In this document: positions 1-64,000 of the stretch, in pieces
Position numbering within the stretch: position 1 is the stretch's first letter
How the letters are laid out: every line of letters begins with the position of its first letter
Origin: Cystobacter ferrugineus
Lineage (GTDB): Bacteria > Myxococcota > Myxococcia > Myxococcales > Myxococcaceae
DNA: 64,000 nucleotides
NCBI RefSeq assembly: GCF_001887355.1
Contig: NZ_MPIN01000006.1
Location: 372,001 to 436,000 of the forward strand
Direction: 5' to 3'
The notes under the pieces: model-generated
Database searches by the model: none
What the model was told of the DNA's origin: nothing
What the model saw: the letters and a program-made list of their open reading frames with translations, nothing else
Made by a program: the position numbers and the translations under genes

Positions 1-2
1 TG

Positions 3-653
3 ACGCTGGCGCACCTGGATGGAACGGCGGTGCTGGTGGTGCGCCCGGGCTACGAGCTGCATGTGCTTGCGGGCTGGGGTGGGCGTCCGGGCGTGGGCGG
101 GGCCTGGGGCGCGGTAGCCGGCGTGGGTGCGGATGCGGTGACGCCCACGTTGGACGCACGACTGCGGCTGGAGGGTCGAGGGCAGCATGGAGGCTTTCGC
201 CAGGGCCTCTTCGGCCCGGACTACGAGCTGGCGCGCTTCCGCGCGGCGGGCCCTTCCGGATTGCCCGTCGTGGAGGCGCCTTTCCCCGACGGTTTCTCGG
301 TGTACGGCGAGGCAGTGGTGGGGTGGGATGCGGTGCGGCTTGGCGGGTTGCGGCAACGACACCTGCACCTCTCCCTGGCGGTGGAGGCGTTCACCTGGGG
401 ACGTGTGGACGTGGACTGGCGACTCGCTGTGCAACTGGCCGAGCGGCGCGTGGAGGTGGCCGTCAGCGCGCTCGCCGCCGGAGTGGGTAGGCCGGAGGCG
501 CGCTACCTATATTCGGGCGAGGTGCGTTGGCGCTTTGGCGGGTGGCTGTACGCGGTGGGCCAGGGCGGCACGTTGCTGTTCCCGACACCGGACGGGACGC
601 TGCGCCCGGGCGCCTTCGCGTCCCTGGGCCTGGGGGTGGACCATGCCCGCTGA
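3..653 (+). CDS. C-terminal part of an uncharacterised protein, candidate SitB-like partner
   Basis: The reading frame is open to the left edge of the window, so this is the C-terminal part (about 217 residues) of a longer protein. The sequence is rich in Gly, Val, Leu and aromatic residues and alternates short hydrophobic stretches with turns, for example YLYSGEVRWRFGGWLYAVGQ. That pattern fits an outer-membrane or surface beta-sheet protein, but I do not recognise a named domain. The stop overlaps the start of the downstream lipoprotein toxin gene by 11 bases, so the two are translationally coupled. In M. xanthus, SitA lipoprotein toxins lie in sitB-sitA-sitI cassettes in which SitB enhances toxicity. 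Position alone suggests this is the SitB-type gene. The coding call is sound; the SitB assignment is inference. Confidence 0.6.
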   Translation, partial: TLAHLDGTAVLVVRPGYELHVLAGWGGRPGVGGAWGAVAGVGADAVTPTLDARLRLEGRGQHGGFRQGLFGPDYELARFRAAGPSGLPVVEAPFPDGFSVYGEAVVGWDAVRLGGLRQRHLHLSLAVEAFTWGRVDVDWRLAVQLAERRVEVAVSALAAGVGRPEARYLYSGEVRWRFGGWLYAVGQGGTLLFPTPDGTLRPGAFASLGLGVDHAR

Positions 654-2133
654 GCTGGCGCGGAAGTGGGTGGCCCTCGTGCTCGGGGCCGTCGTGCTGT
701 CCACCGGATGCATCACGGTGACTCCATCCGCGGGACGCGGCACGCTCCTGGATCGCAACCCGCGTGCCTCACCCGGGTTGGCGGGCGAGGTGCGTGGTGG
801 CGCCCAGTACGCGGTCACGGGCACGAATGCACCCGCTCGGCTACTCCGTCGACGGGATGAGCGAGTGCAGGGCACGGAGGTGGCCATGGTGAGCCCGGCC
901 GAGATGGCCGTGCGCGCGGTGGCCAGTGGCGCCGTGCAGGTGGACGCCTTCGAGCACCTCCTGGCACTCGCGGGTCTGGACAACTTCAACGACTTGCCCC
1001 CGCGAGGCGCGCCCCTCTCGTCCCAGGAGGCGGCCCGGGTGCTGACGGTACTGATGAACAAGCCCGTGACGCTGGGCTCGTTCCCACCGCGCATGGCCGT
1101 CTGCCACCTGCTGAGGGAGGTGCTGGAGGGAGGGGACGTCTCCCGCGAGGAGCTGCTGCGCCGGGTGGAACGCTTCAAGACGGTGGCCGTGCTGCGACCG
1201 GACGGCTACCTGGCCTGGACGCTCAACGGACGCACGCAGCAGAAGGTTGGCCCGGTGGAGTGGAAGGAGGACGCCTTTCGCGCGAGCTCCTTCGAACTCG
1301 GGCGCTTCTACACCGTTAGCGGGTGGGTCTTCCGGCAGGCGGATGCGCAACTGCGCCCCGTCATGGAAGGGCCCCCGCTGGCCGAGGTGTACGACGACGC
1401 GGACTACATCGGCCGCTCGCTGGATGGCGCGGAGGAGGCTTTTGTCGGGCTGTACCATGCCATGGGCCAGTTGCTCACGCGCCCGCTGGACAGCATCGCG
1501 GCGCTGCAACACCTCCCCGAGGGAGTCGCGGCCCTCATCGCCTCTTCGCCCGAGTACCTCGAGCGTTTCCGGTACATGACTCGTGGCGAGCAGGTGAAGG
1601 CCACCTCCAAGCTACTGACCCACCTCATCGTCACGTTTGGCACGGCTGGGGGCACGACGAGCACGCTGACACGGGCGGTGGGCGGGCTGGAGGCCACCGT
1701 GCCGGTGCTGTCCCTCTCGGCCAAGGGCTTGCTGGTGGTAGAACGCGTGGTGGTGCCGGTGGGCAAGGCGGCCACGGTGTTGAGCGGCGGGCCAGGGGCG
1801 GCAATCATCCTCCAGCGGGCCAGAACGGGGACAGATGAAGCACGACCATCTGCTAGAGACTACCCGCAGGACTACGCGTCAGCTCGAACGCAGAACCACT
1901 CAGCCAGGTTCTCATCAGAGCGGGAAGCGAGGTCCTTGGCGAGGCAGAAGATCGGGAAAGATCCAGTTGAGCTCGAGCCTGGAAAGTTCCGGAGCCGAGA
2001 TGGAAAGTGGCAGTATCGAGCCAAGCCGGAAGATCTCCAGGGACATAGGCCGGGTGATACACCACACGTCCACATCGAACGCCTGGACCCCAAGACGGGC
2101 GAGGTTTTGGAGAACTGGCACTTGAGATGGTAG
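643..2133 (+). CDS. Lipoprotein polymorphic toxin, SitA-like
   Basis: This 496-residue protein starts at the ATG at 643, inside the end of the upstream gene. It begins with a charged n-region, a hydrophobic stretch and the lipobox STGC (Cys at about 23), so it should be an outer-membrane lipoprotein. Residues 80-240 form a delivery-type region with the landmark VLRPDGYLAW near residue 183. That region recurs in the orphan lipoprotein at 8575-9189. The last 100 residues have a different character: they are polar, less GC-rich in codon use, and carry DGKWQYRAK, HVHIERLDP and the terminal NWHLRW, as in C-terminal toxin domains of polymorphic toxins. A small gene that fits an immunity protein follows 11 bases later. 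SitA toxins are delivered to kin by TraA/B outer-membrane exchange. Lipoprotein plus variable toxin tail is well supported; the nuclease activity and exact Sit family are not established here. Confidence 0.75.
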   Translation: MPAELARKWVALVLGAVVLSTGCITVTPSAGRGTLLDRNPRASPGLAGEVRGGAQYAVTGTNAPARLLRRRDERVQGTEVAMVSPAEMAVRAVASGAVQVDAFEHLLALAGLDNFNDLPPRGAPLSSQEAARVLTVLMNKPVTLGSFPPRMAVCHLLREVLEGGDVSREELLRRVERFKTVAVLRPDGYLAWTLNGRTQQKVGPVEWKEDAFRASSFELGRFYTVSGWVFRQADAQLRPVMEGPPLAEVYDDADYIGRSLDGAEEAFVGLYHAMGQLLTRPLDSIAALQHLPEGVAALIASSPEYLERFRYMTRGEQVKATSKLLTHLIVTFGTAGGTTSTLTRAVGGLEATVPVLSLSAKGLLVVERVVVPVGKAATVLSGGPGAAIILQRARTGTDEARPSARDYPQDYASARTQNHSARFSSEREARSLARQKIGKDPVELEPGKFRSRDGKWQYRAKPEDLQGHRPGDTPHVHIERLDPKTGEVLENWHLRW

Positions 2134-2144
2134 CGGGATAGAAA

Positions 2145-2576
2145 ATGAACCGATTTCTTGCTTCTGATGACGAGATCATCTTCGGACAGAGAGAAGCCGT
2201 TGTGGAGATCATGCAGGAACGCTTCGGGGTCTGGGCGCTCGAGATCTCGCTCCTCCTCCAGGGACTTGCGGAATCCCTGACGGTGCGTTCTCCCAATGGT
2301 GGGACTCTGCTTCTGTCACTACTGGCAGACAAGCGCGTAAAGCGGAGCGCCGTCTCTCGCGGCGGAACAAACAAACTGCGGATCGATCTGTCTCGAACCC
2401 AAGCGGAGTACTTACAAACAGTGCTCTTGCGCGCCTATCGCGATGGCATGGCCGATGTGGATCATGTTCACATTGAAGGAGAACTCACTGGAACAGCATA
2501 TGACTTGACGTTCTTTTTCGGTGCGTCGCAACCACCGATGTCCGCAGAAGAAGCCGCCAAGCGCATGCAAGACTGA
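2145..2576 (+). CDS. Candidate immunity protein for the upstream toxin (SitI-like)
   Basis: A 143-residue cytosolic-looking protein without signal peptide or membrane segment. The ATG lies 11 bases after the toxin stop, so toxin and this gene are almost certainly co-transcribed. The composition is mixed alpha/beta and acidic at the C-terminus (EEAAKRMQD). I recognise no named domain. Codon choice is less GC-biased than in the kinase genes to the right and resembles the toxin tail. This is typical of toxin-immunity modules that are exchanged as a unit. Size, position and composition fit a cognate immunity protein, which would bind and block the C-terminal toxin domain in the producing cell. 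The function is inferred from context only. Confidence 0.6.
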   Translation: MNRFLASDDEIIFGQREAVVEIMQERFGVWALEISLLLQGLAESLTVRSPNGGTLLLSLLADKRVKRSAVSRGGTNKLRIDLSRTQAEYLQTVLLRAYRDGMADVDHVHIEGELTGTAYDLTFFFGASQPPMSAEEAAKRMQD

Positions 2577-2667
2577 GCGTAGACGACGGCACGCGCGCGG
2601 ACAACGGCACCGAGCGTTCGTTGTGGACGAGCGTTCGGTCGGGTCAAGCCGTCGAGGTGGGCGGCAC

Positions 2668-3579
2668 CTACTGGGGGAACGTCACGTTCTCCAGAGTAAC
2701 GGCGCGCCTGTCGGCGTCCCACAACGTCAGGGTGTAGGCGCCCTGGGCCTGCTTCTTGGTCGCCTCCACTTCGACCATGACCAGACCTCCGGCTGGGCCA
2801 GGGAGAATGGGCTCGGGTTTCCAGAGAGGGAGCGTTTTCAGCTCCTCTCCATTGCGTCCCCGCAGCACGGCTTCCACCGGCATCCACGGCTTCGGGCCCG
2901 GGTTGACGAGCATCAACTCGGCCATGACCCGGCCCTTCGCGCGGTAGGACCAGGCGTTCTGCACATCCAGCGCGCTGCGGGGCTTCCGCTTTACCAGGAG
3001 AGTGATCGCCGTGACGGCAACCCCCAACTGCGCATCCATGAGTCCCGCGAGGCGCAGACCCCGGAGCCCCCCAGGCCCGCCGTACTCTGCCCGCATCCGC
3101 ACCTTGTCTTCGTCACACTGGCGAGCCCTGTCCTCCGCCTCCCGTGCCACCTGCTTATAGAATGCCACTGGGCGCGTGAGACGGATGACATCCACCTGCC
3201 GGGCGGCTAGCGCCGGGTGCACCACAAAAAGGAAGTTGGCGCTCGTCGGGGCGGCTCCATCCCGGAAGTGGATGGTGAGGTGCACGGGCTCCGCGTCGTG
3301 CATTTCCTCCGACGGAACGACCGTGAGCCCATCGTCGCCCTCGAGTACCCGCCGGAATCGCTCACGTCCCTCCAGTTCCACGCGCGCCAGCTTCGCGTCG
3401 AAGAAGAGGTTGGTGGACAACTCGGGGTGGATGCACAACACCGGCACCTGGGTGGCGTCCGCGCCGAGTTCGACACGCAGGTCTCCCGCCGCGCAGGAGG
3501 CACGAGGAGCGAGATCGGCATCGGGAGGGACGGCGAGCATGGTCAAGGCCAGGAGGCCAGCGGAGGACGCGAGGGGCAC
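2668..3579 (-). CDS. DUF2381 family protein (TIGR02268-type), secreted
   Basis: A 303-residue protein with a GTG start and a short hydrophobic N-terminal signal (ASSAGLLALTMLA). A GGAGGTT lies 8-9 bases upstream of the start. The layout matches the myxobacterial DUF2381 family: an N-terminal beta-rich domain (CIHPELSTNLFFDAKL, then a phrase on inhibition or binding such as LTIHFRDGAAP), a central charged helix with two conserved Cys/Glu stretches, and a C-terminal beta domain (NPGPKPWMPVEAVLRGRNG) related to a second beta sandwich. In myxobacteria these proteins are commonly encoded beside Ser/Thr kinase genes, as here, where it follows the kinase on the same strand after 115 bases. It is probably periplasmic or envelope-associated and may cooperate with the kinase's extracytoplasmic part. 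Molecular function is unknown. Confidence 0.8.
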   Translation of the reverse strand: MPLASSAGLLALTMLAVPPDADLAPRASCAAGDLRVELGADATQVPVLCIHPELSTNLFFDAKLARVELEGRERFRRVLEGDDGLTVVPSEEMHDAEPVHLTIHFRDGAAPTSANFLFVVHPALAARQVDVIRLTRPVAFYKQVAREAEDRARQCDEDKVRMRAEYGGPGGLRGLRLAGLMDAQLGVAVTAITLLVKRKPRSALDVQNAWSYRAKGRVMAELMLVNPGPKPWMPVEAVLRGRNGEELKTLPLWKPEPILPGPAGGLVMVEVEATKKQAQGAYTLTLWDADRRAVTLENVTFPQ

Positions 3580-3694
3580 GGGACATCAACCTCCAGGGGA
3601 CGCGGGTGAAACCCGGCGTCACCCGCCTCTACCACACCTTGTCCGCCCCGCTGCCCGTAGGCGCAGCCCACTGCCCGCAGAGCATCCAGGCTCA

Positions 3695-5854
3695 CTACCG
3701 GAAGCGATCGACGGCTATCACGGAGAAGTGGGAGCCCACCTTCACCTCCTTGGCACTGCTGGACTCCATGGGGAGACCGGGCTTGCCGTCCTGCACGAAC
3801 TGAATGCACACGGAGTACGTGTCCCCATCGGGCGTGCGGGCCTGGGTGAAGCGCCCGTAGACACGATCCTCGCCGAAGAGGAGGTTTCCGGAGAGCAGTG
3901 TGCCTGCGGGCAGCTTCCCAAACCGGTACGTCAGCGCAATGGAGGTGAAGCCCTCGCGCACGGGGGTGTATTGCGGCCCGCCAATGACGGGGAGCGCCGC
4001 CGTGGAGCTGTCCCAATAGTCAATGTCCAGATTCCTCTCCATAGTCTCCACGGCCTTGGAGGGACAGTCCGCGGGCTTGGGGGTGGGGCGCACCGGGGGC
4101 GTGCCAGCGCAGCCGCCGAGGACGGCGCAGCAGGCCGCGGTAACGCACTTCTCCGCGAAACGGGCACGCCGGGCCTGGGGCTTCTCGGAGGTGTTCACGC
4201 TGAAGTCTTCTTTGCGAAGCATGGCGGTGGTGAATGCCGACGCGGGGGTGGGAGGCAAAAACAGCGCCGCGCTCCCGCCAGCTTGTGGCGACTCCCGCCA
4301 AACCGCCAATTCCCGGGCGGGGTAGGCGTGGAGAGTCGGGCTATTGCCGGAGGACGTAGAAGGTTCTGGTGCAACGTGGCGCTGCGCCATGCCGCCTGCC
4401 CGAGAGGAGGGATAGGCGGCAAGAACCGCCCCCGCGCTGGCCGCAGCCGCCACTGCCATCAACACCAGCACCAACGCCGCCCGGCGTAGGCCGTCCAGGG
4501 CCACGGCGCGCACGGGCAGACTACCCATGAAGGTGGGGAAGGTCCGCGAGACTGCGAGCCTCAACGGCCCTCGCCTGGGAGCGGCCTCGCGCGTGGACCC
4601 TGCATCCCCCACCTGGGAGGCGGCGACAGCCGGCGCGGGAGCCACGGAGCCCTGCACCGCCGGCAACCGCGGAGCCCGCACCTCCTCCTCGGGGAACGGC
4701 ACGCCTTCCCAGGCATGGGCGGGGAATATGGCCGCCATGCGCGCCGCCAGGGCCTCGGCCACCGGCGCGGGGCTTGGAGGCGCTGCGGACAGCACGGGCG
4801 GGGCAACGACAGGGGGACGGCGATCCTCGTCGCCCTGCTTCTTCTGTCCGCGTCGCGGCGGTGCGAAGCACCTGCGCACCGCGAGTTCCTCCTCGTTCCA
4901 AGGCACCTGCGCTGGAATCTCGTCCGCCATCGCCTCTTCCGGCGCGTCCGGGTCGCCCAGTGGCTCGTCCCAGCTCACGTCGCCCTGGGCCGCGACCAAC
5001 GCCGACTCAAGCGCCGCGCACAGCGCCGCCATGTCCGGGAAGCGCATGGCGAGCTCCTTCTCCAACATGCGCATGCACACGTCGGACAGCGCCTTGGGCA
5101 CCCGAGGGTTGCACTCGTGCGGGGCCCGAGGAGTCGTGCCGAGAATCGCCTTCACCATGAGAGGGTTGCGCCGGGTGCCAAAGGGCAGCCGGTTGGTGAG
5201 GAGCCAGTAGAAGGTAACGCCCAGCGCCCACAGCTCATCGGACACCTGGGACTTGTAGCTCACCGGATCGCCGACGTGCTCCCCGAGGAAGCGCCACGCC
5301 TCGGGGCTCACGTACTCCTGCGTTCCGGGTGGAAGCACGCTGGAGCCGGGCACCGGGGTGGCCTCGGCCACGGCGCCTATGCCGAAGTCCACCAGCACGG
5401 GCTGCCCATTGCGAGAGCGGATGAGGATGTTTTCCCGCTTGATGTCACGGTGAAGGACATTCTTGCGATGCACCGCCCCGAGGGTGCGGGCCAGTGTCAG
5501 CATGAGGCCCGCGCACTGGCGGGCACACGGGTTCTCCGTGAGGGCGTACTGCTCCAGCGTCAGGCCGTCCACCCACTCCATGACGATGTAGAAGTAGCCG
5601 TGGTCAGGGTCAGGCCAGCGGTCGTAGCCACGGACGCGGACGATGTTGGGGTGCTTGAACTTCTGGAGGATGGACACCTCCATGAGGCCCCATGCGTCCA
5701 GCTCGCGGGCGCGGAAGAACTTGATGACGAAGAAGCGGCCCGCACGCTCGGCCTTGAAGACAAGTCCCTGTCCGCCATCGCCCAGCCTCGACGTGAGGCG
5801 GTAGTCACCAACAATGTCCCCGGACTCGGGCTGCTTGAACGGCGGGAGTTGCAT
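3695..5854 (-). CDS. Transmembrane eukaryotic-type Ser/Thr protein kinase
   Basis: A 719-residue protein. The N-terminal 290 residues are a complete kinase domain: Gly-rich loop GDGGQGLVF (25-33), catalytic Lys45 (VIKFF), helix-C Glu59, HRDIKRENIL with Asp137, DFG at 156-158, and a GTQEYVSPE activation segment. All catalytic residues are present, so it should be active. A Pro/Ala/Glu-rich linker follows. One hydrophobic segment (about 455-478, ALVLVLMAVAAAASAG) probably crosses the inner membrane, placing the last 240 residues outside the cytoplasm. That tail contains a Cys-rich stretch (CVTAACCAVLGGC) and a compact beta-rich end. The downstream DUF2381 gene on the same strand is a recurring partner in myxobacteria. 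Substrate and signal are not evident. A GGAGGT upstream of the ATG is rather distant (13 bases). Confidence 0.9.
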   Translation of the reverse strand: MQLPPFKQPESGDIVGDYRLTSRLGDGGQGLVFKAERAGRFFVIKFFRARELDAWGLMEVSILQKFKHPNIVRVRGYDRWPDPDHGYFYIVMEWVDGLTLEQYALTENPCARQCAGLMLTLARTLGAVHRKNVLHRDIKRENILIRSRNGQPVLVDFGIGAVAEATPVPGSSVLPPGTQEYVSPEAWRFLGEHVGDPVSYKSQVSDELWALGVTFYWLLTNRLPFGTRRNPLMVKAILGTTPRAPHECNPRVPKALSDVCMRMLEKELAMRFPDMAALCAALESALVAAQGDVSWDEPLGDPDAPEEAMADEIPAQVPWNEEELAVRRCFAPPRRGQKKQGDEDRRPPVVAPPVLSAAPPSPAPVAEALAARMAAIFPAHAWEGVPFPEEEVRAPRLPAVQGSVAPAPAVAASQVGDAGSTREAAPRRGPLRLAVSRTFPTFMGSLPVRAVALDGLRRAALVLVLMAVAAAASAGAVLAAYPSSRAGGMAQRHVAPEPSTSSGNSPTLHAYPARELAVWRESPQAGGSAALFLPPTPASAFTTAMLRKEDFSVNTSEKPQARRARFAEKCVTAACCAVLGGCAGTPPVRPTPKPADCPSKAVETMERNLDIDYWDSSTAALPVIGGPQYTPVREGFTSIALTYRFGKLPAGTLLSGNLLFGEDRVYGRFTQARTPDGDTYSVCIQFVQDGKPGLPMESSSAKEVKVGSHFSVIAVDRFR

Positions 5855-6055
5855 GGAATGAGTCGACCTCCAGAGTTGGAAGGTAGCACGACTCGGCTCT
5901 CAGGTTGCGCTCCTCGAATCGCACCTGGCACGTGCCCGTGTCCGCGCGGAGCACAGGCGCTGCCTCATGTACAGCAGGCCAGTGCCAGGGCGGCACCCCT
6001 CTAAAGTCCGGGTGCAGCTCGGCCCCTGGCGCCAGCCCAATCTCGTTGCGTCCGC

Positions 6056-6457
6056 TCACTCGTCGTCGGTCGCGTTCTCCAGCACCTTCAACACCCGGAT
6101 CAACCGCTTCACCTTCGCGGGGCTCCACCCGCGCAGCATGCTCACGAGTTGCAGCAACTCCGGCGACAGGTTGCCCTCGGGTGCGGGCGCATCGACGGAG
6201 GCGGCCACGTCGGCGGAGCTCAACGCGAGCAGCACGTCCGCGGAGATGCCTAGGGTGCGCGCTAGCTTTCGCAGCGTCGGGACGGCGGGCATCATTCCGC
6301 CGCGTTCAATGCGGCCGTACACGTTGGCAGCGATTCCGGCCTGGCGCGCTACCTGGGCCTGGGTAAGCCCCAGCCGCTCGCGTGCCGCTCGGGCCGCTTC
6401 TCCCAGGGATTGCTGGAGCTGTTCGGGCTGTAGCTGTTCGAGTTCCATGGGTCGCAT
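6056..6457 (-). CDS. XRE-family helix-turn-helix regulator, third of a tandem trio (last in operon)
   Basis: A 133-residue protein with an XRE/Cro-type HTH at residues 15-75: LGLTQAQVARQAGIAANVYG, then RIERG and a P..PTLRKLAR recognition and dimerisation pattern. A short C-terminal helical tail (LVSMLRGWSPAKVKRLIRVL) matches tails in the two neighbouring regulators. A GGAGG lies 9-10 bases before the ATG at 6457. It is the distal gene of a minus-strand run (orphan lipoprotein, pseudokinase, XRE, XRE, this gene) and is separated from its paralogue by 79 bases, a wider gap than the others. It probably represses its own operon or a neighbouring mobile element. No target site was identified. Confidence 0.85.
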   Translation of the reverse strand: MRPMELEQLQPEQLQQSLGEAARAARERLGLTQAQVARQAGIAANVYGRIERGGMMPAVPTLRKLARTLGISADVLLALSSADVAASVDAPAPEGNLSPELLQLVSMLRGWSPAKVKRLIRVLKVLENATDDE

Positions 6458-6536
6458 CTACCAAAGTCCTCCGCGCGTCATGCCACACGCCGGATGGTGA
6501 GGGTCCTTCATCGGTCCAGCTTCATGCGGGTCATGG

Positions 6537-6950
6537 TCAGCAGCGGGCGTCCTGCGTCGGGGGCGTAGGCTGTCGGGAAGTGCTCGAGTTCGTCGTGAGC
6601 ATGGCCTGGGCCACGCTCCGCAGCGCTCTGAGCTGGCGAGGTTTCATCCGGCATGCAGTGCGGAGGAATTCGTGGACAGCCGGATTCTCCTTCGAGGGGG
6701 GTGAAGTGAACCAAGCGGGCGGCGTCGGAGATGAAAACCCCAGCAGCGTATTCGCATCGACGTCCAGCGCTCGGCACAGCCGCTGTACCGTCGGAAGGCT
6801 GGGCATCATCTCACCGCGTTCGATGCGGCCGTAAACAGCCGTGGCCAGCTCGGCGCAGTGGGCGACCTGGGCCTGAGAGAAGCCCTTTTCCAGGCGGGCC
6901 GTCCGAGCCGCATTCCCGAGGTACTTCTTCAACGCCGCGTCCGCATCCAT
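6537..6950 (-). CDS. XRE-family helix-turn-helix regulator, second of the trio
   Basis: A 137-residue protein with an XRE HTH in the first 70 residues (GFSQAQVAHCAELATAVYG, RIERGEMMPSLPT, LCRALDVDANTLLGFSS). The segment from YGRIERG through LLGFSS is nearly the same as in the gene at 6962-7381, so the two are recent duplicates. The tail VHEFLRTACRMKPRQLRALRS also matches that neighbour, with MKPRQL versus LKPRQL. The C-terminus is polar and low in structure (TTNSSTSRQPTPP). GAGGAC lies about 9 bases upstream of the ATG. The start follows the stop of the preceding paralogue by 11 bases, so the genes are co-transcribed. It probably acts as a dimeric DNA-binding regulator and could heterodimerise with its paralogues. 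Confidence 0.85.
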   Translation of the reverse strand: MDADAALKKYLGNAARTARLEKGFSQAQVAHCAELATAVYGRIERGEMMPSLPTVQRLCRALDVDANTLLGFSSPTPPAWFTSPPSKENPAVHEFLRTACRMKPRQLRALRSVAQAMLTTNSSTSRQPTPPTQDARC

Positions 6951-6961
6951 CGGCTATGTCC

Positions 6962-7381
6962 TCAAGAAGCGCGTTTCGTCTTGTGCGAGGCCCGTGCGCC
7001 CGAGGAGGGCAGCAGCACGCGGGCCACGTGGCTCAACGCAGCAAGTTGGCGCGGCTTCAACTTGCGCACTGTGCGAAGAAGGCGGCGCACCGCGGGCGGT
7101 TCGTCTTCACCGGGAATCTCAAGGCTGAGCCACTCGGGAGGCGTCGAGGACGAGAAACCCAGCAGCGGGTTGGCGTCCACGGCCAGCGCGCGGCACAGCC
7201 GCATGAGCGTGGGGAGGCTCGGAAGCATGTTTCCGCGCTCCAAGCGTCCGTACACCTCCGTCGCCACGCCAATGCGCTCAGCCGCTTCCTCCTGCGTCAG
7301 CCCCGCGCGTGCACGCGCCTCGCGTGCCATCGCTCCGAGGTGAAGGGCCAGCTTCGCTTGTGTCTTATGTACTTGGGCCAT
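6962..7381 (-). CDS. XRE-family helix-turn-helix regulator, first of the trio
   Basis: A 139-residue protein with an XRE HTH (AGLTQEEAAERIGVATEVYG, RLERGNMLPSLPTLMRLCRA) and the same LLGFSSSTPP linker and LKPRQLAALSHVARVL tail as the neighbouring paralogue. It starts 8 bases after the stop of the pseudokinase gene, which suggests tight translational coupling between the two. No strong Shine-Dalgarno is visible before its ATG, which also fits coupling. A kinase-like gene followed by Cro-type regulators suggests a signalling cassette in which the pseudokinase could modulate the regulators. That link is inference. Confidence 0.85.
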   Translation of the reverse strand: MAQVHKTQAKLALHLGAMAREARARAGLTQEEAAERIGVATEVYGRLERGNMLPSLPTLMRLCRALAVDANPLLGFSSSTPPEWLSLEIPGEDEPPAVRRLLRTVRKLKPRQLAALSHVARVLLPSSGARASHKTKRAS

Positions 7382-7389
7382 GGTGCGTC

Positions 7390-8550
7390 TCAGTGGAAGT
7401 CGTCGGTGTCGATGTCGGGCGGCACGGGGAGCACGCCCCGCTCCACGCCAGCGTGGGCGGCCAACTTGTCGAGGTCGGAGGCTTCCTTGAGAATCTCGGC
7501 CAACTCCTCCTCGGCGTCCTCCGCTCCGTAGGGTTGAAGTAATCCACGGAGGTAGGCGCGCAGTTCGTCGCGCAGCTCGCCCGCGGTCTGGTAGCGCTCA
7601 TCTGGGTTGGGGCTCAGCGCCTTGGAGACAATCTGCCGTAGCGGCGTCGGCACCTCCTCGGACATTCGTTGCACCTCCTCTGGGCCGAAGTGCAGCACGC
7701 GGTCGGCGAGCGTCTCCAGCTTGATGAAGGTGGGCACTTCGCTGCGGACTTCGGCCGGAAAGCGGCGCTTCACGTCACGCCACAGGGAGTCGGGCGGGTC
7801 GAGGGGGTAGCTCGCCAGGAGCATCTCCATCAGAACCAAGCCGACCGAGAATATGTCTGCGCGTCCGTCGAGATTCCTGGGAGTGAGCACGTCACGCTGG
7901 CCCGGCTCGGGCCGTAGGAAGCCCAGGAGAATCTCCGGAGCGATGTAGGAGGGATCCCCCCGAAGGAGTCCGTCCGGCGAGCGGATGCGGCCCAGCAGCT
8001 CCGAATAAGCGGCGCCGAAGTTGGTGACCTGGACGCGACCATTGCGCCCAAGGCGGATGCGCATGGGGCCCACGGCCCGGTGCACCAGGTGGAGAGGGCG
8101 GCCCGCTTCGTCCACGGCACGGTGCGCATAATCGAGCGCATCAGCCGCCTCGGCGGCGACGTAGGCCGCGAAGGCAGGAGACAGGCGGCGGCCCACGGCC
8201 ACGGCGGCGTCCATGGCGGTGAGGAGATAGCAGCCGCGCAGGTGCTCCATGGCGATGTAGGGCAGCTCGTTCCGCACCGCGTACCCGTACACGGCGGCGA
8301 TGTTGGGATGCCGTAAGAAACGGGCGAGACGCACCTCCTCGAGCACGCGCTCCAGTCCCTCACGGCCCGCTTCCAACACCACGGGCTTGAGTTCCACCAG
8401 CTTGACGGGCCCACCCTCCGCGTGTTGGCGCGAGGCGAGCAGCAGGGTGTCGTACTGGGGGTGAGTGACGAGGTGGCGCAAGGCGCTGTAGCGGTAGCCA
8501 CCGGACTCGAAGGTGAGGCGAGCAGCAGGGCCGCGAGAAGAGCGAGACAT
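7390..8550 (-). CDS. Ser/Thr kinase-like protein with lost catalytic residues (pseudokinase)
   Basis: A 386-residue protein with a recognisable protein-kinase fold: ATP-lysine position VELK (Lys55), helix-C Glu71/72, hinge IAMEHLRG, helical C-lobe, an APE-like GDPSYIAPEIL, and DIFSVGLVLMEML. The catalytic loop reads LVHRAVGPMRI, so the HRD Asp is Ala159 and the following Lys and Asn are also gone. DFG has become NFG at 177-179. There is no Gly-rich loop. It should therefore not phosphorylate efficiently. It lacks a membrane segment and so is cytosolic. The final 50 residues are acidic (PPDIDTDDFH). The gene lies 24 bases after the lipoprotein gene and 8 before the first XRE gene. It most plausibly acts as a scaffold or sensor within this operon. 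Confidence 0.85.
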   Translation of the reverse strand: MSRSSRGPAARLTFESGGYRYSALRHLVTHPQYDTLLLASRQHAEGGPVKLVELKPVVLEAGREGLERVLEEVRLARFLRHPNIAAVYGYAVRNELPYIAMEHLRGCYLLTAMDAAVAVGRRLSPAFAAYVAAEAADALDYAHRAVDEAGRPLHLVHRAVGPMRIRLGRNGRVQVTNFGAAYSELLGRIRSPDGLLRGDPSYIAPEILLGFLRPEPGQRDVLTPRNLDGRADIFSVGLVLMEMLLASYPLDPPDSLWRDVKRRFPAEVRSEVPTFIKLETLADRVLHFGPEEVQRMSEEVPTPLRQIVSKALSPNPDERYQTAGELRDELRAYLRGLLQPYGAEDAEEELAEILKEASDLDKLAAHAGVERGVLPVPPDIDTDDFH

Positions 8551-8574
8551 GAACGAGTCCTGGCGAGGAAGCGG

Positions 8575-9189
8575 CTAATGGGAGGCGGCGGGCTGCCCGC
8601 CAACGGAAACGGGTTGCGGCTCGTTGTTCTCATCGGGCTTGTAGAAGGCACCCAGCTCGTAGACGCCAGCGCGGTAGGTATTGTCCTTCACCTCCACCGG
8701 GCCCACGCACCGCTCGGCCCTGCCGGTGAGCGCCTCGGCGAGGTAGCCGTCGGGACGCAGCACGAGGAGCGGCTTGAACTCCTGGATACGACGGCCCAGT
8801 TCAGCCCGGGAAACGGCGGTGCTCTTGAGCGCGATGTCGAGCAGTAGCACGTCCGCGACGAGCCAGGGAGCGTACTCCACGGGCTTGGGCGGATAGAGCG
8901 GGTAGAGGTGAAACTGCAACCGGAGTTGCTTGGCCTGCTCCGAGGACAGCTCGCGTCCCGAGGGCAGCAACTCCGGAGGAAGACCCGCCCGCATGAGCAG
9001 CGCTCCGAACTCGTCCAGCTCCGCGAGCGCATCCCGGGTGGAGGCAAACGCCTGGGGCGGGCTGTTGCTCGCGCAGGCGACAGGGCACAGCAGGACCAGG
9101 GAGAGCAGCGCAAAGAGACTCAAGGGGAAGCGGGCGGGAGTCGAAGCAAGACGAATCGCCGTCCGACGCGAGGCAGAAACGCGCGGCAT
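8575..9189 (-). CDS. Orphan SitA-like lipoprotein lacking a toxin domain
   Basis: A 204-residue protein. I chose the ATG at 9189 because GGAGG precedes it by 7 bases and it gives a proper signal: basic n-region, hydrophobic core (FPLSLFALLSLVLLCP) and lipobox PVAC. Residues 120-190 align by eye with the delivery region of the toxin at 643-2133: FKPLLVLRPDGYLAEALTGR versus FKTVAVLRPDGYLAWTLNGR, then VGPVEVK and YELGAFY versus VGPVEWK and FELGRFY. The protein stops soon after this point (GGQPAASH), where the toxin continues for 250 residues. It is therefore a stand-alone copy of the N-terminal module without any C-terminal effector. It is the first gene of the operon with the pseudokinase and the XRE trio. 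It could be a truncated relic or a surface receptor that reused the delivery domain. Confidence 0.75.
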   Translation of the reverse strand: MPRVSASRRTAIRLASTPARFPLSLFALLSLVLLCPVACASNSPPQAFASTRDALAELDEFGALLMRAGLPPELLPSGRELSSEQAKQLRLQFHLYPLYPPKPVEYAPWLVADVLLLDIALKSTAVSRAELGRRIQEFKPLLVLRPDGYLAEALTGRAERCVGPVEVKDNTYRAGVYELGAFYKPDENNEPQPVSVGGQPAASH

Positions 9190-9746
9190 GACAACACCTC
9201 CGGTGTGTATGGGTTGCGGCTGGATTGTGCAGCTACGGGTAACACAGCCAATCGCAGAAAGAAAGCCCAGCACTACCGCCAAGGTTCCCATCCCTAGGCA
9301 ACCCGTCAGAGCAGCACAGCCCTGTTTTTGGGGGAGGACTGGTAGCCAAGGCGTTTCGTGACGTGAGGAGCCAGAAAACCTGGGTTACTCCTCTGGTAGC
9401 GCCCAGCCCCGAATATCGAGGCTCACGTGGTTCGCCGCGAGGCGGGCCCCGGGTCACCGCCATGTGTTCGTCGAGCAGTTCGGCGGCGAGAGGGCAATTG
9501 AGCGGGCACGATGACGCGCAGGTGAAACGAGGCGTAGAGCCGCGGTTCCGCACCCGCCGAAACGTATGTCCACGCCTCGGTATAAGCCGATGGCAGGGAC
9601 TCCCCTGCTGGCGTCGGCCAACCGACCGCCGCAGTCCTCCAACCCATTCAGAGGAAGCGCACCGCGACCGAGCGGGACCCGGGCCCATCCAGCCCGCATT
9701 CCGAGAGTTCGAGGCTCGCCCTCACTCATCGACAAGGAGGAGCACC
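9190..9746. other. Gene-free divergent spacer, possible left boundary of accessory element
   Basis: About 557 bases between two divergently transcribed genes. Open frames exist on both strands, but none has a convincing start signal, domain or codon bias, so I call no gene. It must contain the promoters of the lipoprotein-pseudokinase operon (leftward) and of the DUF932 gene (rightward), but no clear -35/-10 pair was recognised. The gene content changes from chromosomal-type signalling genes to phage/plasmid-type genes across this gap. I looked here for a copy of the tRNA-Leu 3' end and did not find one. Confidence 0.5.
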
Positions 9747-10724
9747 ATGCCTCACGACATCAACCAAATGGCCTACGTGGGCCAGGAGCCCTGGCATGGC
9801 CTGGGCACGCAACTGCCGGCCAACACCGACTACGAGTCCATCGTGGAGGCAGCCGGCTTCTACAGGGCGGAGGAGCGGCCCCTCTTCGCGCCGGGCAGGG
9901 ATGAAGCCATTCCGGACAAGAAGGCCCTCTTCCGCACCGATACGGGTGACTACCTCGCCACCGTCAACCGGGGCTACGAGGTGATTCAGTTCGAGGAGGT
10001 TGCCCGCACGCTCGTGGAGGCCGCGGGCGACGTGCGCTGCATCTTCCACACGGCGGGAACGCTCGGCCGCCACGGGGAGCGTGGATGGCTCCTGGGGGAG
10101 CTGCCCGAACCCATGCGCGTCCGGGGAGACAAGAGCATCATCAAGCGCTACGTGCTCGGCTACACCGGGCACGACGGAACCACCGCCATCACCCTCAAGA
10201 ACGTGGCCACGCGCGTGGTTTGCCAGAACACCGTTGGAGTCGCGCTCGGGGAGCGGGACGGGGCGGAGTGGCACATCCTCCACACCACGAGCGCGAAGGT
10301 GCGACTCGAGGAGGCGGGCCGTGCCTTCCGGCGCATGGTGCAGGACTACGAGCGCTTCGCCGCGCTTTCCGACCACCTCGCCATGACGCGCTTCAGCGAG
10401 CACCAGCTGCGCAACGTCATCGACGTGGTGATGCCGCTGCCCCAGGATGAGGCAGAACACCCGCGCCTGATGAAGGGGCGCAACAAGGTCATCGAGCTGT
10501 TCCACGCCGGCCGGGGCCTCGAAGGTTCCATCCGCGGCACCGCGTGGGGAGCGATCCAGGCGTTCAGTGAATACGCCGATCACCACCGGCACACCCGAGT
10601 CCCCAAGGGCAAGAACGTGGACACGTTGCGCCTCGAGTCCATCTGGATGGGCAAGGCGGCCAGCTTGAAGCGCCAGTCGCTGGCGGCCATCGCGGACACG
10701 GCTCGCATCCGGCTCTCGACGTGA
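9747..10724 (+). CDS. DUF932/TIGR03299-type phage- or plasmid-associated protein
   Basis: A 325-residue protein with AAGGAGG 6-7 bases before the ATG. The N-terminus MAYVGQEPWHGLGTQL is characteristic of the phage/plasmid-like TIGR03299 family (DUF932). The middle contains YVLGYTGHDGTTAI, TRVVCQNTVGVAL and a long C-terminal helical region with basic residues, as in family members. These proteins are carried by phages, plasmids and integrated elements across bacteria. Their role is unproven but they are often near replication genes. Here it stands alone on the plus strand at the left side of the putative integrated element, opposite in direction to most of the element's genes. Confidence 0.85.
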   Translation: MPHDINQMAYVGQEPWHGLGTQLPANTDYESIVEAAGFYRAEERPLFAPGRDEAIPDKKALFRTDTGDYLATVNRGYEVIQFEEVARTLVEAAGDVRCIFHTAGTLGRHGERGWLLGELPEPMRVRGDKSIIKRYVLGYTGHDGTTAITLKNVATRVVCQNTVGVALGERDGAEWHILHTTSAKVRLEEAGRAFRRMVQDYERFAALSDHLAMTRFSEHQLRNVIDVVMPLPQDEAEHPRLMKGRNKVIELFHAGRGLEGSIRGTAWGAIQAFSEYADHHRHTRVPKGKNVDTLRLESIWMGKAASLKRQSLAAIADTARIRLST

Positions 10725-10913
10725 AGGGCCACCACGAACTCAGCCCGCCTAGAAGCTGTCAGTGTCTTCAGGGCGACCTGACTCAAGAAGGTGTGCTGCG
10801 TGCCAGCGCGCAGCACGCGCGATAGTCGAGGGCGGGCGTCACCACATGGCGCCCGTTTTCTTTACGTTCTCCACGGACTTGCCGTGCGCGGGCTGATGAT
10901 GGGCCAAGCAGAG

Positions 10914-11333
10914 TCACAGGTTGTCTGAGTAGCGCTGGCGCAGCTCGTTGGCCACCTCCTGCTCGTAGCGACCGTCCAGCCTTCCGCTCATGTTCATGGA
11001 GGTGACGACCTCCCGGAAGTCGAGCCGCCGGGATGCGTGTCCGAGCAACACCTCCGCGAGGTGCTCGTGGAAGAGCGCCTGCAGTTGCCGCTCCGATCCC
11101 CTCACCCGCTCGGCCAGCGTCTCACCGTGCACCAGCAGCTCAGCCCCTTCCCGCATCATCTGCTCGCGCACGACACGGCGAGCAGGCGCTCTGATGCCAT
11201 CACAGGCCACGAGGTAGCGGCGGTGATGGGCATCGTGTTCGCGCACCTGCCTCGGCAGCACCCGCGAGAAGGCGAAGTCGCACACCGGGCAGAGTTCCTC
11301 CCCGCTCGTCACGTCCATGGAACTGCTACGCAT
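10914..11333 (-). CDS. Small zinc-finger-like protein, paralogue of 18594-19070
   Basis: A 139-residue protein. I chose the ATG at 11333 because GGAG lies 6-7 bases upstream and it overlaps the previous stop by 8 bases. A Cys pair (CPVC) is followed by HDAHHRRY, giving a C2H2-like metal site near the N-terminus. The rest is helical with EGAELLVHGETLAERVRGS and LFHEHLAEVLLG. The same order (CSTC, HATYHARV, EGDQLLRHGATLDEKLRGA, LYDREVLHCL) appears in the protein at 18594-19070. The two genes flank the helicase/PLD operon. Function is unknown; DNA binding or host-process modulation is possible. It is the last gene of a three-gene minus-strand operon. Confidence 0.65.
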   Translation of the reverse strand: MRSSSMDVTSGEELCPVCDFAFSRVLPRQVREHDAHHRRYLVACDGIRAPARRVVREQMMREGAELLVHGETLAERVRGSERQLQALFHEHLAEVLLGHASRRLDFREVVTSMNMSGRLDGRYEQEVANELRQRYSDNL

Positions 11334-11700
11334 GGGGAGCTCCAATGGTCGGGCTCACCGATTCCTCGTCTCTCGCCGCAGTCCAGGGGAGCGGTGGGGC
11401 CACCTCGATACGCCGCCGGTTCCGTCCGCGCCAGCGCGTACACCGCGTGCAGCCCCAGCCGTACCACATGACGCAGCCCAGTACGTTCACGAGAGCACCG
11501 CACCCCATGCGCGGGCAGACGAAGAAGACACGCTCTCCGCCGAAGCTGGTGGGGCTCTCCACTCGCACGAGCTGCACCTCCGCCTCGAAGCCGAACTTCT
11601 CCAGCCGAATGGACTTCGCCTCGCGGAAACGCATGGGCTTCATCTGCGCCCTCACCATCGGCAATGTGACACGTGAGACTTGGTCGCGGTAGATCGCCAT
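11326..11700 (-). CDS. Small protein with C-terminal zinc-ribbon-like cysteines
   Basis: A 124-residue protein with GGAGGTGAGGA just before the ATG at 11700. This ribosome-binding sequence overlaps the end of the preceding gene. The first 75 residues are basic with beta-strand-like repeats (FGFEAEVQLVRVESP). The C-terminal half carries VCPRMGCG and CTRC, four cysteines that could bind zinc, followed by a basic tail (RWRGRNRRR). The signature suggests a small nucleic-acid-binding protein of a mobile element. I recognise no named family. The stop overlaps the start of the downstream zinc-finger gene. Confidence 0.6.
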   Translation of the reverse strand: MAIYRDQVSRVTLPMVRAQMKPMRFREAKSIRLEKFGFEAEVQLVRVESPTSFGGERVFFVCPRMGCGALVNVLGCVMWYGWGCTRCTRWRGRNRRRIEVAPPLPWTAARDEESVSPTIGAPHA

Positions 11701-11705
11701 TCTCC

Positions 11706-12173
11706 TCACCTCCCTCTGACCGTCACAGCGTCCGCGTGTGCGACGAACATCTGCACCGGTGTGTCGCGACCCAGCTCGATGCGGTGCTCCTCCAGCAGCA
11801 TCTTGAATCGCCGCGTCATGCTGTCCGCCAGCTTGGTGAGCGCCTTCACCGCCTCGAAGTCCCTCCGGCCCAGCGCCTCGCCCATGGCGGCGTCCACGAG
11901 GTCCATCTGACTCCGGGTGACGGACAGGGCGCGGGCGATGGTGCGTCGCCGGGTGGTCTCGCCATCCGGCGCGGCGAGGGCACCGGCTAGGTCGCGGGCG
12001 TGCTCCACCAATTCCACCGCGCCACCGGTGACGAAGCTGGTGAGTGCGAGTTGGTCGAGCTGAGGCAAGCTCAACCGAGGTTGCGGCAACTCCGCGCGCG
12101 CGAGGGTTGGTACCTCAGCGTCGGACACACATGGGGCAAGGGACAAGTGGCTTCTAATCGCGGGAGTCGTCAT
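11706..12173 (-). CDS. Uncharacterised helical protein, first gene of a small operon
   Basis: A 155-residue protein from the ATG at 12173; no good Shine-Dalgarno precedes it, so the exact start is uncertain. The N-terminal 45 residues are low-complexity (Pro/Leu-rich). The remainder is strongly helical: LDQLALTSFVTGGAVELVEH, then TRSQMDLVDAAMGEALGRR and ALTKLADSMTRRFKMLLEEH. There is no signal peptide. The stop lies 5 bases upstream of the next ATG, so it heads an operon with the two Cys-rich genes. A pair of 32-bp imperfect repeats sits just upstream. Function is unknown. The helical composition resembles small terminase- or packaging-like proteins only loosely, and I do not claim that. Confidence 0.55.
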   Translation of the reverse strand: MTTPAIRSHLSLAPCVSDAEVPTLARAELPQPRLSLPQLDQLALTSFVTGGAVELVEHARDLAGALAAPDGETTRRRTIARALSVTRSQMDLVDAAMGEALGRRDFEAVKALTKLADSMTRRFKMLLEEHRIELGRDTPVQMFVAHADAVTVRGR

Positions 12174-12183
12174 CAAGGAAGCT

Positions 12184-12247
12184 TAGGACATGGCTGTCCG
12201 CCCGCACAAAACGGGTAGGACATGGATGCTCGCTCGCGCAAAAGGGG
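12184..12247. repeat. Two tandem 32-bp imperfect repeats, candidate operator
   Basis: TAGGACATGG occurs at 12184-12193 and again at 12216-12225, exactly 32 bases apart. The remainder of each unit is also similar (GCACAAAACGGG versus GCGCAAAAGGGG at the end). They lie immediately upstream of the minus-strand gene starting at 12173, so they could be a tandem regulator-binding site or overlap its promoter. They may equally be a small duplication without function. Confidence 0.5.
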
Positions 12248-12372
12248 CCGAAGCGTCCCGCTGATCAAATCGTCTACATTATGGGCACACGAGCACAGAG
12301 CGAGTATTGCCCCTGCGCAACAGTGAGCCGCTGCGTCCACTGGGCCCTCCCACATGGGAATCGGGCCCTGCC

Positions 12373-12528
12373 CTACTCCCCCAAGTCCTCCACCGAGATG
12401 TCGCCGCGCCGGAGCCCGTCGATGACGTCATCGAAGTCAGCGTGAATGCGTTGGAGCTGGGCGCGGTGATGATGGGCCGGGTCGGTGGCTCGAGGGCGAC
12501 GGAGGAGGGCAAGGAGGCGATGGAGCAT
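12373..12528 (-). CDS. Small acidic-tailed ORF (51 aa), trailing the helicase operon
   Basis: A 51-residue frame on the helicase strand, 76 bases downstream of the helicase stop. The N-terminus is basic and leucine-rich (MLHRLLALLRRPRATD). The C-terminus (LQRIHADFDDVIDGLRRGDI, then SVEDLGE) has the look of a real amphipathic helical protein with strong amino-acid order. No Shine-Dalgarno is seen before the ATG at 12528. It may be a fourth, regulatory member of the helicase/PLD operon or an independent small gene. Coding is plausible, not proven. Confidence 0.4.
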   Translation of the reverse strand: MLHRLLALLRRPRATDPAHHHRAQLQRIHADFDDVIDGLRRGDISVEDLGE

Positions 12529-12604
12529 GATCCAGCATAGGACACTGGTGATTCTTTCTAATGCTGGGAACGTTTCATTTCCTAGAGTCCATTCCGAGGA
12601 TCTA

Positions 12605-15307
12605 TCAGGACCGGGACCTCCCGCGAGAACGGCCCGGATCGAAGTTGGGAGCCGCAGCGCGCAGCTCTTCGCGTAGCCCTTCCGGAACGGACTCCCAGGC
12701 CTCCGCCGGTAGCAGACTGCCGAACAAGGTCGCGTCGAAGGTGTGCTGGCGCTGCCCGACACGCTCCCACTGGAAAGCATCGTAGGTCCCTTCAAGCATC
12801 ACTTGGCGGACCTCGATGAGCGGCATCGACTGATCTCCCCGGTCCTTCTTCCACTCCTCGTAGAGCTGCCACCAACGGCTGTTCAGCCGATCCACGCGGC
12901 CGATCTGCTGTTCAAGAACGGCCGGGTTCCATTCCGCGTGGAACTGCACCACCACCCGGCAGGCCTTGTGCAGGTTGAGGCCCTCCCTCCCGACTTGGCT
13001 CTGCGCGATCAGCACGCGGGGAAAGCCGTGCGGCCGGTTGAAGCCGGCCTGCAGCGAGCGCCGCGTCTCCCACTTGGTGCTGCCATCCATCAGCCGACAG
13101 AAGCCGGTCTGCCGGCCCTGGACCTCATCCCATTCCAGGTTGATCCATTGGGCGAGCCGCGCGCACCGGTCCTCGTTGCTCTCCTCATTCTCGGCCGAGG
13201 CCTCATCAGTGCCGGTCGCCGGGAGAATGTGATCCCGCCAGATCTCCTGGACCAGTTCGTCGACAACCCGGGCTCTTGGCGGCTCGGAGCGTCCCCCCGC
13301 CAACCACTCATCCAGCACGAGGGTTCGGATGATGCCACGCAGGCGTTCGCGGCTCAGCGCATCAAGGTCAGAAAACTGTTTGACTACCCGCGCATCGATC
13401 CGTACTCGGACGTTCTCAGCGATGGCGTCTTGCACCCGCTCGTACTGACGATGCGCCTTCTCCGCCAGCTCGCGAAATTCCTCGATGGAGAGTGGAGCGT
13501 TCCGCAGCTTCCCGGTCAATCTCCCCGCCTTCCGCATCCGCTCGGCGCTCCGGAACGCAATCGCTAGGAGCCGCGAGTTCTCGTGAAGCGAGAAGGCGAT
13601 GGGCGCATCCTGGTCGATGGAACGAACGCAGTGTCGCGCGTTGAGGACATCGCGCAGATCTCTCATCGGCCGGGTGAACACGCCAAAGGCGAGGACCTTC
13701 TCCGACACCGCGCGATCGGTCCACGCCTCGATCGCCTCGACCGCGCTCAGGATCCGCGGGTGCTCGGTATTCGGATCGTAGCCCTCCACCCCGGCGTCCC
13801 GCGCGCCTTGCTCCAGCGATTCCCGCGCCTCGCGGAAGAGCCGCCGCCAGTATTTCAGCCGCTCCAGCTTCGCGGCAGTGGCGGGAGGGAGCTCGGAGGG
13901 AATCTCCGTGAGCCAGCTCTCGTCTTCCAGATCGTCCACGCTGACCAACCCATTGGCGAGCTTGGTGTAGATCAGCTTGGCCCACTGCGCCGTCTTGCCG
14001 AGCACCGCCGCATCCAGCCCCTGGGCTGCGTGCGAGTAGCCTTCGAGCGCAGAGAGCATGGTGCGCCAGTTCGTGCTCTCGCTCTCGGCCAGATCCCGTA
14101 GGGATACGAGGTGGCGCTTCACCTGACGATGGGGTTGGGCTAGCTCCCACGCCTCGGGCCGGTGGGCGCGCAACTCCTGGAGCTGCGCCTCGCTGAAGAG
14201 ACGGCGACGGGTGACGAACGGCGCGAGCACCGCCTCAAAGCGCCGGGCAGCATCAATGAGCGCGCGCAAAGTCGATGGTTGGTCAGGCGCGGTCTTGGCG
14301 GACTCCAGACACTGGCGCAGGTCGTCCACGGCACGTTGAACCGGCTCGGGTCGAGCTCCCGTCCGAGCCCGGGACAGCAGATCGCCCCAGTCCGCCGCGT
14401 CCAGTTCCATCGGCGTCGCGGACAGGCAGATCCGCCGCCCTTCCTGATCCTGCTGGAGCATCGCGAGCAGCGCGGGCAGCAGCTTGGTGGCTTGCCTTGT
14501 AGAGGAGCCCGTCTCGTCCGAAAGGGTCTCCTCGCGGCTCTTATGAGCCTCGTCGATCACGATCAGGTCGAAGTGCCCGAGCCACGCTCCGAGCAGCTCG
14601 CAGACGAGCTCACGGGCATCTCCGTCACCGAAGAAGCGCTCGCACAGCGGCTGGTTATTGCCGTTAGGCACGAACAAGGGAAGAGACAGGAGGCGGCTCC
14701 GTAGTTCTGGCGCCCCGTCGACATGGGGAGCCACGCGCTTGGCGATCCGAACCAGGTTGTGCCACCGCCACCACTTGCTCGCGTTCTGCTCGACATAGCG
14801 CGCTAAACGGCCGAGTTGCGTGCGTCCATGCTCGCGAGCGTCAGGCGACTCGCTGTAGAGCTGCACCAGCGATGGGAGCGCGATCGACCAGTCGCTCCGG
14901 CTCGTCACCTTCGGGTAGCGGAAGCCGTGCGAGATGAGCCACCACTCCGGCTCGGACGACGGCGAGGGGCTATCCTCCCCGAGCCACTGAGACAGCGTGG
15001 TGAGTTCCTTGGGCGCCAGGGCCTCGCCGAAAAGGATCCGGAACTCGGCACGCCACTGGTGCATCAGCCCACGCGGCACCAAGGCCGCCACCCGCCCGCC
15101 ACAGTCCAGCACCGCCTTAATCACCGCACAGGCGATGCGCGTCTTTCCCGTGCCCACCTCGTCGGCGACAATCACTCCGTGCCGAGGCAACCGTTCGGCC
15201 ATGAAGGACAACGTTTCCTGCTGCTCTCGGCTAAACGCCTTCGGGTACTCGATCCCGATCTCCTCGATCCGGCGGGCAACCTGGCTCCATTCCATGGTGC
15301 TCTTCAT
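12605..15307 (-). CDS. SNF2/HepA-like superfamily 2 helicase, defence-operon candidate
   Basis: A 900-residue ATP-dependent helicase/translocase. Visible motifs: Q-like FSREQQETL (about 25-33), Walker A VADEVGTGKT with Lys55, DEAH near residue 252 (DLIVIDEAHKSREE), LSATPM near 296, QSQVGREGLNL near 770, and QIGRVDRLNSR near 801. The DEVGTGKT form and the GREGLNLH...QQIGRVDR C-terminal pattern are typical of SNF2/RapA-like DNA translocases used in host defence (DISARM-type and similar), rather than replicative helicases. A large insert (about 310-700) separates the two RecA-like halves. The ATG overlaps the stop of the PLD gene by 4 bases (ATGA). It is the last large gene of the three-gene operon. 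Motor function is secure; the defence role is inferred from the gene set. Confidence 0.88.
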   Translation of the reverse strand: MKSTMEWSQVARRIEEIGIEYPKAFSREQQETLSFMAERLPRHGVIVADEVGTGKTRIACAVIKAVLDCGGRVAALVPRGLMHQWRAEFRILFGEALAPKELTTLSQWLGEDSPSPSSEPEWWLISHGFRYPKVTSRSDWSIALPSLVQLYSESPDAREHGRTQLGRLARYVEQNASKWWRWHNLVRIAKRVAPHVDGAPELRSRLLSLPLFVPNGNNQPLCERFFGDGDARELVCELLGAWLGHFDLIVIDEAHKSREETLSDETGSSTRQATKLLPALLAMLQQDQEGRRICLSATPMELDAADWGDLLSRARTGARPEPVQRAVDDLRQCLESAKTAPDQPSTLRALIDAARRFEAVLAPFVTRRRLFSEAQLQELRAHRPEAWELAQPHRQVKRHLVSLRDLAESESTNWRTMLSALEGYSHAAQGLDAAVLGKTAQWAKLIYTKLANGLVSVDDLEDESWLTEIPSELPPATAAKLERLKYWRRLFREARESLEQGARDAGVEGYDPNTEHPRILSAVEAIEAWTDRAVSEKVLAFGVFTRPMRDLRDVLNARHCVRSIDQDAPIAFSLHENSRLLAIAFRSAERMRKAGRLTGKLRNAPLSIEEFRELAEKAHRQYERVQDAIAENVRVRIDARVVKQFSDLDALSRERLRGIIRTLVLDEWLAGGRSEPPRARVVDELVQEIWRDHILPATGTDEASAENEESNEDRCARLAQWINLEWDEVQGRQTGFCRLMDGSTKWETRRSLQAGFNRPHGFPRVLIAQSQVGREGLNLHKACRVVVQFHAEWNPAVLEQQIGRVDRLNSRWWQLYEEWKKDRGDQSMPLIEVRQVMLEGTYDAFQWERVGQRQHTFDATLFGSLLPAEAWESVPEGLREELRAAAPNFDPGRSRGRSRS

Positions 15308-17238
15308 AGGCCCCAGCTCCGGAGCGCATGTTCGAGGATGCGGCGGTAGCGCTTAGCCTGGACCGGGCTCATGCCCGGCGGGCGGAAGCCATTGGCTCGA
15401 AGCACGTCCGAAAAATTGATTCCCAAGCCGCGCCAAGCCGCGACCTGCTCCGGCGCGAAGCTGGCCGGCAAGCCTGTCTCCAGGTGGTGGAGCCAGTCCT
15501 CCAGCAGATCCGCCGCCAGACCGCTCTGGTGCGCGCCAAGGCGATCGATGAAATGCATGGCCGTGTGGAGCGGATACTGGCGCGGATCTGCCTGAGCGCC
15601 CCCACGCCGGCGCCCCGCGGGCTCATCCGGGGGATCGCCGGAGTCATTGTCCTGACCCTCTAGCCATTCGTCCTCATCATCCCCCTCGGACTCGATGGGG
15701 AACTCCAGCAGCGCGTCCAGTGCCTCGTCGAATGCGCAAGCAGACGGGGGCGGCAGGCAGAAGTGGCCCAGCTCGCTCTCAACGGGAATGGCCCACGCAG
15801 TCCCATCTCCCCCGACAATGGAGACCTCGACAGTCGCCGGGAATCGCCCGTCCGAAACGGGCACGCTCTCGCCGGGACGGACCTCCATGCGCGAGCTACC
15901 CGCCGCCCACCAGAGCGCAACCATGGTCCCGGACTCGACGTCGTCGCGCCAGACCAACTCAAGGCGAGGGCCCCCACCCTCTCGATCCGAGCGGGCCCGA
16001 GCAATCAGGAGCGGCGGGACACCGATGAGCTGCGCGAGTTCCACATCCGCCTCAGAATCCGGCCCTTTTTCGACCAACTCATCGGCGGGAAGGGAATCCT
16101 CGGAAACGAAGAGCGCCTCAAGGAGCGCCTCACGCGGTACCGACTCCGCAACCCGAAGGAAAACGCCTGTTTCCACGTTCCCTCGAGCGTCGGCCGAGAG
16201 CAGCAGGCCCCGCCGCGTGAGGTTGCCCGAGCCGAGGTAGAGCCAGCCATTGCTGCAGCTCGCCTCGCGCTGGTAGCCCACGTAGATGAACTTCGCGTGC
16301 AGGTCGCGCCCAGTCGCCCCCCTCGCGTCTGGATCGTGCGAGCGCACAAGGTCCCAGCCTTCCGTCTCGATATTCTCCGTCCACCAGGAAGCGAGGGCTC
16401 CGGCGTTGGCCGGCTCGGCAGCGAGGAGCCGCGCGGCCGTCGGTGCCGCCAGGCTCTCAAGCTTCTGGAGAACCTCAGGCTTCCGGCCACGCCGCTTCTC
16501 GGGCGGCGGCTCCTCGAACGACCCCGAACCGCAGACGAGCAGATTCTTGCGCTGACCATCCTCGGTAGCAAGGTGCCGCCGGAACTGCTCGAACAGCGAG
16601 TCATCCCAGGAGTGGAGGAAGCGCCGCCGGGGATGGCTCGGTTCGAGCGCGACGACCTGATCCAGGAGATCGTGGTAACGCCGGGCGAGGAGAGAGCGCG
16701 ATTCTCCACGCATCGGGACGTGGTAGCGCGCTGCGAGCCTCTGGATGAAGGATCCAGCAGAAGATAAATCGGACAGCTCCTCAATGGAGCCCTCGAAACC
16801 CTCTGGACCGCGCGAGACGTCGACCTTCCACAGCAGCTCGAGCTGGTGCCGGGAGGAGCGCTCGGTCCAGTTAGCGGTGGTCACCCCGAGCCGCAGTACG
16901 CTGGCCGCGCCGTGCCGGCCCGGTCCAAACGCGAGCAGGGCGACCTTGGCATGGAGCAGGTTCTCGCGGGCGGCGTCGCGCGGCTGAAGTTCATGGAGAC
17001 CGGGAACGTCGAGCGGATTGAAGGTGCGCTCGCGGTTCGCGGTCGGGTGAGCGTCGAGGAAGAGATAGGCAAACGGGCATCCGGCAGCAGCGCGGCGCTG
17101 GCGCCCAATGCCGGTGAACCGATGAAGCGCTGAGTCGAGAAACCCCCGCGTGCCGCTCATGGCCACCAGGATCGCGGTCTGGCCCATGAGCCCGTCCGGC
17201 GGGGTGAAGAGATCGAGAAGCGTGGTGCGCGCGCTCAC
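15304..17238 (-). CDS. Phospholipase-D superfamily protein with Tdp1-like HxK...N motifs
   Basis: A 644-residue protein with two half-sites. First: LLHAKVALLAFG (His96, Lys98) followed by GVTTANWT (Asn123). Second: DLHAKFIYVGYQ (His314, Lys316) followed by LYLGSGNLTRRG (Asn339). In both, the Asp of a classical HxKxxxxD motif is missing and an Asn 25-27 residues later takes its place, as in tyrosyl-DNA phosphodiesterase 1. It may act on DNA or DNA-protein ends. An acidic, low-complexity stretch near 540-565 (DDEDEWLEGQDNDSGD) and a C-terminal helical domain follow. It starts with GTG, whose GTGA overlaps the stop of the upstream gene, with GGAGAG as ribosome-binding site. It shares an operon with the helicase, so coupled DNA translocation and processing is likely. 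Confidence 0.82.
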   Translation of the reverse strand: MSARTTLLDLFTPPDGLMGQTAILVAMSGTRGFLDSALHRFTGIGRQRRAAAGCPFAYLFLDAHPTANRERTFNPLDVPGLHELQPRDAARENLLHAKVALLAFGPGRHGAASVLRLGVTTANWTERSSRHQLELLWKVDVSRGPEGFEGSIEELSDLSSAGSFIQRLAARYHVPMRGESRSLLARRYHDLLDQVVALEPSHPRRRFLHSWDDSLFEQFRRHLATEDGQRKNLLVCGSGSFEEPPPEKRRGRKPEVLQKLESLAAPTAARLLAAEPANAGALASWWTENIETEGWDLVRSHDPDARGATGRDLHAKFIYVGYQREASCSNGWLYLGSGNLTRRGLLLSADARGNVETGVFLRVAESVPREALLEALFVSEDSLPADELVEKGPDSEADVELAQLIGVPPLLIARARSDREGGGPRLELVWRDDVESGTMVALWWAAGSSRMEVRPGESVPVSDGRFPATVEVSIVGGDGTAWAIPVESELGHFCLPPPSACAFDEALDALLEFPIESEGDDEDEWLEGQDNDSGDPPDEPAGRRRGGAQADPRQYPLHTAMHFIDRLGAHQSGLAADLLEDWLHHLETGLPASFAPEQVAAWRGLGINFSDVLRANGFRPPGMSPVQAKRYRRILEHALRSWGL

Positions 17239-18515
17239 GGCAGGCTCTCCATGTCACAGTCCTGGACCAGAGAGAAGAGGTTGGCGAGCCGGAAGGTGCG
17301 ACCGCTGTCGCTGCGCGCGTCGAGGTCAGTGGTACCGTCGTGCTCCTCTGGACGGCTCTCCTCATCGTCGAGCACGCGAAACAAGGGCCCGCGGTGAATT
17401 TCGCCGTCACTGAGCTGCAGCACCTGCTCGTCGCGCGAGACAATGAATTCAAGGAGCGTGCTATCGCCAGAGCACCGGGAGATCTGGTCGACGAAGCTGG
17501 AGGCGTCGGCGGACCCGGCTCCCGGCAGCTTGTCGTGGCACCTCCGATAGTCGCTCGCGGCCTCCCGCAGGGCTTTCGAGGCAATCCGAATTGCCTGCAG
17601 GCTGGCGGCATCCGCGGGGGACACGGACTTGGCTCGCTCCAGCACCCGAGTGAGGAGACCGAGCACCCTCAGCGCGGTGGAGAAGACGCTGCCAAAGCTC
17701 CGGGCCAGCGCAATCTCGGAGGACTGTTGCGCGCCATCCCTCTTCCGCAGTTCGGGGAGGAGGTCCCGCTCGATGTCCGGGAATTCGCTTTCGCCCAGGA
17801 AAATCTCAGCGAGCGCGCGGCGCTTGTGGCCGGCCGCATCGTTAGTGCCAACAAGCCGCTTCCAGACGATCTCACGCTCCTCTTCGGAGGCTCCGGTGGG
17901 CGCGAGCGCCTTCGTCAGATTAGTGCCCCACGAGGGAGCCTGTCCGTCAATCCACCGCTCCAGCCATCTCTCCAGGGTCTGCTTGCCGGTCCCTGCCGGT
18001 TGAGCAAGGAAAGCCTGGGCCAGCTCCATGCCGACAGAGGTTAGACGCATCGAACCGAATCGGAAACCACTGGCGAGCCCGAGCCCTGACTCCGTCCGGA
18101 TCGCGCGCACGGCGGCCTGCCGATAGGTGTTCTGGACGTAGTGAGCACGAGTACGGAGCTGCTCATAATCCCAGGTCCGTCCGCCATCGCGGTTGAACGC
18201 GCGCACACCGATGATCCGGTCGGAGCTGACGCCAGAAGCGTGCTCCAGCTTGCAGGCGAGCGCCTCGATACCATGGGCGAGATCCGTGGGGGTTCGCCCG
18301 CGAGCGCCCTCAGCTTTGACCTGGGCGTGCAAAGTCAGCGCCGCAAGGGGCCAGCTCAACTGACGGAGGAACCAGGCCCGCCCGAGACCCGGGACCACCA
18401 ACTCTCGGAAGTGGAGATCCGCGCTGCGTAAGCCAAGCGTGAGGCTGGCCCGCTCGGAGAAGGCCTCACTGGCCGCGAGCTGGTGCCAAGGGAAGAGAAA
18501 ATCGGTCTCGGTCAT
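17235..18515 (-). CDS. Uncharacterised 426-residue protein, first gene of helicase/PLD operon
   Basis: No named domain was recognised with certainty. The N-terminus has LRSADLHFRELVVPGLGRAW, FLRQLSWPLAAL, and then a helix and SSDRIIGVRAFNRDGG. This order resembles DUF6361 proteins (a PG...RARYFLF-like stretch, then an IGxRA stretch), which also occur beside PLD and helicase genes. I regard it as a possible distant relative. The middle and C-terminus are helical and charged. There is no signal peptide or membrane segment. It starts at the ATG at 18515 without a strong Shine-Dalgarno and overlaps the PLD gene by 4 bases. As the first gene of the operon it may provide target recognition or regulation. 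That is inference. Confidence 0.7.
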   Translation of the reverse strand: MTETDFLFPWHQLAASEAFSERASLTLGLRSADLHFRELVVPGLGRAWFLRQLSWPLAALTLHAQVKAEGARGRTPTDLAHGIEALACKLEHASGVSSDRIIGVRAFNRDGGRTWDYEQLRTRAHYVQNTYRQAAVRAIRTESGLGLASGFRFGSMRLTSVGMELAQAFLAQPAGTGKQTLERWLERWIDGQAPSWGTNLTKALAPTGASEEEREIVWKRLVGTNDAAGHKRRALAEIFLGESEFPDIERDLLPELRKRDGAQQSSEIALARSFGSVFSTALRVLGLLTRVLERAKSVSPADAASLQAIRIASKALREAASDYRRCHDKLPGAGSADASSFVDQISRCSGDSTLLEFIVSRDEQVLQLSDGEIHRGPLFRVLDDEESRPEEHDGTTDLDARSDSGRTFRLANLFSLVQDCDMESLP

Positions 18516-18593
18516 AATGGAGAGAGGCCCCCGTACACGGAGGATACACGCTCTCCTCCGACGGCAGCTATGAAACCACTCGGCACTGCTCCT

Positions 18594-19070
18594 TCAAGCG
18601 CCATGCAATGACCCTGGCTGCGTCACCGCCCTGGGCTCCTCCCAATGCCGCTCCTCAGTTGGACCTCTCGCACAAAGCCCGTGTTGCCGCAGCACATGGG
18701 GAGCTACCTCCTGCCCAACGACGGCCGCGAGGTCCACGGTGAGGAGGAAGCTCGTGAAGGAGGGCGTCTGCCCAGGCCGCGCACGGTGAAGGCAATGGAG
18801 GACTTCGCGGTCGTACAGCGCAGTGAGCACCAGGTCCGCGCCGCGTAGCTTCTCGTCCAGCGTGGCACCGTGGCGGAGCAATTGGTCGCCCTCGTCCTTC
18901 TGGCGCTCCTGCTCTCTCCGGCCTGCGGGTCGGCGTCCGAGGCGGACGGCCAACTTGTCGACACGAGCGTGGTAGGTGGCGTGCCAGCGCCGGTCTCCAG
19001 CGTCGGCTGGGGCGTAGCCCAGATCGCAAGTGGAGCAGCGCACGGAAGAAGGGATGTAGTTGTCGTACAT
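18594..19070 (-). CDS. Small zinc-finger-like protein, paralogue of 10914-11333
   Basis: A 158-residue protein with a Cys pair (RCSTCDLGY) and HATYHARV, giving a C2H2-like metal site. A charged helical region follows (EGDQLLRHGATLDEKLRGAD, LVLTALYDREVLHCLH). The motif order and spacing match the protein at 10914-11333, so they are paralogues. GAGG lies about 7 bases before the ATG. The gene lies between the candidate replication-origin repeats and the helicase/PLD operon. Function unknown. Confidence 0.65.
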   Translation of the reverse strand: MYDNYIPSSVRCSTCDLGYAPADAGDRRWHATYHARVDKLAVRLGRRPAGRREQERQKDEGDQLLRHGATLDEKLRGADLVLTALYDREVLHCLHRARPGQTPSFTSFLLTVDLAAVVGQEVAPHVLRQHGLCARGPTEERHWEEPRAVTQPGSLHGA

Positions 19071-19169
19071 GCAGGTACCTCAAGAGTGGAGCGGGTGGGA
19101 GAACCCGACAGGGGCAGGTAGCCCCCCGGCGGGAGCGTGCGACCGAGGATCAGGAGTGGGTGCCGGAGG

Positions 19170-19411
19170 CGAGACACCGGCAGTCCCCGCTGTCTCAGCG
19201 GTGTCTCGTCACCTCACTCCCTAAACCCATAAACTTATTAATCTTTTTGACTACTGGGACACCGAGACAGCGAGACACCGACTTCTGGCTTCCAATGCGG
19301 AGGTTCCCATCCCTTCCGGATGGCAAAGTTCTGGCTACCGGTGTCTCGCTGCTCTGCTCACAAAACCCCCAGTCCTGAAAGGGGTTTAACTGGTGAGGCG
19401 CCGAGACAGCG
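19170..19411. repeat. Cluster of 10-bp repeats (CGGTGTCTCG), candidate iteron-type origin
   Basis: CGGTGTCTCG or its complement CGAGACACCG occurs exactly at 19170-19179, 19199-19208, 19271-19280 and 19339-19348. Close variants of the form CGAGACAGCG (or complement) are at 19188-19198, 19263-19272 and 19402-19411. An AT-rich stretch (about 19219-19252, containing TAAACTTATTAATC) lies among them, and a short hairpin (AAACCCC/GGGGTTT) at 19363-19387. The whole stretch is gene-free (19071-19494) and adjoins the end of the primase/helicase pair. Repeats plus an AT-rich unwinding region beside replication genes is the usual form of a theta or satellite origin. They could alternatively be regulator sites for the gene starting at 19070. 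Confidence 0.65.
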
Positions 19412-19494
19412 CCTTGGCCACCAGCAAGTCTTGGGTAAGGACGGCAGGCTGTGCTCCTCGCCCACCGTCCCTCTATTCAACACCGTTGACGTGG

Positions 19495-21246
19495 TCAGGC
19501 CACGGCAGGCGGCTGGGTGGCCCCATCGGAGAAGTTCGCGTCATCACCCTGCGATCTTTGTCCCAGGGACGGCTGCGGCTGCGCGTCCTGCTGACAGGTG
19601 TCGTCCGGTGCCCGTAGGGGGATGCCCACCCACGACCGCACCTGCACTCCGCCCTGCCGCGGCTTGCCATTCGTCACTGCGGGTATGACCTCCTTGAGGG
19701 CGTCCCACAGCTTGTTGCCTCCCGTGGGCTTCAGCTGGTGACGGCGGCACCAGTCCGTGTACACATCGCAGGCCACGTCAGAGGGCACCCAGTCCTTTCC
19801 GTCCCATTGGAGGGTCGGCTCGCGCACCTCGTCCCGACGGGCTGCAATCACCCAGGTACTGGAGACGCTCAGCCAGCCGTCCTCCTTGACTTGGCGCCAG
19901 AACTTCAGACAGCTGGCCTCGCACTCGCGTAGCAGCCACTTCCGGGCGTCGGTCTCATAAATATCGCCCACCTTCACCTTGACGTCACGCTCGAGCAGGT
20001 GCGCATAGAAGGCAGCCAGCTGGACGCGCGGCCCCTGCCGATCCTCGGCAATGCGCCGCCCCATCTCCCGGTCCAGCGGCTTGTCCTGGAAGAAGAGGAC
20101 GTTGCGCCGGTCCCCCTTTTCCAGGATGAGAGGACGCGGGTCGTTCGTGCAGTTGAGCAGGTTGAACAGGTTGGTGAAGGTGCCGGCCTCGACGTGCTTG
20201 GCCTCGCCGGACAACCGCGTGTCAGTGGCCATGGCCTTGAGTTTGTTTGCCGTCTCGCGCGAGCGGTTGGTGTCGCTCATCGTCTCGTTGAGCACGACGA
20301 AGACCTTGTTCTTCAACACGCCGGTGAACTTCGAGTCGAGCCGGTCCTGGTCCAACACCGCGCAGTTGGCCTCGCCGTACATCGCGAAGAGTGCCTCGTA
20401 GAGCAGCTGCTTGCCCGAGCCGTGGGCCGGGTAGAGCGTGGGGATGATGCCTGTCTTGAGCGGCTTGCCTTCCTTGGCCAGGCGCTGTAGCGGCATGGCA
20501 AACTGGTCGAGCAGATAGTCCTGGGCTTTGCGGTCGCCCCCTACCAGATGGAGGGTGAGCGCGTCGTAGTCCGACCAGTCACCGAGCACCGGCTGGAGCG
20601 TCGAGGGCCGGTACTCGTTGAAGAACCAGATGCCCTTGTGCGGGACGATGGGCTCGCGCGAGTCCGGGAAGAACCCTCGGCGGCTGAAGCGGCGGATGCT
20701 GGAGAGAAAGTCATGCGCAGAGGTGCTTCGCACCTGGGCGAAGCGTCCGTGCCAGTGCTCCTCAAAGGTCTTCTTCGCAGTCACCTCCGTGTCCCACTCC
20801 CCGTCATCGTCACGCTCGATGTAGCCACCGCGCTTGGTGTCGAAGAGGAACCGCTCCGGCTGCGCTTCTCGCTCGAACTGGAGCTCCTGGAGCACCTGCT
20901 GGAGTGGTCCCTGATTCACCACAGGGCAGCAGTTGGGCGGGGCGCCGAGTTCCTGGAGCTCGATGAACAAGACCGGCTGGGCGGGTGCGGCGTCGTACTG
21001 ACTGCCGCACTGGGCGGTCAGGGGAGCGTTGGCGAAGTACGCTTTAAACTCGGTCTTGCCCTCAGCCACGAGCGCAGGAACACCATTGGCGGATGCCTTG
21101 ATGATGGAAGCCAAGGCGGTCAGCAGGTCCGGGCTGAGGCGCGAGGGGCGGTCCTTCAGCTCCTCGAAGATCTCGGTCTTGAACAGCCGTCGGCGCACCT
21201 CGACGGCCTTCGCAGTGGACACCGCGACAGAGAGGGCGCTGGTCAT
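19495..21246 (-). CDS. D5/DUF5906-type superfamily 3-like replicative helicase
   Basis: A 583-residue protein whose ATG at 21246 overlaps the primase stop (ATGA) and is preceded by GGGAGGTG. The Walker A is YPAHGSGKQLLYEAL (about 271-285) and the Walker B VFVVLNETM (about 312-320). A further motif LLNCTNDPRPL follows at about 360, which is the order of phage/plasmid D5-like or NrS-1-type helicases. The N-terminal 230 residues precede the ATPase domain, and a C-terminal domain (WCRRHQLKPTGGN) resembles the winged end of such proteins. Along with the adjoining AEP-type primase it forms a two-gene replication initiator. This module is used by plasmids, phages and satellites. The candidate origin follows directly downstream. 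Confidence 0.8.
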   Translation of the reverse strand: MTSALSVAVSTAKAVEVRRRLFKTEIFEELKDRPSRLSPDLLTALASIIKASANGVPALVAEGKTEFKAYFANAPLTAQCGSQYDAAPAQPVLFIELQELGAPPNCCPVVNQGPLQQVLQELQFEREAQPERFLFDTKRGGYIERDDDGEWDTEVTAKKTFEEHWHGRFAQVRSTSAHDFLSSIRRFSRRGFFPDSREPIVPHKGIWFFNEYRPSTLQPVLGDWSDYDALTLHLVGGDRKAQDYLLDQFAMPLQRLAKEGKPLKTGIIPTLYPAHGSGKQLLYEALFAMYGEANCAVLDQDRLDSKFTGVLKNKVFVVLNETMSDTNRSRETANKLKAMATDTRLSGEAKHVEAGTFTNLFNLLNCTNDPRPLILEKGDRRNVLFFQDKPLDREMGRRIAEDRQGPRVQLAAFYAHLLERDVKVKVGDIYETDARKWLLRECEASCLKFWRQVKEDGWLSVSSTWVIAARRDEVREPTLQWDGKDWVPSDVACDVYTDWCRRHQLKPTGGNKLWDALKEVIPAVTNGKPRQGGVQVRSWVGIPLRAPDDTCQQDAQPQPSLGQRSQGDDANFSDGATQPPAVA

Positions 21247-22316
21247 CGCACACCTCCCTGGCGGGCGCGAAGACAGAGCCGTGCAGCGTGGATGAGTGAA
21301 GTGGCCCCGGCGGACCAGTGCTCCTTGGGCATGCCGCTGGCCACCATATGCGCGAAGGTCATGGGACCAACGGCGCCTACGGAGTCGATGGCTCCCTGAA
21401 ACGTCCTCTCGCACTCGGTGAAGCGATAGCCTGCGTAGTTCTCGCTCAACTTGTGGAACTCCTGCCGGGCCCGTTCGAGGAGGTCCGGGTGCTCATGGAC
21501 CGCGCAGGCGAGGTTCTGGCCGACGCCCCGCCACGTCTCGCGATCCACGTCGTCAGGCTCCTCGCGCATCCAGCGAATGACCGGGTGGCACAACATTTCC
21601 ACGAGCAGCGCTTGGCTCTCGGTTCGAGAGGTGGTTGCCGTGTGCTCGCCCTGCTTGTGACGACGCTTCGACTTCAGACCCACCGCCGTGGCTGACGGAA
21701 CTGGCGGCTGGAAGCCTTCGGGGGCAGGGTACGCGTTGAGCACCTCGGCAATGGAGTAGCGCTCGCTACCAGCACGCACCAGTTGCACAAGGACAGGGTC
21801 GACAGGGTCCTTCATGTGAAGGAAGCCCGGCACACGCATGACGCGCGGCAGATCCTTCACCGCCGGATCCGTCCCAAAATGGGCGGCGAGCGCGGCCTGG
21901 GCCGACTTGAATGCAGGCAGTTCTTCGCCTGGTGCGAGGCTCCAGTAGTGATGCCACCCCTTCCGGGTGCGCACCGTGAGCGTAGGCAGCAGCGCGGCGA
22001 GCCGCAGCGAGTCCGGAGGCAGCAGACCCTTGTCGTCGTCGATGAAGAGGGCGCGCAAGGCAACCACGTTCTCGGCGAGCCGCCGCTCGCTGTTGCCCTC
22101 GTTCACCTGAAGGAAGACGCCCAGGCCGCAATTGAGGTTCTCCCAGCACAGCCAATCCCATGCCTTGTCGGTGAGCGCCCACCAGTGAGTGGCGTTGCGT
22201 GCTGCGGGCGCAGTGGCGGAGTCGGCCACGAGTTGCCAGAGAACCTCGGTGTCTGGCGCGCCAGTGAGGCCGGCAATGAAAGTAAGTGCCATATCGCGGT
22301 TGGGGGCGGGGCTCAT
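21243..22316 (-). CDS. Archaeo-eukaryotic-type primase/PrimPol (RepB-primase-like)
   Basis: A 357-residue protein with the AEP landmarks: metal-binding ALFIDDD (Asp93-95), a GWHHYWSL motif (His122-123) and a third motif around LPRVMRVPGF (about 155-164). A helical C-terminal region follows. The first 90 residues contain a Trp/Cys-rich stretch (HWWALTDKAWDWLCWENLNC). It should prime, and possibly extend, DNA at the element's origin. Its stop overlaps the start of the helicase gene and its start overlaps a tiny ORF upstream (22313-22316), so the replication genes are translationally coupled. This AEP plus D5-helicase pair matches replication modules of integrated phage-like elements. Confidence 0.78.
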   Translation of the reverse strand: MSPAPNRDMALTFIAGLTGAPDTEVLWQLVADSATAPAARNATHWWALTDKAWDWLCWENLNCGLGVFLQVNEGNSERRLAENVVALRALFIDDDKGLLPPDSLRLAALLPTLTVRTRKGWHHYWSLAPGEELPAFKSAQAALAAHFGTDPAVKDLPRVMRVPGFLHMKDPVDPVLVQLVRAGSERYSIAEVLNAYPAPEGFQPPVPSATAVGLKSKRRHKQGEHTATTSRTESQALLVEMLCHPVIRWMREEPDDVDRETWRGVGQNLACAVHEHPDLLERARQEFHKLSENYAGYRFTECERTFQGAIDSVGAVGPMTFAHMVASGMPKEHWSAGATSLIHAARLCLRARQGGVR

Positions 22317-22402
22317 CGTACATCTCCGTCAGAGAAAGAGTCTGCCGCTGTTGGCCGATATGGTTCTGATGCCCGAATGGGCGTAAAATAGAAACGTGTC
22401 AT
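22313..22402 (-). CDS. Tiny ORF (29 aa) coupled to the primase gene
   Basis: A 29-residue frame beginning MTRFYFTPIRASEPYRP, with GAGGAG 7 bases before its ATG at 22402. Its stop overlaps the primase start (22313-22316). It could be a short leader peptide that couples translation or a small protein. The good ribosome-binding site and the ATGA overlap support translation. There is no recognisable domain. Confidence 0.4.
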   Translation of the reverse strand: MTRFYFTPIRASEPYRPTAADSFSDGDVR

Positions 22403-22494
22403 AGGGTACTCCTCGTAGGGTTCTCCAGCGCGGGTCCTGAAGGTGCTTGTTGAGGGCAGTTCCCAGGTCCCGCGCACTTCTTTTACGCGTCTGC

Positions 22495-22680
22495 TCAGCG
22501 ACGCCCGTCCTCCCGCGCCACCAGCATCTCCAGCCCCTCCAAGACAAGGGACCGCAAGGTGGGTGGCAACCCGCCCTGGCACTGCGCGCGGTGCAACCGG
22601 AGTGTATCCACTCGTGCCCGCAGCTGCCGGGGCAACGCGAAGGAGGTCATGTAGGACTCATTGCTTTCAGGTGTTCTCAT
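22495..22680 (-). CDS. Small ribbon-helix-helix-like DNA-binding protein (copy-control candidate)
   Basis: A 61-residue protein with GAGGAA 5-6 bases before its ATG. MTSFALPRQLRARVDTLRLH followed by LPPTLRSLVLEGLEML has the beta-strand then two-helix arrangement of Arc/MetJ-type repressors. It lies upstream of the primase/helicase genes on the same strand. A role in transcriptional control of replication or copy number is plausible. No operator was identified. Confidence 0.6.
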   Translation of the reverse strand: MRTPESNESYMTSFALPRQLRARVDTLRLHRAQCQGGLPPTLRSLVLEGLEMLVAREDGRR

Positions 22681-22895
22681 GGAAATTCCTCAGAAAATGG
22701 CCAAATAAACAGCTAACAAATTGTAGGCCACTGCCTGGGAAAGGCCCAACAATCCCTCTCGTGGAGAAGGGGAGTTCCCTGTTACAGCAAGGAGTGCATG
22801 TCTTTGCTCGGTCAGGGATTTCCGCGGGTGCCCCTCAACAGCCCGGGCAGCCAGGACAGACGTCGCTGGCCACCCGGACCCGAACACTTACGGCA

Positions 22896-23750
22896 TCATC
22901 GGCAGTTGGCCTGAGCCGGTATCCCTGGCACCTCGCGCCGCCGCAGCTCCTCCGGCCACTCAATCCAGTCACCGCCGTGCCGGTCCTGCAGTTCGAGGCG
23001 CTGGCCCTTCTCTACCGGGTGCTCCCCCAACTGCTTGAGGAAGTACGGCACCCCCGCTGTGGTGCACTCCGCGACGAGGCTGCGCGCCCAGTCCAGGTCG
23101 AAGGGTCTGGCGCCCAGTCCCGACTCGCCGCCCTGGATGACCCAGTCCAACTCGGGCAGCCACTTGGCGAGGCTGATGGGCTCTACCTGCGGCTCCACGG
23201 AGAGGAAGCGCGTCGTCCGCGCATCGCCCACCTTCAGCAGGCTTGAGATGCGCTCGAGTGACTTTGCGTCGGTGATGCTGGTACCCACCCAGAGGTTCTC
23301 CGGCCAAGGCTGACCGAGGGCAGCCAACCACCGGGAGAACTCCGCCATCCGGGACGGTCGCTTAGTGAGCCAGAGCCATCGATGCCGCTGGCCTTCTGCG
23401 CTCGTCACGACCGCGATGATCTCCGACTCGAGGTACTCGAAGGATACCCCCTTCGAGAGCGCATCAGACATGTCCGAGACGAAGATGAGACGCGGCGAAC
23501 CGTCGAGCCACGGATTGTCGGAGCGAGAGCAGCCGGCGAGGTCCGTCCAGCGAGCGGCCTGAGCCATGCGGCCGGGGAAGCGCGTCACCTGCGCGAACGA
23601 GGGCGCGTAGCCGGTACGCCCCCCGTAGCGATCGTGCAGCTTGCCCGCGTAGCAGGAGCGCCGCTCGGGTACCCACAGCTCGCAGCCGTTGCACCCCATG
23701 GTGGGATTCACCGTGGAGTCACACCACTGGATGGTCGTGGTCTTGGACAT
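22896..23750 (-). CDS. DUF5131 (phage Gp37/Gp68-like) family protein
   Basis: A 284-residue protein with the family landmarks: TTTIQWCDSTVNPTMGCNGC, a second Cys (SCYAG), RLIFVSDMSDAL, RHRWLWLTKRP, NLWVGTSITD, FLSVEPQVEPI and WVIQGGESG. This is the phage Gp37/Gp68 family, found in phages and mobile elements. The conserved Cys residues (WCDST, GCNGC, SCYAG) suggest a radical-SAM or metal-cluster protein, but the biochemical role is unproven. It follows the upstream gene by 2 bases, so both are in one operon, itself upstream of the replication genes. No truncation is visible. Confidence 0.88.
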   Translation of the reverse strand: MSKTTTIQWCDSTVNPTMGCNGCELWVPERRSCYAGKLHDRYGGRTGYAPSFAQVTRFPGRMAQAARWTDLAGCSRSDNPWLDGSPRLIFVSDMSDALSKGVSFEYLESEIIAVVTSAEGQRHRWLWLTKRPSRMAEFSRWLAALGQPWPENLWVGTSITDAKSLERISSLLKVGDARTTRFLSVEPQVEPISLAKWLPELDWVIQGGESGLGARPFDLDWARSLVAECTTAGVPYFLKQLGEHPVEKGQRLELQDRHGGDWIEWPEELRRREVPGIPAQANCR

Positions 23751-23752
23751 GC

Positions 23753-24661
23753 TCAGACCCCCTCCAGCATCGCGTGGGGAGCCTCAGCCGGCGGCGTCTC
23801 GGTACCGTCGATTTTCGGGACGTCCCGAAAATCTCCCTCCTGCTTGGGATCGGTCACCGCAAGGGCGTGCTGCACGTGCTTGAGTTCGGCAGCGAGCAGT
23901 TCCTCGTTACGCGAGCACAGGTCCCGCGCCTTGGCCAGCTTCGCCATTGCGTTGAGGATGACGCCCACCAGAGCTTCGGTGGGTTCGGCCGACACCATGG
24001 GCTTGAGCTGATCCTCCAGCCCGTCGCACCTCGTGAGGAAGTGCTCCAGATTGGACACCAGTTCCGTGAGGGCGGCACACGGCCGGTGAGCGGGAATCAC
24101 GGCAGACTCGCTCCTCGTGAGAGCCGACGACCGCGTGCAACCAGCGCCAGACTGTCCCGCCTCAGAAGTGGTTCCCGCCCCCTCGTCGATGAGGGCGGAG
24201 AGCCTGCGAACCGACAGGCCATCCTTCAACGCTCGTTTGAACATCTGCTCCCGCTTCTCCGGCAGCTTCACCCGCGCAAGCTCGACGAAGTGGGAGAACG
24301 AGAGCCGAGGGCGCTCGGCGTCCCCTCTCCTCACCAGCTCGCTGAACTCCGACTTCCCCCACGTCCGAGCGACAGAAGCGGCGCCATATAGAGCGTCCTT
24401 CTTGAATCCAGAGCCCAGCTTGGCGGACAGCATCTCCACAGCGTGGCCACCGTACTTCCCCTCGTCCCCCTGAACCTCGCGGACGAGCTCACCAACCCGG
24501 TACTTCATCAGCACATCGTGCGCCTTCGCGCGGGCCTCGAGCTTGCGCAGCTGCTCGTACACCTCGCGCAGCTCCGGGCTCATCTCGCCCGCGGACTTCG
24601 TCTTCTTGCCCCTCTTGCTTCCCTCGGTGGACACCGAGAGGGAGTTCCTGCTTTTGGACAT
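23753..24661 (-). CDS. Uncharacterised helical protein of the mobile element (DUF1016-N-like?)
   Basis: A 302-residue protein. I chose the ATG at 24661 because a purine-rich GGAGGCGGGATGG lies upstream. It starts with a basic, Ser-rich tail (SVSTEGSKRGKKTKSAGE). Residues 30-160 are helical (YRVGELVREVQGDEGKYGGH, then LSAKLGSGFKKDALYGAASV, and SHFVELARV), in an order like the N-terminal region of DUF1016/YhcG proteins, though the match is weak. The rest is charged with an Ala/Glu-rich C-terminus. It is the first gene of the leftward operon that ends with the primase and helicase. I recognise no firm function; it could bind nucleic acid or act as a partition or regulatory protein. Confidence 0.5.
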   Translation of the reverse strand: MSKSRNSLSVSTEGSKRGKKTKSAGEMSPELREVYEQLRKLEARAKAHDVLMKYRVGELVREVQGDEGKYGGHAVEMLSAKLGSGFKKDALYGAASVARTWGKSEFSELVRRGDAERPRLSFSHFVELARVKLPEKREQMFKRALKDGLSVRRLSALIDEGAGTTSEAGQSGAGCTRSSALTRSESAVIPAHRPCAALTELVSNLEHFLTRCDGLEDQLKPMVSAEPTEALVGVILNAMAKLAKARDLCSRNEELLAAELKHVQHALAVTDPKQEGDFRDVPKIDGTETPPAEAPHAMLEGV

Positions 24662-25373
24662 AAGTAGCCATCCCGCCTCCCCCGTTGAGGGGTGAGGCGA
24701 CACCTGCAATGGCGACGCGAGAGCGCCGTGAAGGGCGCTACGCGTCGCGATGTTCATGCCGCCAAGGCGCTGAAGCGCGCGGGGCGGCGAGATGCGCTCG
24801 GTACACGAGCGCGGTCATTGGCATTGGCGTGTGCGGCCAGGACGCACGGACGACCCGCAGGACTTCTGCGGATTAGTAGATTGCAGTCACCGCCCCATCC
24901 ACCGGGGGCGGCTGCGCTGGCAACAACATTGGCGACTATACGTACTGCAACGGCCGTACTGCTTTGCATCCTGCTGTGCGCGCAGGAGGGGTGAGGATTA
25001 ACGCAGCGACCCTACCTCGCGCAAGTCGCTCCACCTTGGCACGCTGACCGCCTCTCCCTGACTCCTGGCCGCGTAGAGCCTCGAAATCCCTACCGAATCG
25101 CGCATGACCGGTTGTCGAGCCTGATGTACTTGAAACGCATCTCAACCGCCTACAGCTCGCTTGCTCACCTGATTCGTCCCCCGGAGCCCGAGTACGAAGA
25201 GGACGGTTCCAACCGCGAAGGGCGCGTAGTCCGAAGAGGCGCGAGGGACGTGGGTATAAGCCCTGGGGCAGAGCACCCGTCTTCCCCACCATCGTCCGCT
25301 GGCGCGCTGCCACACACGCGCACGCGAACCCTTGCTGGCCTCCGTGCACCTGCCGGAGGCGGAGGACCAACCC
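24662..25373. other. Gene-free divergent region between the two arms of the element
   Basis: About 712 bases separating the leftward replication operon from the rightward integrase arm. Short frames (for example near 24685-25001) have no domain, no good start and no codon bias, so none is called. Several short inverted repeats with GCGCTACGCG-type symmetry are visible at 24720-24760. The region should contain divergent promoters and probably operators for the element's switch, but no -35/-10 pair was clear. Confidence 0.45.
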
Positions 25374-25805
25374 ATGACCGAACTCACCGTCATCGACTGC
25401 GCTCAACCCCCGCCTCCCAACGGAGAGGGCACGCAGCTGGTGTCGCTCTCCGCCGAGCTGTCCTTGCTTGAGGACGCGCTGACCGCGGCGGCCAACATCG
25501 CCGAGCTGCTCGCCATGAAGTCGCTGCCCACCGATGAGGCGGCGGCCCAAGCACCCATCGCCATCAACGGCGTGCTGGTGCTCGTGACCGCGCGCATGAC
25601 CCACCTGCGACGGGTGCTGAGCTGTGAGGCGGACCCGCGCGAACTCCTGGCCGCGCACAACAGTGTCCCCGAGAACGAACTCGGCGACCCCGACGTTCGC
25701 CTGCGCCCATGGACAGCGGGCCAGCGCGCTACCCACCTTACCCGCCTGCTGGCGAAGGCCGAGGCGGAGGCCAGGCGCGAGGGTCCGACGCCCCCAGGCC
25801 CATAG
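25374..25805 (+). CDS. Uncharacterised helical protein of the integrase arm
   Basis: A 143-residue protein with GGCGGAGG about 9 bases before its ATG. It is strongly helical: LVSLSAELSLLEDALTAAAN, IAELLAMKSLPTDEAAAQ, and then ARMTHLRRVLSCEADPREL. There is no signal peptide or recognised domain. It is the first of a rightward run (this gene, a small ORF, xis, int). The function is unknown. The location suggests a role in control of excision or as a cargo gene. Confidence 0.55.
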   Translation: MTELTVIDCAQPPPPNGEGTQLVSLSAELSLLEDALTAAANIAELLAMKSLPTDEAAAQAPIAINGVLVLVTARMTHLRRVLSCEADPRELLAAHNSVPENELGDPDVRLRPWTAGQRATHLTRLLAKAEAEARREGPTPPGP

Positions 25806-25900
25806 AACGAGAACCACGGTCTTCCTCGGACCACTTCTCACCTCCCGCCAGATGCACAACCCTGAAGAAGCTTGCTGGCCAGCAGGCAGGAGGAGAGCCC

Positions 25901-26068
25901 ATGGCATTGCGAACAGTCCTGCGCAGGCTCATCCAGTCGCGGATGGCCCGGCGCATCCTCGCTGCGGTGTTGGCGGTCGTCGTCGCGGAGTTGAACGACG
26001 CCGGCTCGTACAGCCGAAGCTCGTACGGCAACAGCCGCTACGACGGCGGGGCGCATTCCGAGTGGTAG
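25901..26068 (+). CDS. Small basic/hydrophobic protein (55 aa)
   Basis: A 55-residue frame with AGGAGGAG about 5-6 bases before the ATG. The N-terminus is basic (RTVLRRLIQSRMARR) and leads into a hydrophobic helix (ILAAVLAVVVAEL), then a Ser/Tyr/Gly-rich tail (GSYSRSSYGNSRYDGG). This resembles a small membrane-targeted peptide. It is followed within 20 bases by a strong Rho-independent terminator, which supports an expressed gene. Its role could be membrane stress or host interference, but there is no family match. Confidence 0.5.
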   Translation: MALRTVLRRLIQSRMARRILAAVLAVVVAELNDAGSYSRSSYGNSRYDGGAHSEW

Positions 26069-26084
26069 GTGGCCCGAGGAGGTG

Positions 26085-26119
26085 GAGGGCGCCGTCTGTC
26101 GACGGCCCCTCTTTTTTTT
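26085..26119 (+). terminator. Rho-independent terminator after the small ORF
   Basis: GAGGGCGCCGTC (26085-26096) pairs with GACGGCCCCTC (26101-26111) across a 4-base loop with one bulge, followed directly by eight T (26112-26119). The long T-run makes it the clearest terminator in the element. It closes the transcript of the 25374 and 25901 genes and separates them from the xis/int genes. No gene is evident in 26120-26400. Confidence 0.85.
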
Positions 26120-26400
26120 CGCCGACATGCGCCTCTTGACCAAGTCGGTCCCAAGGAACGATGTTGCGCGTCAGCACGGCACCTGTGCGAGAACGCCCGG
26201 TCCGTACTCTCGAGGGCCCGCCAAGGCGGGCTGCGGCGCTCCGGCGGCACGGCCGGACCTGCGAACCCACCAGCACGAGGAAGGCCACCCGCCGACCTCG
26301 GCACATGGCCGTTGGAATCGACCGGGGAGCCACACACCTGCCGGTGCAGGGTGCCCCCTGAAAGACACGTCGGTCCTCGCGGTGCAACACCGCGACGTAG

Positions 26401-26688
26401 ATGGACCGGCACCTCGCCGTTGGACGTGCCTGCGTGCCCGGGCGCGAACGTGGCGTCGTGTCCCAGCAGAACAACGAAGCAGGAGCCTCCGCCTCCCTCC
26501 CGGAAGTGCTCACCGTGGAGGAGGCCGCAGCCTTCCTGCGGGTGAACCGGAAGACCCTCTATGAAGCCGTCCGCCTGGGCAGCGTCCCGGGTGTCATCCG
26601 CCTGGGTAGGGTCATCCGCATCAACAAATCTGCCCTGGTAAGTTGGGTCCAGGGTAACGGCGGTCCTGCGCTCGGAGAGAAGCGATGA
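26401..26688 (+). CDS. Excisionase-type helix-turn-helix protein
   Basis: A protein of at most 95 residues with an excisionase/MerR-like (HTH_17) domain in its second half: VLTVEEAAAFLRVNRKTLYE, then GSVPGVIRLGRVIRINKSAL. The stop overlaps the integrase ATG by 4 bases. The exact start is uncertain: ATG at 26401 or GTG at 26458, neither with a good ribosome-binding site. It should assist directionality of site-specific recombination by the downstream integrase. This small HTH plus tyrosine integrase order is standard for integrated elements. Confidence 0.75.
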   Translation: MDRHLAVGRACVPGRERGVVSQQNNEAGASASLPEVLTVEEAAAFLRVNRKTLYEAVRLGSVPGVIRLGRVIRINKSALVSWVQGNGGPALGEKR

Positions 26689-27767
26689 GCGTCAGGCTGC
26701 GGAAGTGGAAATCGAAGGAGGGCAAGGTGCAGGAGGCGTGGTGGGTGGACGTGAAGTTCCAGCATCCGGACGGGCGCGTCGAGCGCGTCCGGAAGGCGTC
26801 CCCCGTGAACACCCGCCGGGGCGCCGAGCAGTACGAGCGGGAGCTACGTCAGGCCCTCCTGGGCGGCTCCTACAACCGAAGGGAGGCCGAACCGGAGGTG
26901 CCCACCGTGAGGAACTTCACGGAGTGCTTCCTCACGTACAGCTCCAACAACAACAAGGCCAGCACCCTGGCCGCCAAGAGGCAGTTGCTCGACAGCCACC
27001 TGCTGCCGGCCTTCGGGAACCTGCGGCTCGACCGCGTCGGACCGGCGGACATCGAGACGTTCAAGGCCCAGAAGCGCAAGGAGGGACTCGCCCCCAAGAC
27101 GATCAACAACGCGCTCACGGTGCTGCGCACCCTGTTCGCCGTCGCCGCCGAGCAGGAGGTGCTCCCCCATGTGCCGCGCGTGAAGCTGCTGAAGGTGGAG
27201 AGGCCGGAGTTCGACTTCCTCACCTTCGAGGAGGCGGAGCGCCTGGTGGCCGCCGCGCCCCCGGAGTGGCGGACCATGATTCAGGTGGCGCTCCACACGG
27301 GCCTGCGGCGCGGCGAACTCATCGCCCTCCAGTGGGACGCGGTGGACCTCGTCGCGGGTCGCTTACTGGTGAAGCGGAACGTCTGGCGGGGCCACTTCGG
27401 CACGCCCAAGGGAGGCCGCTCGCGCGAGGTGCCGCTCAACGCGGTGGCGCTCCAGGCCCTCAAGGCGCACCGGCACCTCCGCGGGGCCTTCGTCTTCTGC
27501 GATGCCACGGGCGCCTACCTCAAGAACGACACCTGCCGGAACGCCATCCTCCGGGCCAGCAAGCGGGCGGGCCTGCGTCCCATGGGCTGGCACACGCTGC
27601 GGCACAGCTTCGCCAGCCACCTCGTCGCGCGAGGGGTGCCGCTCAAGGCCGTCCAGGAGCTGCTTGGGCACGCCACCATCGAGATGACGATGCGCTACGC
27701 CCACCTCAGCCCGGACGTGAAGAAGGACGCCGTGCGCGCGCTCGAGGGGCACACTGGGGGCACATGA
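26685..27767 (+). CDS. Tyrosine recombinase/integrase
   Basis: A 360-residue protein with an N-terminal basic arm-binding stretch, a core-binding SAM-like domain (FTECFLTYSSNNNKASTLAA), and a complete C-terminal catalytic domain. The catalytic residues are visible: Arg in HTGLRRGEL (about 208), HTLRHS (His303, Arg306), LLGHAT (His about 328) and Tyr in MRYAHL (about 337). It starts at the ATG at 26685, overlapping the xis stop. The gene ends 44 bases from the 3' end of the tRNA-Leu gene, as expected when an integrase gene sits beside its attachment site. It should catalyse integration and excision at the tRNA 3' end. Confidence 0.9.
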   Translation: MSVRLRKWKSKEGKVQEAWWVDVKFQHPDGRVERVRKASPVNTRRGAEQYERELRQALLGGSYNRREAEPEVPTVRNFTECFLTYSSNNNKASTLAAKRQLLDSHLLPAFGNLRLDRVGPADIETFKAQKRKEGLAPKTINNALTVLRTLFAVAAEQEVLPHVPRVKLLKVERPEFDFLTFEEAERLVAAAPPEWRTMIQVALHTGLRRGELIALQWDAVDLVAGRLLVKRNVWRGHFGTPKGGRSREVPLNAVALQALKAHRHLRGAFVFCDATGAYLKNDTCRNAILRASKRAGLRPMGWHTLRHSFASHLVARGVPLKAVQELLGHATIEMTMRYAHLSPDVKKDAVRALEGHTGGT

Positions 27768-27811
27768 CGCGGGACGGGAGAGAATCCTCAGTGAGTTCAA
27801 GCACTTAGGAA

Positions 27812-27897
27812 TGCACGAGCCGGGGATCGAACCCGGACGGCCCCTTCGGGCCAGCGGATTTTAAGTCCGCTGCGTCTGCCAGTTTCGCCACTCGTGC
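27812..27897 (-). tRNA. tRNA-Leu (anticodon UAA), attachment-site host
   Basis: An 86-base tRNA on the minus strand. The acceptor GCACGAG pairs with CTCGTGC and the discriminator is A. The anticodon stem-loop is GCGGA CTTAAAA TCCGC with anticodon TAA. A long variable arm (GGCCCGAAGGGGCC) is as expected for leucine, and the T-loop is GGTTCGATCC. CCA is not encoded. Its 3' end faces the integrase gene 44 bases away, so the 3' end probably is the attachment site. No second copy of this 3' end was found leftward, so the other end of the element is not located. The match to the tRNA-Leu consensus is unambiguous. Confidence 0.95.
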
Positions 27898-28462
27898 GCG
27901 CGTTGACTCAACAACGGATGAACCCAGGAGGCAGTCCCCTGCTCTGCGTCCTTCCTGCCCATCCTGCTCTCGACCCTCCCTTGGCGGCCCTCTGCTCTTA
28001 CCTGACGGGTCATGAAAAAAGCCCAACTGGACAGGTAGTCGAGCCAGGGTGGCCGAACGTACCAGACCCGGGGAAGCACTGCCAGCGCGTCCTCGACTCC
28101 GAGTACGAGTGAGGGGCTCACACCCGGTGAGCATGTGGGAGCGAGCATTCCGTGCGGCCCGACGCCACGCGCACGGCGAGACAAGAGCTGGGGAGGAGGG
28201 CATCGAGAGGCCGAGAAGCGTCCAGCGCGGACCAGGACGCTGGTTCCGGGAGGAGCACAGGGGAGAGGAACACTGGGGAGTGAACGGCCAGGGAGTCCAA
28301 CACAGGGGCGAGCAGCGGCTCGGCAGGCGCCGCCGGGTCCTTCGGCTGGAATTCGAGGAGAGGCAGAGCGCCCCACTCCGGACACGAGAGGTGGCATCCA
28401 CCGGACGACGGCGCCGCACATGGGCATCCCGTCCCGAGCGCCGCTGTTATATAGCGACCGCC
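27898..28462. other. Gene-free spacer between tRNA-Leu and ffh
   Basis: About 565 bases. Open frames on both strands lack start signals and domains and look like shadows of high GC. The tRNA promoter must lie within the first 100 bases to the right of the tRNA (reading leftward), but no canonical pair was clear. A TTATAT box occurs at 28447-28452, only 10 bases before the ffh ATG. If it is the -10 element, the ffh leader is near zero length. Confidence 0.45.
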
Positions 28463-30097
28463 ATGCTTGAAACCGTCACCAAGGGCTTCCGTGCCGCGAA
28501 GAATCGCCTCGCGGGCAAGAGTGAAATCACCCCCGAGATGGTGGACGAGTCGCTCCGCGACATCCGCGTCTCCCTCCTGGAGGCGGACGTCGCCTTCGAC
28601 GTGGTGAAGAAGTTCGTCGCCCGGGTGCGCGAGAAGGCCGTGGGCGAGGTGGTGCAGACGACCATCACGGACAAGGCGGGCAACAAGCGCCGCGTCTCGG
28701 CGGGCGACCACTTCGTGAAGATCTGTCACGACGAGCTCGAGGCCCTGATGGGCCCGGTGGACACGAGCCTGCAGCTCAAGCCGCGCGATCAGCTCAGCGG
28801 CATCATGATGGTGGGCTTGCAGGGCTCGGGAAAGACGACGACCACGGGCAAGCTCGCCAGCAAGCTGATCAAGGAGGGACGCAAGCCGCTGCTGGTGGCC
28901 GCGGACATCTACCGGCCGGCGGCGGTGGATCAGCTCAAGGTCCTCGGCGAGCGACTGAAGGTTCCGGTGTACTTCGAGCCCAACGTGGCGCCGCCGGAGC
29001 TCGCCAGGCGCGGGTACGCCGCGGCGCGCGAGCAGAAGTGCGACGTGGTGCTCATCGACACGGCGGGCCGCCTGGCCATCGACGAGGCGTTGATGACCGA
29101 GCTGGAGGCCATCAAGAGCCAGGTGCGACCGGACAACATCCTGCTCGTGTGCGACGCGATGATTGGACAGGACGCGGTGCGCACGGCGGCGGAGTTCGAC
29201 CGGCGCCTGAGCCTGGATGGCTTCATCCTCACGAAGCTGGACGGTGACGCGCGAGGAGGCGCGGCGTTGTCCATCAAGGAGGTGACGGGCAAGCCCATCA
29301 AGTTCCTCGGCATGGGCGAGTCGATGGACAAGCTGGAGGAGTTCCGTCCGGACGGACTCGCGAGCCGGATTCTCGGCTTCGGCGACATCGTCGGGCTGAT
29401 GAAGGACTTCGAGCAGGTCGTCGACGAGAAGAAGGCGGCGGAGGACGCGCAGAAGCTCTTGTCGGGCAACTTCACGATGAAGGACTTCGTGGGGCAGATC
29501 CGCATGGTGCGGAAGATGGGCCCGCTGAAGGATCTGCTGGAGAAGTTCCCGCTCTTCGGAGAGATGACCGAGCAGCTCAATCCGGACGAGCAGGAGCTGA
29601 CGAAGATCGAGTCGATGTACGACTCGATGACGGAGCAGGAGCGGCTGCGCCCGCAGATCATCAACGACAGCCGGGTGAAGCGCATCGCGAAGGGAAGCGG
29701 GCGCAAGACGGAGGAAGTGCGCGAGTTGCTGCAGAAGTTCGGGATGATGCAGCAGGTGATGGGGACGATTGGCCAGAATCCGGGCCTGCTGGGGAGGATT
29801 CCGGGCTTCAAGCAGATGGGGCAGCTGGCGCAGATGAAGAACATGGACCTGTCGAGCATGTTCGGGAAGGACCCGAAGATGATGGAGAAGGCCATGGCGG
29901 GGATGGGGATGGGAGGCATGCAGCTGCCGCAGATCGCGCCGGGCTACACGGCGCCCATGGGGCAGGCGGCGATGGCGAAGGCGCGGATGATGGGCTACGC
30001 CCCGCCTTCCGCGGCCAAGCCCGAGAACAAGGACGCCATCAAGGAGCGCCGCAAGCGCGAGAAGGAGAACAAGAAGAAGAACCGGAAGAAGAAGTAG
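28463..30097 (+). CDS. ffh: Signal recognition particle protein Ffh (SRP54)
   Basis: A 544-residue SRP GTPase. The N-terminal helical bundle is followed by the G-domain: G1 GLQGSGKTTTTGKLA, G3 DTAGR, G4 TKLDGD, plus the SRP insertion motif DIYRPAAVDQLKVL. The M-domain (about 320-470) has the expected Met-rich helices (FGMMQQVMGTIGQNP, MKNMDLSSMF, FTMKDFVGQIRMVRKMG). A lysine-rich tail follows (KERRKREKENKKKNRKKK), longer than in most bacteria. It binds 4.5S RNA and signal sequences and works with FtsY to target membrane proteins. The ATG has no strong Shine-Dalgarno. It lies right beside the tRNA-Leu attachment site and marks the return to core chromosome. Confidence 0.97.
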   Translation: MLETVTKGFRAAKNRLAGKSEITPEMVDESLRDIRVSLLEADVAFDVVKKFVARVREKAVGEVVQTTITDKAGNKRRVSAGDHFVKICHDELEALMGPVDTSLQLKPRDQLSGIMMVGLQGSGKTTTTGKLASKLIKEGRKPLLVAADIYRPAAVDQLKVLGERLKVPVYFEPNVAPPELARRGYAAAREQKCDVVLIDTAGRLAIDEALMTELEAIKSQVRPDNILLVCDAMIGQDAVRTAAEFDRRLSLDGFILTKLDGDARGGAALSIKEVTGKPIKFLGMGESMDKLEEFRPDGLASRILGFGDIVGLMKDFEQVVDEKKAAEDAQKLLSGNFTMKDFVGQIRMVRKMGPLKDLLEKFPLFGEMTEQLNPDEQELTKIESMYDSMTEQERLRPQIINDSRVKRIAKGSGRKTEEVRELLQKFGMMQQVMGTIGQNPGLLGRIPGFKQMGQLAQMKNMDLSSMFGKDPKMMEKAMAGMGMGGMQLPQIAPGYTAPMGQAAMAKARMMGYAPPSAAKPENKDAIKERRKREKENKKKNRKKK

Positions 30098-30124
30098 ACA
30101 CGTCCGGTACGGGAGCGCCACGCA

Positions 30125-30168
30125 CGCGCCGCTCGGAAGCCCTGCGAAGGACTTCCTGGAGCGGCGCG
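30125..30168 (+). terminator. Hairpin after ffh, probable terminator
   Basis: CGCGCCGCTC (30125-30134) pairs with GAGCGGCGCG (30159-30168), and an inner GGAAG/CTTCC pairing extends the stem. There is no T-run, so termination may be partial. It lies 28 bases after the ffh stop. Confidence 0.6.
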
Positions 30169-30357
30169 GTCGTTCATGGGCTCTCCATCCACCCTGCCAG
30201 ACTCCCCTCTCCTACTCGGGACGAGCCGAGCGCACCGGGCTTTCCGTCTGGAGCGGACTGAGGCACGCTCGGCGAGACTTTGCGGGGACTTACGGCAGAG
30301 CGCGGCCCCGCGAGTCAGCTATGGGCTCCTGGAATGGAGCCTGCATTGCGGAGAGCC

Positions 30358-32331
30358 ATGCCCATCAAGAAACGCATCATTCCTCTATTGCTCACCGGGT
30401 GGATGTCCGCCTGCATCAACGTACCCGAGATCGAACCAGGCGAAGGAAACCCGCGATCGGACGCGGGGTCGGCGGAGGTTCCGGACTCAGGGACTCCGGT
30501 GAGTGACCTGGCGGTGACCATCACGAGTCCCGCGGACACCTTCTACAGCAGCACGTCGGTGACCATCGCGGTCGAGGTGCGCGGAGGCGTCGCGGACGCC
30601 GTCCAGCTCCTCAAGGACGGCGAGCTTCTGGCCACGCCGACCGCCGCACCGTTTCAGTACACGTGGGACACCACACTGGAAGCCGAGGGGGAGTACACGA
30701 TCACGGCTCGAGCGGTTCGCGCGGAGAAGAGCTTCGTCAGTGCGCCGGTGAAGGTGATCGTCGACCGGACGAACCTACAGGTTGCGTCACGGACGCCGGC
30801 ACATGGTTCGATCAACGTGGATTACCGTACGCCCTTCCAGGTGGTGTTCACCAAACCTGTGAAGGCGGCGACGATCAACGACACCACGGTGAGCTTCGCG
30901 GTAGCAGGGATCCAGGCGGAAAAAACGCTCTCGCTGTCGAGCGATGGGAAGACGCTCACGATCACCCCCAAGGAGCGCCCGACGCTGCCGGCGACCTTCT
31001 CGTTTGGCTTGAGCCGGGGCATCACCGATCTGGCGGGCAATGAGCTGGCAAACCCCATCACATCGAGCAACTCCCCATGGCGCTTCGAGGTTCCGGATTG
31101 GTACGCCTTCGGAGGCCCGCTGGAAGCCATCAGAGGCACCGACACCCAACTGAAGGACTCCACCATGGTGCTCGACAAGGAGGGCAACCCCATCGTTGCA
31201 TGGAGCGAAGAGCGGACCCCGGGAGGAAGATCATCCATCTTCGTCTTCCGTTGGGATGGGAGGGCCTTCGTGCCCATGGGTGAGCCGATCAACGGCACTC
31301 CGCTTGGATCTGCGTTCAAGGCGTCGATGACTCTCGGGGACGATGGCAATCCCATCATCGCATGGGAAGAGTCCGATGGATTCAACGAGAACATCTACGT
31401 GAAGCGATGGATTGGGAGTACATGGCAAACGGTGGGAGCCGGGCCCCTATCCGCTGAAAACGATACGCGTCCCAATCCAGTTCCGACGCCCGCGCACAAT
31501 CCATCGCTCGCCGTGAAGGGCAATGAAATCTACGTAGCCTGGGACGAGAGCGACATCGACAATGTGTCAAACATCCAAGTCTGGAAGTCGGTCAATGGAG
31601 GTGGTTTCTCTGGAATAGGAGCCACTATGGGGCGAGTACATGCCGTCTTCAAGCTCACCAACAGCTCAAAGCCCTCACTGGTAGTAGACAGTTATGGCCA
31701 ACCCATTGTCGCATTCCAAGAGCAAACCCTGGAGAAACACCTTTCCACCAACATCTATGTCATGCAGTACAATAGCACCAACAACAAGTGGGAGTACGCG
31801 GTTCCCCCTTTTCAAGGGAATGACACCACCGGGTACATCTCAGGAGGCCTTAGCGCAACACCAGGAGATACATGGGCAAAGGATTGCTCGTTGAGCATAG
31901 GATCAAACAACACTCTATACTTGGCTTGGTCCGAAGAGTCCGCTCCAGATGGACCCAGAGACATACAAGTTTTTCACTCGATCGGCAAACAATCCTGGGA
32001 GCGCAGGGGACAAGCACAGAGCGCATACGGCGCATATACTTACGCCAGCCGTCCCGACATCAAAATCTCACTTAAGGGGAGAGCATTCATCAGCTGGCAA
32101 GAATTCTCCTGGAGCAACGACGGGAGCACCCAAAGCTTCGTTAGCACCTGGGAAGAAGATGCATGGACCAGCCTCTCTGATACCAATGGCATCAACTATG
32201 GGCAGAAAAACAGCACCCGCTCAGAACTTGCGGTTGATCAATTTGAACGACCAACTATAGCTTGGTTCGAAAGCATGAGCGTTGGAGACGATTTCACAGG
32301 AGATTTCATCTACATTCGTCGACGCAACTAG
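30358..32331 (+). CDS. Large Ig-domain lipoprotein with WD-like or propeller-like repeats
   Basis: A 657-residue protein. I chose the ATG at 30358 because it places a lipobox (TGWMSAC, Cys at about 19) after a short signal. Residues 45-130 form an Ig-like domain (TITSPADTFYSSTSVTIAVE, then TWDTTLEAEGEYTITARAVR). Residues 140-250 resemble an SbsA-like Ig domain (ASRTPAHGSINVDYRTPFQV). From about 265 the sequence contains repeats with a shared phrase (AWSEE, AWEES, AWDESD, AWFES), each following a strand-rich stretch. These suggest a propeller. It should be surface-exposed or secreted. The 3' half uses less GC-rich codons than the 5' half. Ligand unknown. Confidence 0.8.
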   Translation: MPIKKRIIPLLLTGWMSACINVPEIEPGEGNPRSDAGSAEVPDSGTPVSDLAVTITSPADTFYSSTSVTIAVEVRGGVADAVQLLKDGELLATPTAAPFQYTWDTTLEAEGEYTITARAVRAEKSFVSAPVKVIVDRTNLQVASRTPAHGSINVDYRTPFQVVFTKPVKAATINDTTVSFAVAGIQAEKTLSLSSDGKTLTITPKERPTLPATFSFGLSRGITDLAGNELANPITSSNSPWRFEVPDWYAFGGPLEAIRGTDTQLKDSTMVLDKEGNPIVAWSEERTPGGRSSIFVFRWDGRAFVPMGEPINGTPLGSAFKASMTLGDDGNPIIAWEESDGFNENIYVKRWIGSTWQTVGAGPLSAENDTRPNPVPTPAHNPSLAVKGNEIYVAWDESDIDNVSNIQVWKSVNGGGFSGIGATMGRVHAVFKLTNSSKPSLVVDSYGQPIVAFQEQTLEKHLSTNIYVMQYNSTNNKWEYAVPPFQGNDTTGYISGGLSATPGDTWAKDCSLSIGSNNTLYLAWSEESAPDGPRDIQVFHSIGKQSWERRGQAQSAYGAYTYASRPDIKISLKGRAFISWQEFSWSNDGSTQSFVSTWEEDAWTSLSDTNGINYGQKNSTRSELAVDQFERPTIAWFESMSVGDDFTGDFIYIRRRN

Positions 32332-32357
32332 CTATTCACGATTCGACAGCAACAAAA

Positions 32358-33458
32358 TCACCCCTGGCGCTTTGGAACAACAAGGCCACGTGAAAGGCGG
32401 CGCAAAACACGCCGCCTTTGTCGATGCTTATAAATCTTATGCGCATTCTGCCCTTCCTCATTCTTTTGAGCAGTCTCCTCATCCATGATCTGGAACTCCA
32501 CAAGAGTGAAGACTGTTCTATTTTTTCGCTCACGGGAGTCTTGCTCTGGAGCGGGCAAATACGCGTCCATCCGTAGCGGTACGTCCACTATGAAATTCAA
32601 CGCCCGATACGTGCTGCCAGAAAAAACATTGCGCGTTTTCTCCTCTCGTTCTTCATAATCGAGGTCCAAATGAAGATGCTGCGCATACTGTTGGAGATGA
32701 GGGTTCTCCGCAAGAACAGCCTTGAACGAGACGAGTGTGTTTTCAGTCTGCCCGGGAACAACGAAATTAAACGGGAACAAGTGCTGGGTTAAAAAATATA
32801 GAACAGGAATAATATCCGCCTGCGTCCGGGTGATGATTCGGAAACGAGTGCGGTCATAGATCTGCGCAGCAACCGTCTCTCTCTTGGCCAGCAATTTGGT
32901 AACAAGGGATTCTCGCGTCTTTATGGAATGAGCGAACTCGACAACTGGTAAGCCTTTGGTTTGAAGCAACTGAGCTATGCCCAGCACCTTATCCACTACC
33001 AGCCGTGACAGCTCCACTTCGGAACATGCCAACCGATGAAGCAGATCTCGTCCCTCAATGTGCTGAATAACGTGCATCACCTTGAGAACGATACAAGCGA
33101 TACGTCGATGCCTTGGCAATCCCTTGACGCCAGAGGCAAAGAGAAAGAGGTCGTGAATCTTCTCCGGATTCGCCACAGCGTCTGCTACCCGGTAGTTGAA
33201 GGTTTTTCGGAGGTACTCCACAGCATCCGAAAGCACAATTCGCGCCCACGCCTCGTCCTCAGCCCGGGTCATGTCGAGCTGACAGAGGCGAAGGAATCGA
33301 TCGACCTCTTCATGCGTCTGGAAGTGCATTCGCCGCCAGTCGATGACAGAACCACCCCTGAGAATGAGCCGAATGCGCTCAAGTTCTCGGAGGCCCATGT
33401 CAGCCACGGTACAAATAGGTAGGTCGGGCAACGACTGTAGGGTAGGTGTGGACTTCAC
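32358..33458 (-). CDS. TIGR04552-like protein, possible RelA/SpoT-fold
   Basis: A 366-residue protein whose start (GTG at 33458) is uncertain; an ATG at 33398 is an alternative. The N-terminus LRELERIRLILRGGSVIDWR is characteristic of the myxobacterial TIGR04552/TIGR04562 group. A central segment (AQIYDRTRFRIITRTQADII, then TQHLFPFNFVVPGQT) resembles the nucleotidyltransferase core of RelA/SpoT proteins in order and hydrophobic pattern, but the catalytic residues could not be verified. The C-terminus is basic (HKIYKHRQRRRVLRRLSRG). The gene's 3' end overlaps the hairpin at 32393-32419. GC content is lower than in neighbouring core genes. No partner gene is evident. Confidence 0.65.
   Translation of the reverse strand: MKSTPTLQSLPDLPICTVADMGLRELERIRLILRGGSVIDWRRMHFQTHEEVDRFLRLCQLDMTRAEDEAWARIVLSDAVEYLRKTFNYRVADAVANPEKIHDLFLFASGVKGLPRHRRIACIVLKVMHVIQHIEGRDLLHRLACSEVELSRLVVDKVLGIAQLLQTKGLPVVEFAHSIKTRESLVTKLLAKRETVAAQIYDRTRFRIITRTQADIIPVLYFLTQHLFPFNFVVPGQTENTLVSFKAVLAENPHLQQYAQHLHLDLDYEEREEKTRNVFSGSTYRALNFIVDVPLRMDAYLPAPEQDSRERKNRTVFTLVEFQIMDEETAQKNEEGQNAHKIYKHRQRRRVLRRLSRGLVVPKRQG
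32393..32419 (+). terminator. Hairpin terminator downstream of the lipoprotein gene
   Basis: AAAGGCGGCG (32393-32402) pairs perfectly with CGCCGCCTTT (32410-32419) across a 7-base loop (CAAAACA). It lies 61 bases after the lipoprotein stop, as for a Rho-independent terminator. Its sequence is also inside the 3' coding end of the convergent TIGR04552-like gene. It is therefore shared between the two transcripts. Confidence 0.7.
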
Positions 33459-33554
33459 CGTTGAACTTTTAGCTGAGCCTGCTCACAGAAGGAAGAGGCT
33501 CAGCCAAAAGCGAGGAACACTGAAGCCCCTCTCTACCGCCACAAGGTACAAAGA

Positions 33555-34043
33555 CTACTTGACAGCAACCTGCCGATTATTGCGGTACTCGGTCTGCTTG
33601 ACCAGGGTACCATCCACAGAAAACTCCTTGGCCGTACCTTCCCGCAGCCCCTCGACGTACTGGTCCACCTTCTTGGGCTTACCGTTCTCGTGCAACTCAA
33701 CGACTTCGCCGTGGAAGTTACTGCGCTTGAAGGTGGCAGACCCAGTCTTCCGACCCTGTTCGTTATAGAAGGTCCAGAGCCCCGTCCGGAATCCATCCTC
33801 GGACAAGCCTTCAGCCTGCTTGGTACCATTGGGATACAAGTAAACCGTAGCCCCATGCGGACGGAAGGTCTTGTCATTCGTCTTCACGCAGGCCACGATG
33901 TCTGCGGTCTTACCGTTCGCGCTGCTGGACTGCACCGTTCCAGCGGGACAATCCAGCTTGATGGCCTCCTTGGCGAAAACCGAAGAGCTGCAAGCCACCA
34001 CCGCGAACATTCCGAACGCCCTGATGCACTTCGTGAACCGCAT
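33555..34043 (-). CDS. Exported MORN-type repeat protein
   Basis: A 162-residue protein with AAGGAG 6-7 bases before its ATG and a Sec signal (MRFTKCIRAFGMFAVVACSS, possible cleavage after VFA). A VVAC could alternatively be a lipobox. Residues 60-160 contain variant MORN repeats: RPHGATVYLYPNGTKQAEG, FRTGLWTFYNEQGRKTG, NFHGEVVELHENGKPKKV and REGTAKEFSVDGTLVKQ. Such proteins act in the periplasm or at the surface, often as scaffolds or antitoxin-like partners. It is preceded by the terminator at 34151-34182, so it has its own promoter. Confidence 0.8.
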   Translation of the reverse strand: MRFTKCIRAFGMFAVVACSSSVFAKEAIKLDCPAGTVQSSSANGKTADIVACVKTNDKTFRPHGATVYLYPNGTKQAEGLSEDGFRTGLWTFYNEQGRKTGSATFKRSNFHGEVVELHENGKPKKVDQYVEGLREGTAKEFSVDGTLVKQTEYRNNRQVAVK

Positions 34044-34150
34044 GCTGTTCTCCTTTTCACGGCATCACCGCCGTCAACCAAACTGACGCAAGAGCCTTGT
34101 TGGTATTTATTGGTGTTTGTCCGACCAGAAAAACAATCCCGTATAACCAA

Positions 34151-34182
34151 AAGCCCCACTCCTACAAGTAGGAGTGGGGCTT
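34151..34182 (-). terminator. Perfect 15-bp hairpin terminator
   Basis: AAGCCCCACTCCTAC (34151-34165) pairs with GTAGGAGTGGGGCTT (34168-34182) with a 2-base spacer. On the minus strand it is followed by CTTTTGG. It lies 45 bases beyond the stop of the Cys-rich lipoprotein gene. Confidence 0.85.
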
Positions 34183-34227
34183 AACAAGCAGCAGTGGGAA
34201 GAACTCAGCCCACTAGCCGACAAAGGG

Positions 34228-35058
34228 CTAGCGGTTGATGTTCTCGCACACCGGGTTTCCACCCGTGAAGTAGAAGCCAACCTGGATGGTCTTAGAGTCC
34301 GATGGGCGGCAGAGGTAAATGTTGAACTCAGCATCCTTGCCATTTGGATTGTAGCCAGTGTTCGGCACAAGGAGCCCATCGTTAACCACATCAAATTCAT
34401 CCGCCCCCGTGGTCACGTAGAAGAAACCAGACAGACCAGCGCGGGTAGCGGGCCAGTTATCAGTCCGGTACGCACGAACCCGAACAAGGAATGCATCTGG
34501 GGCAGTGGACTTGCAGTACGACGACCCAACCTGGTAGCCAGTTCCCGTCACGGAGTAGATGACAGGACCGTTGCTCGAAGTGCTCCAGTTCGGAAGATTT
34601 TGGTGAGAGAAGTTCTCACAGGTCGCATCGGCCACCTTCGCAGCCGCGCAGGTGCCGTTGTTGCAAAACTGGCCGTAAGCGCAGTTGCTCTGGCTCGAAC
34701 CCGTGCAGGCAACCGGGGTGGGGGTCGTTCCAGTCGACTTGCACACGCTGAAGGTCTTGTCGCACGACAGAGTCGAAGCGTCAGTTACACTGGTGTCACG
34801 CTGGCAGAGCTGATCTGTCGTGCACTTGCAAATCTGCGTGGTCGAGCCAGAGGTGATCGCCTCGCACTTGCCCGCCGACTCCGGACAATCATCCCCGCTC
34901 GTACAGGTCTGCACACAGACCTTGGCTTGCGGGTGACAGATCTCGTTCTCAAGGCAGGTAGCATCCGACTCGCACGACAGATCCTCACGACCACCATTGC
35001 AGGCCGTCAACGCCAGGCCCAGCGCGGCAATCATCAATGTCATCTTCCGAAGCTGCAT
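34228..35058 (-). CDS. Cysteine-rich lipoprotein
   Basis: A 276-residue protein starting at the ATG at 35058, with AGGAGG 8-9 bases upstream. The signal ends in the lipobox LTAC (about residue 20), so it is an envelope lipoprotein. Residues 28-155 are Cys-rich with small repeats: SCESDATCLENEICHPQAK, TSGDDCPESAGKCEA and KCTTDQLCQRDTS, like short EGF/TIL-type units of myxobacterial surface proteins. The C-terminal 110 residues are a beta-rich domain (CRPSDSKTIQVGFYFTGGNP). It may serve adhesion or capture. It ends at the perfect hairpin terminator. Confidence 0.8.
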   Translation of the reverse strand: MQLRKMTLMIAALGLALTACNGGREDLSCESDATCLENEICHPQAKVCVQTCTSGDDCPESAGKCEAITSGSTTQICKCTTDQLCQRDTSVTDASTLSCDKTFSVCKSTGTTPTPVACTGSSQSNCAYGQFCNNGTCAAAKVADATCENFSHQNLPNWSTSSNGPVIYSVTGTGYQVGSSYCKSTAPDAFLVRVRAYRTDNWPATRAGLSGFFYVTTGADEFDVVNDGLLVPNTGYNPNGKDAEFNIYLCRPSDSKTIQVGFYFTGGNPVCENINR

Positions 35059-35230
35059 TATCGGCTTCCTCCTGAAGGGATACGTCACATGAAGGCGGGC
35101 AGCCGGCCACTCGAGGGCCCCCTTCATCCTGCAGCGCGCGGCTTTAGTCCCGTCGCTCCAGGCCTGTCAACGAGTGTCGACAGACCCTCTCGACGCATCC
35201 TCCCATCGGGAGATTCATTCCCCACGAGAT

Positions 35231-35270
35231 GAACAGTCACCCTGTAGTCTTGTCTTCTGGGTGACTGTTC
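35231..35270 (-). terminator. Terminator at the end of the glt cluster
   Basis: GAACAGTCACCC (35231-35242) pairs perfectly with GGGTGACTGTTC (35259-35270) across a 16-base loop. It lies 16 bases after the gltJ stop (leftward) and would end the gltJ transcript. Confidence 0.8.
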
Positions 35271-35285
35271 TCTCCTACCCTGGGG

Positions 35286-37274
35286 TCAGAACGTAAACGG
35301 AAAGTCGATGGGATCTCCCTGCACTTTGTGCTTCGGGAAGTTCCACCCCTTGATCAGCCCGGAAATGCACGTCGCCATGTAGGTCGAGCGGAACTCCCCC
35401 GTCTGGCAGGACACGTTCTTCGTCTTGCCCGACGTCTGGATGGTCCAGCGCATCACCAGCTTGCCGCTCAGACCCGGGTCCTTCTTCTTCTGCTCGTTCA
35501 CGCACTTCACGATGGCGGGCTTGTTGTTCACGACCACCTGCATGATGTCCGATTGTCCGAGCTTATCGGGAATGGACCCACCTCCACCAGGCTCCGGAGG
35601 CACGTAGACCGTGCGACCCGTGGGCGCCGAGCCCTTTCCGCTGGCCGGCTTCGTTCCGAACAGCTCATCGAACTCGTCATCCGCGGAGCCCCCACCACTG
35701 CTCTTGGGCGGAGGGCGCGCCACGGGCTCATCGTCCTCGCTGTCGCGCTGCGTACGGCCCGTCGAAGGCCGTTTGGTGCCTCCACGCGAAGGCGGATCCA
35801 CCCGGGCGACCTGCTGCGGCGGCGGAGTCTGCGCCGGCACGGCGGCGGGAGGAGGCGGAGTCGCCGCGGGCGGAGTCGCCGTCGGCGCGGCCGCGGGCGT
35901 TCCCGCCGCAGCCACCGCGGGCGCCGCCGCCGGAGTCGTCGCGGGCGTCGGCGCCGCCGCCGGAGCCGTTGCCGCGGGATTCTGCGCCACCGCGGCCGCC
36001 GGGGGCGGAGGCATGGGCACTTCCGCCGCCTTCGCCGGAGGCGGCGTCACCGGCGCCTGCGCCACGGGCTGTGGCGTCGGAGCCGCTGGCGGCGGCGCGG
36101 ACGGCCGGGACGCCATGAAGAACCCAACACCACCCGCCAGCAACAGCGCTCCGACGACTCCGCCAATCACCATCCCCATCTTGCCGCCCTGCTTGGGCGC
36201 CGCCGGAGGCGGATAGCCCGGATAGGCAGGGGGCGGCGCGTAGGCCGGAGGAGGCGCGTACTGCTGCGGCATCGGCTGCGCGTAATGCGGCGCCGGTTGG
36301 GCGTAGGCCGGTGCCACGGGCGCGGGAGCTTCGGGCAGCAGCGGGCTCGGTGCCGGCGCGGCCGCGGGCGGCGGCACATCCAGCAGCCCAGACGCCGCCG
36401 GCTTTGCCTTCTCCTCCGCCGCGGAGTTCTTGGGCGCGGGCTTCGACAGCGCCTCGTTCTCCTCCTTCACCAGCGAGGCGAGCACGCTCGCCGCCGACGG
36501 CTTCCAACCCGACTCCTGCGCCGACGGGGCCACGGGCGCGGGCGTTTCAGCCCGACCCGCCTTGGAGCCACCTCCCGCGCTGAACGCGGACTCCACCGGA
36601 CCCGACGACACCGGCGACGACGACGCCACCGGCGCGGGCTCCACGATCACCGGCTTGGTCGGACGCGGCGCCAGCACCGACGCCAGCTCCGTGGCCTCGG
36701 AGAGCGGAATCCAGTCGCTGAAGCCCGCACGCCAGCACAGGCTGTCCGGACCAACCTCGCCCTTCTCCCAGTGATCCTTCACCTTCTCCAGCGACAGCGG
36801 CCCCACCTGCTTCTCGTCGATGGCGACGAACCACTCGTGCGAAGCCGCGGGCTTGGCGCTCCCCGCCTCGGCTTCCGCCAGCTTGCGCATCGCGTCGCTC
36901 GCGTCCGAAACCGCCGCGTCCTCCACCAGGGCCGGACCCTCTCCCGCCGGCACCTTGTGCGACCCGGAGTTGAGCACCTGATCGAACACGGCGCCGATCT
37001 CATCGTCCTCGACCCCCCCGAAGATTCCTCCCTCGGGAGGCGTGCCCAGGGACGCGGGAACGCCAAAACCATCCGTGCTCGACTGACCCTGGGACGCGGC
37101 CGCACCGCCCGCGGCCTCACTACCCGTCCCATCCTCCTTCACCGGCGCGGAGCCGGCTGGGCGGACGACAATGTTGTGGCCGCACTTCTTGCAACGAACC
37201 TTGACGCCCTTGGCGCCAACCTTGTCGTCGCTGATCATGTATTGCGCGCGGCAGCTATCGCAAACGAAACGCAT
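35286..37274 (-). CDS. gltJ: Gliding motility protein GltJ (AgmX): zinc ribbon, GYF and AgmX/PglI C-terminal domains
   Basis: A 662-residue protein from the ATG at 37274, with a GGGGAA ribosome-binding site. It begins with a zinc ribbon (RFVCDSCRAQYMISDD, VRCKKCG). A GYF-type domain follows near residues 145-195 (WFVAIDEKQVGPLSLEKVKD, then LCWRAGFSDWIPL). A long Pro/Ala-rich linker contains one membrane segment (GMVIGGVVGALLLAGGVGFF). The last 110 residues are the TonB-like AgmX/PglI C-terminal domain (VVVNNKPAIVKCVNEQKKKD, KLVMRWTIQTSGKTKNVSC, FPFTF end). In M. xanthus, GltJ spans the inner membrane and couples the cytoplasmic MglA/AglZ side to the periplasmic gliding complex. It is the last gene of the cluster and ends at the hairpin. 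Confidence 0.93.
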   Translation of the reverse strand: MRFVCDSCRAQYMISDDKVGAKGVKVRCKKCGHNIVVRPAGSAPVKEDGTGSEAAGGAAASQGQSSTDGFGVPASLGTPPEGGIFGGVEDDEIGAVFDQVLNSGSHKVPAGEGPALVEDAAVSDASDAMRKLAEAEAGSAKPAASHEWFVAIDEKQVGPLSLEKVKDHWEKGEVGPDSLCWRAGFSDWIPLSEATELASVLAPRPTKPVIVEPAPVASSSPVSSGPVESAFSAGGGSKAGRAETPAPVAPSAQESGWKPSAASVLASLVKEENEALSKPAPKNSAAEEKAKPAASGLLDVPPPAAAPAPSPLLPEAPAPVAPAYAQPAPHYAQPMPQQYAPPPAYAPPPAYPGYPPPAAPKQGGKMGMVIGGVVGALLLAGGVGFFMASRPSAPPPAAPTPQPVAQAPVTPPPAKAAEVPMPPPPAAAVAQNPAATAPAAAPTPATTPAAAPAVAAAGTPAAAPTATPPAATPPPPAAVPAQTPPPQQVARVDPPSRGGTKRPSTGRTQRDSEDDEPVARPPPKSSGGGSADDEFDELFGTKPASGKGSAPTGRTVYVPPEPGGGGSIPDKLGQSDIMQVVVNNKPAIVKCVNEQKKKDPGLSGKLVMRWTIQTSGKTKNVSCQTGEFRSTYMATCISGLIKGWNFPKHKVQGDPIDFPFTF

Positions 37275-37426
37275 CGTTCCCCGCAAGTCTCAGGAATAAC
37301 GGGAGAAAACCCGTCGGAATCGTAGAGGTGGCTTCCGGGGGGGTCAAGGACGCCGCTCTAGCCCGCCCGGTTGCTTCATCAACGCGTGAACCCCTTCCCG
37401 GGGTTCACGCACCCTTCATGGTGCGG

Positions 37427-40400
37427 CTACTTCTTTACCTGCACCTCCACGTCCGTACCTATCGCGACACGCAGCTCGCGAAGTTCGTCGGACGTGGCGA
37501 ACACCAGGAGATCCTGGAGCTTCGCCTTCGGAGAAACCCGGAAGGCCGACCCGGTCTCCTCCAGCACCATGCGCTTGACGGGCTCGCACTCGCCCGCGGC
37601 CAGCAGGCCCGCGCGAACCGCCGTCAGCTCCACGCCCTCGAGGTACTGGCGCACATCCGCCGGCGTCGCCACCGGCACGTAGACGCGCGCCACCTTGGCC
37701 AGCGCCGCACGGCCCTGCTCGCTGACGCTCTTCTCCAGCACCCGGCGCTCCGCATCCACCGCCCGCGGGTCGACCGTGAAGCGCAGGTTGGGCACCACCA
37801 GGCTGAGCGCGGCCTGCACCACGGCCTCGAGCCGCTCGGGCGCCAGCCGCTGGCTCAACGCCAGCTCCGGGCGCACCAGCGCGAACGTCCGGCCGAGCAT
37901 GTAGTACGCCTCCTTCTGCCCCTGCTCCGCGAAGAAGCGCCCACCCGCGCGAAGACAGGCCGGGTGCGTCTGGAGCACTTCCACGTTGAGGCGCGGATCC
38001 GGCGCCGGCTCGTTGGAGCGCTTGGCCATGTTCTCGCGCCGGGCCACCAGGTGCGGCGAGTACAACTCCACCGCGTCCATCCCGAAGAGGCGCGCCACGT
38101 AGCGGTAGTGCTGCACGTGGTACTCCTGCGAGCCGGCCAGGTCGATGCGGTGCTTCTTGGGCACGAGCTGGTAGTTCTGGAACGGCACCGCGTACAGGTG
38201 ACCGAGCTGCTCGAAGAGCAGACCCATGAGCTCGGTGAAGGGCCCCCGGAGCCGGGGGTGCAGCAGGTGCGAGGACCACATGCGGTCCGGCAGCGGCCGC
38301 TGGGCCACCTCCTTGAGCTTGGCGTAGGGCCCGAGCTTGGAGAGGATCTCCTTCTCGTCGTCTCCCGCCTCACCCAGCAGCCCCGCCACCGCCTGCGCCG
38401 CCCGCCACGCGCCGTCATAGTCGCGGCGCAACGCGCACAGACGCACCAGTTGCGAGCACACCTTGCGCGCATCCCGCGTGTTCGGCAGGGCCCGGCGGAG
38501 CGCGGCGATGGCCTCGTCCTCCTTGCCCGGCGTGGCCGCGGCCAGCTCGGCGTAGATCTCCTGCACGGACGCGTCGTCCGGCAGGCCCTTGGCGACGAGC
38601 CCGTAGGCCGCCACCGCGTTCTCCGGGCTCTTCAGCACCTGGCGGTAGAGGTCTCCCAGCGCCCGCCACAGGCCCATGCGCGCCCCGTGCGTGTCGGGCG
38701 TCTTCGGCATGCGCCCGATCATCTTCACGTAGTTCTCCTCCAGCGCCCTCCACTGGCTCGCGCCTCCCAGCATCGCCTCGAGCGCACTGAAGGCCTCGAC
38801 GAAGCGATGATCCAGGTCCAGCGCCGTGTTGAAGGCCTGGGCCGCGCCGTCCACGTCGCGCAGTTCGTCCCGGCGCAGCTCGCCGAGCGCGAACCACACC
38901 CGCTTGGCCTTGTTCGGCTCGGAGCTCAACGCGGGCAGCCGCAACATCCGCTCCAGCATGTCCGCGGCCTTCTGGCCCTGGCGCGTCTCACGCAACAGCA
39001 CGTACAGCGCGTCCAGCACCTCCAGCGACTCCGGCATGAGCTTGAGCGCACCGGTGTACGCGTCGATCGCCTGGTAGGGATCCTTCAACTTCTCGCGCGC
39101 GAGCTGGCCCAGCTCCAGGTAGACCTGGACCTTGCTCTCCCCATCCAGCACCTGCGCCAGTTGCTGGCGCAGGTCCGCCGCCCGCTCCCAGCGCTGCGAC
39201 GCATCCATCAACGCCACCAGCGCGCGCAACGAAGCCTCGTGGCTGGAGTCCACCGCCAGCGCCTTCTCGAAGTGGTTCTGCGCGCGGTCCGCCTGGTTCA
39301 GCTTCGCGTGGATGTCTCCCAGCTGCCAGTAGACCTCCACCACCTCCATGTCCGTGAGCTCCTCGCGGTGGTGGATGAGGATGGTCTGGAAGATGCGCAG
39401 CGCGTCCTCGTAGCGCTGCGCGTGCTGCACCAGCAGGTGGCCGTAGCCCTCGAGCACCGGCAGGTACGTGGCGTCGAGATCATAGGCCTTCTTGTAGGAG
39501 TCGAGCGCCTTGTCGCGGTTGCCCAGCTTGTCCGCCACGTAGCCCAACCGGTAGAGCTGCCGGCACAACTCCGCGGCCAGCCCCGAGTCCTTCTCCGCGA
39601 TGGCCCGCTCCGCCATCTTGCGCACCACGATGTCGAGCATGCGCTCGCAGCGCACCCAGTCCTCGCGCGCGCTGTAGACGTCCGACAACGGACGCGCCGC
39701 ATCCAGGCTGTCCGGCGCGTAGCGCAGCGTCTCCTCGTAGTAGTGCGTGGCCGTGTCCGGGTCGCCCTTCGTCTCGGCGTTGTAGCGCGCCACCTCGAGC
39801 AGCGCGCGCGCCTTGGCCTCGGGCTCCTCGGTCTGCTGCGCTTCCTGGAGCAGGGTCTGCTCGTAGCCGCCCCAGTCCTTCTCCTGCTCCTGGATGCCCT
39901 TGAGGGCGCGGATGCTGGCCAGGTGGCCCGGGTCGATCGCCAGGGCGCTCTGGTAGCTCGCCCGCGCGCTGCCCGTGTCCATCAGCATGTCCTCGTGCAT
40001 CCGGCCCATGCGGTAGTACAGCTCCACCGCCTCGGGCGAGTGGCCCGCGAGCTGCGCCTCCTGCTGCAACACTTCCAGCGCGTAGGGCCAGTTGCCGCTG
40101 CGCTCGTACAGGTTGCCGAGCGCATGCAGCGCGGGCCGGCACATCGGATCCATGCCCAGCGCGTGGTGGTACGTGTTCACCGCCCGGTCCACCTGCTTGA
40201 GCTGCTGGTGGTAGACGTTGCCCACTTCCACGTAGATCTCCGCCTGCTCCTGCGTCGACGTGGCCAGCTGCAACTGCCGCTCGTAGGCGACGATCAGGTC
40301 CTCCCACCGCGCCTGCATCCTGCGCAGGCGGATGAGGGACTTGATCGCCTGCATGTTCTGCGGATCGATGGCCAGCACGCCCTCGATGAAGGCGTCCGCG

Positions 40401-43400
40401 TTGGCCGGGTTCTGGAACGTGTCCTCCCAGATGCTCGCGCACCGGAAGAGCACCCGGACCCGCTCCCGGTAGTCCGTGATGACCTCGAGCATGCGCTCGT
40501 AGATGGCGAGCAGCTCCGCCGGCTGGTCGAGCCGCGTGTGCAGCCGCTCCAGCGACTCCAGGGCCTGGAGGTTGTACGGCTCGAACTCGAGCGCCTGCCG
40601 GTAGGCGGCCACCGCGGGCTCGTCGTCCCCGATATCACGCTCGTAGACTCCCGCCACTTCCACCTGGATGCGCGCCCGCTCCTCGACGGTGGCCGCCAGG
40701 TCGCGCGCCCGCAACAGCGTGGCGGCCACGTCCTTCCAGGCCTTCTGGCGACGGTAGAGCGCGGTGAGATCGCCCAGCGTCTCCGCGTCCGGCTCCAGCT
40801 CCAACGCCCGCAACAGCGCGCTCGCGGCTTCGTCCGGGTCGCCCTGCTCGTCCTGGACACGCGCGATCTCCCGGAGGATGGCCTTGCGCGCCTCGATGGA
40901 GCCCGCGGCCTCGATCTTCTGCTCCAGGGCCACCACGTACTCGCGCTCGCGGCCCCGCCGCTGGAACATCCCCGCGAGCCCATCGAGCGCCGTGGCGTTC
41001 GTCGGATCGAACTCGAGGATCTTCCGCAGCGCCGCTTCCGCCGCCTGCGCGTCATCCAGCTTCAGGTCATGCACGCGCGCCAGCGTCGCGTACATGCGCT
41101 CGGCGAGCGGCCCGCGCGGCAGAGCGTCCGCCACCTCCTCGTAGACGGCGGCGAGCTCCTCGTGCGAGCCCGTCTCGTCGGCGAGCCGCTCCACCTCCTC
41201 GCGCAGCATGTCGTCCGAGGCGTCGATCTGCAGCGCACGGCAGAGCGCCAGGAAGGCCACGTCCTTCTGCCCGAGCCGCTCCTCCTGCACCTTGGCCAGC
41301 TCCTTGAGCGTGGCCAGCTTCTCCTCTTCCGTGACGAGGTGCGGCAGGTAGCGATCCACCACCTGCGCGTAGGCGCGCCAGTCCTTGTTCGCGCGGTACA
41401 GCTCGCACACGCGCTCGTAGGCCGTGCGGTTGGCCGGATCCAGCTCCAGGACCTTCTCCAGCGCACCCGCCGCCAGCTCGGGCTTGTTGCCCGCGCCGGA
41501 CCACAGGTCCGCCACCGCGAACCACGTGGCCACCGCCTGGTCGCGCTCGTTCTCCTGCAGGTGCACCTGCACCTTGAGCTCGAGCACGCGCACCGCGTCG
41601 TTGTAGGCCCGCAGGGACACGAACAGCGCCTGCACCCGCTCCAGGTCCGCCACGGCGTGGGGCTCCACCTCCAGCGCGCGGCGGGCCGCGTCCAACGCCT
41701 CCTCGCGGCGCCCCATCCCCGAGAGCACCTCGGCCAGCCGCAGGCGCAACACCTTCACGCCCTCGGCCGACTCCTGCAGCGGCACGAGCCGCCGCAGGAT
41801 GCCCACCAGTTCCTCCGCCGGTCCCGTCTCCTCGTACAGCTCGCGCAGCGTGTCCAGCACGCCCCGGTGCCGGGGATCCCGATCCAGCGCGGCCTTGAGG
41901 TAGGTCACCGCCATCTCCGGCTGCTTGAGCAGCCGGTACACCACCTTGCCCAGCCGCTCGTTGAGCCGCACCACCTCGCGCGGATCCAACGTCTGCGCCA
42001 GCCTGTCCGCCAGCAGTACGCGCAGCTCCTCGTGACGACCCGCCTGCTCGTAGAGCCCCTCCAGCGCCGTGAAGGCCTGGTCGTTGCGCGGGTTCTTCGC
42101 CAGCAGCTCGCGGTACAGCTTGATGGCCCGGTCCAGGTCCTCCAACCCCTCGGAGGACACCTGCGCCATGCGCATGAGGACGCGCTCGCGCTCCAGGCCC
42201 GTGACGCGCTCGGACTGCAGCTTCAGGATGGCGTACAGCTTGTCCTGCGCGCCGGCCGCGTCATAGATGCCCTCGAGCAGCCGCGCCGACGCGAGGTGCG
42301 TGGGATCCAACGCCAGCACCTGCTCGAACGCGGAGGCCGCGCGATCCATGTTGTCCAGCTTCTCCTGGACGAGCTGACCCAGGCGGAACAGGTAGCCCAC
42401 CTTCTCCACCGTCTGATCGGCCGTGGAGGCGAGCGCCTCCAACACATCCGCCAGCTCCGGCCAGGCCTCCAGCGTGATGTAGAGCCGGTCCAACGCGGCC
42501 AGCGACTTGACCTGCGCCGTGGAGTCCAGCTTGCGCGCGCGCTCGTAGTAGATGATGGCGCGCTCGGGCTCGCTCAGGCGCGACTCGAAGAGCTGGCCCA
42601 GCTTGAGACAGATCTCCGCCGCGTCCTGGACCTCGGCCACGCGCGGCAGCGCATCCTCGTAGGCCACCACCAGCTCGTCATACGAGCCGGCCGCGTCCGT
42701 GGCGTTCTCCAGCCGGATCCGCAGCTCGCGATCGTTCGGGTCCTCCTTGAAGGAGCGGAAGAGCGCCAGGAACGTGAGCTCCGGCTCGCCCTGGGACTCA
42801 CGCAGCGTGGCCAGCTCGCCCAGGAGCGTCTTGCGCTCGTGCGCGTCCGGCGACACGCCCACCCGCGTCTCGATGAGCGAGGCGAGCCGCGTCACGTCCC
42901 CGCTCGCGCGGAAGGCGTTGAGCAGCGTCTCCACCGCGAGCAGATTCTGGGGCTCGCGGCCCACCAGCGCCTCCAGGCGGCCCACCGTCCCCAGATGGTT
43001 GGGCTGGATCGACAACACCTCGCCGTAGAGCGCCAGCGCCCCCGCCTTGTCGAGCAGCTTCGTCTCCCGCGCCACCGCGAGGCGGAACTTGAGCTCCAGT
43101 CCCTCCTCGGGCGTCACGAGCGCGATGCGACGGGCGAGCACGTCCGCCAGTTCCGGCCAGCGCTCGAGCTTCTGGCACAGGCCGTCCATGCGCGCGAGCG
43201 CCGCCGCGTCGTCGGGCTTCACGTCCAACAGGCGCCGCAGGGTGGCCAGCGCACCGAGGCCATCGTGCAGCTTCTCGTCCTGGAGCGCGGCGATCTGCAA
43301 GAGCACCTGAGCGCGGCGCGCGGACTCCTCGGCGCTCGCGAGCTGGCGCCGCAGCACCTCCAGCAGCTCCTGCGGCGTGCCCTGATCGGCCACCATGCGC

Positions 43401-46400
43401 GCCATGCTGTCGAGCGCTTCCGTGTCCGTGGGCAGCAGCGTCAACACCTTGCGCCACGAGGCCAGCGACTCGTCGTCCTCACCCAGGCGGGCCTGCAGCC
43501 GCGCCAGGGCCCGGTACAGCTCGGCGCGCGCCGTGTCCCCCGCCCTCGGGGCGGTCTCGGAGAGGATGGCCGCGAGCTCCTCGAGCGCTCCGGCCTTGTC
43601 CACCAACGAGAGGCACAGCTCGAGCGTGCGCGGCTCATCCGGCAGCTCGCGCAGCGCGCGCGTGGCCGACAGGAAGGCCATCTCCGCGTTCTCGAGCGGG
43701 CCCGCATACGTCTCCGCGATGCGGCGCAACAGCGCCGCGCGCTCCTGGGGCACGGGCTCGGCGGAGACGCGCGACTCCAGCATCTGCACCTGCTTGAGGT
43801 GATCGCCCACCGCCGCGAACACCGGCTCCAGCGCCAGGGCCGCCTGGCCTCGCAGCGGGCTGTCCGAGCGCGCCATCTCCTCCAGCGCCCCCACCGCGCC
43901 GGCGTGTCCCGCCCGGCGGCGCAGCACCTCCTGGTAGAGCTCCAGCGCTCCGCGGGGATCATCCAGGCGGCTGAACTTCAAGCGGCCCAGGCGCACGCGC
44001 AGCTCACTGCCCTCTTCCTGGGCGTTGCGCGCATCGGTGAGCTGGATCTCCCGCTCGATGTGCTGCGCCAGCTCCGGCCAGCGCTCCATCTGCGTGAGCA
44101 CACGGCCCAGCAGCTTGAACGCGTTGGCGTCCTCCGGACGGCGCTCCAGCACATCCCGGTACGTCTGCGCGGCCAGCGCCTTGTCGCCCAGCGTCTCCTC
44201 GGCGAGGTGCGCCAGCTCGAAGAGCAGGTTGACCTGCGCGGGCACGGACGGCTCGGCCGCCACCTGCCGGCGCATCACCATCGCCAGCTCCCGGTTGGCG
44301 CCCGTGCGCCGGTGCACGCGGGCGATGGACTCCAGCACCTGCTTGTTCTTCGGATCGCGCCGGCTGACCTCCTCCAGCGCGCGCACCGCCAGATCGTAGC
44401 GCTTGAGGCGCCCGTCGTAGATGGCCGCGAGCCTGCGCCAGAGATCGCCCGCCAGGGGCTCGGTGGCCCCGTGATCGAGCTGATCCTCGTAGGCCGCCGC
44501 CACCTCCTCGAACGAGCCCGAGTCGGCCGCGAGCCGCTCCAGGTCATCGCACACGCCCTCGGCCAGGGGCGCATCGTTGAAGGCGCGCAGGCGCGAGACG
44601 AAGGCGAGCGACGTCTGGCCGAGCGCCTCGCGCAGGGTGGCGATCTCCTGGATGCGCTCCAGGCGCAGCGCGGGCTGGGTGACGGGCAGGAGGATCTCCA
44701 GCACATCCACCATCTTCCGCGTGTCGTTGAGGCCACGGTAGACGGGCTCGAGCAGCCGCGCCGCCTCCACCCGCTGCGCATCGAGCTGCAGCAGGCGCTC
44801 CAGGCCCGCGACGGTCTGCGGATCACCCGGGGCCAGTCCGAGCAGCTCCCGGTAGGCGCTCAGCGCCTCGGCGTGGCTGCCTTCCTTCTCCAGCAACTGG
44901 GCGCGGCGCAGGATGAAGCCATGGCGGGACTCGTTGTCCTTGGCCAGCTCGGCGAGCTGTGCCAGCACATCCGCCTGCTCCAGGGGACGGCGCGTCTTGG
45001 CGAACAGCTTGTCCAGCGCGAGCAGCCCGTCGGCCGCCTTGCGGATGGCCAGTGCCGAGCGCCACGTCTCGATCGCCTTGGCGTCGTCACCCGCCGCGGC
45101 GTGGGCCTCGCCGGCCTTCACCAGCAGCGCGCGCCGTGCCTCGGGATCCGTGGCCAGCGCGGACTGGGCGGCGTAGACCTCGGAGAGGCTCTTGGCGTTC
45201 TGTCCCCGCTCGTACAGGCGCGAGAGCGCGTCGAGCGCCTGACGGTCCTGCGGCGCGTCCTCGAGCACCTTCTTCCAGACGCTGGCGGCCTCTTCCGTCT
45301 GGCCCATCTGCTCGCGCAGCTCCGCGGAGCGGCGCAGCATCGAGAGCGTCGCCGCCTCACCCGCGGGCAGCTCCGAGGCGGCCTCCTCGTACAGTTCGGC
45401 CAGCATCTCGTGAGAGCCCGTGTCGCGCGCGAGCCGCTCCAGTTCCGGCTGGAGCGACTCCCGCTCGATGCCCTGGGAGAAGGCCTTCACCGCCGCCATG
45501 AAGGCAAGCGACGGCTGCTGCATGTCCTGCTCGTAGATGCGGCGGATGTCCGCGGTGAGCTGCACCTTCTCCACGCTCATGGCGGACGCCAGGCGCGCCT
45601 CACGCAGCGCCACGCGGCGGGCATGATCTCCCAGCCGCGCCAGCACCGGATCCAACACCTCCAGCGCGCCGGCACTCATCGGCACGGCCGCCTTCACCCA
45701 GTCCTCGAGCGCCGCGCGGGCACCGGGGTGGCCTGGATCCTCCGCGAGGATGCCCTGATAGAGCTGGAGCGCGGCATTGGCGTCACCCAGGGACGTGCGC
45801 AGCAGCTCGGCGAGGCGGAAGGAGACCTCCCGGCCCTGGGGACTCTGCCCTTCCTGCGTGCGCCGCAGTCCGAGCGCCCAGGCCAGCTCCTTCGGGTGCT
45901 CCAGCTCGGTGTACAGGCGATCCAGGGCGGCAGCGGCCTCGCGCTGGAGCGGATCCTTCTCGGCGATGACCCGCCACGCGTTGGCGGCGCGCTCCAGGTC
46001 GGACAGCTTCGACTCGTGCAGCAGGGCGGCCTCGCGCAGGTAAGCGATCTGCTCGGCCACATCGGGAGCCGCGGCGGCGAGCTTCTCCAACACCTCGGCG
46101 AGCGCGGCCCACTCCTCGCCCGCGCGGTGCAGGCGCTGCAAGGCCTTCAGGCAGTCGACACTACCCGGCTCGAGCATCAGCAGGGCCCGCAGCGACTGGA
46201 GCGCCGCGGCGCGGTCGTCGAGCTTCTTCTCCTGCACCTCGGCCAGCTCGCGCAGCAGACCCACGCGCACCGCGTCAGAGGTCCCCTCCTCCGTGAGCTC
46301 GATGAGGATCTCCGCGTAGGCATCTAGCGAGTCCGCGTCCTCGGCGGCCTGGCGCGCGGCGACCCGAAGCGCGGCGTCACCCGGCGCCAGGCGCAGGGCC

Positions 46401-49400
46401 CGGGCGAGCGAGGCGAAGGCCAGCTCTGGCTGGCGAAGCTGGGCCAGGTGCACCTGCGCGGTCTGCCGCAACGCCAACACCCGGGCGGCGTCATCCTTCG
46501 CCACCTCGGCGAGCACCTCCAGCGCGGCGACCAGCTTGCGGTGATCCTTGGTGGCCTCATACGCCGGGATGAGCGCCCGCGCGGCCTCCTCGCGCGCGGG
46601 GCCCGCCGTGAGCATCCCCTCGAGCGCGGCCCGGGCGTCGGTATCCGACGGCCGCTGGCGGAGGATGTCCGAGAAGCTGCGCACCACGTCCGTGCGGTCT
46701 CCCGAGGAGTCCTGGAGCACCTGCGAGCGCTTGAGCGTCAGCCGCGCCACGCGATCCAGATCGCCCGCGTCCTCCGCGAGCGCGATCTGCCGCGCGAGCA
46801 CCTGGCCCCACTCGGGCTTGCGGTCCGCCTTCTCGTACAACTCGGCCAGCCGCGGCAGGTGACGCACCTCGTCCGCGCCAGCTTGGATGGCGGCCTGGAG
46901 CGCCTCGGCCGCCTGCAACGGACGGCCCAGCCCGGCGTTGAGTTCCACGAGCTGCATCAGCAGCTCCACCTTCTCCGCGCGCGGAGCCGTCTGGATGCGC
47001 TTGCGCAGCAGCGCGTCGGCCTCCGCCGCGCGGCCCGCCTTGCCGTACATCTGGATGAGGCGGCCGAGCACGTCGGACGACTCGGGCGCGCGCTGCAGCG
47101 CCGCCTCCAGCGCACCAATGGCCTCGGGAAGCGCCCCGGACGCCTCGGCCAGCGTCGCCGTCTCCGAGAGCAACTGCACGGCGAGCGCCGGCGCCTCCGC
47201 CTCACCGGCCAGGGCGCGCAGCACGCGCACCAGCTCGGCGTGGGCGGACAGCTCATGGGCCTGCCGCGCGAGCTGGGCACGGTTGCCCTCGTCGGTGGGC
47301 ACCTCGCGCAGGGCCTTGATGCGCAAGTCGAAGGCGGAGCGGCCGTCCGCGAGCTGCTTCTCCTGCAGGCCAGCGATCTGCGCGAACAGCCGCTGCCGCG
47401 CCGCCACGTCCTGCGTGGCCTCCAACTGCTGCGACAGCGCCGTCACCTGGCGCTGATGATCTCCCTGGCGGCCGTAATGACGGGCGAGCGCCTCGGCGAT
47501 CTCCGCCGTGCGCACCCCCGCCGTCGCGAGCCGCTCGAGTCCGCCCAGCACCACGCCCGTGGAGACGTTCTCCGAGAGCAGTTGCAGGAAGAGCGTCGCC
47601 GCCTCCTGGGGACGGTTCAGGCGCTCGGCGTACAGACGGGCCTGACGCGCCGCCCAGTCACTGCGCTCCACCTGCGTCTCGGACACCTTCGCCAGCCGTC
47701 CGGCCAGCTCCGTGGCCTCCTCCACCTTCGACAGCGCGATGCACACCGCCTGCAGGCGCCGCACGCCCGCCGGATCATCCGGCGCGAGCCGCACCAGCTC
47801 CCGCACCAGGGGCTCCAGCTCGGCGGGAGTCGCCCCCGACGCCTCGCGGCGGAGGATCTCCCCTTCCAGGCGCGTCTTCGGATCCGCCGAGAGCGCCGCG
47901 GCGGCACGCAGCGCCTTCACCGCTTCCTGGGCGGCGCTGTCGCCCGGAGCGCGCGCGAGCACTTCCTTCCAGGCGGCTTCCGCCCCCGCGGGATCCGCCA
48001 GCGGCCCCTCGAGCAGCCGCGCGAGATGGCGCCAGATGGGAACGGATGCCTCGGGAGGAAGCGCCGCCATGGCCGCGCGCCGCAGCGCCGTCGCGAGCGC
48101 GGGCTCCGCATGGGCCTTGCTCGCGTGCTCCACCACCGCCTCCAGCAACATCGGCCGGCTCGGCTCCAACGTGAGGGCGCGCGCGAGCACCTCGAAGGCC
48201 CCCCGCGCGTTCTCCGCCTCCTCGTACAGCAGCGCCAGCCCCTCGCAGAAGGCCACGCGCTCGGCGCGCGAGCGCGGGGCGAGCATCGCCAGATCCAACA
48301 AGGGCTCGAGCGCCGCGAGATCCTCCTGCTCCGCCAACAGCCGCGCGAGCATGAAGGCCGCCGCGGCGTTGACCGGGTCCAGCTTGAGCACGGACTCGAG
48401 GTGGGTGCGCGTCGCGGTCCCGTCCTTCTGCTGCAGGTACAGGTCCGCCAGCCGCAGGTGCAGGGTCACCCGGGTCGACCGGTCCTTCACCGTCGTCAGG
48501 ACCCGCTCCAACATGGCGAGCGCGTCCGCTTCACGCTGCTGATCCAGGAGCAGCTCGGCACCGAGGTTGGCGATGTCCGCGCGCGAGGGATCCACCGACG
48601 TGGCCTTCTCGAAGGCGGCGAGCGCCCCGGCCGGATCATTGAGCCGGGTCATCCGCAAGGTGCCCAGCCGCAGCCACAGGTCCGCCTGCACCGTGCGATC
48701 TCGCGCCTCGTTCGCGAGCGCCTCGATCCACGACTGCGCGGACGACACGTCACCGTTGCGCTCGGCCAGGAACTCGATGAGGCCGACGGCATCGGGCATG
48801 CCCGGCCAGAGGAGGAAGCAGCGGTCCAGCGCCTCCTTCACCTTGTCCGTCGCCGTCGGCTCGTACCAGGCGTGCAGCTTGGCCACCAGCAGCGACAGCC
48901 GCGCCGCGCTCTTGCGATCACGCTCCTCCAGCGACATGCCGCGCAGGGTGCGCGCGCGCTCGCGCCACGTCTGCTCGAAGCGCTGCAGCGTCTGCGCGGC
49001 CTTGTCCGCCCGGACGTTCTTCGGCTCCAGTTCCCGCACCACGGCCAGCACCTGCTGGGCGAGCACGTGCTCGGTGGGATCCTCCACCAGCTTCTCGCAG
49101 AGGGCCGCGTATTCCTCCGCCATGCCCTCGGCGCCCAGCGCGGCCCGCTCGCGCTCGAGCGAGTCGAAGACGGGCTGGAAGCGCTCGTCGGCCATGAGCA
49201 ACTGGCGCGCGCGCTTGAAGGTGTTGCGCTCCGGCCTGGCGCGCACGGCCCACTGCAGGCACAGCACCGCGCGATCGCGGCGGAAGAGCTTCTGCTCGTG
49301 GAGGTTGGCCGCCTTGAGGAAGAAGGACGCCGACTCATCACCCTCGCTCAGGGCGCCCAGCCGCTCCAGCACATCGACGAGCGCCGACATGTCCTGGCGC

Positions 49401-49696
49401 GCCTCGTAGACGGCCTTCAGTCCGAGCAGGGCGGGACGGGGGTCCTCTGCGATGAGCAGCGCGCGCCGCAGCAGTTCCTCGGAACGCGCGGGGTTGCGCA
49501 ACCGCTCGTGGGCAAGTTGACCCGCGCGCACCAGCACCCGCGCCGCCTCGGCGCCCGTCGTCTCGCGCGCACGACCCTCGTAGAGACGGATGAGCTCCTC
49601 GACCCGGCCTGCCTTCTCAAGCGAGGCCTCAACCTCGGCGAAGGGTCGCTCGGTGACGACACGCTCGGCGGGTCGGCGGAGGTTCGACGAATCCAT
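37427..49696 (-). CDS. gltI: Giant TPR protein GltI (AgmK) of the gliding machine
   Basis: A 4,089-residue protein, larger than most of this family (M. xanthus AgmK is about 3,800). It consists of very many TPR-like helical repeats with the phrase LYEEVA/LYREVLERRP, and with repeated Ala-, Leu- and Arg-rich helices. A distinct C-terminal part (about 3,720-4,089) ends with [20 protein letters not shown] and a final VQVKK. The N-terminus ([14 protein letters not shown]) has no signal peptide, so it stays in the cytoplasm or follows an unusual route. The ATG is at 49696. It lies between the TPR gene at 49797 and gltJ, as in M. xanthus, and is needed for A-motility there. The opposite strand carries a spurious 2,999-codon open frame, caused by GC bias. 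Confidence 0.92.
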
Positions 49697-49796
49697 GAAA
49701 AGAAAGCCTCGCGAAAATGGAAGGGGCGGAAGAGCGGCACTCTATCGTCCGCTCCCCGCCCCTCGCAATCTCGCAAATCCCGCCAACTGTCGAGAT

Positions 49797-51671
49797 TTAC
49801 TGGCTTTCTTGCCCGTCCGTAGTAGGAGCGGACGAGCTCTGCTCGGCAGTAGGAGCCTGTCCCACCGCCGCATCCTCCGCTTCCTCGGCCGCGGCGGCGG
49901 CTTCCGCCGGCTGCCGTGCGGGGGGCGTGGCTGGCAGGGCCTGGGCGCGCTGCACGCCCGCCTCGTCACCCAGCTTCGTGTATAGAGCCACGGCCCGGTC
50001 GCGCAGCTGCAACTCCTCGGCGAGCGAGGCGGCCTTGGGCAGGTGGCCGATGAGCTCGTACAACCCGAGGGCCTTCTCCTTGCGGCCGATCTCCTCGTAG
50101 AGCGCGGCGGCCGTGGCCGACTCGCCGAGCAGTTCCAGCCACCGGGCGCGGCCGGCCGGCTTGTTCTCCGCCTCGGCGCGCGCCAGCTCCTTCTGGGCGA
50201 GCGTCTTGGCCTCGTCCTCCAGCTTCAGCCGCTGCAGGAAGTAGAAGGCCTTGGGCGGCGGGAGCGAGCCGAGCACCTCCACCGCGTCCTGCCGGCGGCC
50301 GGCGGCCACCAGCAGCGTGGCGGCGCCCAACCGGTCCCCACGCTCCACCAGGGCCTTCACCTCCAGGTCCCGGATGCGGTTGGCGGACGCGAAGTCACGC
50401 GAGCGCTCGTACGCCTTGCGCGCCAGCGACAGCTTCCCCGCGCGCTCGTAGGCGAGCGCCGCCTGGTCGAACTGACGGGCCCGCTCGTACAGCCGGGCGA
50501 CGTTCTCGAAGTCGCCCTTGCCGATGTAGACCTCCATCAGCAGCTCGTACGCCCCCGCCTTCTCGAGCACCTGGGTCAGCTGCTCCGCGGGCACCGTCGC
50601 CATGAGGCGCCGGGCGGCGTCGTTGTCCTTGCCCGCCAGCGCGCAGCGCAGGGCACTGCGGATGTCGCCCCCCGCCTCGAAGAGGCGCGCGGCCTCGGTG
50701 AAGGAGTTGTTGCGCTCGTGCATGCGCGCCGCGTCACGGGTGCGGCCCATGCCCTCGAGCTGCTTGGACTGCTCCTGCCAGTCTCCCGTCAGCTCCGGCA
50801 GGGGCTGCCGGCGCTCACCCTCGGGACGCTCGGGACGCTCCCGGCGCTCCCGGCGCTCCCGGCGCTCACCCTCGGGACGCTCGCGGCGCTCCCGGCGCTC
50901 ACCCTCGGGACGCTCGCGGCGCTCCCGGCGCTCACCCTCACCCCGGCCCTCGCGACGCTCCCGGCGCTCACCCGCGGGACGTTCCGCCGCGGGACGCGCG
51001 GCGGGCTCCTCGCGCTCCGGCTCGGGCTGACGGCCACTCAGGCCGAAGGCCGCCGCGGCACGCTCCTGATCTCCCGCGGCACGCCAGGCGCGGCCCACGA
51101 GGTAGAGCACGTCCGTGTAGGCCTGGAACTTCTCCTTGGCCGGATCCACCGCGGGCGCCGCGGGCGCGCCACCGGCGGCCGCCTCCGCGCCCTCACCGGA
51201 AGCCGCGGGAGAGGCCTGTCCCTCGGCGGGAGCGGTCTCGGCCGGAGCCTCGGCGGGAGCGGAACCCGCCTCCGCCGCCGGAGCCGCCTCGGGAGCGGGC
51301 GGCTTGGTCTGCCGCTGCACGCGCAGCAGCGTGGTGATGAGCCGGCCCCTCACGTTGAGCTCCAGATCGTCGAGCGACTTCGCGCGCAGGGCGCGCAGCG
51401 AGCGGACGATCGACTCCAGGGGCTGCTTCTCGGCGGCGAGGTCGTTCTTGCCCAGCGCCTTCTCCAGGACGCTCAGCTCGGCGATGACGCGCTGTCCGGG
51501 ACCGACCGGTCCTTCCTCGCGATCCCGGCCCCGACCCCGGCCACCTCCCCGCCCGCCTTCGCGGTCACCAAATGAAAAACCACCCGGGCCATCCCGGCGA
51601 GGACCCTGACCGGGCGCACCACCCGGGCCCCGTCCACCGCGCGGCCCACCGCTTCCATTCTCCTGAGGCAC
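49797..51671 (-). CDS. TPR-like protein of the glt cluster with Arg/Glu-rich repeat tract
   Basis: A 624-residue protein with a GTG start preceded by GGGAGA. The N-terminus is Gly/Arg-rich (GGRGRGRDREE), followed by a helical domain (VIAELSVLEKALGKNDLAAE), an Ala/Glu/Pro linker and an Arg/Glu tandem-repeat tract. The C-terminal 340 residues form TPR-like helical hairpins (ARLYERARQFDQAALAYERA, ARKAYERSRDFASANRIRD). It lacks a signal peptide and so is cytosolic. A gene in this position between gltI and gltH occurs in M. xanthus (MXAN_4864/4865 region) but has no glt name. It starts 12 bases after the gltH stop, so the two are co-transcribed. It could be a cytoplasmic scaffold of the gliding complex. 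Confidence 0.75.
   Translation of the reverse strand: MPQENGSGGPRGGRGPGGAPGQGPRRDGPGGFSFGDREGGRGGGRGRGRDREEGPVGPGQRVIAELSVLEKALGKNDLAAEKQPLESIVRSLRALRAKSLDDLELNVRGRLITTLLRVQRQTKPPAPEAAPAAEAGSAPAEAPAETAPAEGQASPAASGEGAEAAAGGAPAAPAVDPAKEKFQAYTDVLYLVGRAWRAAGDQERAAAAFGLSGRQPEPEREEPAARPAAERPAGERRERREGRGEGERRERRERPEGERRERRERPEGERRERRERRERPERPEGERRQPLPELTGDWQEQSKQLEGMGRTRDAARMHERNNSFTEAARLFEAGGDIRSALRCALAGKDNDAARRLMATVPAEQLTQVLEKAGAYELLMEVYIGKGDFENVARLYERARQFDQAALAYERAGKLSLARKAYERSRDFASANRIRDLEVKALVERGDRLGAATLLVAAGRRQDAVEVLGSLPPPKAFYFLQRLKLEDEAKTLAQKELARAEAENKPAGRARWLELLGESATAAALYEEIGRKEKALGLYELIGHLPKAASLAEELQLRDRAVALYTKLGDEAGVQRAQALPATPPARQPAEAAAAAEEAEDAAVGQAPTAEQSSSAPTTDGQESQ
50818..50984 (-). repeat. 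Tandem 33-bp repeats coding an Arg/Glu tract
   Basis: A unit of about 33 bases (GCTCACCCTCGGGACGCTCG on the plus strand, plus about 13 more) recurs about four times with shortened copies between. It encodes the peptide unit RRERPEGERRE on the minus strand. The repeats lie inside the TPR gene, and copy number is likely variable between strains. Confidence 0.75.
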
Positions 51672-51683
51672 GTGATTCTCCCG

Positions 51684-52298
51684 CTAGAACGCGTAGCGAA
51701 GGTTCGGCGTCAGCGCGAACCCGAAAGACTGAGACTTGACGAAGAAGCTCGCCGTCACCTCGACACCAATCGAGAAGTGCCGGAGGCGCGTGTAGTACTC
51801 CACTCCCGGTCCGGCGAATACCAGAATGTCGGACTCCGGCAGGAGCGCTTTCGGCCAGAACAGGGCATAGCCCGCGCCGCCTCGCACGTAGAACCACGTG
51901 CGCGGCACGTCCTGCGCGTCGGGGAAGCTCACCAGGCGCACGTGCGCCACGGCACCGGGCACCAGCGAGGAGAAGTCACCCGAGGCATTCCCGTTGGAGT
52001 AGCCCGTGTAATCCGAGCCGGCCCGGTTGACGGCGCCTCGGAGGAAGAGCCCGATCGACAGGCGATCACCGATGTCCACGCCCAGCTCCACCTCGGCCAT
52101 CTGTCCGGGCGAGAAGGGCCGGGGTCCGGAGGACGCGGGCGGATTGACGATGAAGAGAGGACCACCGAGGACCGAGAAGTACAGACCCCGCTCGATTTCC
52201 TCGAAGGTCTCGGCGGGACGGTCACCAGCGGCCTGCGCATTCGCGAGCGCGGGAAGGGCGAGTGCGGCGCAAACGACAAAAGGGCGGAGGGCTTTCAT
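51684..52298 (-). CDS. gltH: Outer-membrane beta-barrel GltH
   Basis: A 204-residue protein with a Sec signal (MKALRPFVVCAALALPALAN, cleavage likely after ANA). The mature part is a run of alternating strand-like segments (FSVLGGPLFIV, AEVELGVDIGDRLSIGLFLR, VRGGAGYALFW, SIGVEVTASFFVKSQSFGF) and ends in LRYAF. This terminal aromatic residue is typical of outer-membrane barrels. It is small for a porin (8 strands likely). In M. xanthus, GltH is one of the outer-membrane components of the gliding complex. A hairpin terminator lies between it and gltG. Confidence 0.88.
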   Translation of the reverse strand: MKALRPFVVCAALALPALANAQAAGDRPAETFEEIERGLYFSVLGGPLFIVNPPASSGPRPFSPGQMAEVELGVDIGDRLSIGLFLRGAVNRAGSDYTGYSNGNASGDFSSLVPGAVAHVRLVSFPDAQDVPRTWFYVRGGAGYALFWPKALLPESDILVFAGPGVEYYTRLRHFSIGVEVTASFFVKSQSFGFALTPNLRYAF

Positions 52299-52350
52299 TC
52301 AGGACTGGAAGTTAGCCCAGGCGCCCCCGGACGCCAGAGGCAAAAAGCAA

Positions 52351-52381
52351 GTGGGCGGCTCCGCGATGCGGAACCGCCCAC
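52351..52381 (-). terminator. Hairpin terminator between gltG and gltH
   Basis: GTGGGCGG (52351-52358) pairs with CCGCCCAC (52374-52381), and inside them TCCGC pairs with GCGGA around GAT. On the minus strand it is followed by TTGCTTTTTG. It lies 27 bases after the gltG stop. It would separate gltD-G from gltH-I-J transcription unless read through. Confidence 0.75.
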
Positions 52382-52407
52382 ATTGGATGTTTCCTGTCAG
52401 CGGAGGA

Positions 52408-54342
52408 TTACTCTCCGGCCGCCTTGAAGATGAACGGGTAGGTGACGACCACGGAGCCACCGCCCTTGGGCTTGGGGAACGTCCAGGTGCGCACGCGGCC
52501 GGCCACGCACTGCTCCAGCTCCGAGTTGCCCGCGGTGGACTGGGCCACGGAGGAGGTGACCACGTTGCCCTCGGTGGCGATGGTGAAGCGGATGGCCACC
52601 TTGCCGCCCAGCTTCGGGAAGCGGTTGAGCAGGCTCTCGTAGCAGAAGCGGATCTGCCCGCGGTTGCGCTGGATGACCTGGCGTACGAGCTCCTTGTCGA
52701 GCGAGCCGCTCACCGTGGCCTCCTCGGCCGCGATGCCCACTTCCACGCTCTGCTTGGTGCCGCCGAGGCTACCGGTGGCGGAACCATAAGAGCCCATGCC
52801 GCCACCACGGCCCTTGGTGCCGACCGTGCCGATGCCCACCACGTCCGTGGAACCGGCACCGCCACCACCGCCGCCCTTGAGGCCGAGACCGCCGAAGCTG
52901 GTCGCGGCCGTCTTCCCGGCGAACATGTTGCCCATGGCACCCTTGAGGTTGTTGCTCAGACCGCCACCGAAGAGGCTCGCGGCGCCACCCTTGCCGCCGA
53001 AGATCTTGGCGGCCATGTTCTTGGCCTCGGCCTTCCTGTCGGGCTTGGCCTGAGTCGCCGTCTTGGGCGTCTCCTTCACCACCTTCTGGGTGTCGTCCTT
53101 CTTCTTGGCCGCTTCCTTCTTGGCCGCCTTCTCCGCCTTCTGCTCGTTGAGCTTCTCGAGGAACTTGTTCTTCTGCGTATCGGGAGGCTTCACGATGAGC
53201 TTGGCGATGCGCGAGTTGCTGCCCGCGAGCTCATCCGCGTAGGCGTCCCCGGCCGCGGCCAGGTTGGACGCGCTGATGACGAACAGCGACGCGATGAAGA
53301 AGAGCACCAGGAAGATGTTGATGACGGCGAAGTCCACCGACTCGCCCAGCGGCGCGAAGGCGCGCTTGGGCACGGACTCGAAGCAGGCCTCGAGCGTCAC
53401 ACCGCCCAGGTCCACCGACAGGAAGTCGTCGTCCTTGAGGGTGATCGCGTAGGAGTCACCCTCGTGCGAGGCCTTGCCGGACTCGATGACCGCCTTGAGG
53501 TCCAGCGTCTCGCCCTTGCGCACGAACTCGCCCTTCATCTTGCCCGTGAAGAGCACCGTGAAGGACTGGCCGTCCGTGCGCATCACCTCGAAGCGCTCGC
53601 CGCCCAGCTTGGAGTCGCCCATGATGAAGTCGACGCCCTTGGCGCTGCCCACGGAGAAGGAGCGCTTCTGGCCCGGCGCGATGAAGAAGTCGCCCACGCG
53701 CTGGTCGCCCCACATGAAGTGCAGGCCCAGGCCGACCGGCCCCTTGGACTTGGAGGGCACCCGGCGCACGCGGGGCGCGGGCTGCTCGGCCGGCGCCTCG
53801 TGCGCGGCGGCCACCGGCTGGGCCACGGCCTGGGGAGCCGCGACCGGAGCGGGAGCAGGAGCGGCGGCCACGGGAGCGGGCGTCGCGGCGGCCACGGGAG
53901 CGGGCGTCGCGGCGCGAGCCGGAGAGATGGCCGCCTGGGCCAGCCCGGCGGCGAGCGCCGCGTCCGGCTGGGGGGCGATGGGAGCCGCCACGACGGGCGC
54001 GGTGCTCGCGGCGGCCGAGGCCAGGTTGGCCGCGGCGATGGCCGTGGTGTCCTCCAGGCGGATGGTGGTGCCACCCACCTTGATCTCATCGCCGAACGAC
54101 AGCTGGCCCTTGTTGACCCGCTTGCCGTTGACGTAGGTGCCCTCGACGCTGCCCATGTCGATGATGGACAGGCTGCCGTCGGAGGCCACCTCGATGACGG
54201 AGTGGATACGGCTGACCTTCTCGTCGTCCAGGCACAGGTGCGCCGAGGCAAGACGGCCAATCTTGATGATGTCGCGCTCGAAGTCCTTCGAGGTGACGAG
54301 GGTGTCACCCTTGAAGACCCGGAGTGTCAAAGGCACAGGCAT
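52408..54342 (-). CDS. gltG: FHA-domain protein GltG (PglI) with AgmX/PglI C-terminal domain
   Basis: A 644-residue protein with GAGGAA 6-7 bases before its ATG. Residues 1-100 form an FHA phospho-threonine-binding domain (IKIGRLASAHLCLDD, KVSRIHSVIEVASDG, SVEGTYVNGKRVNKG). Around residues 335-358 is one membrane segment (FAVINIFLVLFFIASLFVIS). A Lys/Ala coiled-coil-like stretch and a Gly-rich linker follow. The last 105 residues are the AgmX/PglI C-terminal domain (LVRQVIQRNRGQIRFCYESL, RFPKLGGKVAIRFTIATEG), shared with GltJ. It should sit in the inner membrane with FHA in the cytoplasm and the TonB-like end in the periplasm. It overlaps nothing and lies 68 bases after gltF. Confidence 0.93.
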   Translation of the reverse strand: MPVPLTLRVFKGDTLVTSKDFERDIIKIGRLASAHLCLDDEKVSRIHSVIEVASDGSLSIIDMGSVEGTYVNGKRVNKGQLSFGDEIKVGGTTIRLEDTTAIAAANLASAAASTAPVVAAPIAPQPDAALAAGLAQAAISPARAATPAPVAAATPAPVAAAPAPAPVAAPQAVAQPVAAAHEAPAEQPAPRVRRVPSKSKGPVGLGLHFMWGDQRVGDFFIAPGQKRSFSVGSAKGVDFIMGDSKLGGERFEVMRTDGQSFTVLFTGKMKGEFVRKGETLDLKAVIESGKASHEGDSYAITLKDDDFLSVDLGGVTLEACFESVPKRAFAPLGESVDFAVINIFLVLFFIASLFVISASNLAAAGDAYADELAGSNSRIAKLIVKPPDTQKNKFLEKLNEQKAEKAAKKEAAKKKDDTQKVVKETPKTATQAKPDRKAEAKNMAAKIFGGKGGAASLFGGGLSNNLKGAMGNMFAGKTAATSFGGLGLKGGGGGGAGSTDVVGIGTVGTKGRGGGMGSYGSATGSLGGTKQSVEVGIAAEEATVSGSLDKELVRQVIQRNRGQIRFCYESLLNRFPKLGGKVAIRFTIATEGNVVTSSVAQSTAGNSELEQCVAGRVRTWTFPKPKGGGSVVVTYPFIFKAAGE

Positions 54343-54410
54343 TTCAATTCCTCGGTAGGCTTGCGGCGATCTCTAGGACAACGCGGACGGCGATGGGTTC
54401 CCGGCGATTT

Positions 54411-54689
54411 TCACAGCTCGCCGACCGACTGCATCACCTTGTCCTCGAAGTCCTCGCGGATGCGGATGAGGTTGGAATGCGCGACCTTCTTGCGCGCCTC
54501 GACGTACTCGCCATCGGGCTTGGTGAGGTCACCCTCGATGGTGTCATCCTCGAAGTCGATGGTCTGCGGGCCACCCTTGCCCGCCTTTCCGCCACCGGCA
54601 TCCCTCGTCGGGGGCGGGGAGTCCTCGTCCTGGGCGAGGGCCGGCGTCACGATCAACATCCCACACAGCATCAGGAGCTTGCGCATCAC
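54411..54689 (-). CDS. gltF: Small periplasmic protein GltF (CglF-like)
   Basis: A 92-residue protein with a clear signal peptide (MRKLLMLCGMLIVTPALAQ). The mature part has an acidic, Gly-rich linker (RDAGGGKAGKGG) and a helical C-terminus (HSNLIRIREDFEDKVMQSVG). It resembles the small periplasmic GltF/CglF of M. xanthus by position and by the TIDFEDDTIEGDLTKPDGEY stretch. The assignment depends mainly on gene order (between gltE and gltG). It is thought to be a periplasmic linker of the gliding apparatus. Confidence 0.8.
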   Translation of the reverse strand: MMRKLLMLCGMLIVTPALAQDEDSPPPTRDAGGGKAGKGGPQTIDFEDDTIEGDLTKPDGEYVEARKKVAHSNLIRIREDFEDKVMQSVGEL

Positions 54690-54785
54690 TGTCTCCGGGC
54701 GGCCCGCCTGTCCGGCGGGCCGCGATACATCATGAAGGTTCGCATCAATCCCCCCTCCACCGCCACCGCCACCTCATCCCACACC

Positions 54786-56225
54786 CTAGAAGATGTCGTC
54801 AGACGGCTCCGCTGGATCCGCCTGGGGCGGATTCGCCGACTGTGCGGCATTGTCGGCGGGCTTCTGTGCGGGCGCCCCGGGCTGGACGCCCGACGCGGGC
54901 TGGACGGCCGCGGGCTGCTGGGCCGGCGCGCCCCCGGCGGGGGTGACCGCGCCTCCCTGCTTGGCCTCCTCGGCCTTCATGAGTTCCTGCTGCTGCTTCT
55001 GCAGTTCCTCGAGCTTCTTGGCCTGCTCCTCCGCGAGGACGGCGTCGCGCTGGGCCTGGACGATGGACTCCGCCTCGCGCAGCAGCCCGAAGATGGGGTG
55101 CTCGGCGTTGAGGCCCACCTCACTGCCGGACAGGGCGATGTACTTCTTGTACAGCTCCACGGCCCGGTCCGGAGCGCCCTTGTTGCGGTGCAGCAACACG
55201 GCGCGGTTGAAGTAGATGGCGGCCAGGTTCGGGTCGAGCTTCTCGGCCTCGTCGTACTCCTGCATCGCCTTGTCGTACTGGCCCTGGCCCTTGAGGGCCA
55301 CGCCCAGGTTGAGGTGCGCGGGAGCGTTCTTGCTGTCGGCCTGGAGCACGCGGCGCAGGTGCTCCTCGGCGCCGGGGTAGTTCTCCACCTCCAGGGCGAG
55401 CTGCGCCAGCATCACGTGCGAGGGCACGTAGTCGGCGCGCACCTCGACGGCGCGCTTGAACTCCAGGCGCGCCTCGTCCTTCTTCTCCTCCTGCATGAGG
55501 ATGAGACCGATGGTGTGGTGCAGTTCGGGATCGTTCTGGTCGATCTTCAGCGCGCGCAGGGCCACGAGCTTGGCCATGGCGAGCTGCTTGCGCTCCAGGT
55601 AGCTGCGCATCATCACCTTGTAGGCGGTGACGGACTGGGGCTCGCGCATGAGGGCGGCGCGCGAGAACTCCATCGCCTTGTCGTGGTCGCCCGTCTGCCG
55701 GTAGATCTCCGCCAGGCGCGCGCGACTGTTCGCGTCGTCCGGGTACATCTTGAGGATGCCCTGGTAGAGGTTCACCGCGCCGGGCACGTCGCCGGCGTTC
55801 TGCGCCATCACCGCCAGGTTCTCCGCGGCCTGGCGCAGCGTGGGCTTGGTCTTGAGGGCGGCCTGGTAGTGGGCCACGGCCTCCGAGGCCTTGCCCTGGC
55901 GCTCGGCGAGCACCCCGAGGTTGTACTGGGCCTCGGCCAGCCCGTTGTCCGCGTCCAGCGCGGTCTTGAACTTGCGCTCGAGCGACGGGTAGTCGATGGC
56001 GCCGCCCTTCTTCTGGGCCTCATACGCCGAGAGCGCGTCCTCGAAGAGGAGCTTGGCGCGGTTGGAGATGGACTGCGGCTCGTTGGACTTGGTCGTCTTG
56101 CCGGTGTCCACGACCGACTGCTTGCTGGCGTTGGTGCCCGCGCAACCCGCGGCGAACAGCGCCGCGGTCACGGCCACGAGGAGTGAGCGCATCATGGAAG
56201 GGTGATTCGTCGAGGGGCGATTCAT
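54786..56225 (-). CDS. gltE: TPR lipoprotein GltE (AglT)
   Basis: A 479-residue protein that begins at the ATG at 56225 (an internal ATG at 56195 is possible). Its signal ends in the lipobox FAAGC. The mature protein consists of TPR repeats (YNLGVLAERQGKASEAVAHY, NLAVMAQNAGDVPGAVNLYQ, HLNLGVALKGQGQYDKAMQE, NRAVLLHRNKGAPDRAVELY), with a Glu/Gln-rich helix and a Pro/Ala-rich end (SGVQPGAPAQKPADNAAQ). It is anchored in the outer or inner membrane. In M. xanthus, AglT/GltE is required for A-motility and interacts with GltD. Its start overlaps the gltD stop by one base (TAATG). Confidence 0.9.
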   Translation of the reverse strand: MNRPSTNHPSMMRSLLVAVTAALFAAGCAGTNASKQSVVDTGKTTKSNEPQSISNRAKLLFEDALSAYEAQKKGGAIDYPSLERKFKTALDADNGLAEAQYNLGVLAERQGKASEAVAHYQAALKTKPTLRQAAENLAVMAQNAGDVPGAVNLYQGILKMYPDDANSRARLAEIYRQTGDHDKAMEFSRAALMREPQSVTAYKVMMRSYLERKQLAMAKLVALRALKIDQNDPELHHTIGLILMQEEKKDEARLEFKRAVEVRADYVPSHVMLAQLALEVENYPGAEEHLRRVLQADSKNAPAHLNLGVALKGQGQYDKAMQEYDEAEKLDPNLAAIYFNRAVLLHRNKGAPDRAVELYKKYIALSGSEVGLNAEHPIFGLLREAESIVQAQRDAVLAEEQAKKLEELQKQQQELMKAEEAKQGGAVTPAGGAPAQQPAAVQPASGVQPGAPAQKPADNAAQSANPPQADPAEPSDDIF

Positions 56226-59200
56226 TAGAGGAAGTCCTCGGGTTCCTGGTCGTCCGTGCCGGCCTTGCTCTTGGGCGTGCCCTCCTTGGTGGGCGCGGCC
56301 GGAGCATCAACCTGGGTAGCCGTCTGCTGCTGAAGCCGCTTGGCGAGGTCCGACACGTCCTCGACGACTTCCTGCGTCTTGTCCTTCTCGCCCTCGGTCT
56401 CCTCGACCACGGGGGGCGGGATGTCCTGGATGGCGGCGAGCAGATCCCCGCCGATGGCCAGGTCACGACCCTTGGTCAGGGCCACCTTCTCCTCCACCAT
56501 CATCGGGAACTGCTCCGGACGGTAGGTGGTGCGCAGCATCTTGAGGCTCTCGGCCGCGCAGTCGTTGTAGACGCTCAGCTCCTGGCTCTTGGCCACGGCC
56601 GTGGTGAACGCCTCGGCGGCCTTCTCCTTGAGAGGCAGGGCCTGGTTGCCGAACTCCTCGCGCAGCGCGCCCTCGGTCTCCTCGTCGATGCCCGGCGGCA
56701 TCGGGGCGTTGCTGATCTTGTCGGCGAAGTTGTCGTAGACCATGCCCAGGCGGTGCAGGGCGCAGATGGCGGGCTCGGGGGCGCCGATCGACACCGTCTG
56801 CACGTACTTCTTCTCCACCACCTCGCGCGAGTTGTTCTTGTTCGCGATGGAGGCCTTGAGCTTGTCGGGGCTGGGCGGGCTGCCCCAGGACAGCTTCAAG
56901 CGGGAGAAGTACTGGTAGTCCGGCTCCACGCTGCGGAACTGGGCGCGGGCCACGGCCGGCAGCGCGCTCTTCTCCAGCGACTGCTGCAGACGGCGCGGCA
57001 GATCCTCGTAGTATTTGAGGATGCGGCCGTAGAGGCGCTCGGTGTCACGCGGGCGCTGGAGCTTGTTCTCATAGATGTCGACGATGCGGCCCTCGGCCAT
57101 CAGGAACTTGCTCGGCTTGCTCTGGTACTGCCGCTCGTACTCCTCCAGCAGGCTCATGGCCTTGAAGTAGTTGCCCGACTTCTCGTGCAGGTCGACGGTG
57201 GAGAGGAACACCTCCTCGGCGTCCTTTGCCTTGGGCCAGAGCGTCAGGTAGCGCTCGCGCAGGGCGAGTGCCGCCTTGTACTCGCCGAGACCCTCGCGGT
57301 AGGTGGCCGCGTTGAACAGCGCCACCTGGGCCTTGGACTCCTCCCACTTCTGGGGAGCGCCGGACCTGGTGGAGACCACCACGTCCTTGCCCTTGCCCTT
57401 GCCCTTCTTGCCCTTGGCGGGCTTCTTGGCGGGCGCCGCGCGCGCCACGGACGTGCCGTTCTTGCTCGCCTCGTAGCCGTCCACGTACTGCTCGTACACG
57501 TCACCGGACTCGCGGAAGTCACCGATGGCCTCCAGCGCCTCCGCGTTGTTGTAGATGCACTCCGGCACGAAGCGCGACGTGGGGTAGCGCTCGATGATGT
57601 CCTTGCGCACCTGGATGGCCTTATCCAGCATCTTCGCCTTGTAGTAGTCCACCGAGGCGTTGAAGAGCGCCACGTCGGCGATCTCCGTCTGGGGGAAGTC
57701 GGCCACGAAGGACAGGTAGGCCTCGGCCGCCTTGGCGAACTGGCCCTTGGCCTCGAGCGCGCTCACCAGCTTGAACGCCGACTGCTCGATGACCTTGGAC
57801 AGTTCGTCGCGGAACTTGCCCGTGGCGAGCTTGTCGTTGTTGTAGAAGCGCCGCGCCCACTCGTTCACCTTCGCCCAGTCCTCGAGCAGGTTGTACGAGT
57901 CGAGCACGAGGTTGGCGGCCACCTCGCCCGCGCGCTCGCCGGTGTCGAACTTGTACTCGGGCGAGCCGAGCGCGATCTCGCTGAAGCGCAGCACCGCCTC
58001 GTCGAAGTGGTTGTGGCGGTAGTAGATGTTGGCCGCCTTGAAGGCGATCTCCACCCGCTTGTCACCCTTGGGCACGTACTTCAGGTAGCGCTCGCACGCC
58101 TCGAGCAGGTCCTTGCGGGCCTGGGGGATGGTGGCCTTCTTGCGGATGTCCTTGCTGACGTCGTCCTTGAAGAGGCCCTTGCTCTCCGCGTCCTTCACCA
58201 TCTCGTCATAGGCGAGCACGGCGTTGTACGCGGCGTTGGTGAGCCACTTGCCCGGCTTGCCCGGCTTGGGGTTGCCCTGCTCGTCCTTGGCCTCCAGCAG
58301 CTTCACGTCCTGCAGGGTGACGAGGGTGTAGTTGGCCGCGGCCTTGTCGTACTTCTGCAGGTTGTCGTTGAGCAGTTCCGCCCAGAAGAAGCGCAGGTCG
58401 TACGCCTTGGGGCTATCCGGGAAGAGCGTGAGGTAGTCCGAGTAGATCATGTCGGCGTAGCCGAACGTGGCCTCCTCGCGCGTCTTCTTCGCCTCGTTGT
58501 GCCAGGTGACGGCCAGGTTGGACAGGGTGCGCTCGGCCAGGTCCTTCGCGTCGGCCAGCGCCTTCTTGTCCTTCTCCTCCTTGATGACGCCCGAGCCCTC
58601 GACCTCCTTCATGATCTTCACGAGCCGGCGCACCTGGGTGACGGTGCGCTCCTTGTTGCCCATGCGCAGAACGATGTCGACGATGCGGCCCTGGAAGCCA
58701 GGCGCCTCGGGGGAGAGGGGCTTCTCCTTGATGAGGGAGTTGTAGGTGATGGCCGCCTCGCGGTCCTTGCCGTCCGCGTAGTAGAGGTTGGCCAGGCTCC
58801 TCATCATCCCGAAGCGATCGTCGGGATTGGTGGCGACCTTGGAGAAGTCCTCGCGCGCGAGCATCACGTCACCCTCGCGGGCGTAGGCGCGCACGTAGTC
58901 CTGACGGGCCTCGCGCACCAGCGAGTTGCCCTTCTTGTTCACCGGCGCGTCCTTGTCCGTGCCCGCGGCCGGGCCGGCCAGCTCGCCGTAGAGCACCACC
59001 GCCTTCCACTTGTCCTTGGCGTTCTGGTAGTCCGCCAGGTTGAAGTGGCACCAGCCCTGCTTGTAGAGGGCGAAGGCGTACACCTGGCTCTCGGTGAACT
59101 CGGCGGCCTTCTTGTAGGCCGCGAGCGCCCTCTCCAGATCCTGGCGCTTACCCTTGGAGCTGTTGAAGTAGTACTCGCCGAAGGCGAAGTAGGTGTCCGG

Positions 59201-59839
59201 GATGTACTTGGACTGGGGGAACTTCTCGATGAGGCGCTTGAAGGCCACCAGCGCCTTGCGCTCCTGGCCATCCTCCATGAGGTTGGTGCCCAGGAAGAAG
59301 AGCACCTCGTCCGAGCGCTCGAAGTCCGGATAGTTCTGGACGATCTTCGTGTATTGCTCGAGCGCGAGCTTGCCGTACTGCTTGGAGCGCGTGAGCAGCT
59401 CCGCCTTGGCCGCCTTCGCCTTCGACTGGCCCGCCGCGTCGTTGGCGTTCATGGCGACGAGGAGATCGTCGTCCTTCCGGTTGGCCTCGAAGAAGTAGTA
59501 CTTCGACTCTTCCCAGTACAACTCACCCAGGCGGAAGAGCAGCGAGGGCTGCTCCTTCGAGTCCGCCGACAGGGAGATGATCTTCTTGAGCGACTCGATC
59601 TGCTCGCGCCGCTTGGAGGCCACCTGCCCCTCCACGCCCAGACGGAATTGATCGTACTGCAGCGCGGGAGCGGCGGCCTCCGCCTTCTCCTTCTTGCGGC
59701 TGATGTCACCCGCGAGCGACTTGTCGATCACCGCGGTGCTGCTCTTCTTGCCAAGACTGGCGTCGCGCGGAGATTTCTTGTCCTGCGCGGGGGCCGCTGT
59801 GGCCAGGAGCAGGAGGCTGAGAAGAAGCGTACGGCGCAT
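56225..59839 (-). CDS. gltD: Periplasmic TPR protein GltD (AgmU)
   Basis: A 1,204-residue protein. I chose the ATG at 59839 because GAGGAAA lies just upstream and it gives the signal MRRTLLLSLLLLATAAPAQD. The remainder is dominated by TPR-type helical repeats (LFRLGELYWEESKYYFFEAN, FFLGTNLMEDGQERKALVAF, LASLYYADG-like units). The length is close to M. xanthus AgmU (about 1,218). It has a Lys-rich insertion (AKKPAKGKKGKGKGKD) and an acidic C-terminus (TDDQEPEDFL). It is the first gene of the cluster and is periplasmic; AgmU helps carry the moving complex along the helical track. The promoter should lie in 59840-60118. Confidence 0.9.
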   Translation of the reverse strand: MRRTLLLSLLLLATAAPAQDKKSPRDASLGKKSSTAVIDKSLAGDISRKKEKAEAAAPALQYDQFRLGVEGQVASKRREQIESLKKIISLSADSKEQPSLLFRLGELYWEESKYYFFEANRKDDDLLVAMNANDAAGQSKAKAAKAELLTRSKQYGKLALEQYTKIVQNYPDFERSDEVLFFLGTNLMEDGQERKALVAFKRLIEKFPQSKYIPDTYFAFGEYYFNSSKGKRQDLERALAAYKKAAEFTESQVYAFALYKQGWCHFNLADYQNAKDKWKAVVLYGELAGPAAGTDKDAPVNKKGNSLVREARQDYVRAYAREGDVMLAREDFSKVATNPDDRFGMMRSLANLYYADGKDREAAITYNSLIKEKPLSPEAPGFQGRIVDIVLRMGNKERTVTQVRRLVKIMKEVEGSGVIKEEKDKKALADAKDLAERTLSNLAVTWHNEAKKTREEATFGYADMIYSDYLTLFPDSPKAYDLRFFWAELLNDNLQKYDKAAANYTLVTLQDVKLLEAKDEQGNPKPGKPGKWLTNAAYNAVLAYDEMVKDAESKGLFKDDVSKDIRKKATIPQARKDLLEACERYLKYVPKGDKRVEIAFKAANIYYRHNHFDEAVLRFSEIALGSPEYKFDTGERAGEVAANLVLDSYNLLEDWAKVNEWARRFYNNDKLATGKFRDELSKVIEQSAFKLVSALEAKGQFAKAAEAYLSFVADFPQTEIADVALFNASVDYYKAKMLDKAIQVRKDIIERYPTSRFVPECIYNNAEALEAIGDFRESGDVYEQYVDGYEASKNGTSVARAAPAKKPAKGKKGKGKGKDVVVSTRSGAPQKWEESKAQVALFNAATYREGLGEYKAALALRERYLTLWPKAKDAEEVFLSTVDLHEKSGNYFKAMSLLEEYERQYQSKPSKFLMAEGRIVDIYENKLQRPRDTERLYGRILKYYEDLPRRLQQSLEKSALPAVARAQFRSVEPDYQYFSRLKLSWGSPPSPDKLKASIANKNNSREVVEKKYVQTVSIGAPEPAICALHRLGMVYDNFADKISNAPMPPGIDEETEGALREEFGNQALPLKEKAAEAFTTAVAKSQELSVYNDCAAESLKMLRTTYRPEQFPMMVEEKVALTKGRDLAIGGDLLAAIQDIPPPVVEETEGEKDKTQEVVEDVSDLAKRLQQQTATQVDAPAAPTKEGTPKSKAGTDDQEPEDFL

Positions 59840-60118
59840 GGGTTTCCTCTGCGGGGGTCTGCCGGCCGGCTGCCTTGCTTGCTCGGCAAGTGTCCGGGAC
59901 TCTTCGGGAATTTCCATCGGGGAGGCTCGGCACTATGCGTGGTGCGTCGCACTGGGTCAACAGGGCCCTCAGGGCACGTCGGCTTGCTTCGGTGGCACTG
60001 GAAAGATTCCACACATGCTGTGAGGAAGGTGTGAGTCCGCTTGCGCTGTCAGCCGCCCCTGGTAAGGGGGCAGGTGGGCTCGGCCGCCCGCATCCCCTCC
60101 ATACGGACCTGTAGCAAC
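59840..60118. promoter_or_regulatory. Divergent promoter region between gltD and the helicase-loader pair
   Basis: About 280 bases with divergent genes on both sides. It must hold the start of the glt cluster and of the 60119 gene. No canonical -35/-10 box was recognised. Confidence 0.45.
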
Positions 60119-60766
60119 ATGAGTCTCCTTCCCGAGAGCGCCAGTTTCGAAGAGCGCGTGCACGACTACTTCCTGGCCCTGCGCGGCAGCGGCTTGATGC
60201 TGTCGGCGCTGGACACGGAGCTGCTCAGCGCGTGGGCCGGACAGGAGGTGCCCTTCGAAGTGGTGGCGCGCGGCATCTCCCGCTCCGCGGAGAAGGCCAT
60301 GTGGGATGCGCGTCCTGGAGAGCCCGTGCTGCGCAGCCTGCGCGCCTGCCGCCGGCAGGTGGAGGCGGAGATCAAGAAGTACCGCGAGCGCATGGCGGGC
60401 GCGGGGAGCGAGGGCAAGCGCTCTGCTCGCACGCGCTCCTGGGAGGAGACGCGGCATGCGCAGCTCCTGGCCTCGCTGGAGCGGCTGGCCGAGACCCGGC
60501 CCGAACTCGCGCCGCGCGTCCACCGGCTGCGCGAGGCGCTGGCCCAGCGGGTGCCCCAGGACTTCACGGCGATGGAGACCCAGGAGGCGTTCGTGGGGCT
60601 CGTGTTGCTGCGCGCCCTGCCCTTCCCCGAGCGGCGGGAGCTGTGGCGGCAGGCCCGGGGCGTGGACTCGGATGCCCAGTTCATGTCCGGGCGCGCGCGG
60701 CGGCTGTCGCGGCGCTTCCGGCTGCTCGTGGCGGTGCGCCGGCGCCTGGGCCTGGGTGAGGCCTAG
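60119..60766 (+). CDS. Helical protein partner of a DnaC-like ATPase (helicase-loading pair)
   Basis: A 215-residue protein from the ATG at 60119; the ribosome-binding site is weak. The N-terminal half has LLPESASFEERVHDYFLALR, then GSGLMLSALDTELLSAWAGQ and EVPFEVVARGISRSAEKAMW. This order of DNA-binding helices occurs in small deltaproteobacterial proteins encoded next to DnaC-like ATPases. The rest is helical and basic (SLRACRRQVEAEIKKYRERM, SRRFRLLVAVRRRLG). There is no membrane segment. The downstream ATPase begins 142 bases later. It may bind the origin and load helicase together with the ATPase. Assignment is by context and pattern. Confidence 0.6.
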   Translation: MSLLPESASFEERVHDYFLALRGSGLMLSALDTELLSAWAGQEVPFEVVARGISRSAEKAMWDARPGEPVLRSLRACRRQVEAEIKKYRERMAGAGSEGKRSARTRSWEETRHAQLLASLERLAETRPELAPRVHRLREALAQRVPQDFTAMETQEAFVGLVLLRALPFPERRELWRQARGVDSDAQFMSGRARRLSRRFRLLVAVRRRLGLGEA

Positions 60767-60908
60767 ACGCCCGCGGGGCACGCCCGGCACCCGGGAGCGG
60801 GACAGCGGCTGCTCCCCCGCCCGGTTCCCGACTTCCAGCCCGCCCGTGCGCTGAACACCTGTCTCGCCTGCTGACGCGCGTCAGGTGGCTCTGCTATGGC
60901 CCGGGGTC

Positions 60909-61856
60909 ATGGTCAGCAAGGTGAGCGGCGAGGTGTGTGGTACGTGCGAGGGACGGACGTACGTCATCGAGCGTCAGGGAGACCGGGCCCACGCCCGGGT
61001 GTGCTCCTGCTCCACGCGCTGCCCCCTGTGTGAGGGCCGGGGCTTCTCGTACGAGGTGCGTGAGCAGACCTTCAGCGCCAAGGTGGGCCCCAAGCGCTAC
61101 GAGGTGCTCGTGCCGTGCGTGTGCCAGCACCGCGCCAGGCGCGTGGCGCTCTTCAACGAGATCGGCCTGCCGGGGGTCACCTCGCACGCGAGCTTCGAGA
61201 ACTACCGCGCCGCCAACGAGGCGCAGGATCGCGCGCGCAACCTGGCGATGCACTTCGCCCACCACTTCGACAAGGCGGGGGTGAACAAGGGCTTCATGCT
61301 GAGCGGTCCGGTGGGCACCGGCAAGACCCACCTGCTGGCCGCCACGCTCAAGCACCTGGTGCTCGAGGTGGGGGTGGCGGCGCGCTACGTGGAGATCTCC
61401 CTGCTCTACGCCACCATCCGGCGCGGCTTCCAGGAGGGCAAGAGCGGCGGGGAGATCATCGGCCCGCTGTCGGACGTGGCCGTGCTGGCCATCGACGAGA
61501 TGGGCAAGGGACGCGGCAGCCAGTTCGAGATGGAGACGCTCGATGAGCTGATCGCCCGGCGCTACAACGCGGGCCGCACCACGCTCTTCGCGACGAACTA
61601 CTCGCTGGAGCCAGAGCGCCGCGCCTCGCGCTCGGCGGCGCCTCCCGGCTACCACCGCCCCGCCGAGGATGCCAAGAGCGCCCTGCGCGAACAGGAGCTG
61701 CTGCGCGAGCGCGTGGGCGAGCGCATCTACAGCCGGTTGTGCGAGATGTGCACCTTCGTGGAGATGCCCAAGGACACGCCGGATCGGCGCCGGCTCATCC
61801 AGGAGGCCGACATGCGTCCGGGCCCTCCAACGGGCGCGCGCGGCCCGGGCCGCTGA
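60909..61856 (+). CDS. DnaC/IstB-like AAA+ ATPase
   Basis: A 315-residue protein; I chose the ATG at 60909. The N-terminus has three Cys pairs (CGTCEG, CSCSTRCPLCEG, CVCQHRARR), so it starts with a zinc-binding module. The AAA+ core has Walker A (FMLSGPVGTGKTHLLAATLK, Lys at about 139), Walker B (VAVLAIDEMGKGRG), sensor 1 (TTLFATNYS) and an arginine finger near RIYSRLCEMC. The C-terminus is helical and short. It matches DnaC or DnaI helicase loaders and IstB ATPases. With the upstream protein it could load DnaB, or it may be an IstB-type helper. Its position beside the glt cluster is conserved only in the sense that it is on the opposite strand. Confidence 0.8.
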   Translation: MVSKVSGEVCGTCEGRTYVIERQGDRAHARVCSCSTRCPLCEGRGFSYEVREQTFSAKVGPKRYEVLVPCVCQHRARRVALFNEIGLPGVTSHASFENYRAANEAQDRARNLAMHFAHHFDKAGVNKGFMLSGPVGTGKTHLLAATLKHLVLEVGVAARYVEISLLYATIRRGFQEGKSGGEIIGPLSDVAVLAIDEMGKGRGSQFEMETLDELIARRYNAGRTTLFATNYSLEPERRASRSAAPPGYHRPAEDAKSALREQELLRERVGERIYSRLCEMCTFVEMPKDTPDRRRLIQEADMRPGPPTGARGPGR

Positions 61857-61861
61857 AACGG

Positions 61862-61905
61862 CGCGAGCCCCCGCCCCCAGCACGCGCGGGGGACGAGGGC
61901 TCGCG
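61862..61905. terminator. Bidirectional hairpin between convergent genes
   Basis: CGCGAGCCC (61862-61870) pairs with GGGCTCGCG (61897-61905) with an inner CCCCC/GGGGG pairing. It lies between the ends of the two convergent genes and could end both. Confidence 0.7.
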
Positions 61906-61917
61906 GACCTCATGGAC

Positions 61918-64000
61918 TCACGGGGTGATGGCGCGCAGCAGCGCGTTGCCCGAGTCCGCCACGTACAGCGTTCCATCCGTGCCCACGGCGAGCCCACCGG
62001 GCACCACGAAGTCCGCGTCCGCGCCCCGGCCATCCCGCGCGCCGAAGCGCCCCGAGCCCGCCAGCGTCGTCACCTCGCCCGAGGGGGAGATGCGCCGCAC
62101 CCGGTAGTTGCCCGGATCCGAGAACGCCACGCTCCCGTCCGGCATCACCGCGATGCCCACGTAGGGCAGCATGCGCGCGGCCTCACCACTCGCGTCCGCG
62201 AAGCCGCCCGGAGGCGAGCCGGCCAGCACGCTCACCGTGCCGTTGGACAGCTTGAGCACGCGCATCATCCCCGTCTCCACCACGTACACCGTGCCGTCCG
62301 GGCCCTGCGCCACCGCCGAGGGCCGGTACATCCACAGGTTCGCCGGGAGCGTGGACACGGGGTTGCCCGGCGCGAGCAGATCGATGCGGCGGATGACGCC
62401 ATTGCCCAGGTCCGCCACCAGCAGCTCCTGCGCCGGCGTGACGAAGAGCCCCGCGGGCTGATTGAAGCGCGCCTGCGAGGCGCTGCCGTCCATGCCGCCC
62501 GGCTGCATCTCCGCTCCGGCGAACACCGTCGTCGTGCCGTCCGGCGTGATGCGGCGGATGCAGTAGTTGTCCGAGTCGGACACGTACACGTTGCCCTGCG
62601 CGTCCGCGGAGATCCCCAGCGGACCATTGAGCCGCACATGCGAGAGCGTGGAGACGGAGCCATCCGGCGACACGCGCTTCACCTTGTTGGCCAGCGCGTC
62701 CGCCACGGCCCAGCCGCCCCCGGGCAGCACCGCCACCGCCACCGGCGCGGCCAGCAGTCCCCGGCCCGGAGGACCATCCTGATCTCCCCGCTTGCCGGCG
62801 ACTCCCGCCACCGTGCGCACCGTGGCGGGCGCGGGAATCCTCGGCGGCGGCAGGGGCTTGGGCGTGATGGTCACCAGGTTGTCCGGCACCTCCCGGCCCA
62901 GGCCCTTGTAGAGCACGTTGGCCACGATGCGCGCCGCGCGTGGATCTCCCGAGTCGCTGTTGCCCAGCACGTGCACGAAGTCGATGCCGCCCGCGGAGAA
63001 CACCCACGCCTTGCCCTTGCGGAACACCACCATCTGCCCGAAGCCAAAGGCGCCCTGCAGCGACAGCGCGGGAGACTCGGCCAGCACCGCCACGTTCCCG
63101 GGCGACTTGCCATTCTCCACCAGCTGATCCTGCTCGTAGCCGTTGGCGCGCCAGATGATGTCGCCGTTCTTGAATCCCGTGCCCTCCAGGGCCCAGTGGT
63201 CCGCCTGGGTGATGACCGTGGGGTGGGCGAACTGGTGCCAGCGCGCCGAGAACATCACGCCCAGCAGCTCGTTCTCCGGACGCTTCGGCGCCAGATCCCG
63301 GAACTTGCCCGTCCAGTCCGGGCTCTTCATGCTCACCGTGTCGCGCTTGTCGCCCTTGTAGCAGGTGACGATTCTCCGCGGCCGGCCATCCGCCGACGGA
63401 TCCAGCCGCACCTGCCAGTAGGCCTGGTTCGCCCCGAGGTTGATGAGCGAGCGGCCCTCGGCCTGCGCCTTGTCGGCCCGGTCACGCTGCGTGCGCGTCC
63501 AGTACTCATCGTGCCCCGACATGATGAACACCTTGGCCTGATCGAGGATCTCCCCGCTGCGGTCCATCTCCTCGTCGGTGACGTACGCCACGTCCAGCCC
63601 CTGCGCCTCCAGCCACAGGATGAGGTTTTGATCATCGTCCAGGAGGTGGCCCGAGCCCTGGCCGCGGTAGTAGGGCCTGTCGAACGAGGCCTGGAAGGCA
63701 CGCCCCACCCCCGTGATGCTGTGCTTGTCATCGTAGAGGCTGGTGCCGCCCCAGACGTTGTACGCCTGCCAGGTCTGGGTGGGGATGATCGCCATCACCT
63801 CGGCGCCCGGCCGCGGAGCCCTCACGAAGAACGGCACGTAGCGCTGGAGGTTGTCCTCGCGCACCAGCTTCACCAGGTACACGCCCGGCACCCACTTCGC
63901 GTCCGTCTCGATCTCCAGCGTCGGCTTCCAGGTGCAGCTCACCAACCCCGTGGGCCGCTGCGGCGGGCACGCCCCCTGGGGCACCGCCTGCAGCGGACCT
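61918..64000 (-). CDS. DMFase-like domain plus NHL repeat protein (5' end outside window)
   Basis: The frame is open to the right edge, so the N-terminus (signal peptide and first domain) is missing; at least 693 residues are visible. The first 380 or so visible residues resemble the C-terminal domain of the N,N-dimethylformamidase large subunit family (WQAYNVWGGTSLYDD, RPYYRGQGSGHLL, YVTDEEMDRSGEIL, IMSGHDEYWTRTQRDRAD, INLGANQAYWQVRL). The last 290 have at least five NHL-type repeats (GISADAQGNVYVSDSDNYCI, GLFVTPAQELLVADLGNGVI, GLAVGTDGTLYVADSGNALL). The combination suggests a secreted or periplasmic protein whose propeller binds ligand or partners. Enzyme activity is unproven. Confidence 0.8.
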   Translation of the reverse strand, partial: GPLQAVPQGACPPQRPTGLVSCTWKPTLEIETDAKWVPGVYLVKLVREDNLQRYVPFFVRAPRPGAEVMAIIPTQTWQAYNVWGGTSLYDDKHSITGVGRAFQASFDRPYYRGQGSGHLLDDDQNLILWLEAQGLDVAYVTDEEMDRSGEILDQAKVFIMSGHDEYWTRTQRDRADKAQAEGRSLINLGANQAYWQVRLDPSADGRPRRIVTCYKGDKRDTVSMKSPDWTGKFRDLAPKRPENELLGVMFSARWHQFAHPTVITQADHWALEGTGFKNGDIIWRANGYEQDQLVENGKSPGNVAVLAESPALSLQGAFGFGQMVVFRKGKAWVFSAGGIDFVHVLGNSDSGDPRAARIVANVLYKGLGREVPDNLVTITPKPLPPPRIPAPATVRTVAGVAGKRGDQDGPPGRGLLAAPVAVAVLPGGGWAVADALANKVKRVSPDGSVSTLSHVRLNGPLGISADAQGNVYVSDSDNYCIRRITPDGTTTVFAGAEMQPGGMDGSASQARFNQPAGLFVTPAQELLVADLGNGVIRRIDLLAPGNPVSTLPANLWMYRPSAVAQGPDGTVYVVETGMMRVLKLSNGTVSVLAGSPPGGFADASGEAARMLPYVGIAVMPDGSVAFSDPGNYRVRRISPSGEVTTLAGSGRFGARDGRGADADFVVPGGLAVGTDGTLYVADSGNALLRAITP

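Follow-up and report, generated by a model that had tools for sequence, protein, structure and literature searches.

A mobile three-gene operon of Cystobacter ferrugineus, with a predicted Tdp1-fold protein and an SNF2-type helicase, is a probable Azaca-like defence system

Three adjoining genes on the minus strand of a 64,000-nucleotide stretch of the Cystobacter ferrugineus genome (hereafter the window) form a genuine, mobile, Azaca-like system, so far without a name and probably anti-phage in role. Gene 1 encodes a protein modelled as mostly helical, gene 2 a phospholipase D (PLD)-superfamily protein predicted to have the Tdp1 fold, and gene 3 an SNF2-type helicase. The three are a real, mobile, conserved, co-inherited and translationally coupled unit, far beyond what chance would produce. 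As to function, the reading that we favour on balance is that of an Azaca-like system directed against phages or other mobile DNA and carried as cargo by an integrative element.

The operon spans positions 12605-18515 of the window. Gene 1 (17235-18515, minus strand; 426 aa) stands first, followed by gene 2 (15304-17238, minus strand; 644 aa) and gene 3 (12605-15307, minus strand; 900 aa). Inspection of the sequence agrees with the original prediction, which had described three same-strand reading frames with exact 4-base overlaps (17235-17238 between genes 1 and 2; 15304-15307 between genes 2 and 3) and had listed helicase and PLD motifs, all of which were found: DEVGTGKT (residues 49-56), DEAH (252-255), LSATP (295-299) and QIGRVDR (801-807) in gene 3, and the pairs H96/K98 and H314/K316 in gene 2. 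The 51-aa ORF said to trail the operon is also present (12373-12528, minus strand; translated), its membership in the system being without support. The two zinc-finger paralogues between which the operon was said to lie are real: one, a 158-aa protein, is encoded upstream of gene 1 (18594-19070, minus strand) and has a modest match to Pfam zf-C2H2_3 (E = 4.3e-7); the other, on the opposite side of the operon (10914-11345, minus strand), matches the same family weakly (E = 0.0055).

All three genes are carried by an integrative element inserted in a tRNA-Leu gene, with 26-bp repeats at both ends. A search of the window alone for att repeats gave nothing; a genome-wide search located both. The right-hand repeat (attR, 27809-27834) overlaps the 3' end of the integration target, tRNA-Leu (TAA) (27812-27897, minus strand), and the same 26 bases recur beyond the window as attL (G000:C6:342910-342935; L054 9911-9936). 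A tyrosine recombinase gene (26685-27767, plus strand; PF00589, E = 4e-35) lies next to attR, and two genes for replication of the element, which overlap and encode a DUF5906/phage-type DNA primase and a RepB-type primase, occupy 19495-22316 on the minus strand. Chromosomal DNA common to two genomes of the same genus (G002 and G003) begins exactly at window position 27809, inside the 3' end of the tRNA gene, and in both genomes the left and right flanks join over exactly the 26 repeat bases: both therefore have an empty site. Together, attL, attR and the empty sites define an element of 56.9 kb, and with the integrase they confirm the integrated element that had been proposed from the window. 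The host genome measures 12 Mb, and its family includes Corallococcus and Archangium.

Conservation of gene neighbourhood, one of the checks suggested for the operon, gave a uniform result. In all 18 loci where the contig is long enough, drawn from several bacterial phyla, the PLD gene directly follows gene 1, and the helicase gene then follows in 16 of the 16 loci tested; the order is kept at 60%, 40% and 27% identity. Relatives were found in Corallococcus, Archangium, Thiocystis, Allochromatium and several MAGs, one of them from Bryobacterales, and seven plasmids from Desulfosarcina, Rhodobacterales, Novosphingobium and Pantoea carry them. When 72,556 plasmids were searched independently, gene 1 and the PLD gene each retrieved the same seven records, and the helicase retrieved these seven plus two decayed copies. 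A single IMG/VR contig has the gene set; among phage records no PLD relative was found. A 4-base overlap joins genes 1 and 2 in 14 of 15 relatives as well, and a like overlap joins genes 2 and 3 in 10; on plasmid pBEN of Paracoccus versutus the first two genes are read as one frame of 1004 aa. The trees of the three genes agree in their deep splits, sharing 7-8 of 12 where 0.15 would be expected with labels shuffled. Estimates of dN/dS for each gene are about 0.2-0.3 in two pairs, with dS nearly saturated for the more divergent of the two; all three genes are therefore under purifying selection. The earlier view of the operon as one functional unit is supported.

The product of gene 2 has only a sub-threshold PLD match in Pfam, but an AlphaFold2 model built with 11 relatives (pLDDT 62.2, moderate) matches Tdp1 with a Foldseek E-value of 1.6e-8 and a VIA Z of 20.5 (315 residues, rmsd 4.0). 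Human and yeast Tdp1 fill the best 28 structure-match rows, and the next fold, PLD3, reaches Z 16. All 16 sequences compared keep H96, K98 and N123, together with H314, K316, N339 and E356, unchanged, and the lysines, unlike those of HKD enzymes, have no following aspartate: a two-motif pattern that we take to be the HKN of Tdp1. One relative falls just short of the Pfam family Tyr-DNA_phospho, scoring 21.3 bits (E = 1.4e-4) where the cut-off is 22. As modelled, then, gene 2 has the Tdp1 fold with a complete and invariant HKN active site and is a predicted nuclease, in keeping with the two-motif, Tdp1-like PLD protein of the original prediction. The likeness to Tdp1 covers residues 1-378 (Z about 20) and both HKN motifs. 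Gene 2 differs in having only about 12% identity to Tdp1, about 260 additional C-terminal residues, and operon partners, a helicase and a novel protein, on mobile bacterial DNA.

The fold and active site of gene 2 bear on what we regard as the main functional rival: that the operon is a DNA repair module, in which a Tdp1-like enzyme and an SNF2 remodeller clear protein-DNA adducts and so aid replication or transfer of the element rather than defend the host. Besides the enzyme itself, this explanation draws on location, the genes being carried by elements and plasmids that also encode replication and transfer functions. Against it stands the presence of the operon beside BREX, GmrSD, Mrr and Fic in unrelated replicons. 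In detail, relatives adjoin BREX pglZ/brxL, GmrSD_C, Mrr_cat, Fic and DUF2779. At no fewer than five loci a double-AAA ATPase family is present, WYL regulators occur at several, and some loci have either an ADP-ribosylglycohydrolase or a PD-(D/E)XK and UvrD pair. Also against a repair role is the absence of the operon from most relatives: gene 1 occurs in four of 193 related genomes, one of the four being a remnant. Copies decay as well, with the PLD gene interrupted in Novosphingobium and a truncated helicase gene adjoined by an IS5-family element in P. aminophilus. Such patchy and sometimes broken copies beside defence genes are the pattern of defence cargo, and a repair module is accordingly a distinctly unlikely account. 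The defence-type setting that had been proposed is thus found in the relatives (BREX, GmrSD, Mrr). Against the defence reading, no certified defence system lies next to the operon in the element of C. ferrugineus, the neighbours in the closest relative (Corallococcus) are an HD/LuxR gene and a subtilase gene, and a Tdp1 fold would suit DNA repair as well.

The full set of SF2/SNF2 motifs is intact in gene 3 and invariant in 16 relatives; judged by these motifs the protein is a complete SF2/SNF2 motor, which upholds its earlier identification as an SNF2-type helicase. Its HMM matches are scattered over helicase families (PDC-M27C, BrxHI, DrmD, DpdE, ZacC), and the helicase alone therefore cannot place the system. 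In PADLOC the best match is to PDC-M27 (7e-23), while ZacC (1.9e-13) ranks below PDC-M27C, BrxHI and DrmD; a search of 369 genomes for PDC-M27B gave weak partial matches only.

Comparison with named systems centres on the PADLOC system Zac, which we take to be Azaca (ZacA-ZacB-ZacC; PDLC03828-03830) and which was reportedly described by Millman et al. in 2022. Six authentic ZacA loci were taken for comparison. Their gene order, ZacA-ZacB-ZacC, is that of the operon: three genes on one strand, running from a first protein through a PLD protein to a helicase, and the first proteins are of similar length (426 as against about 400 aa). The best and nearly sole PADLOC match of gene 2 is to ZacB, an affinity common to 10 of 16 relatives, and in ZacB, too, the HxK motifs come as a pair and lack the HKD aspartate (FHPK..SRNLT, LHAK..GSAN). 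A review also places a PLD-like domain in Azaca (PMC10952713). These likenesses are what would be expected if the operon were Azaca itself, with gene 1 a ZacA that has diverged past recognition by sequence. Yet similarity of the PLD protein and helicase to ZacB and ZacC is confined to core motifs: gene 2 matches PDLC03829 (ZacB) at E = 1.5e-10 over only 99 of 586 positions, the profile comparison (probability 93.6%, E = 2e-7) covers only the first HxK half, and the match of gene 3 to the ZacC profile (probability 97.6%) is limited to the helicase C core. The first gene differs most. Aligned to ZacA at the same depth that recovered the PLD and helicase links, gene 1 gives an hhalign probability of 0.1% (E = 0.4, 23 columns); none of 18 gene-1 proteins matches PDLC03828 or DUF6361; and searches of 369 Gammaproteobacteria with gene 1 and with ZacA have no genome in common. 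No ZacA was found in IMG/VR. Identity with Azaca is for these reasons unlikely, albeit a candidate to be taken seriously. Among named systems Azaca stands nearest, but the operon lacks a recognisable ZacA, the one Azaca-specific trait that sequence could test; gene 1 may still share its fold with ZacA.

Gene 1 had been thought to resemble DUF6361 only in pattern. DUF6361 is ZacA (two ZacA proteins scanned match it at E = 3e-67 and 1e-76), and neither HMM searches nor the profile comparison above link gene 1 to this family, so that the suggestion fails. Neither gene 1 itself (PADLOC, Pfam and NCBIfam, above noise) nor any of 18 relatives (PADLOC and Pfam) has a match, and searches of PDB sequences with the gene 1 and PLD profiles returned nothing. 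The AlphaFold2 model of gene 1 is mostly helical (pLDDT 68.6, moderate) and has no Foldseek match at E <= 0.001; its VIA Z values do not exceed 6.4, a level that helical proteins give as background. A segment at about residues 117-170 (YV....R...L..LGL..G.RF....LT..G..L) looks possibly winged-helix-like. The absence of a recognisable fold in gene 1 and the moderate quality of both models also weigh against the favoured reading, and alignments are shallow (Neff about 3). In a rather doubtful variant of the defence reading, the sensing subunit is unrelated to that of Azaca: a new all-helical adaptor would recognise 3'-phosphoryl or protein-linked DNA ends arising in phage or plasmid replication or transfer, on which a true Tdp1-type phosphodiesterase would act as effector.

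DISARM and Dpd had been offered as points of reference. They do share with the operon a PLD protein and an SNF2-type helicase (in its core motifs gene 3 resembles both DrmD and DpdE), and, as had been said, the operon and its scanned neighbours contain no methylase, no DUF1998 protein (DrmB) and no genes for 7-deazaguanine synthesis or insertion. In addition, the PLD family matches DrmC only in single members (E = 0.01-0.06). What did not stand is the choice of reference, since Azaca, which had gone unnamed, fits better. In PbeABCD, too, a PLD domain and a helicase occur within a defence cassette, but there they are one protein, PbeA, tied to Dnd phosphorothioation (PMC6459918); neither feature is present here. 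The statement that no named system has exactly this gene set holds within PADLOC-DB 2.0.0 (2023) and the searchable open-licence papers.

A further comparison is with CglI and NgoAVII, in which a PLD nuclease subunit is driven by a separate SF2 ATPase subunit and cuts only with that partner and ATP (PMC4267653). The same division into separate subunits is seen in the operon, which might then encode an ATP-dependent restriction nuclease of this type whose self-protecting modification is encoded elsewhere. CglI and NgoAVII, however, have a C5-methylase, a B3 DNA-binding domain and a Z1 helicase (PMC4267653), and Pfam finds no C5-methylase, B3 or Z1 domain in the operon, gene 3 included. Nor is a methylase present in or next to the operon across the annotated or scanned neighbourhoods, and we regard a restriction nuclease of this kind as very improbable.

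For the Azaca-like defence system that we favour, a working scheme can be proposed. The proteins of genes 1 and 2, which are one frame on a plasmid, would form a complex, and the SNF2 motor would move this complex along invading DNA or load it there. Gene 1 may serve as an adaptor that contacts DNA or a partner and sets specificity. Once the motor is engaged, the Tdp1-type nuclease would cut through a covalent phosphohistidine, independently of metal; dependence of cutting on the motor is suggested by analogy with the PLD nucleases of CglI and NgoAVII, which need a helicase partner and ATP. Since the operon encodes no modification enzyme, self would probably be told from non-self by the structure of the DNA – ends, replication intermediates or adducts – rather than by methylation.

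Homologues of the three-gene family occur in myxobacteria, Desulfosarcina, Alpha-, Beta- and Gammaproteobacteria and an acidobacterial MAG, and are missed by PADLOC-DB 2.0.0. Their relation to Azaca suggests that a Tdp1-fold nuclease and an SNF2 motor are a reusable defence core that is combined with unrelated first subunits: DUF6361 in Azaca, and a new helical family here. If this is true, then comparing the operon with Azaca would reveal the subunit that senses the invader, for Azaca as well.

Copies related to the integrase-end module of the element that carries the operon (positions 26500-27717 of the window) were found elsewhere in the source genome, on contigs C2, C10, C30 and C38 and at 662-663k of C6, with approximately 70% identity: because several such modules are present in the same genome, the element family is multi-copy there.

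The operon is accompanied by other genes. Two adjacent genes on the minus strand (22896-24757), encoding a DUF5131 protein (PADLOC match PDC-M41B, 8.7e-41) and a DUF1016_N protein (PDC-S02, 4.8e-13), constitute a candidate second defence or mobile-element pair within the operon's own element. At the element's other end (locus L054, on contig C6), a run of genes on a single strand (L054:11754-19348) may be a further cargo system; along with unknown genes it includes one for a ResIII/DEAD helicase and one for a protein kinase that has TPR repeats. Also inside the element are two protein-kinase genes (3695-5854 and 7390-8550, both minus strand), and a gene for a DUF932/TIGR03299 protein of phage and plasmid type (9363-10724, plus strand) adjoins the cargo.

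Some copies of the operon in relatives are degenerate. In a genome of the same genus (L011:9568-9802) there remains a fossil in which residues 222-261 of gene 1 are joined to residues 776-824 of the helicase; on P. aminophilus pAMI8 (L072:5299-8131) a truncated helicase adjoins an IS5-family element, and on Novosphingobium pSA1 (L027:10583-13082) the PLD gene is interrupted by an insertion.

Neighboring genes recur as well. In Rhodobacterales plasmids a PD-(D/E)XK nuclease and a UvrD helicase precede gene 1 on its strand, with a small gap or none (L025:3258-9004, L028:3258-9007, L030:3205-8945). A double-AAA+ ATPase family – some members having a winged helix, and the gene often accompanied by a WYL regulator – repeatedly adjoins the operon (L019:3885-6914, L020:3762-6404, L024:6614-8851, L029:5891-7975, L045:135-2138) and may be an accessory module.
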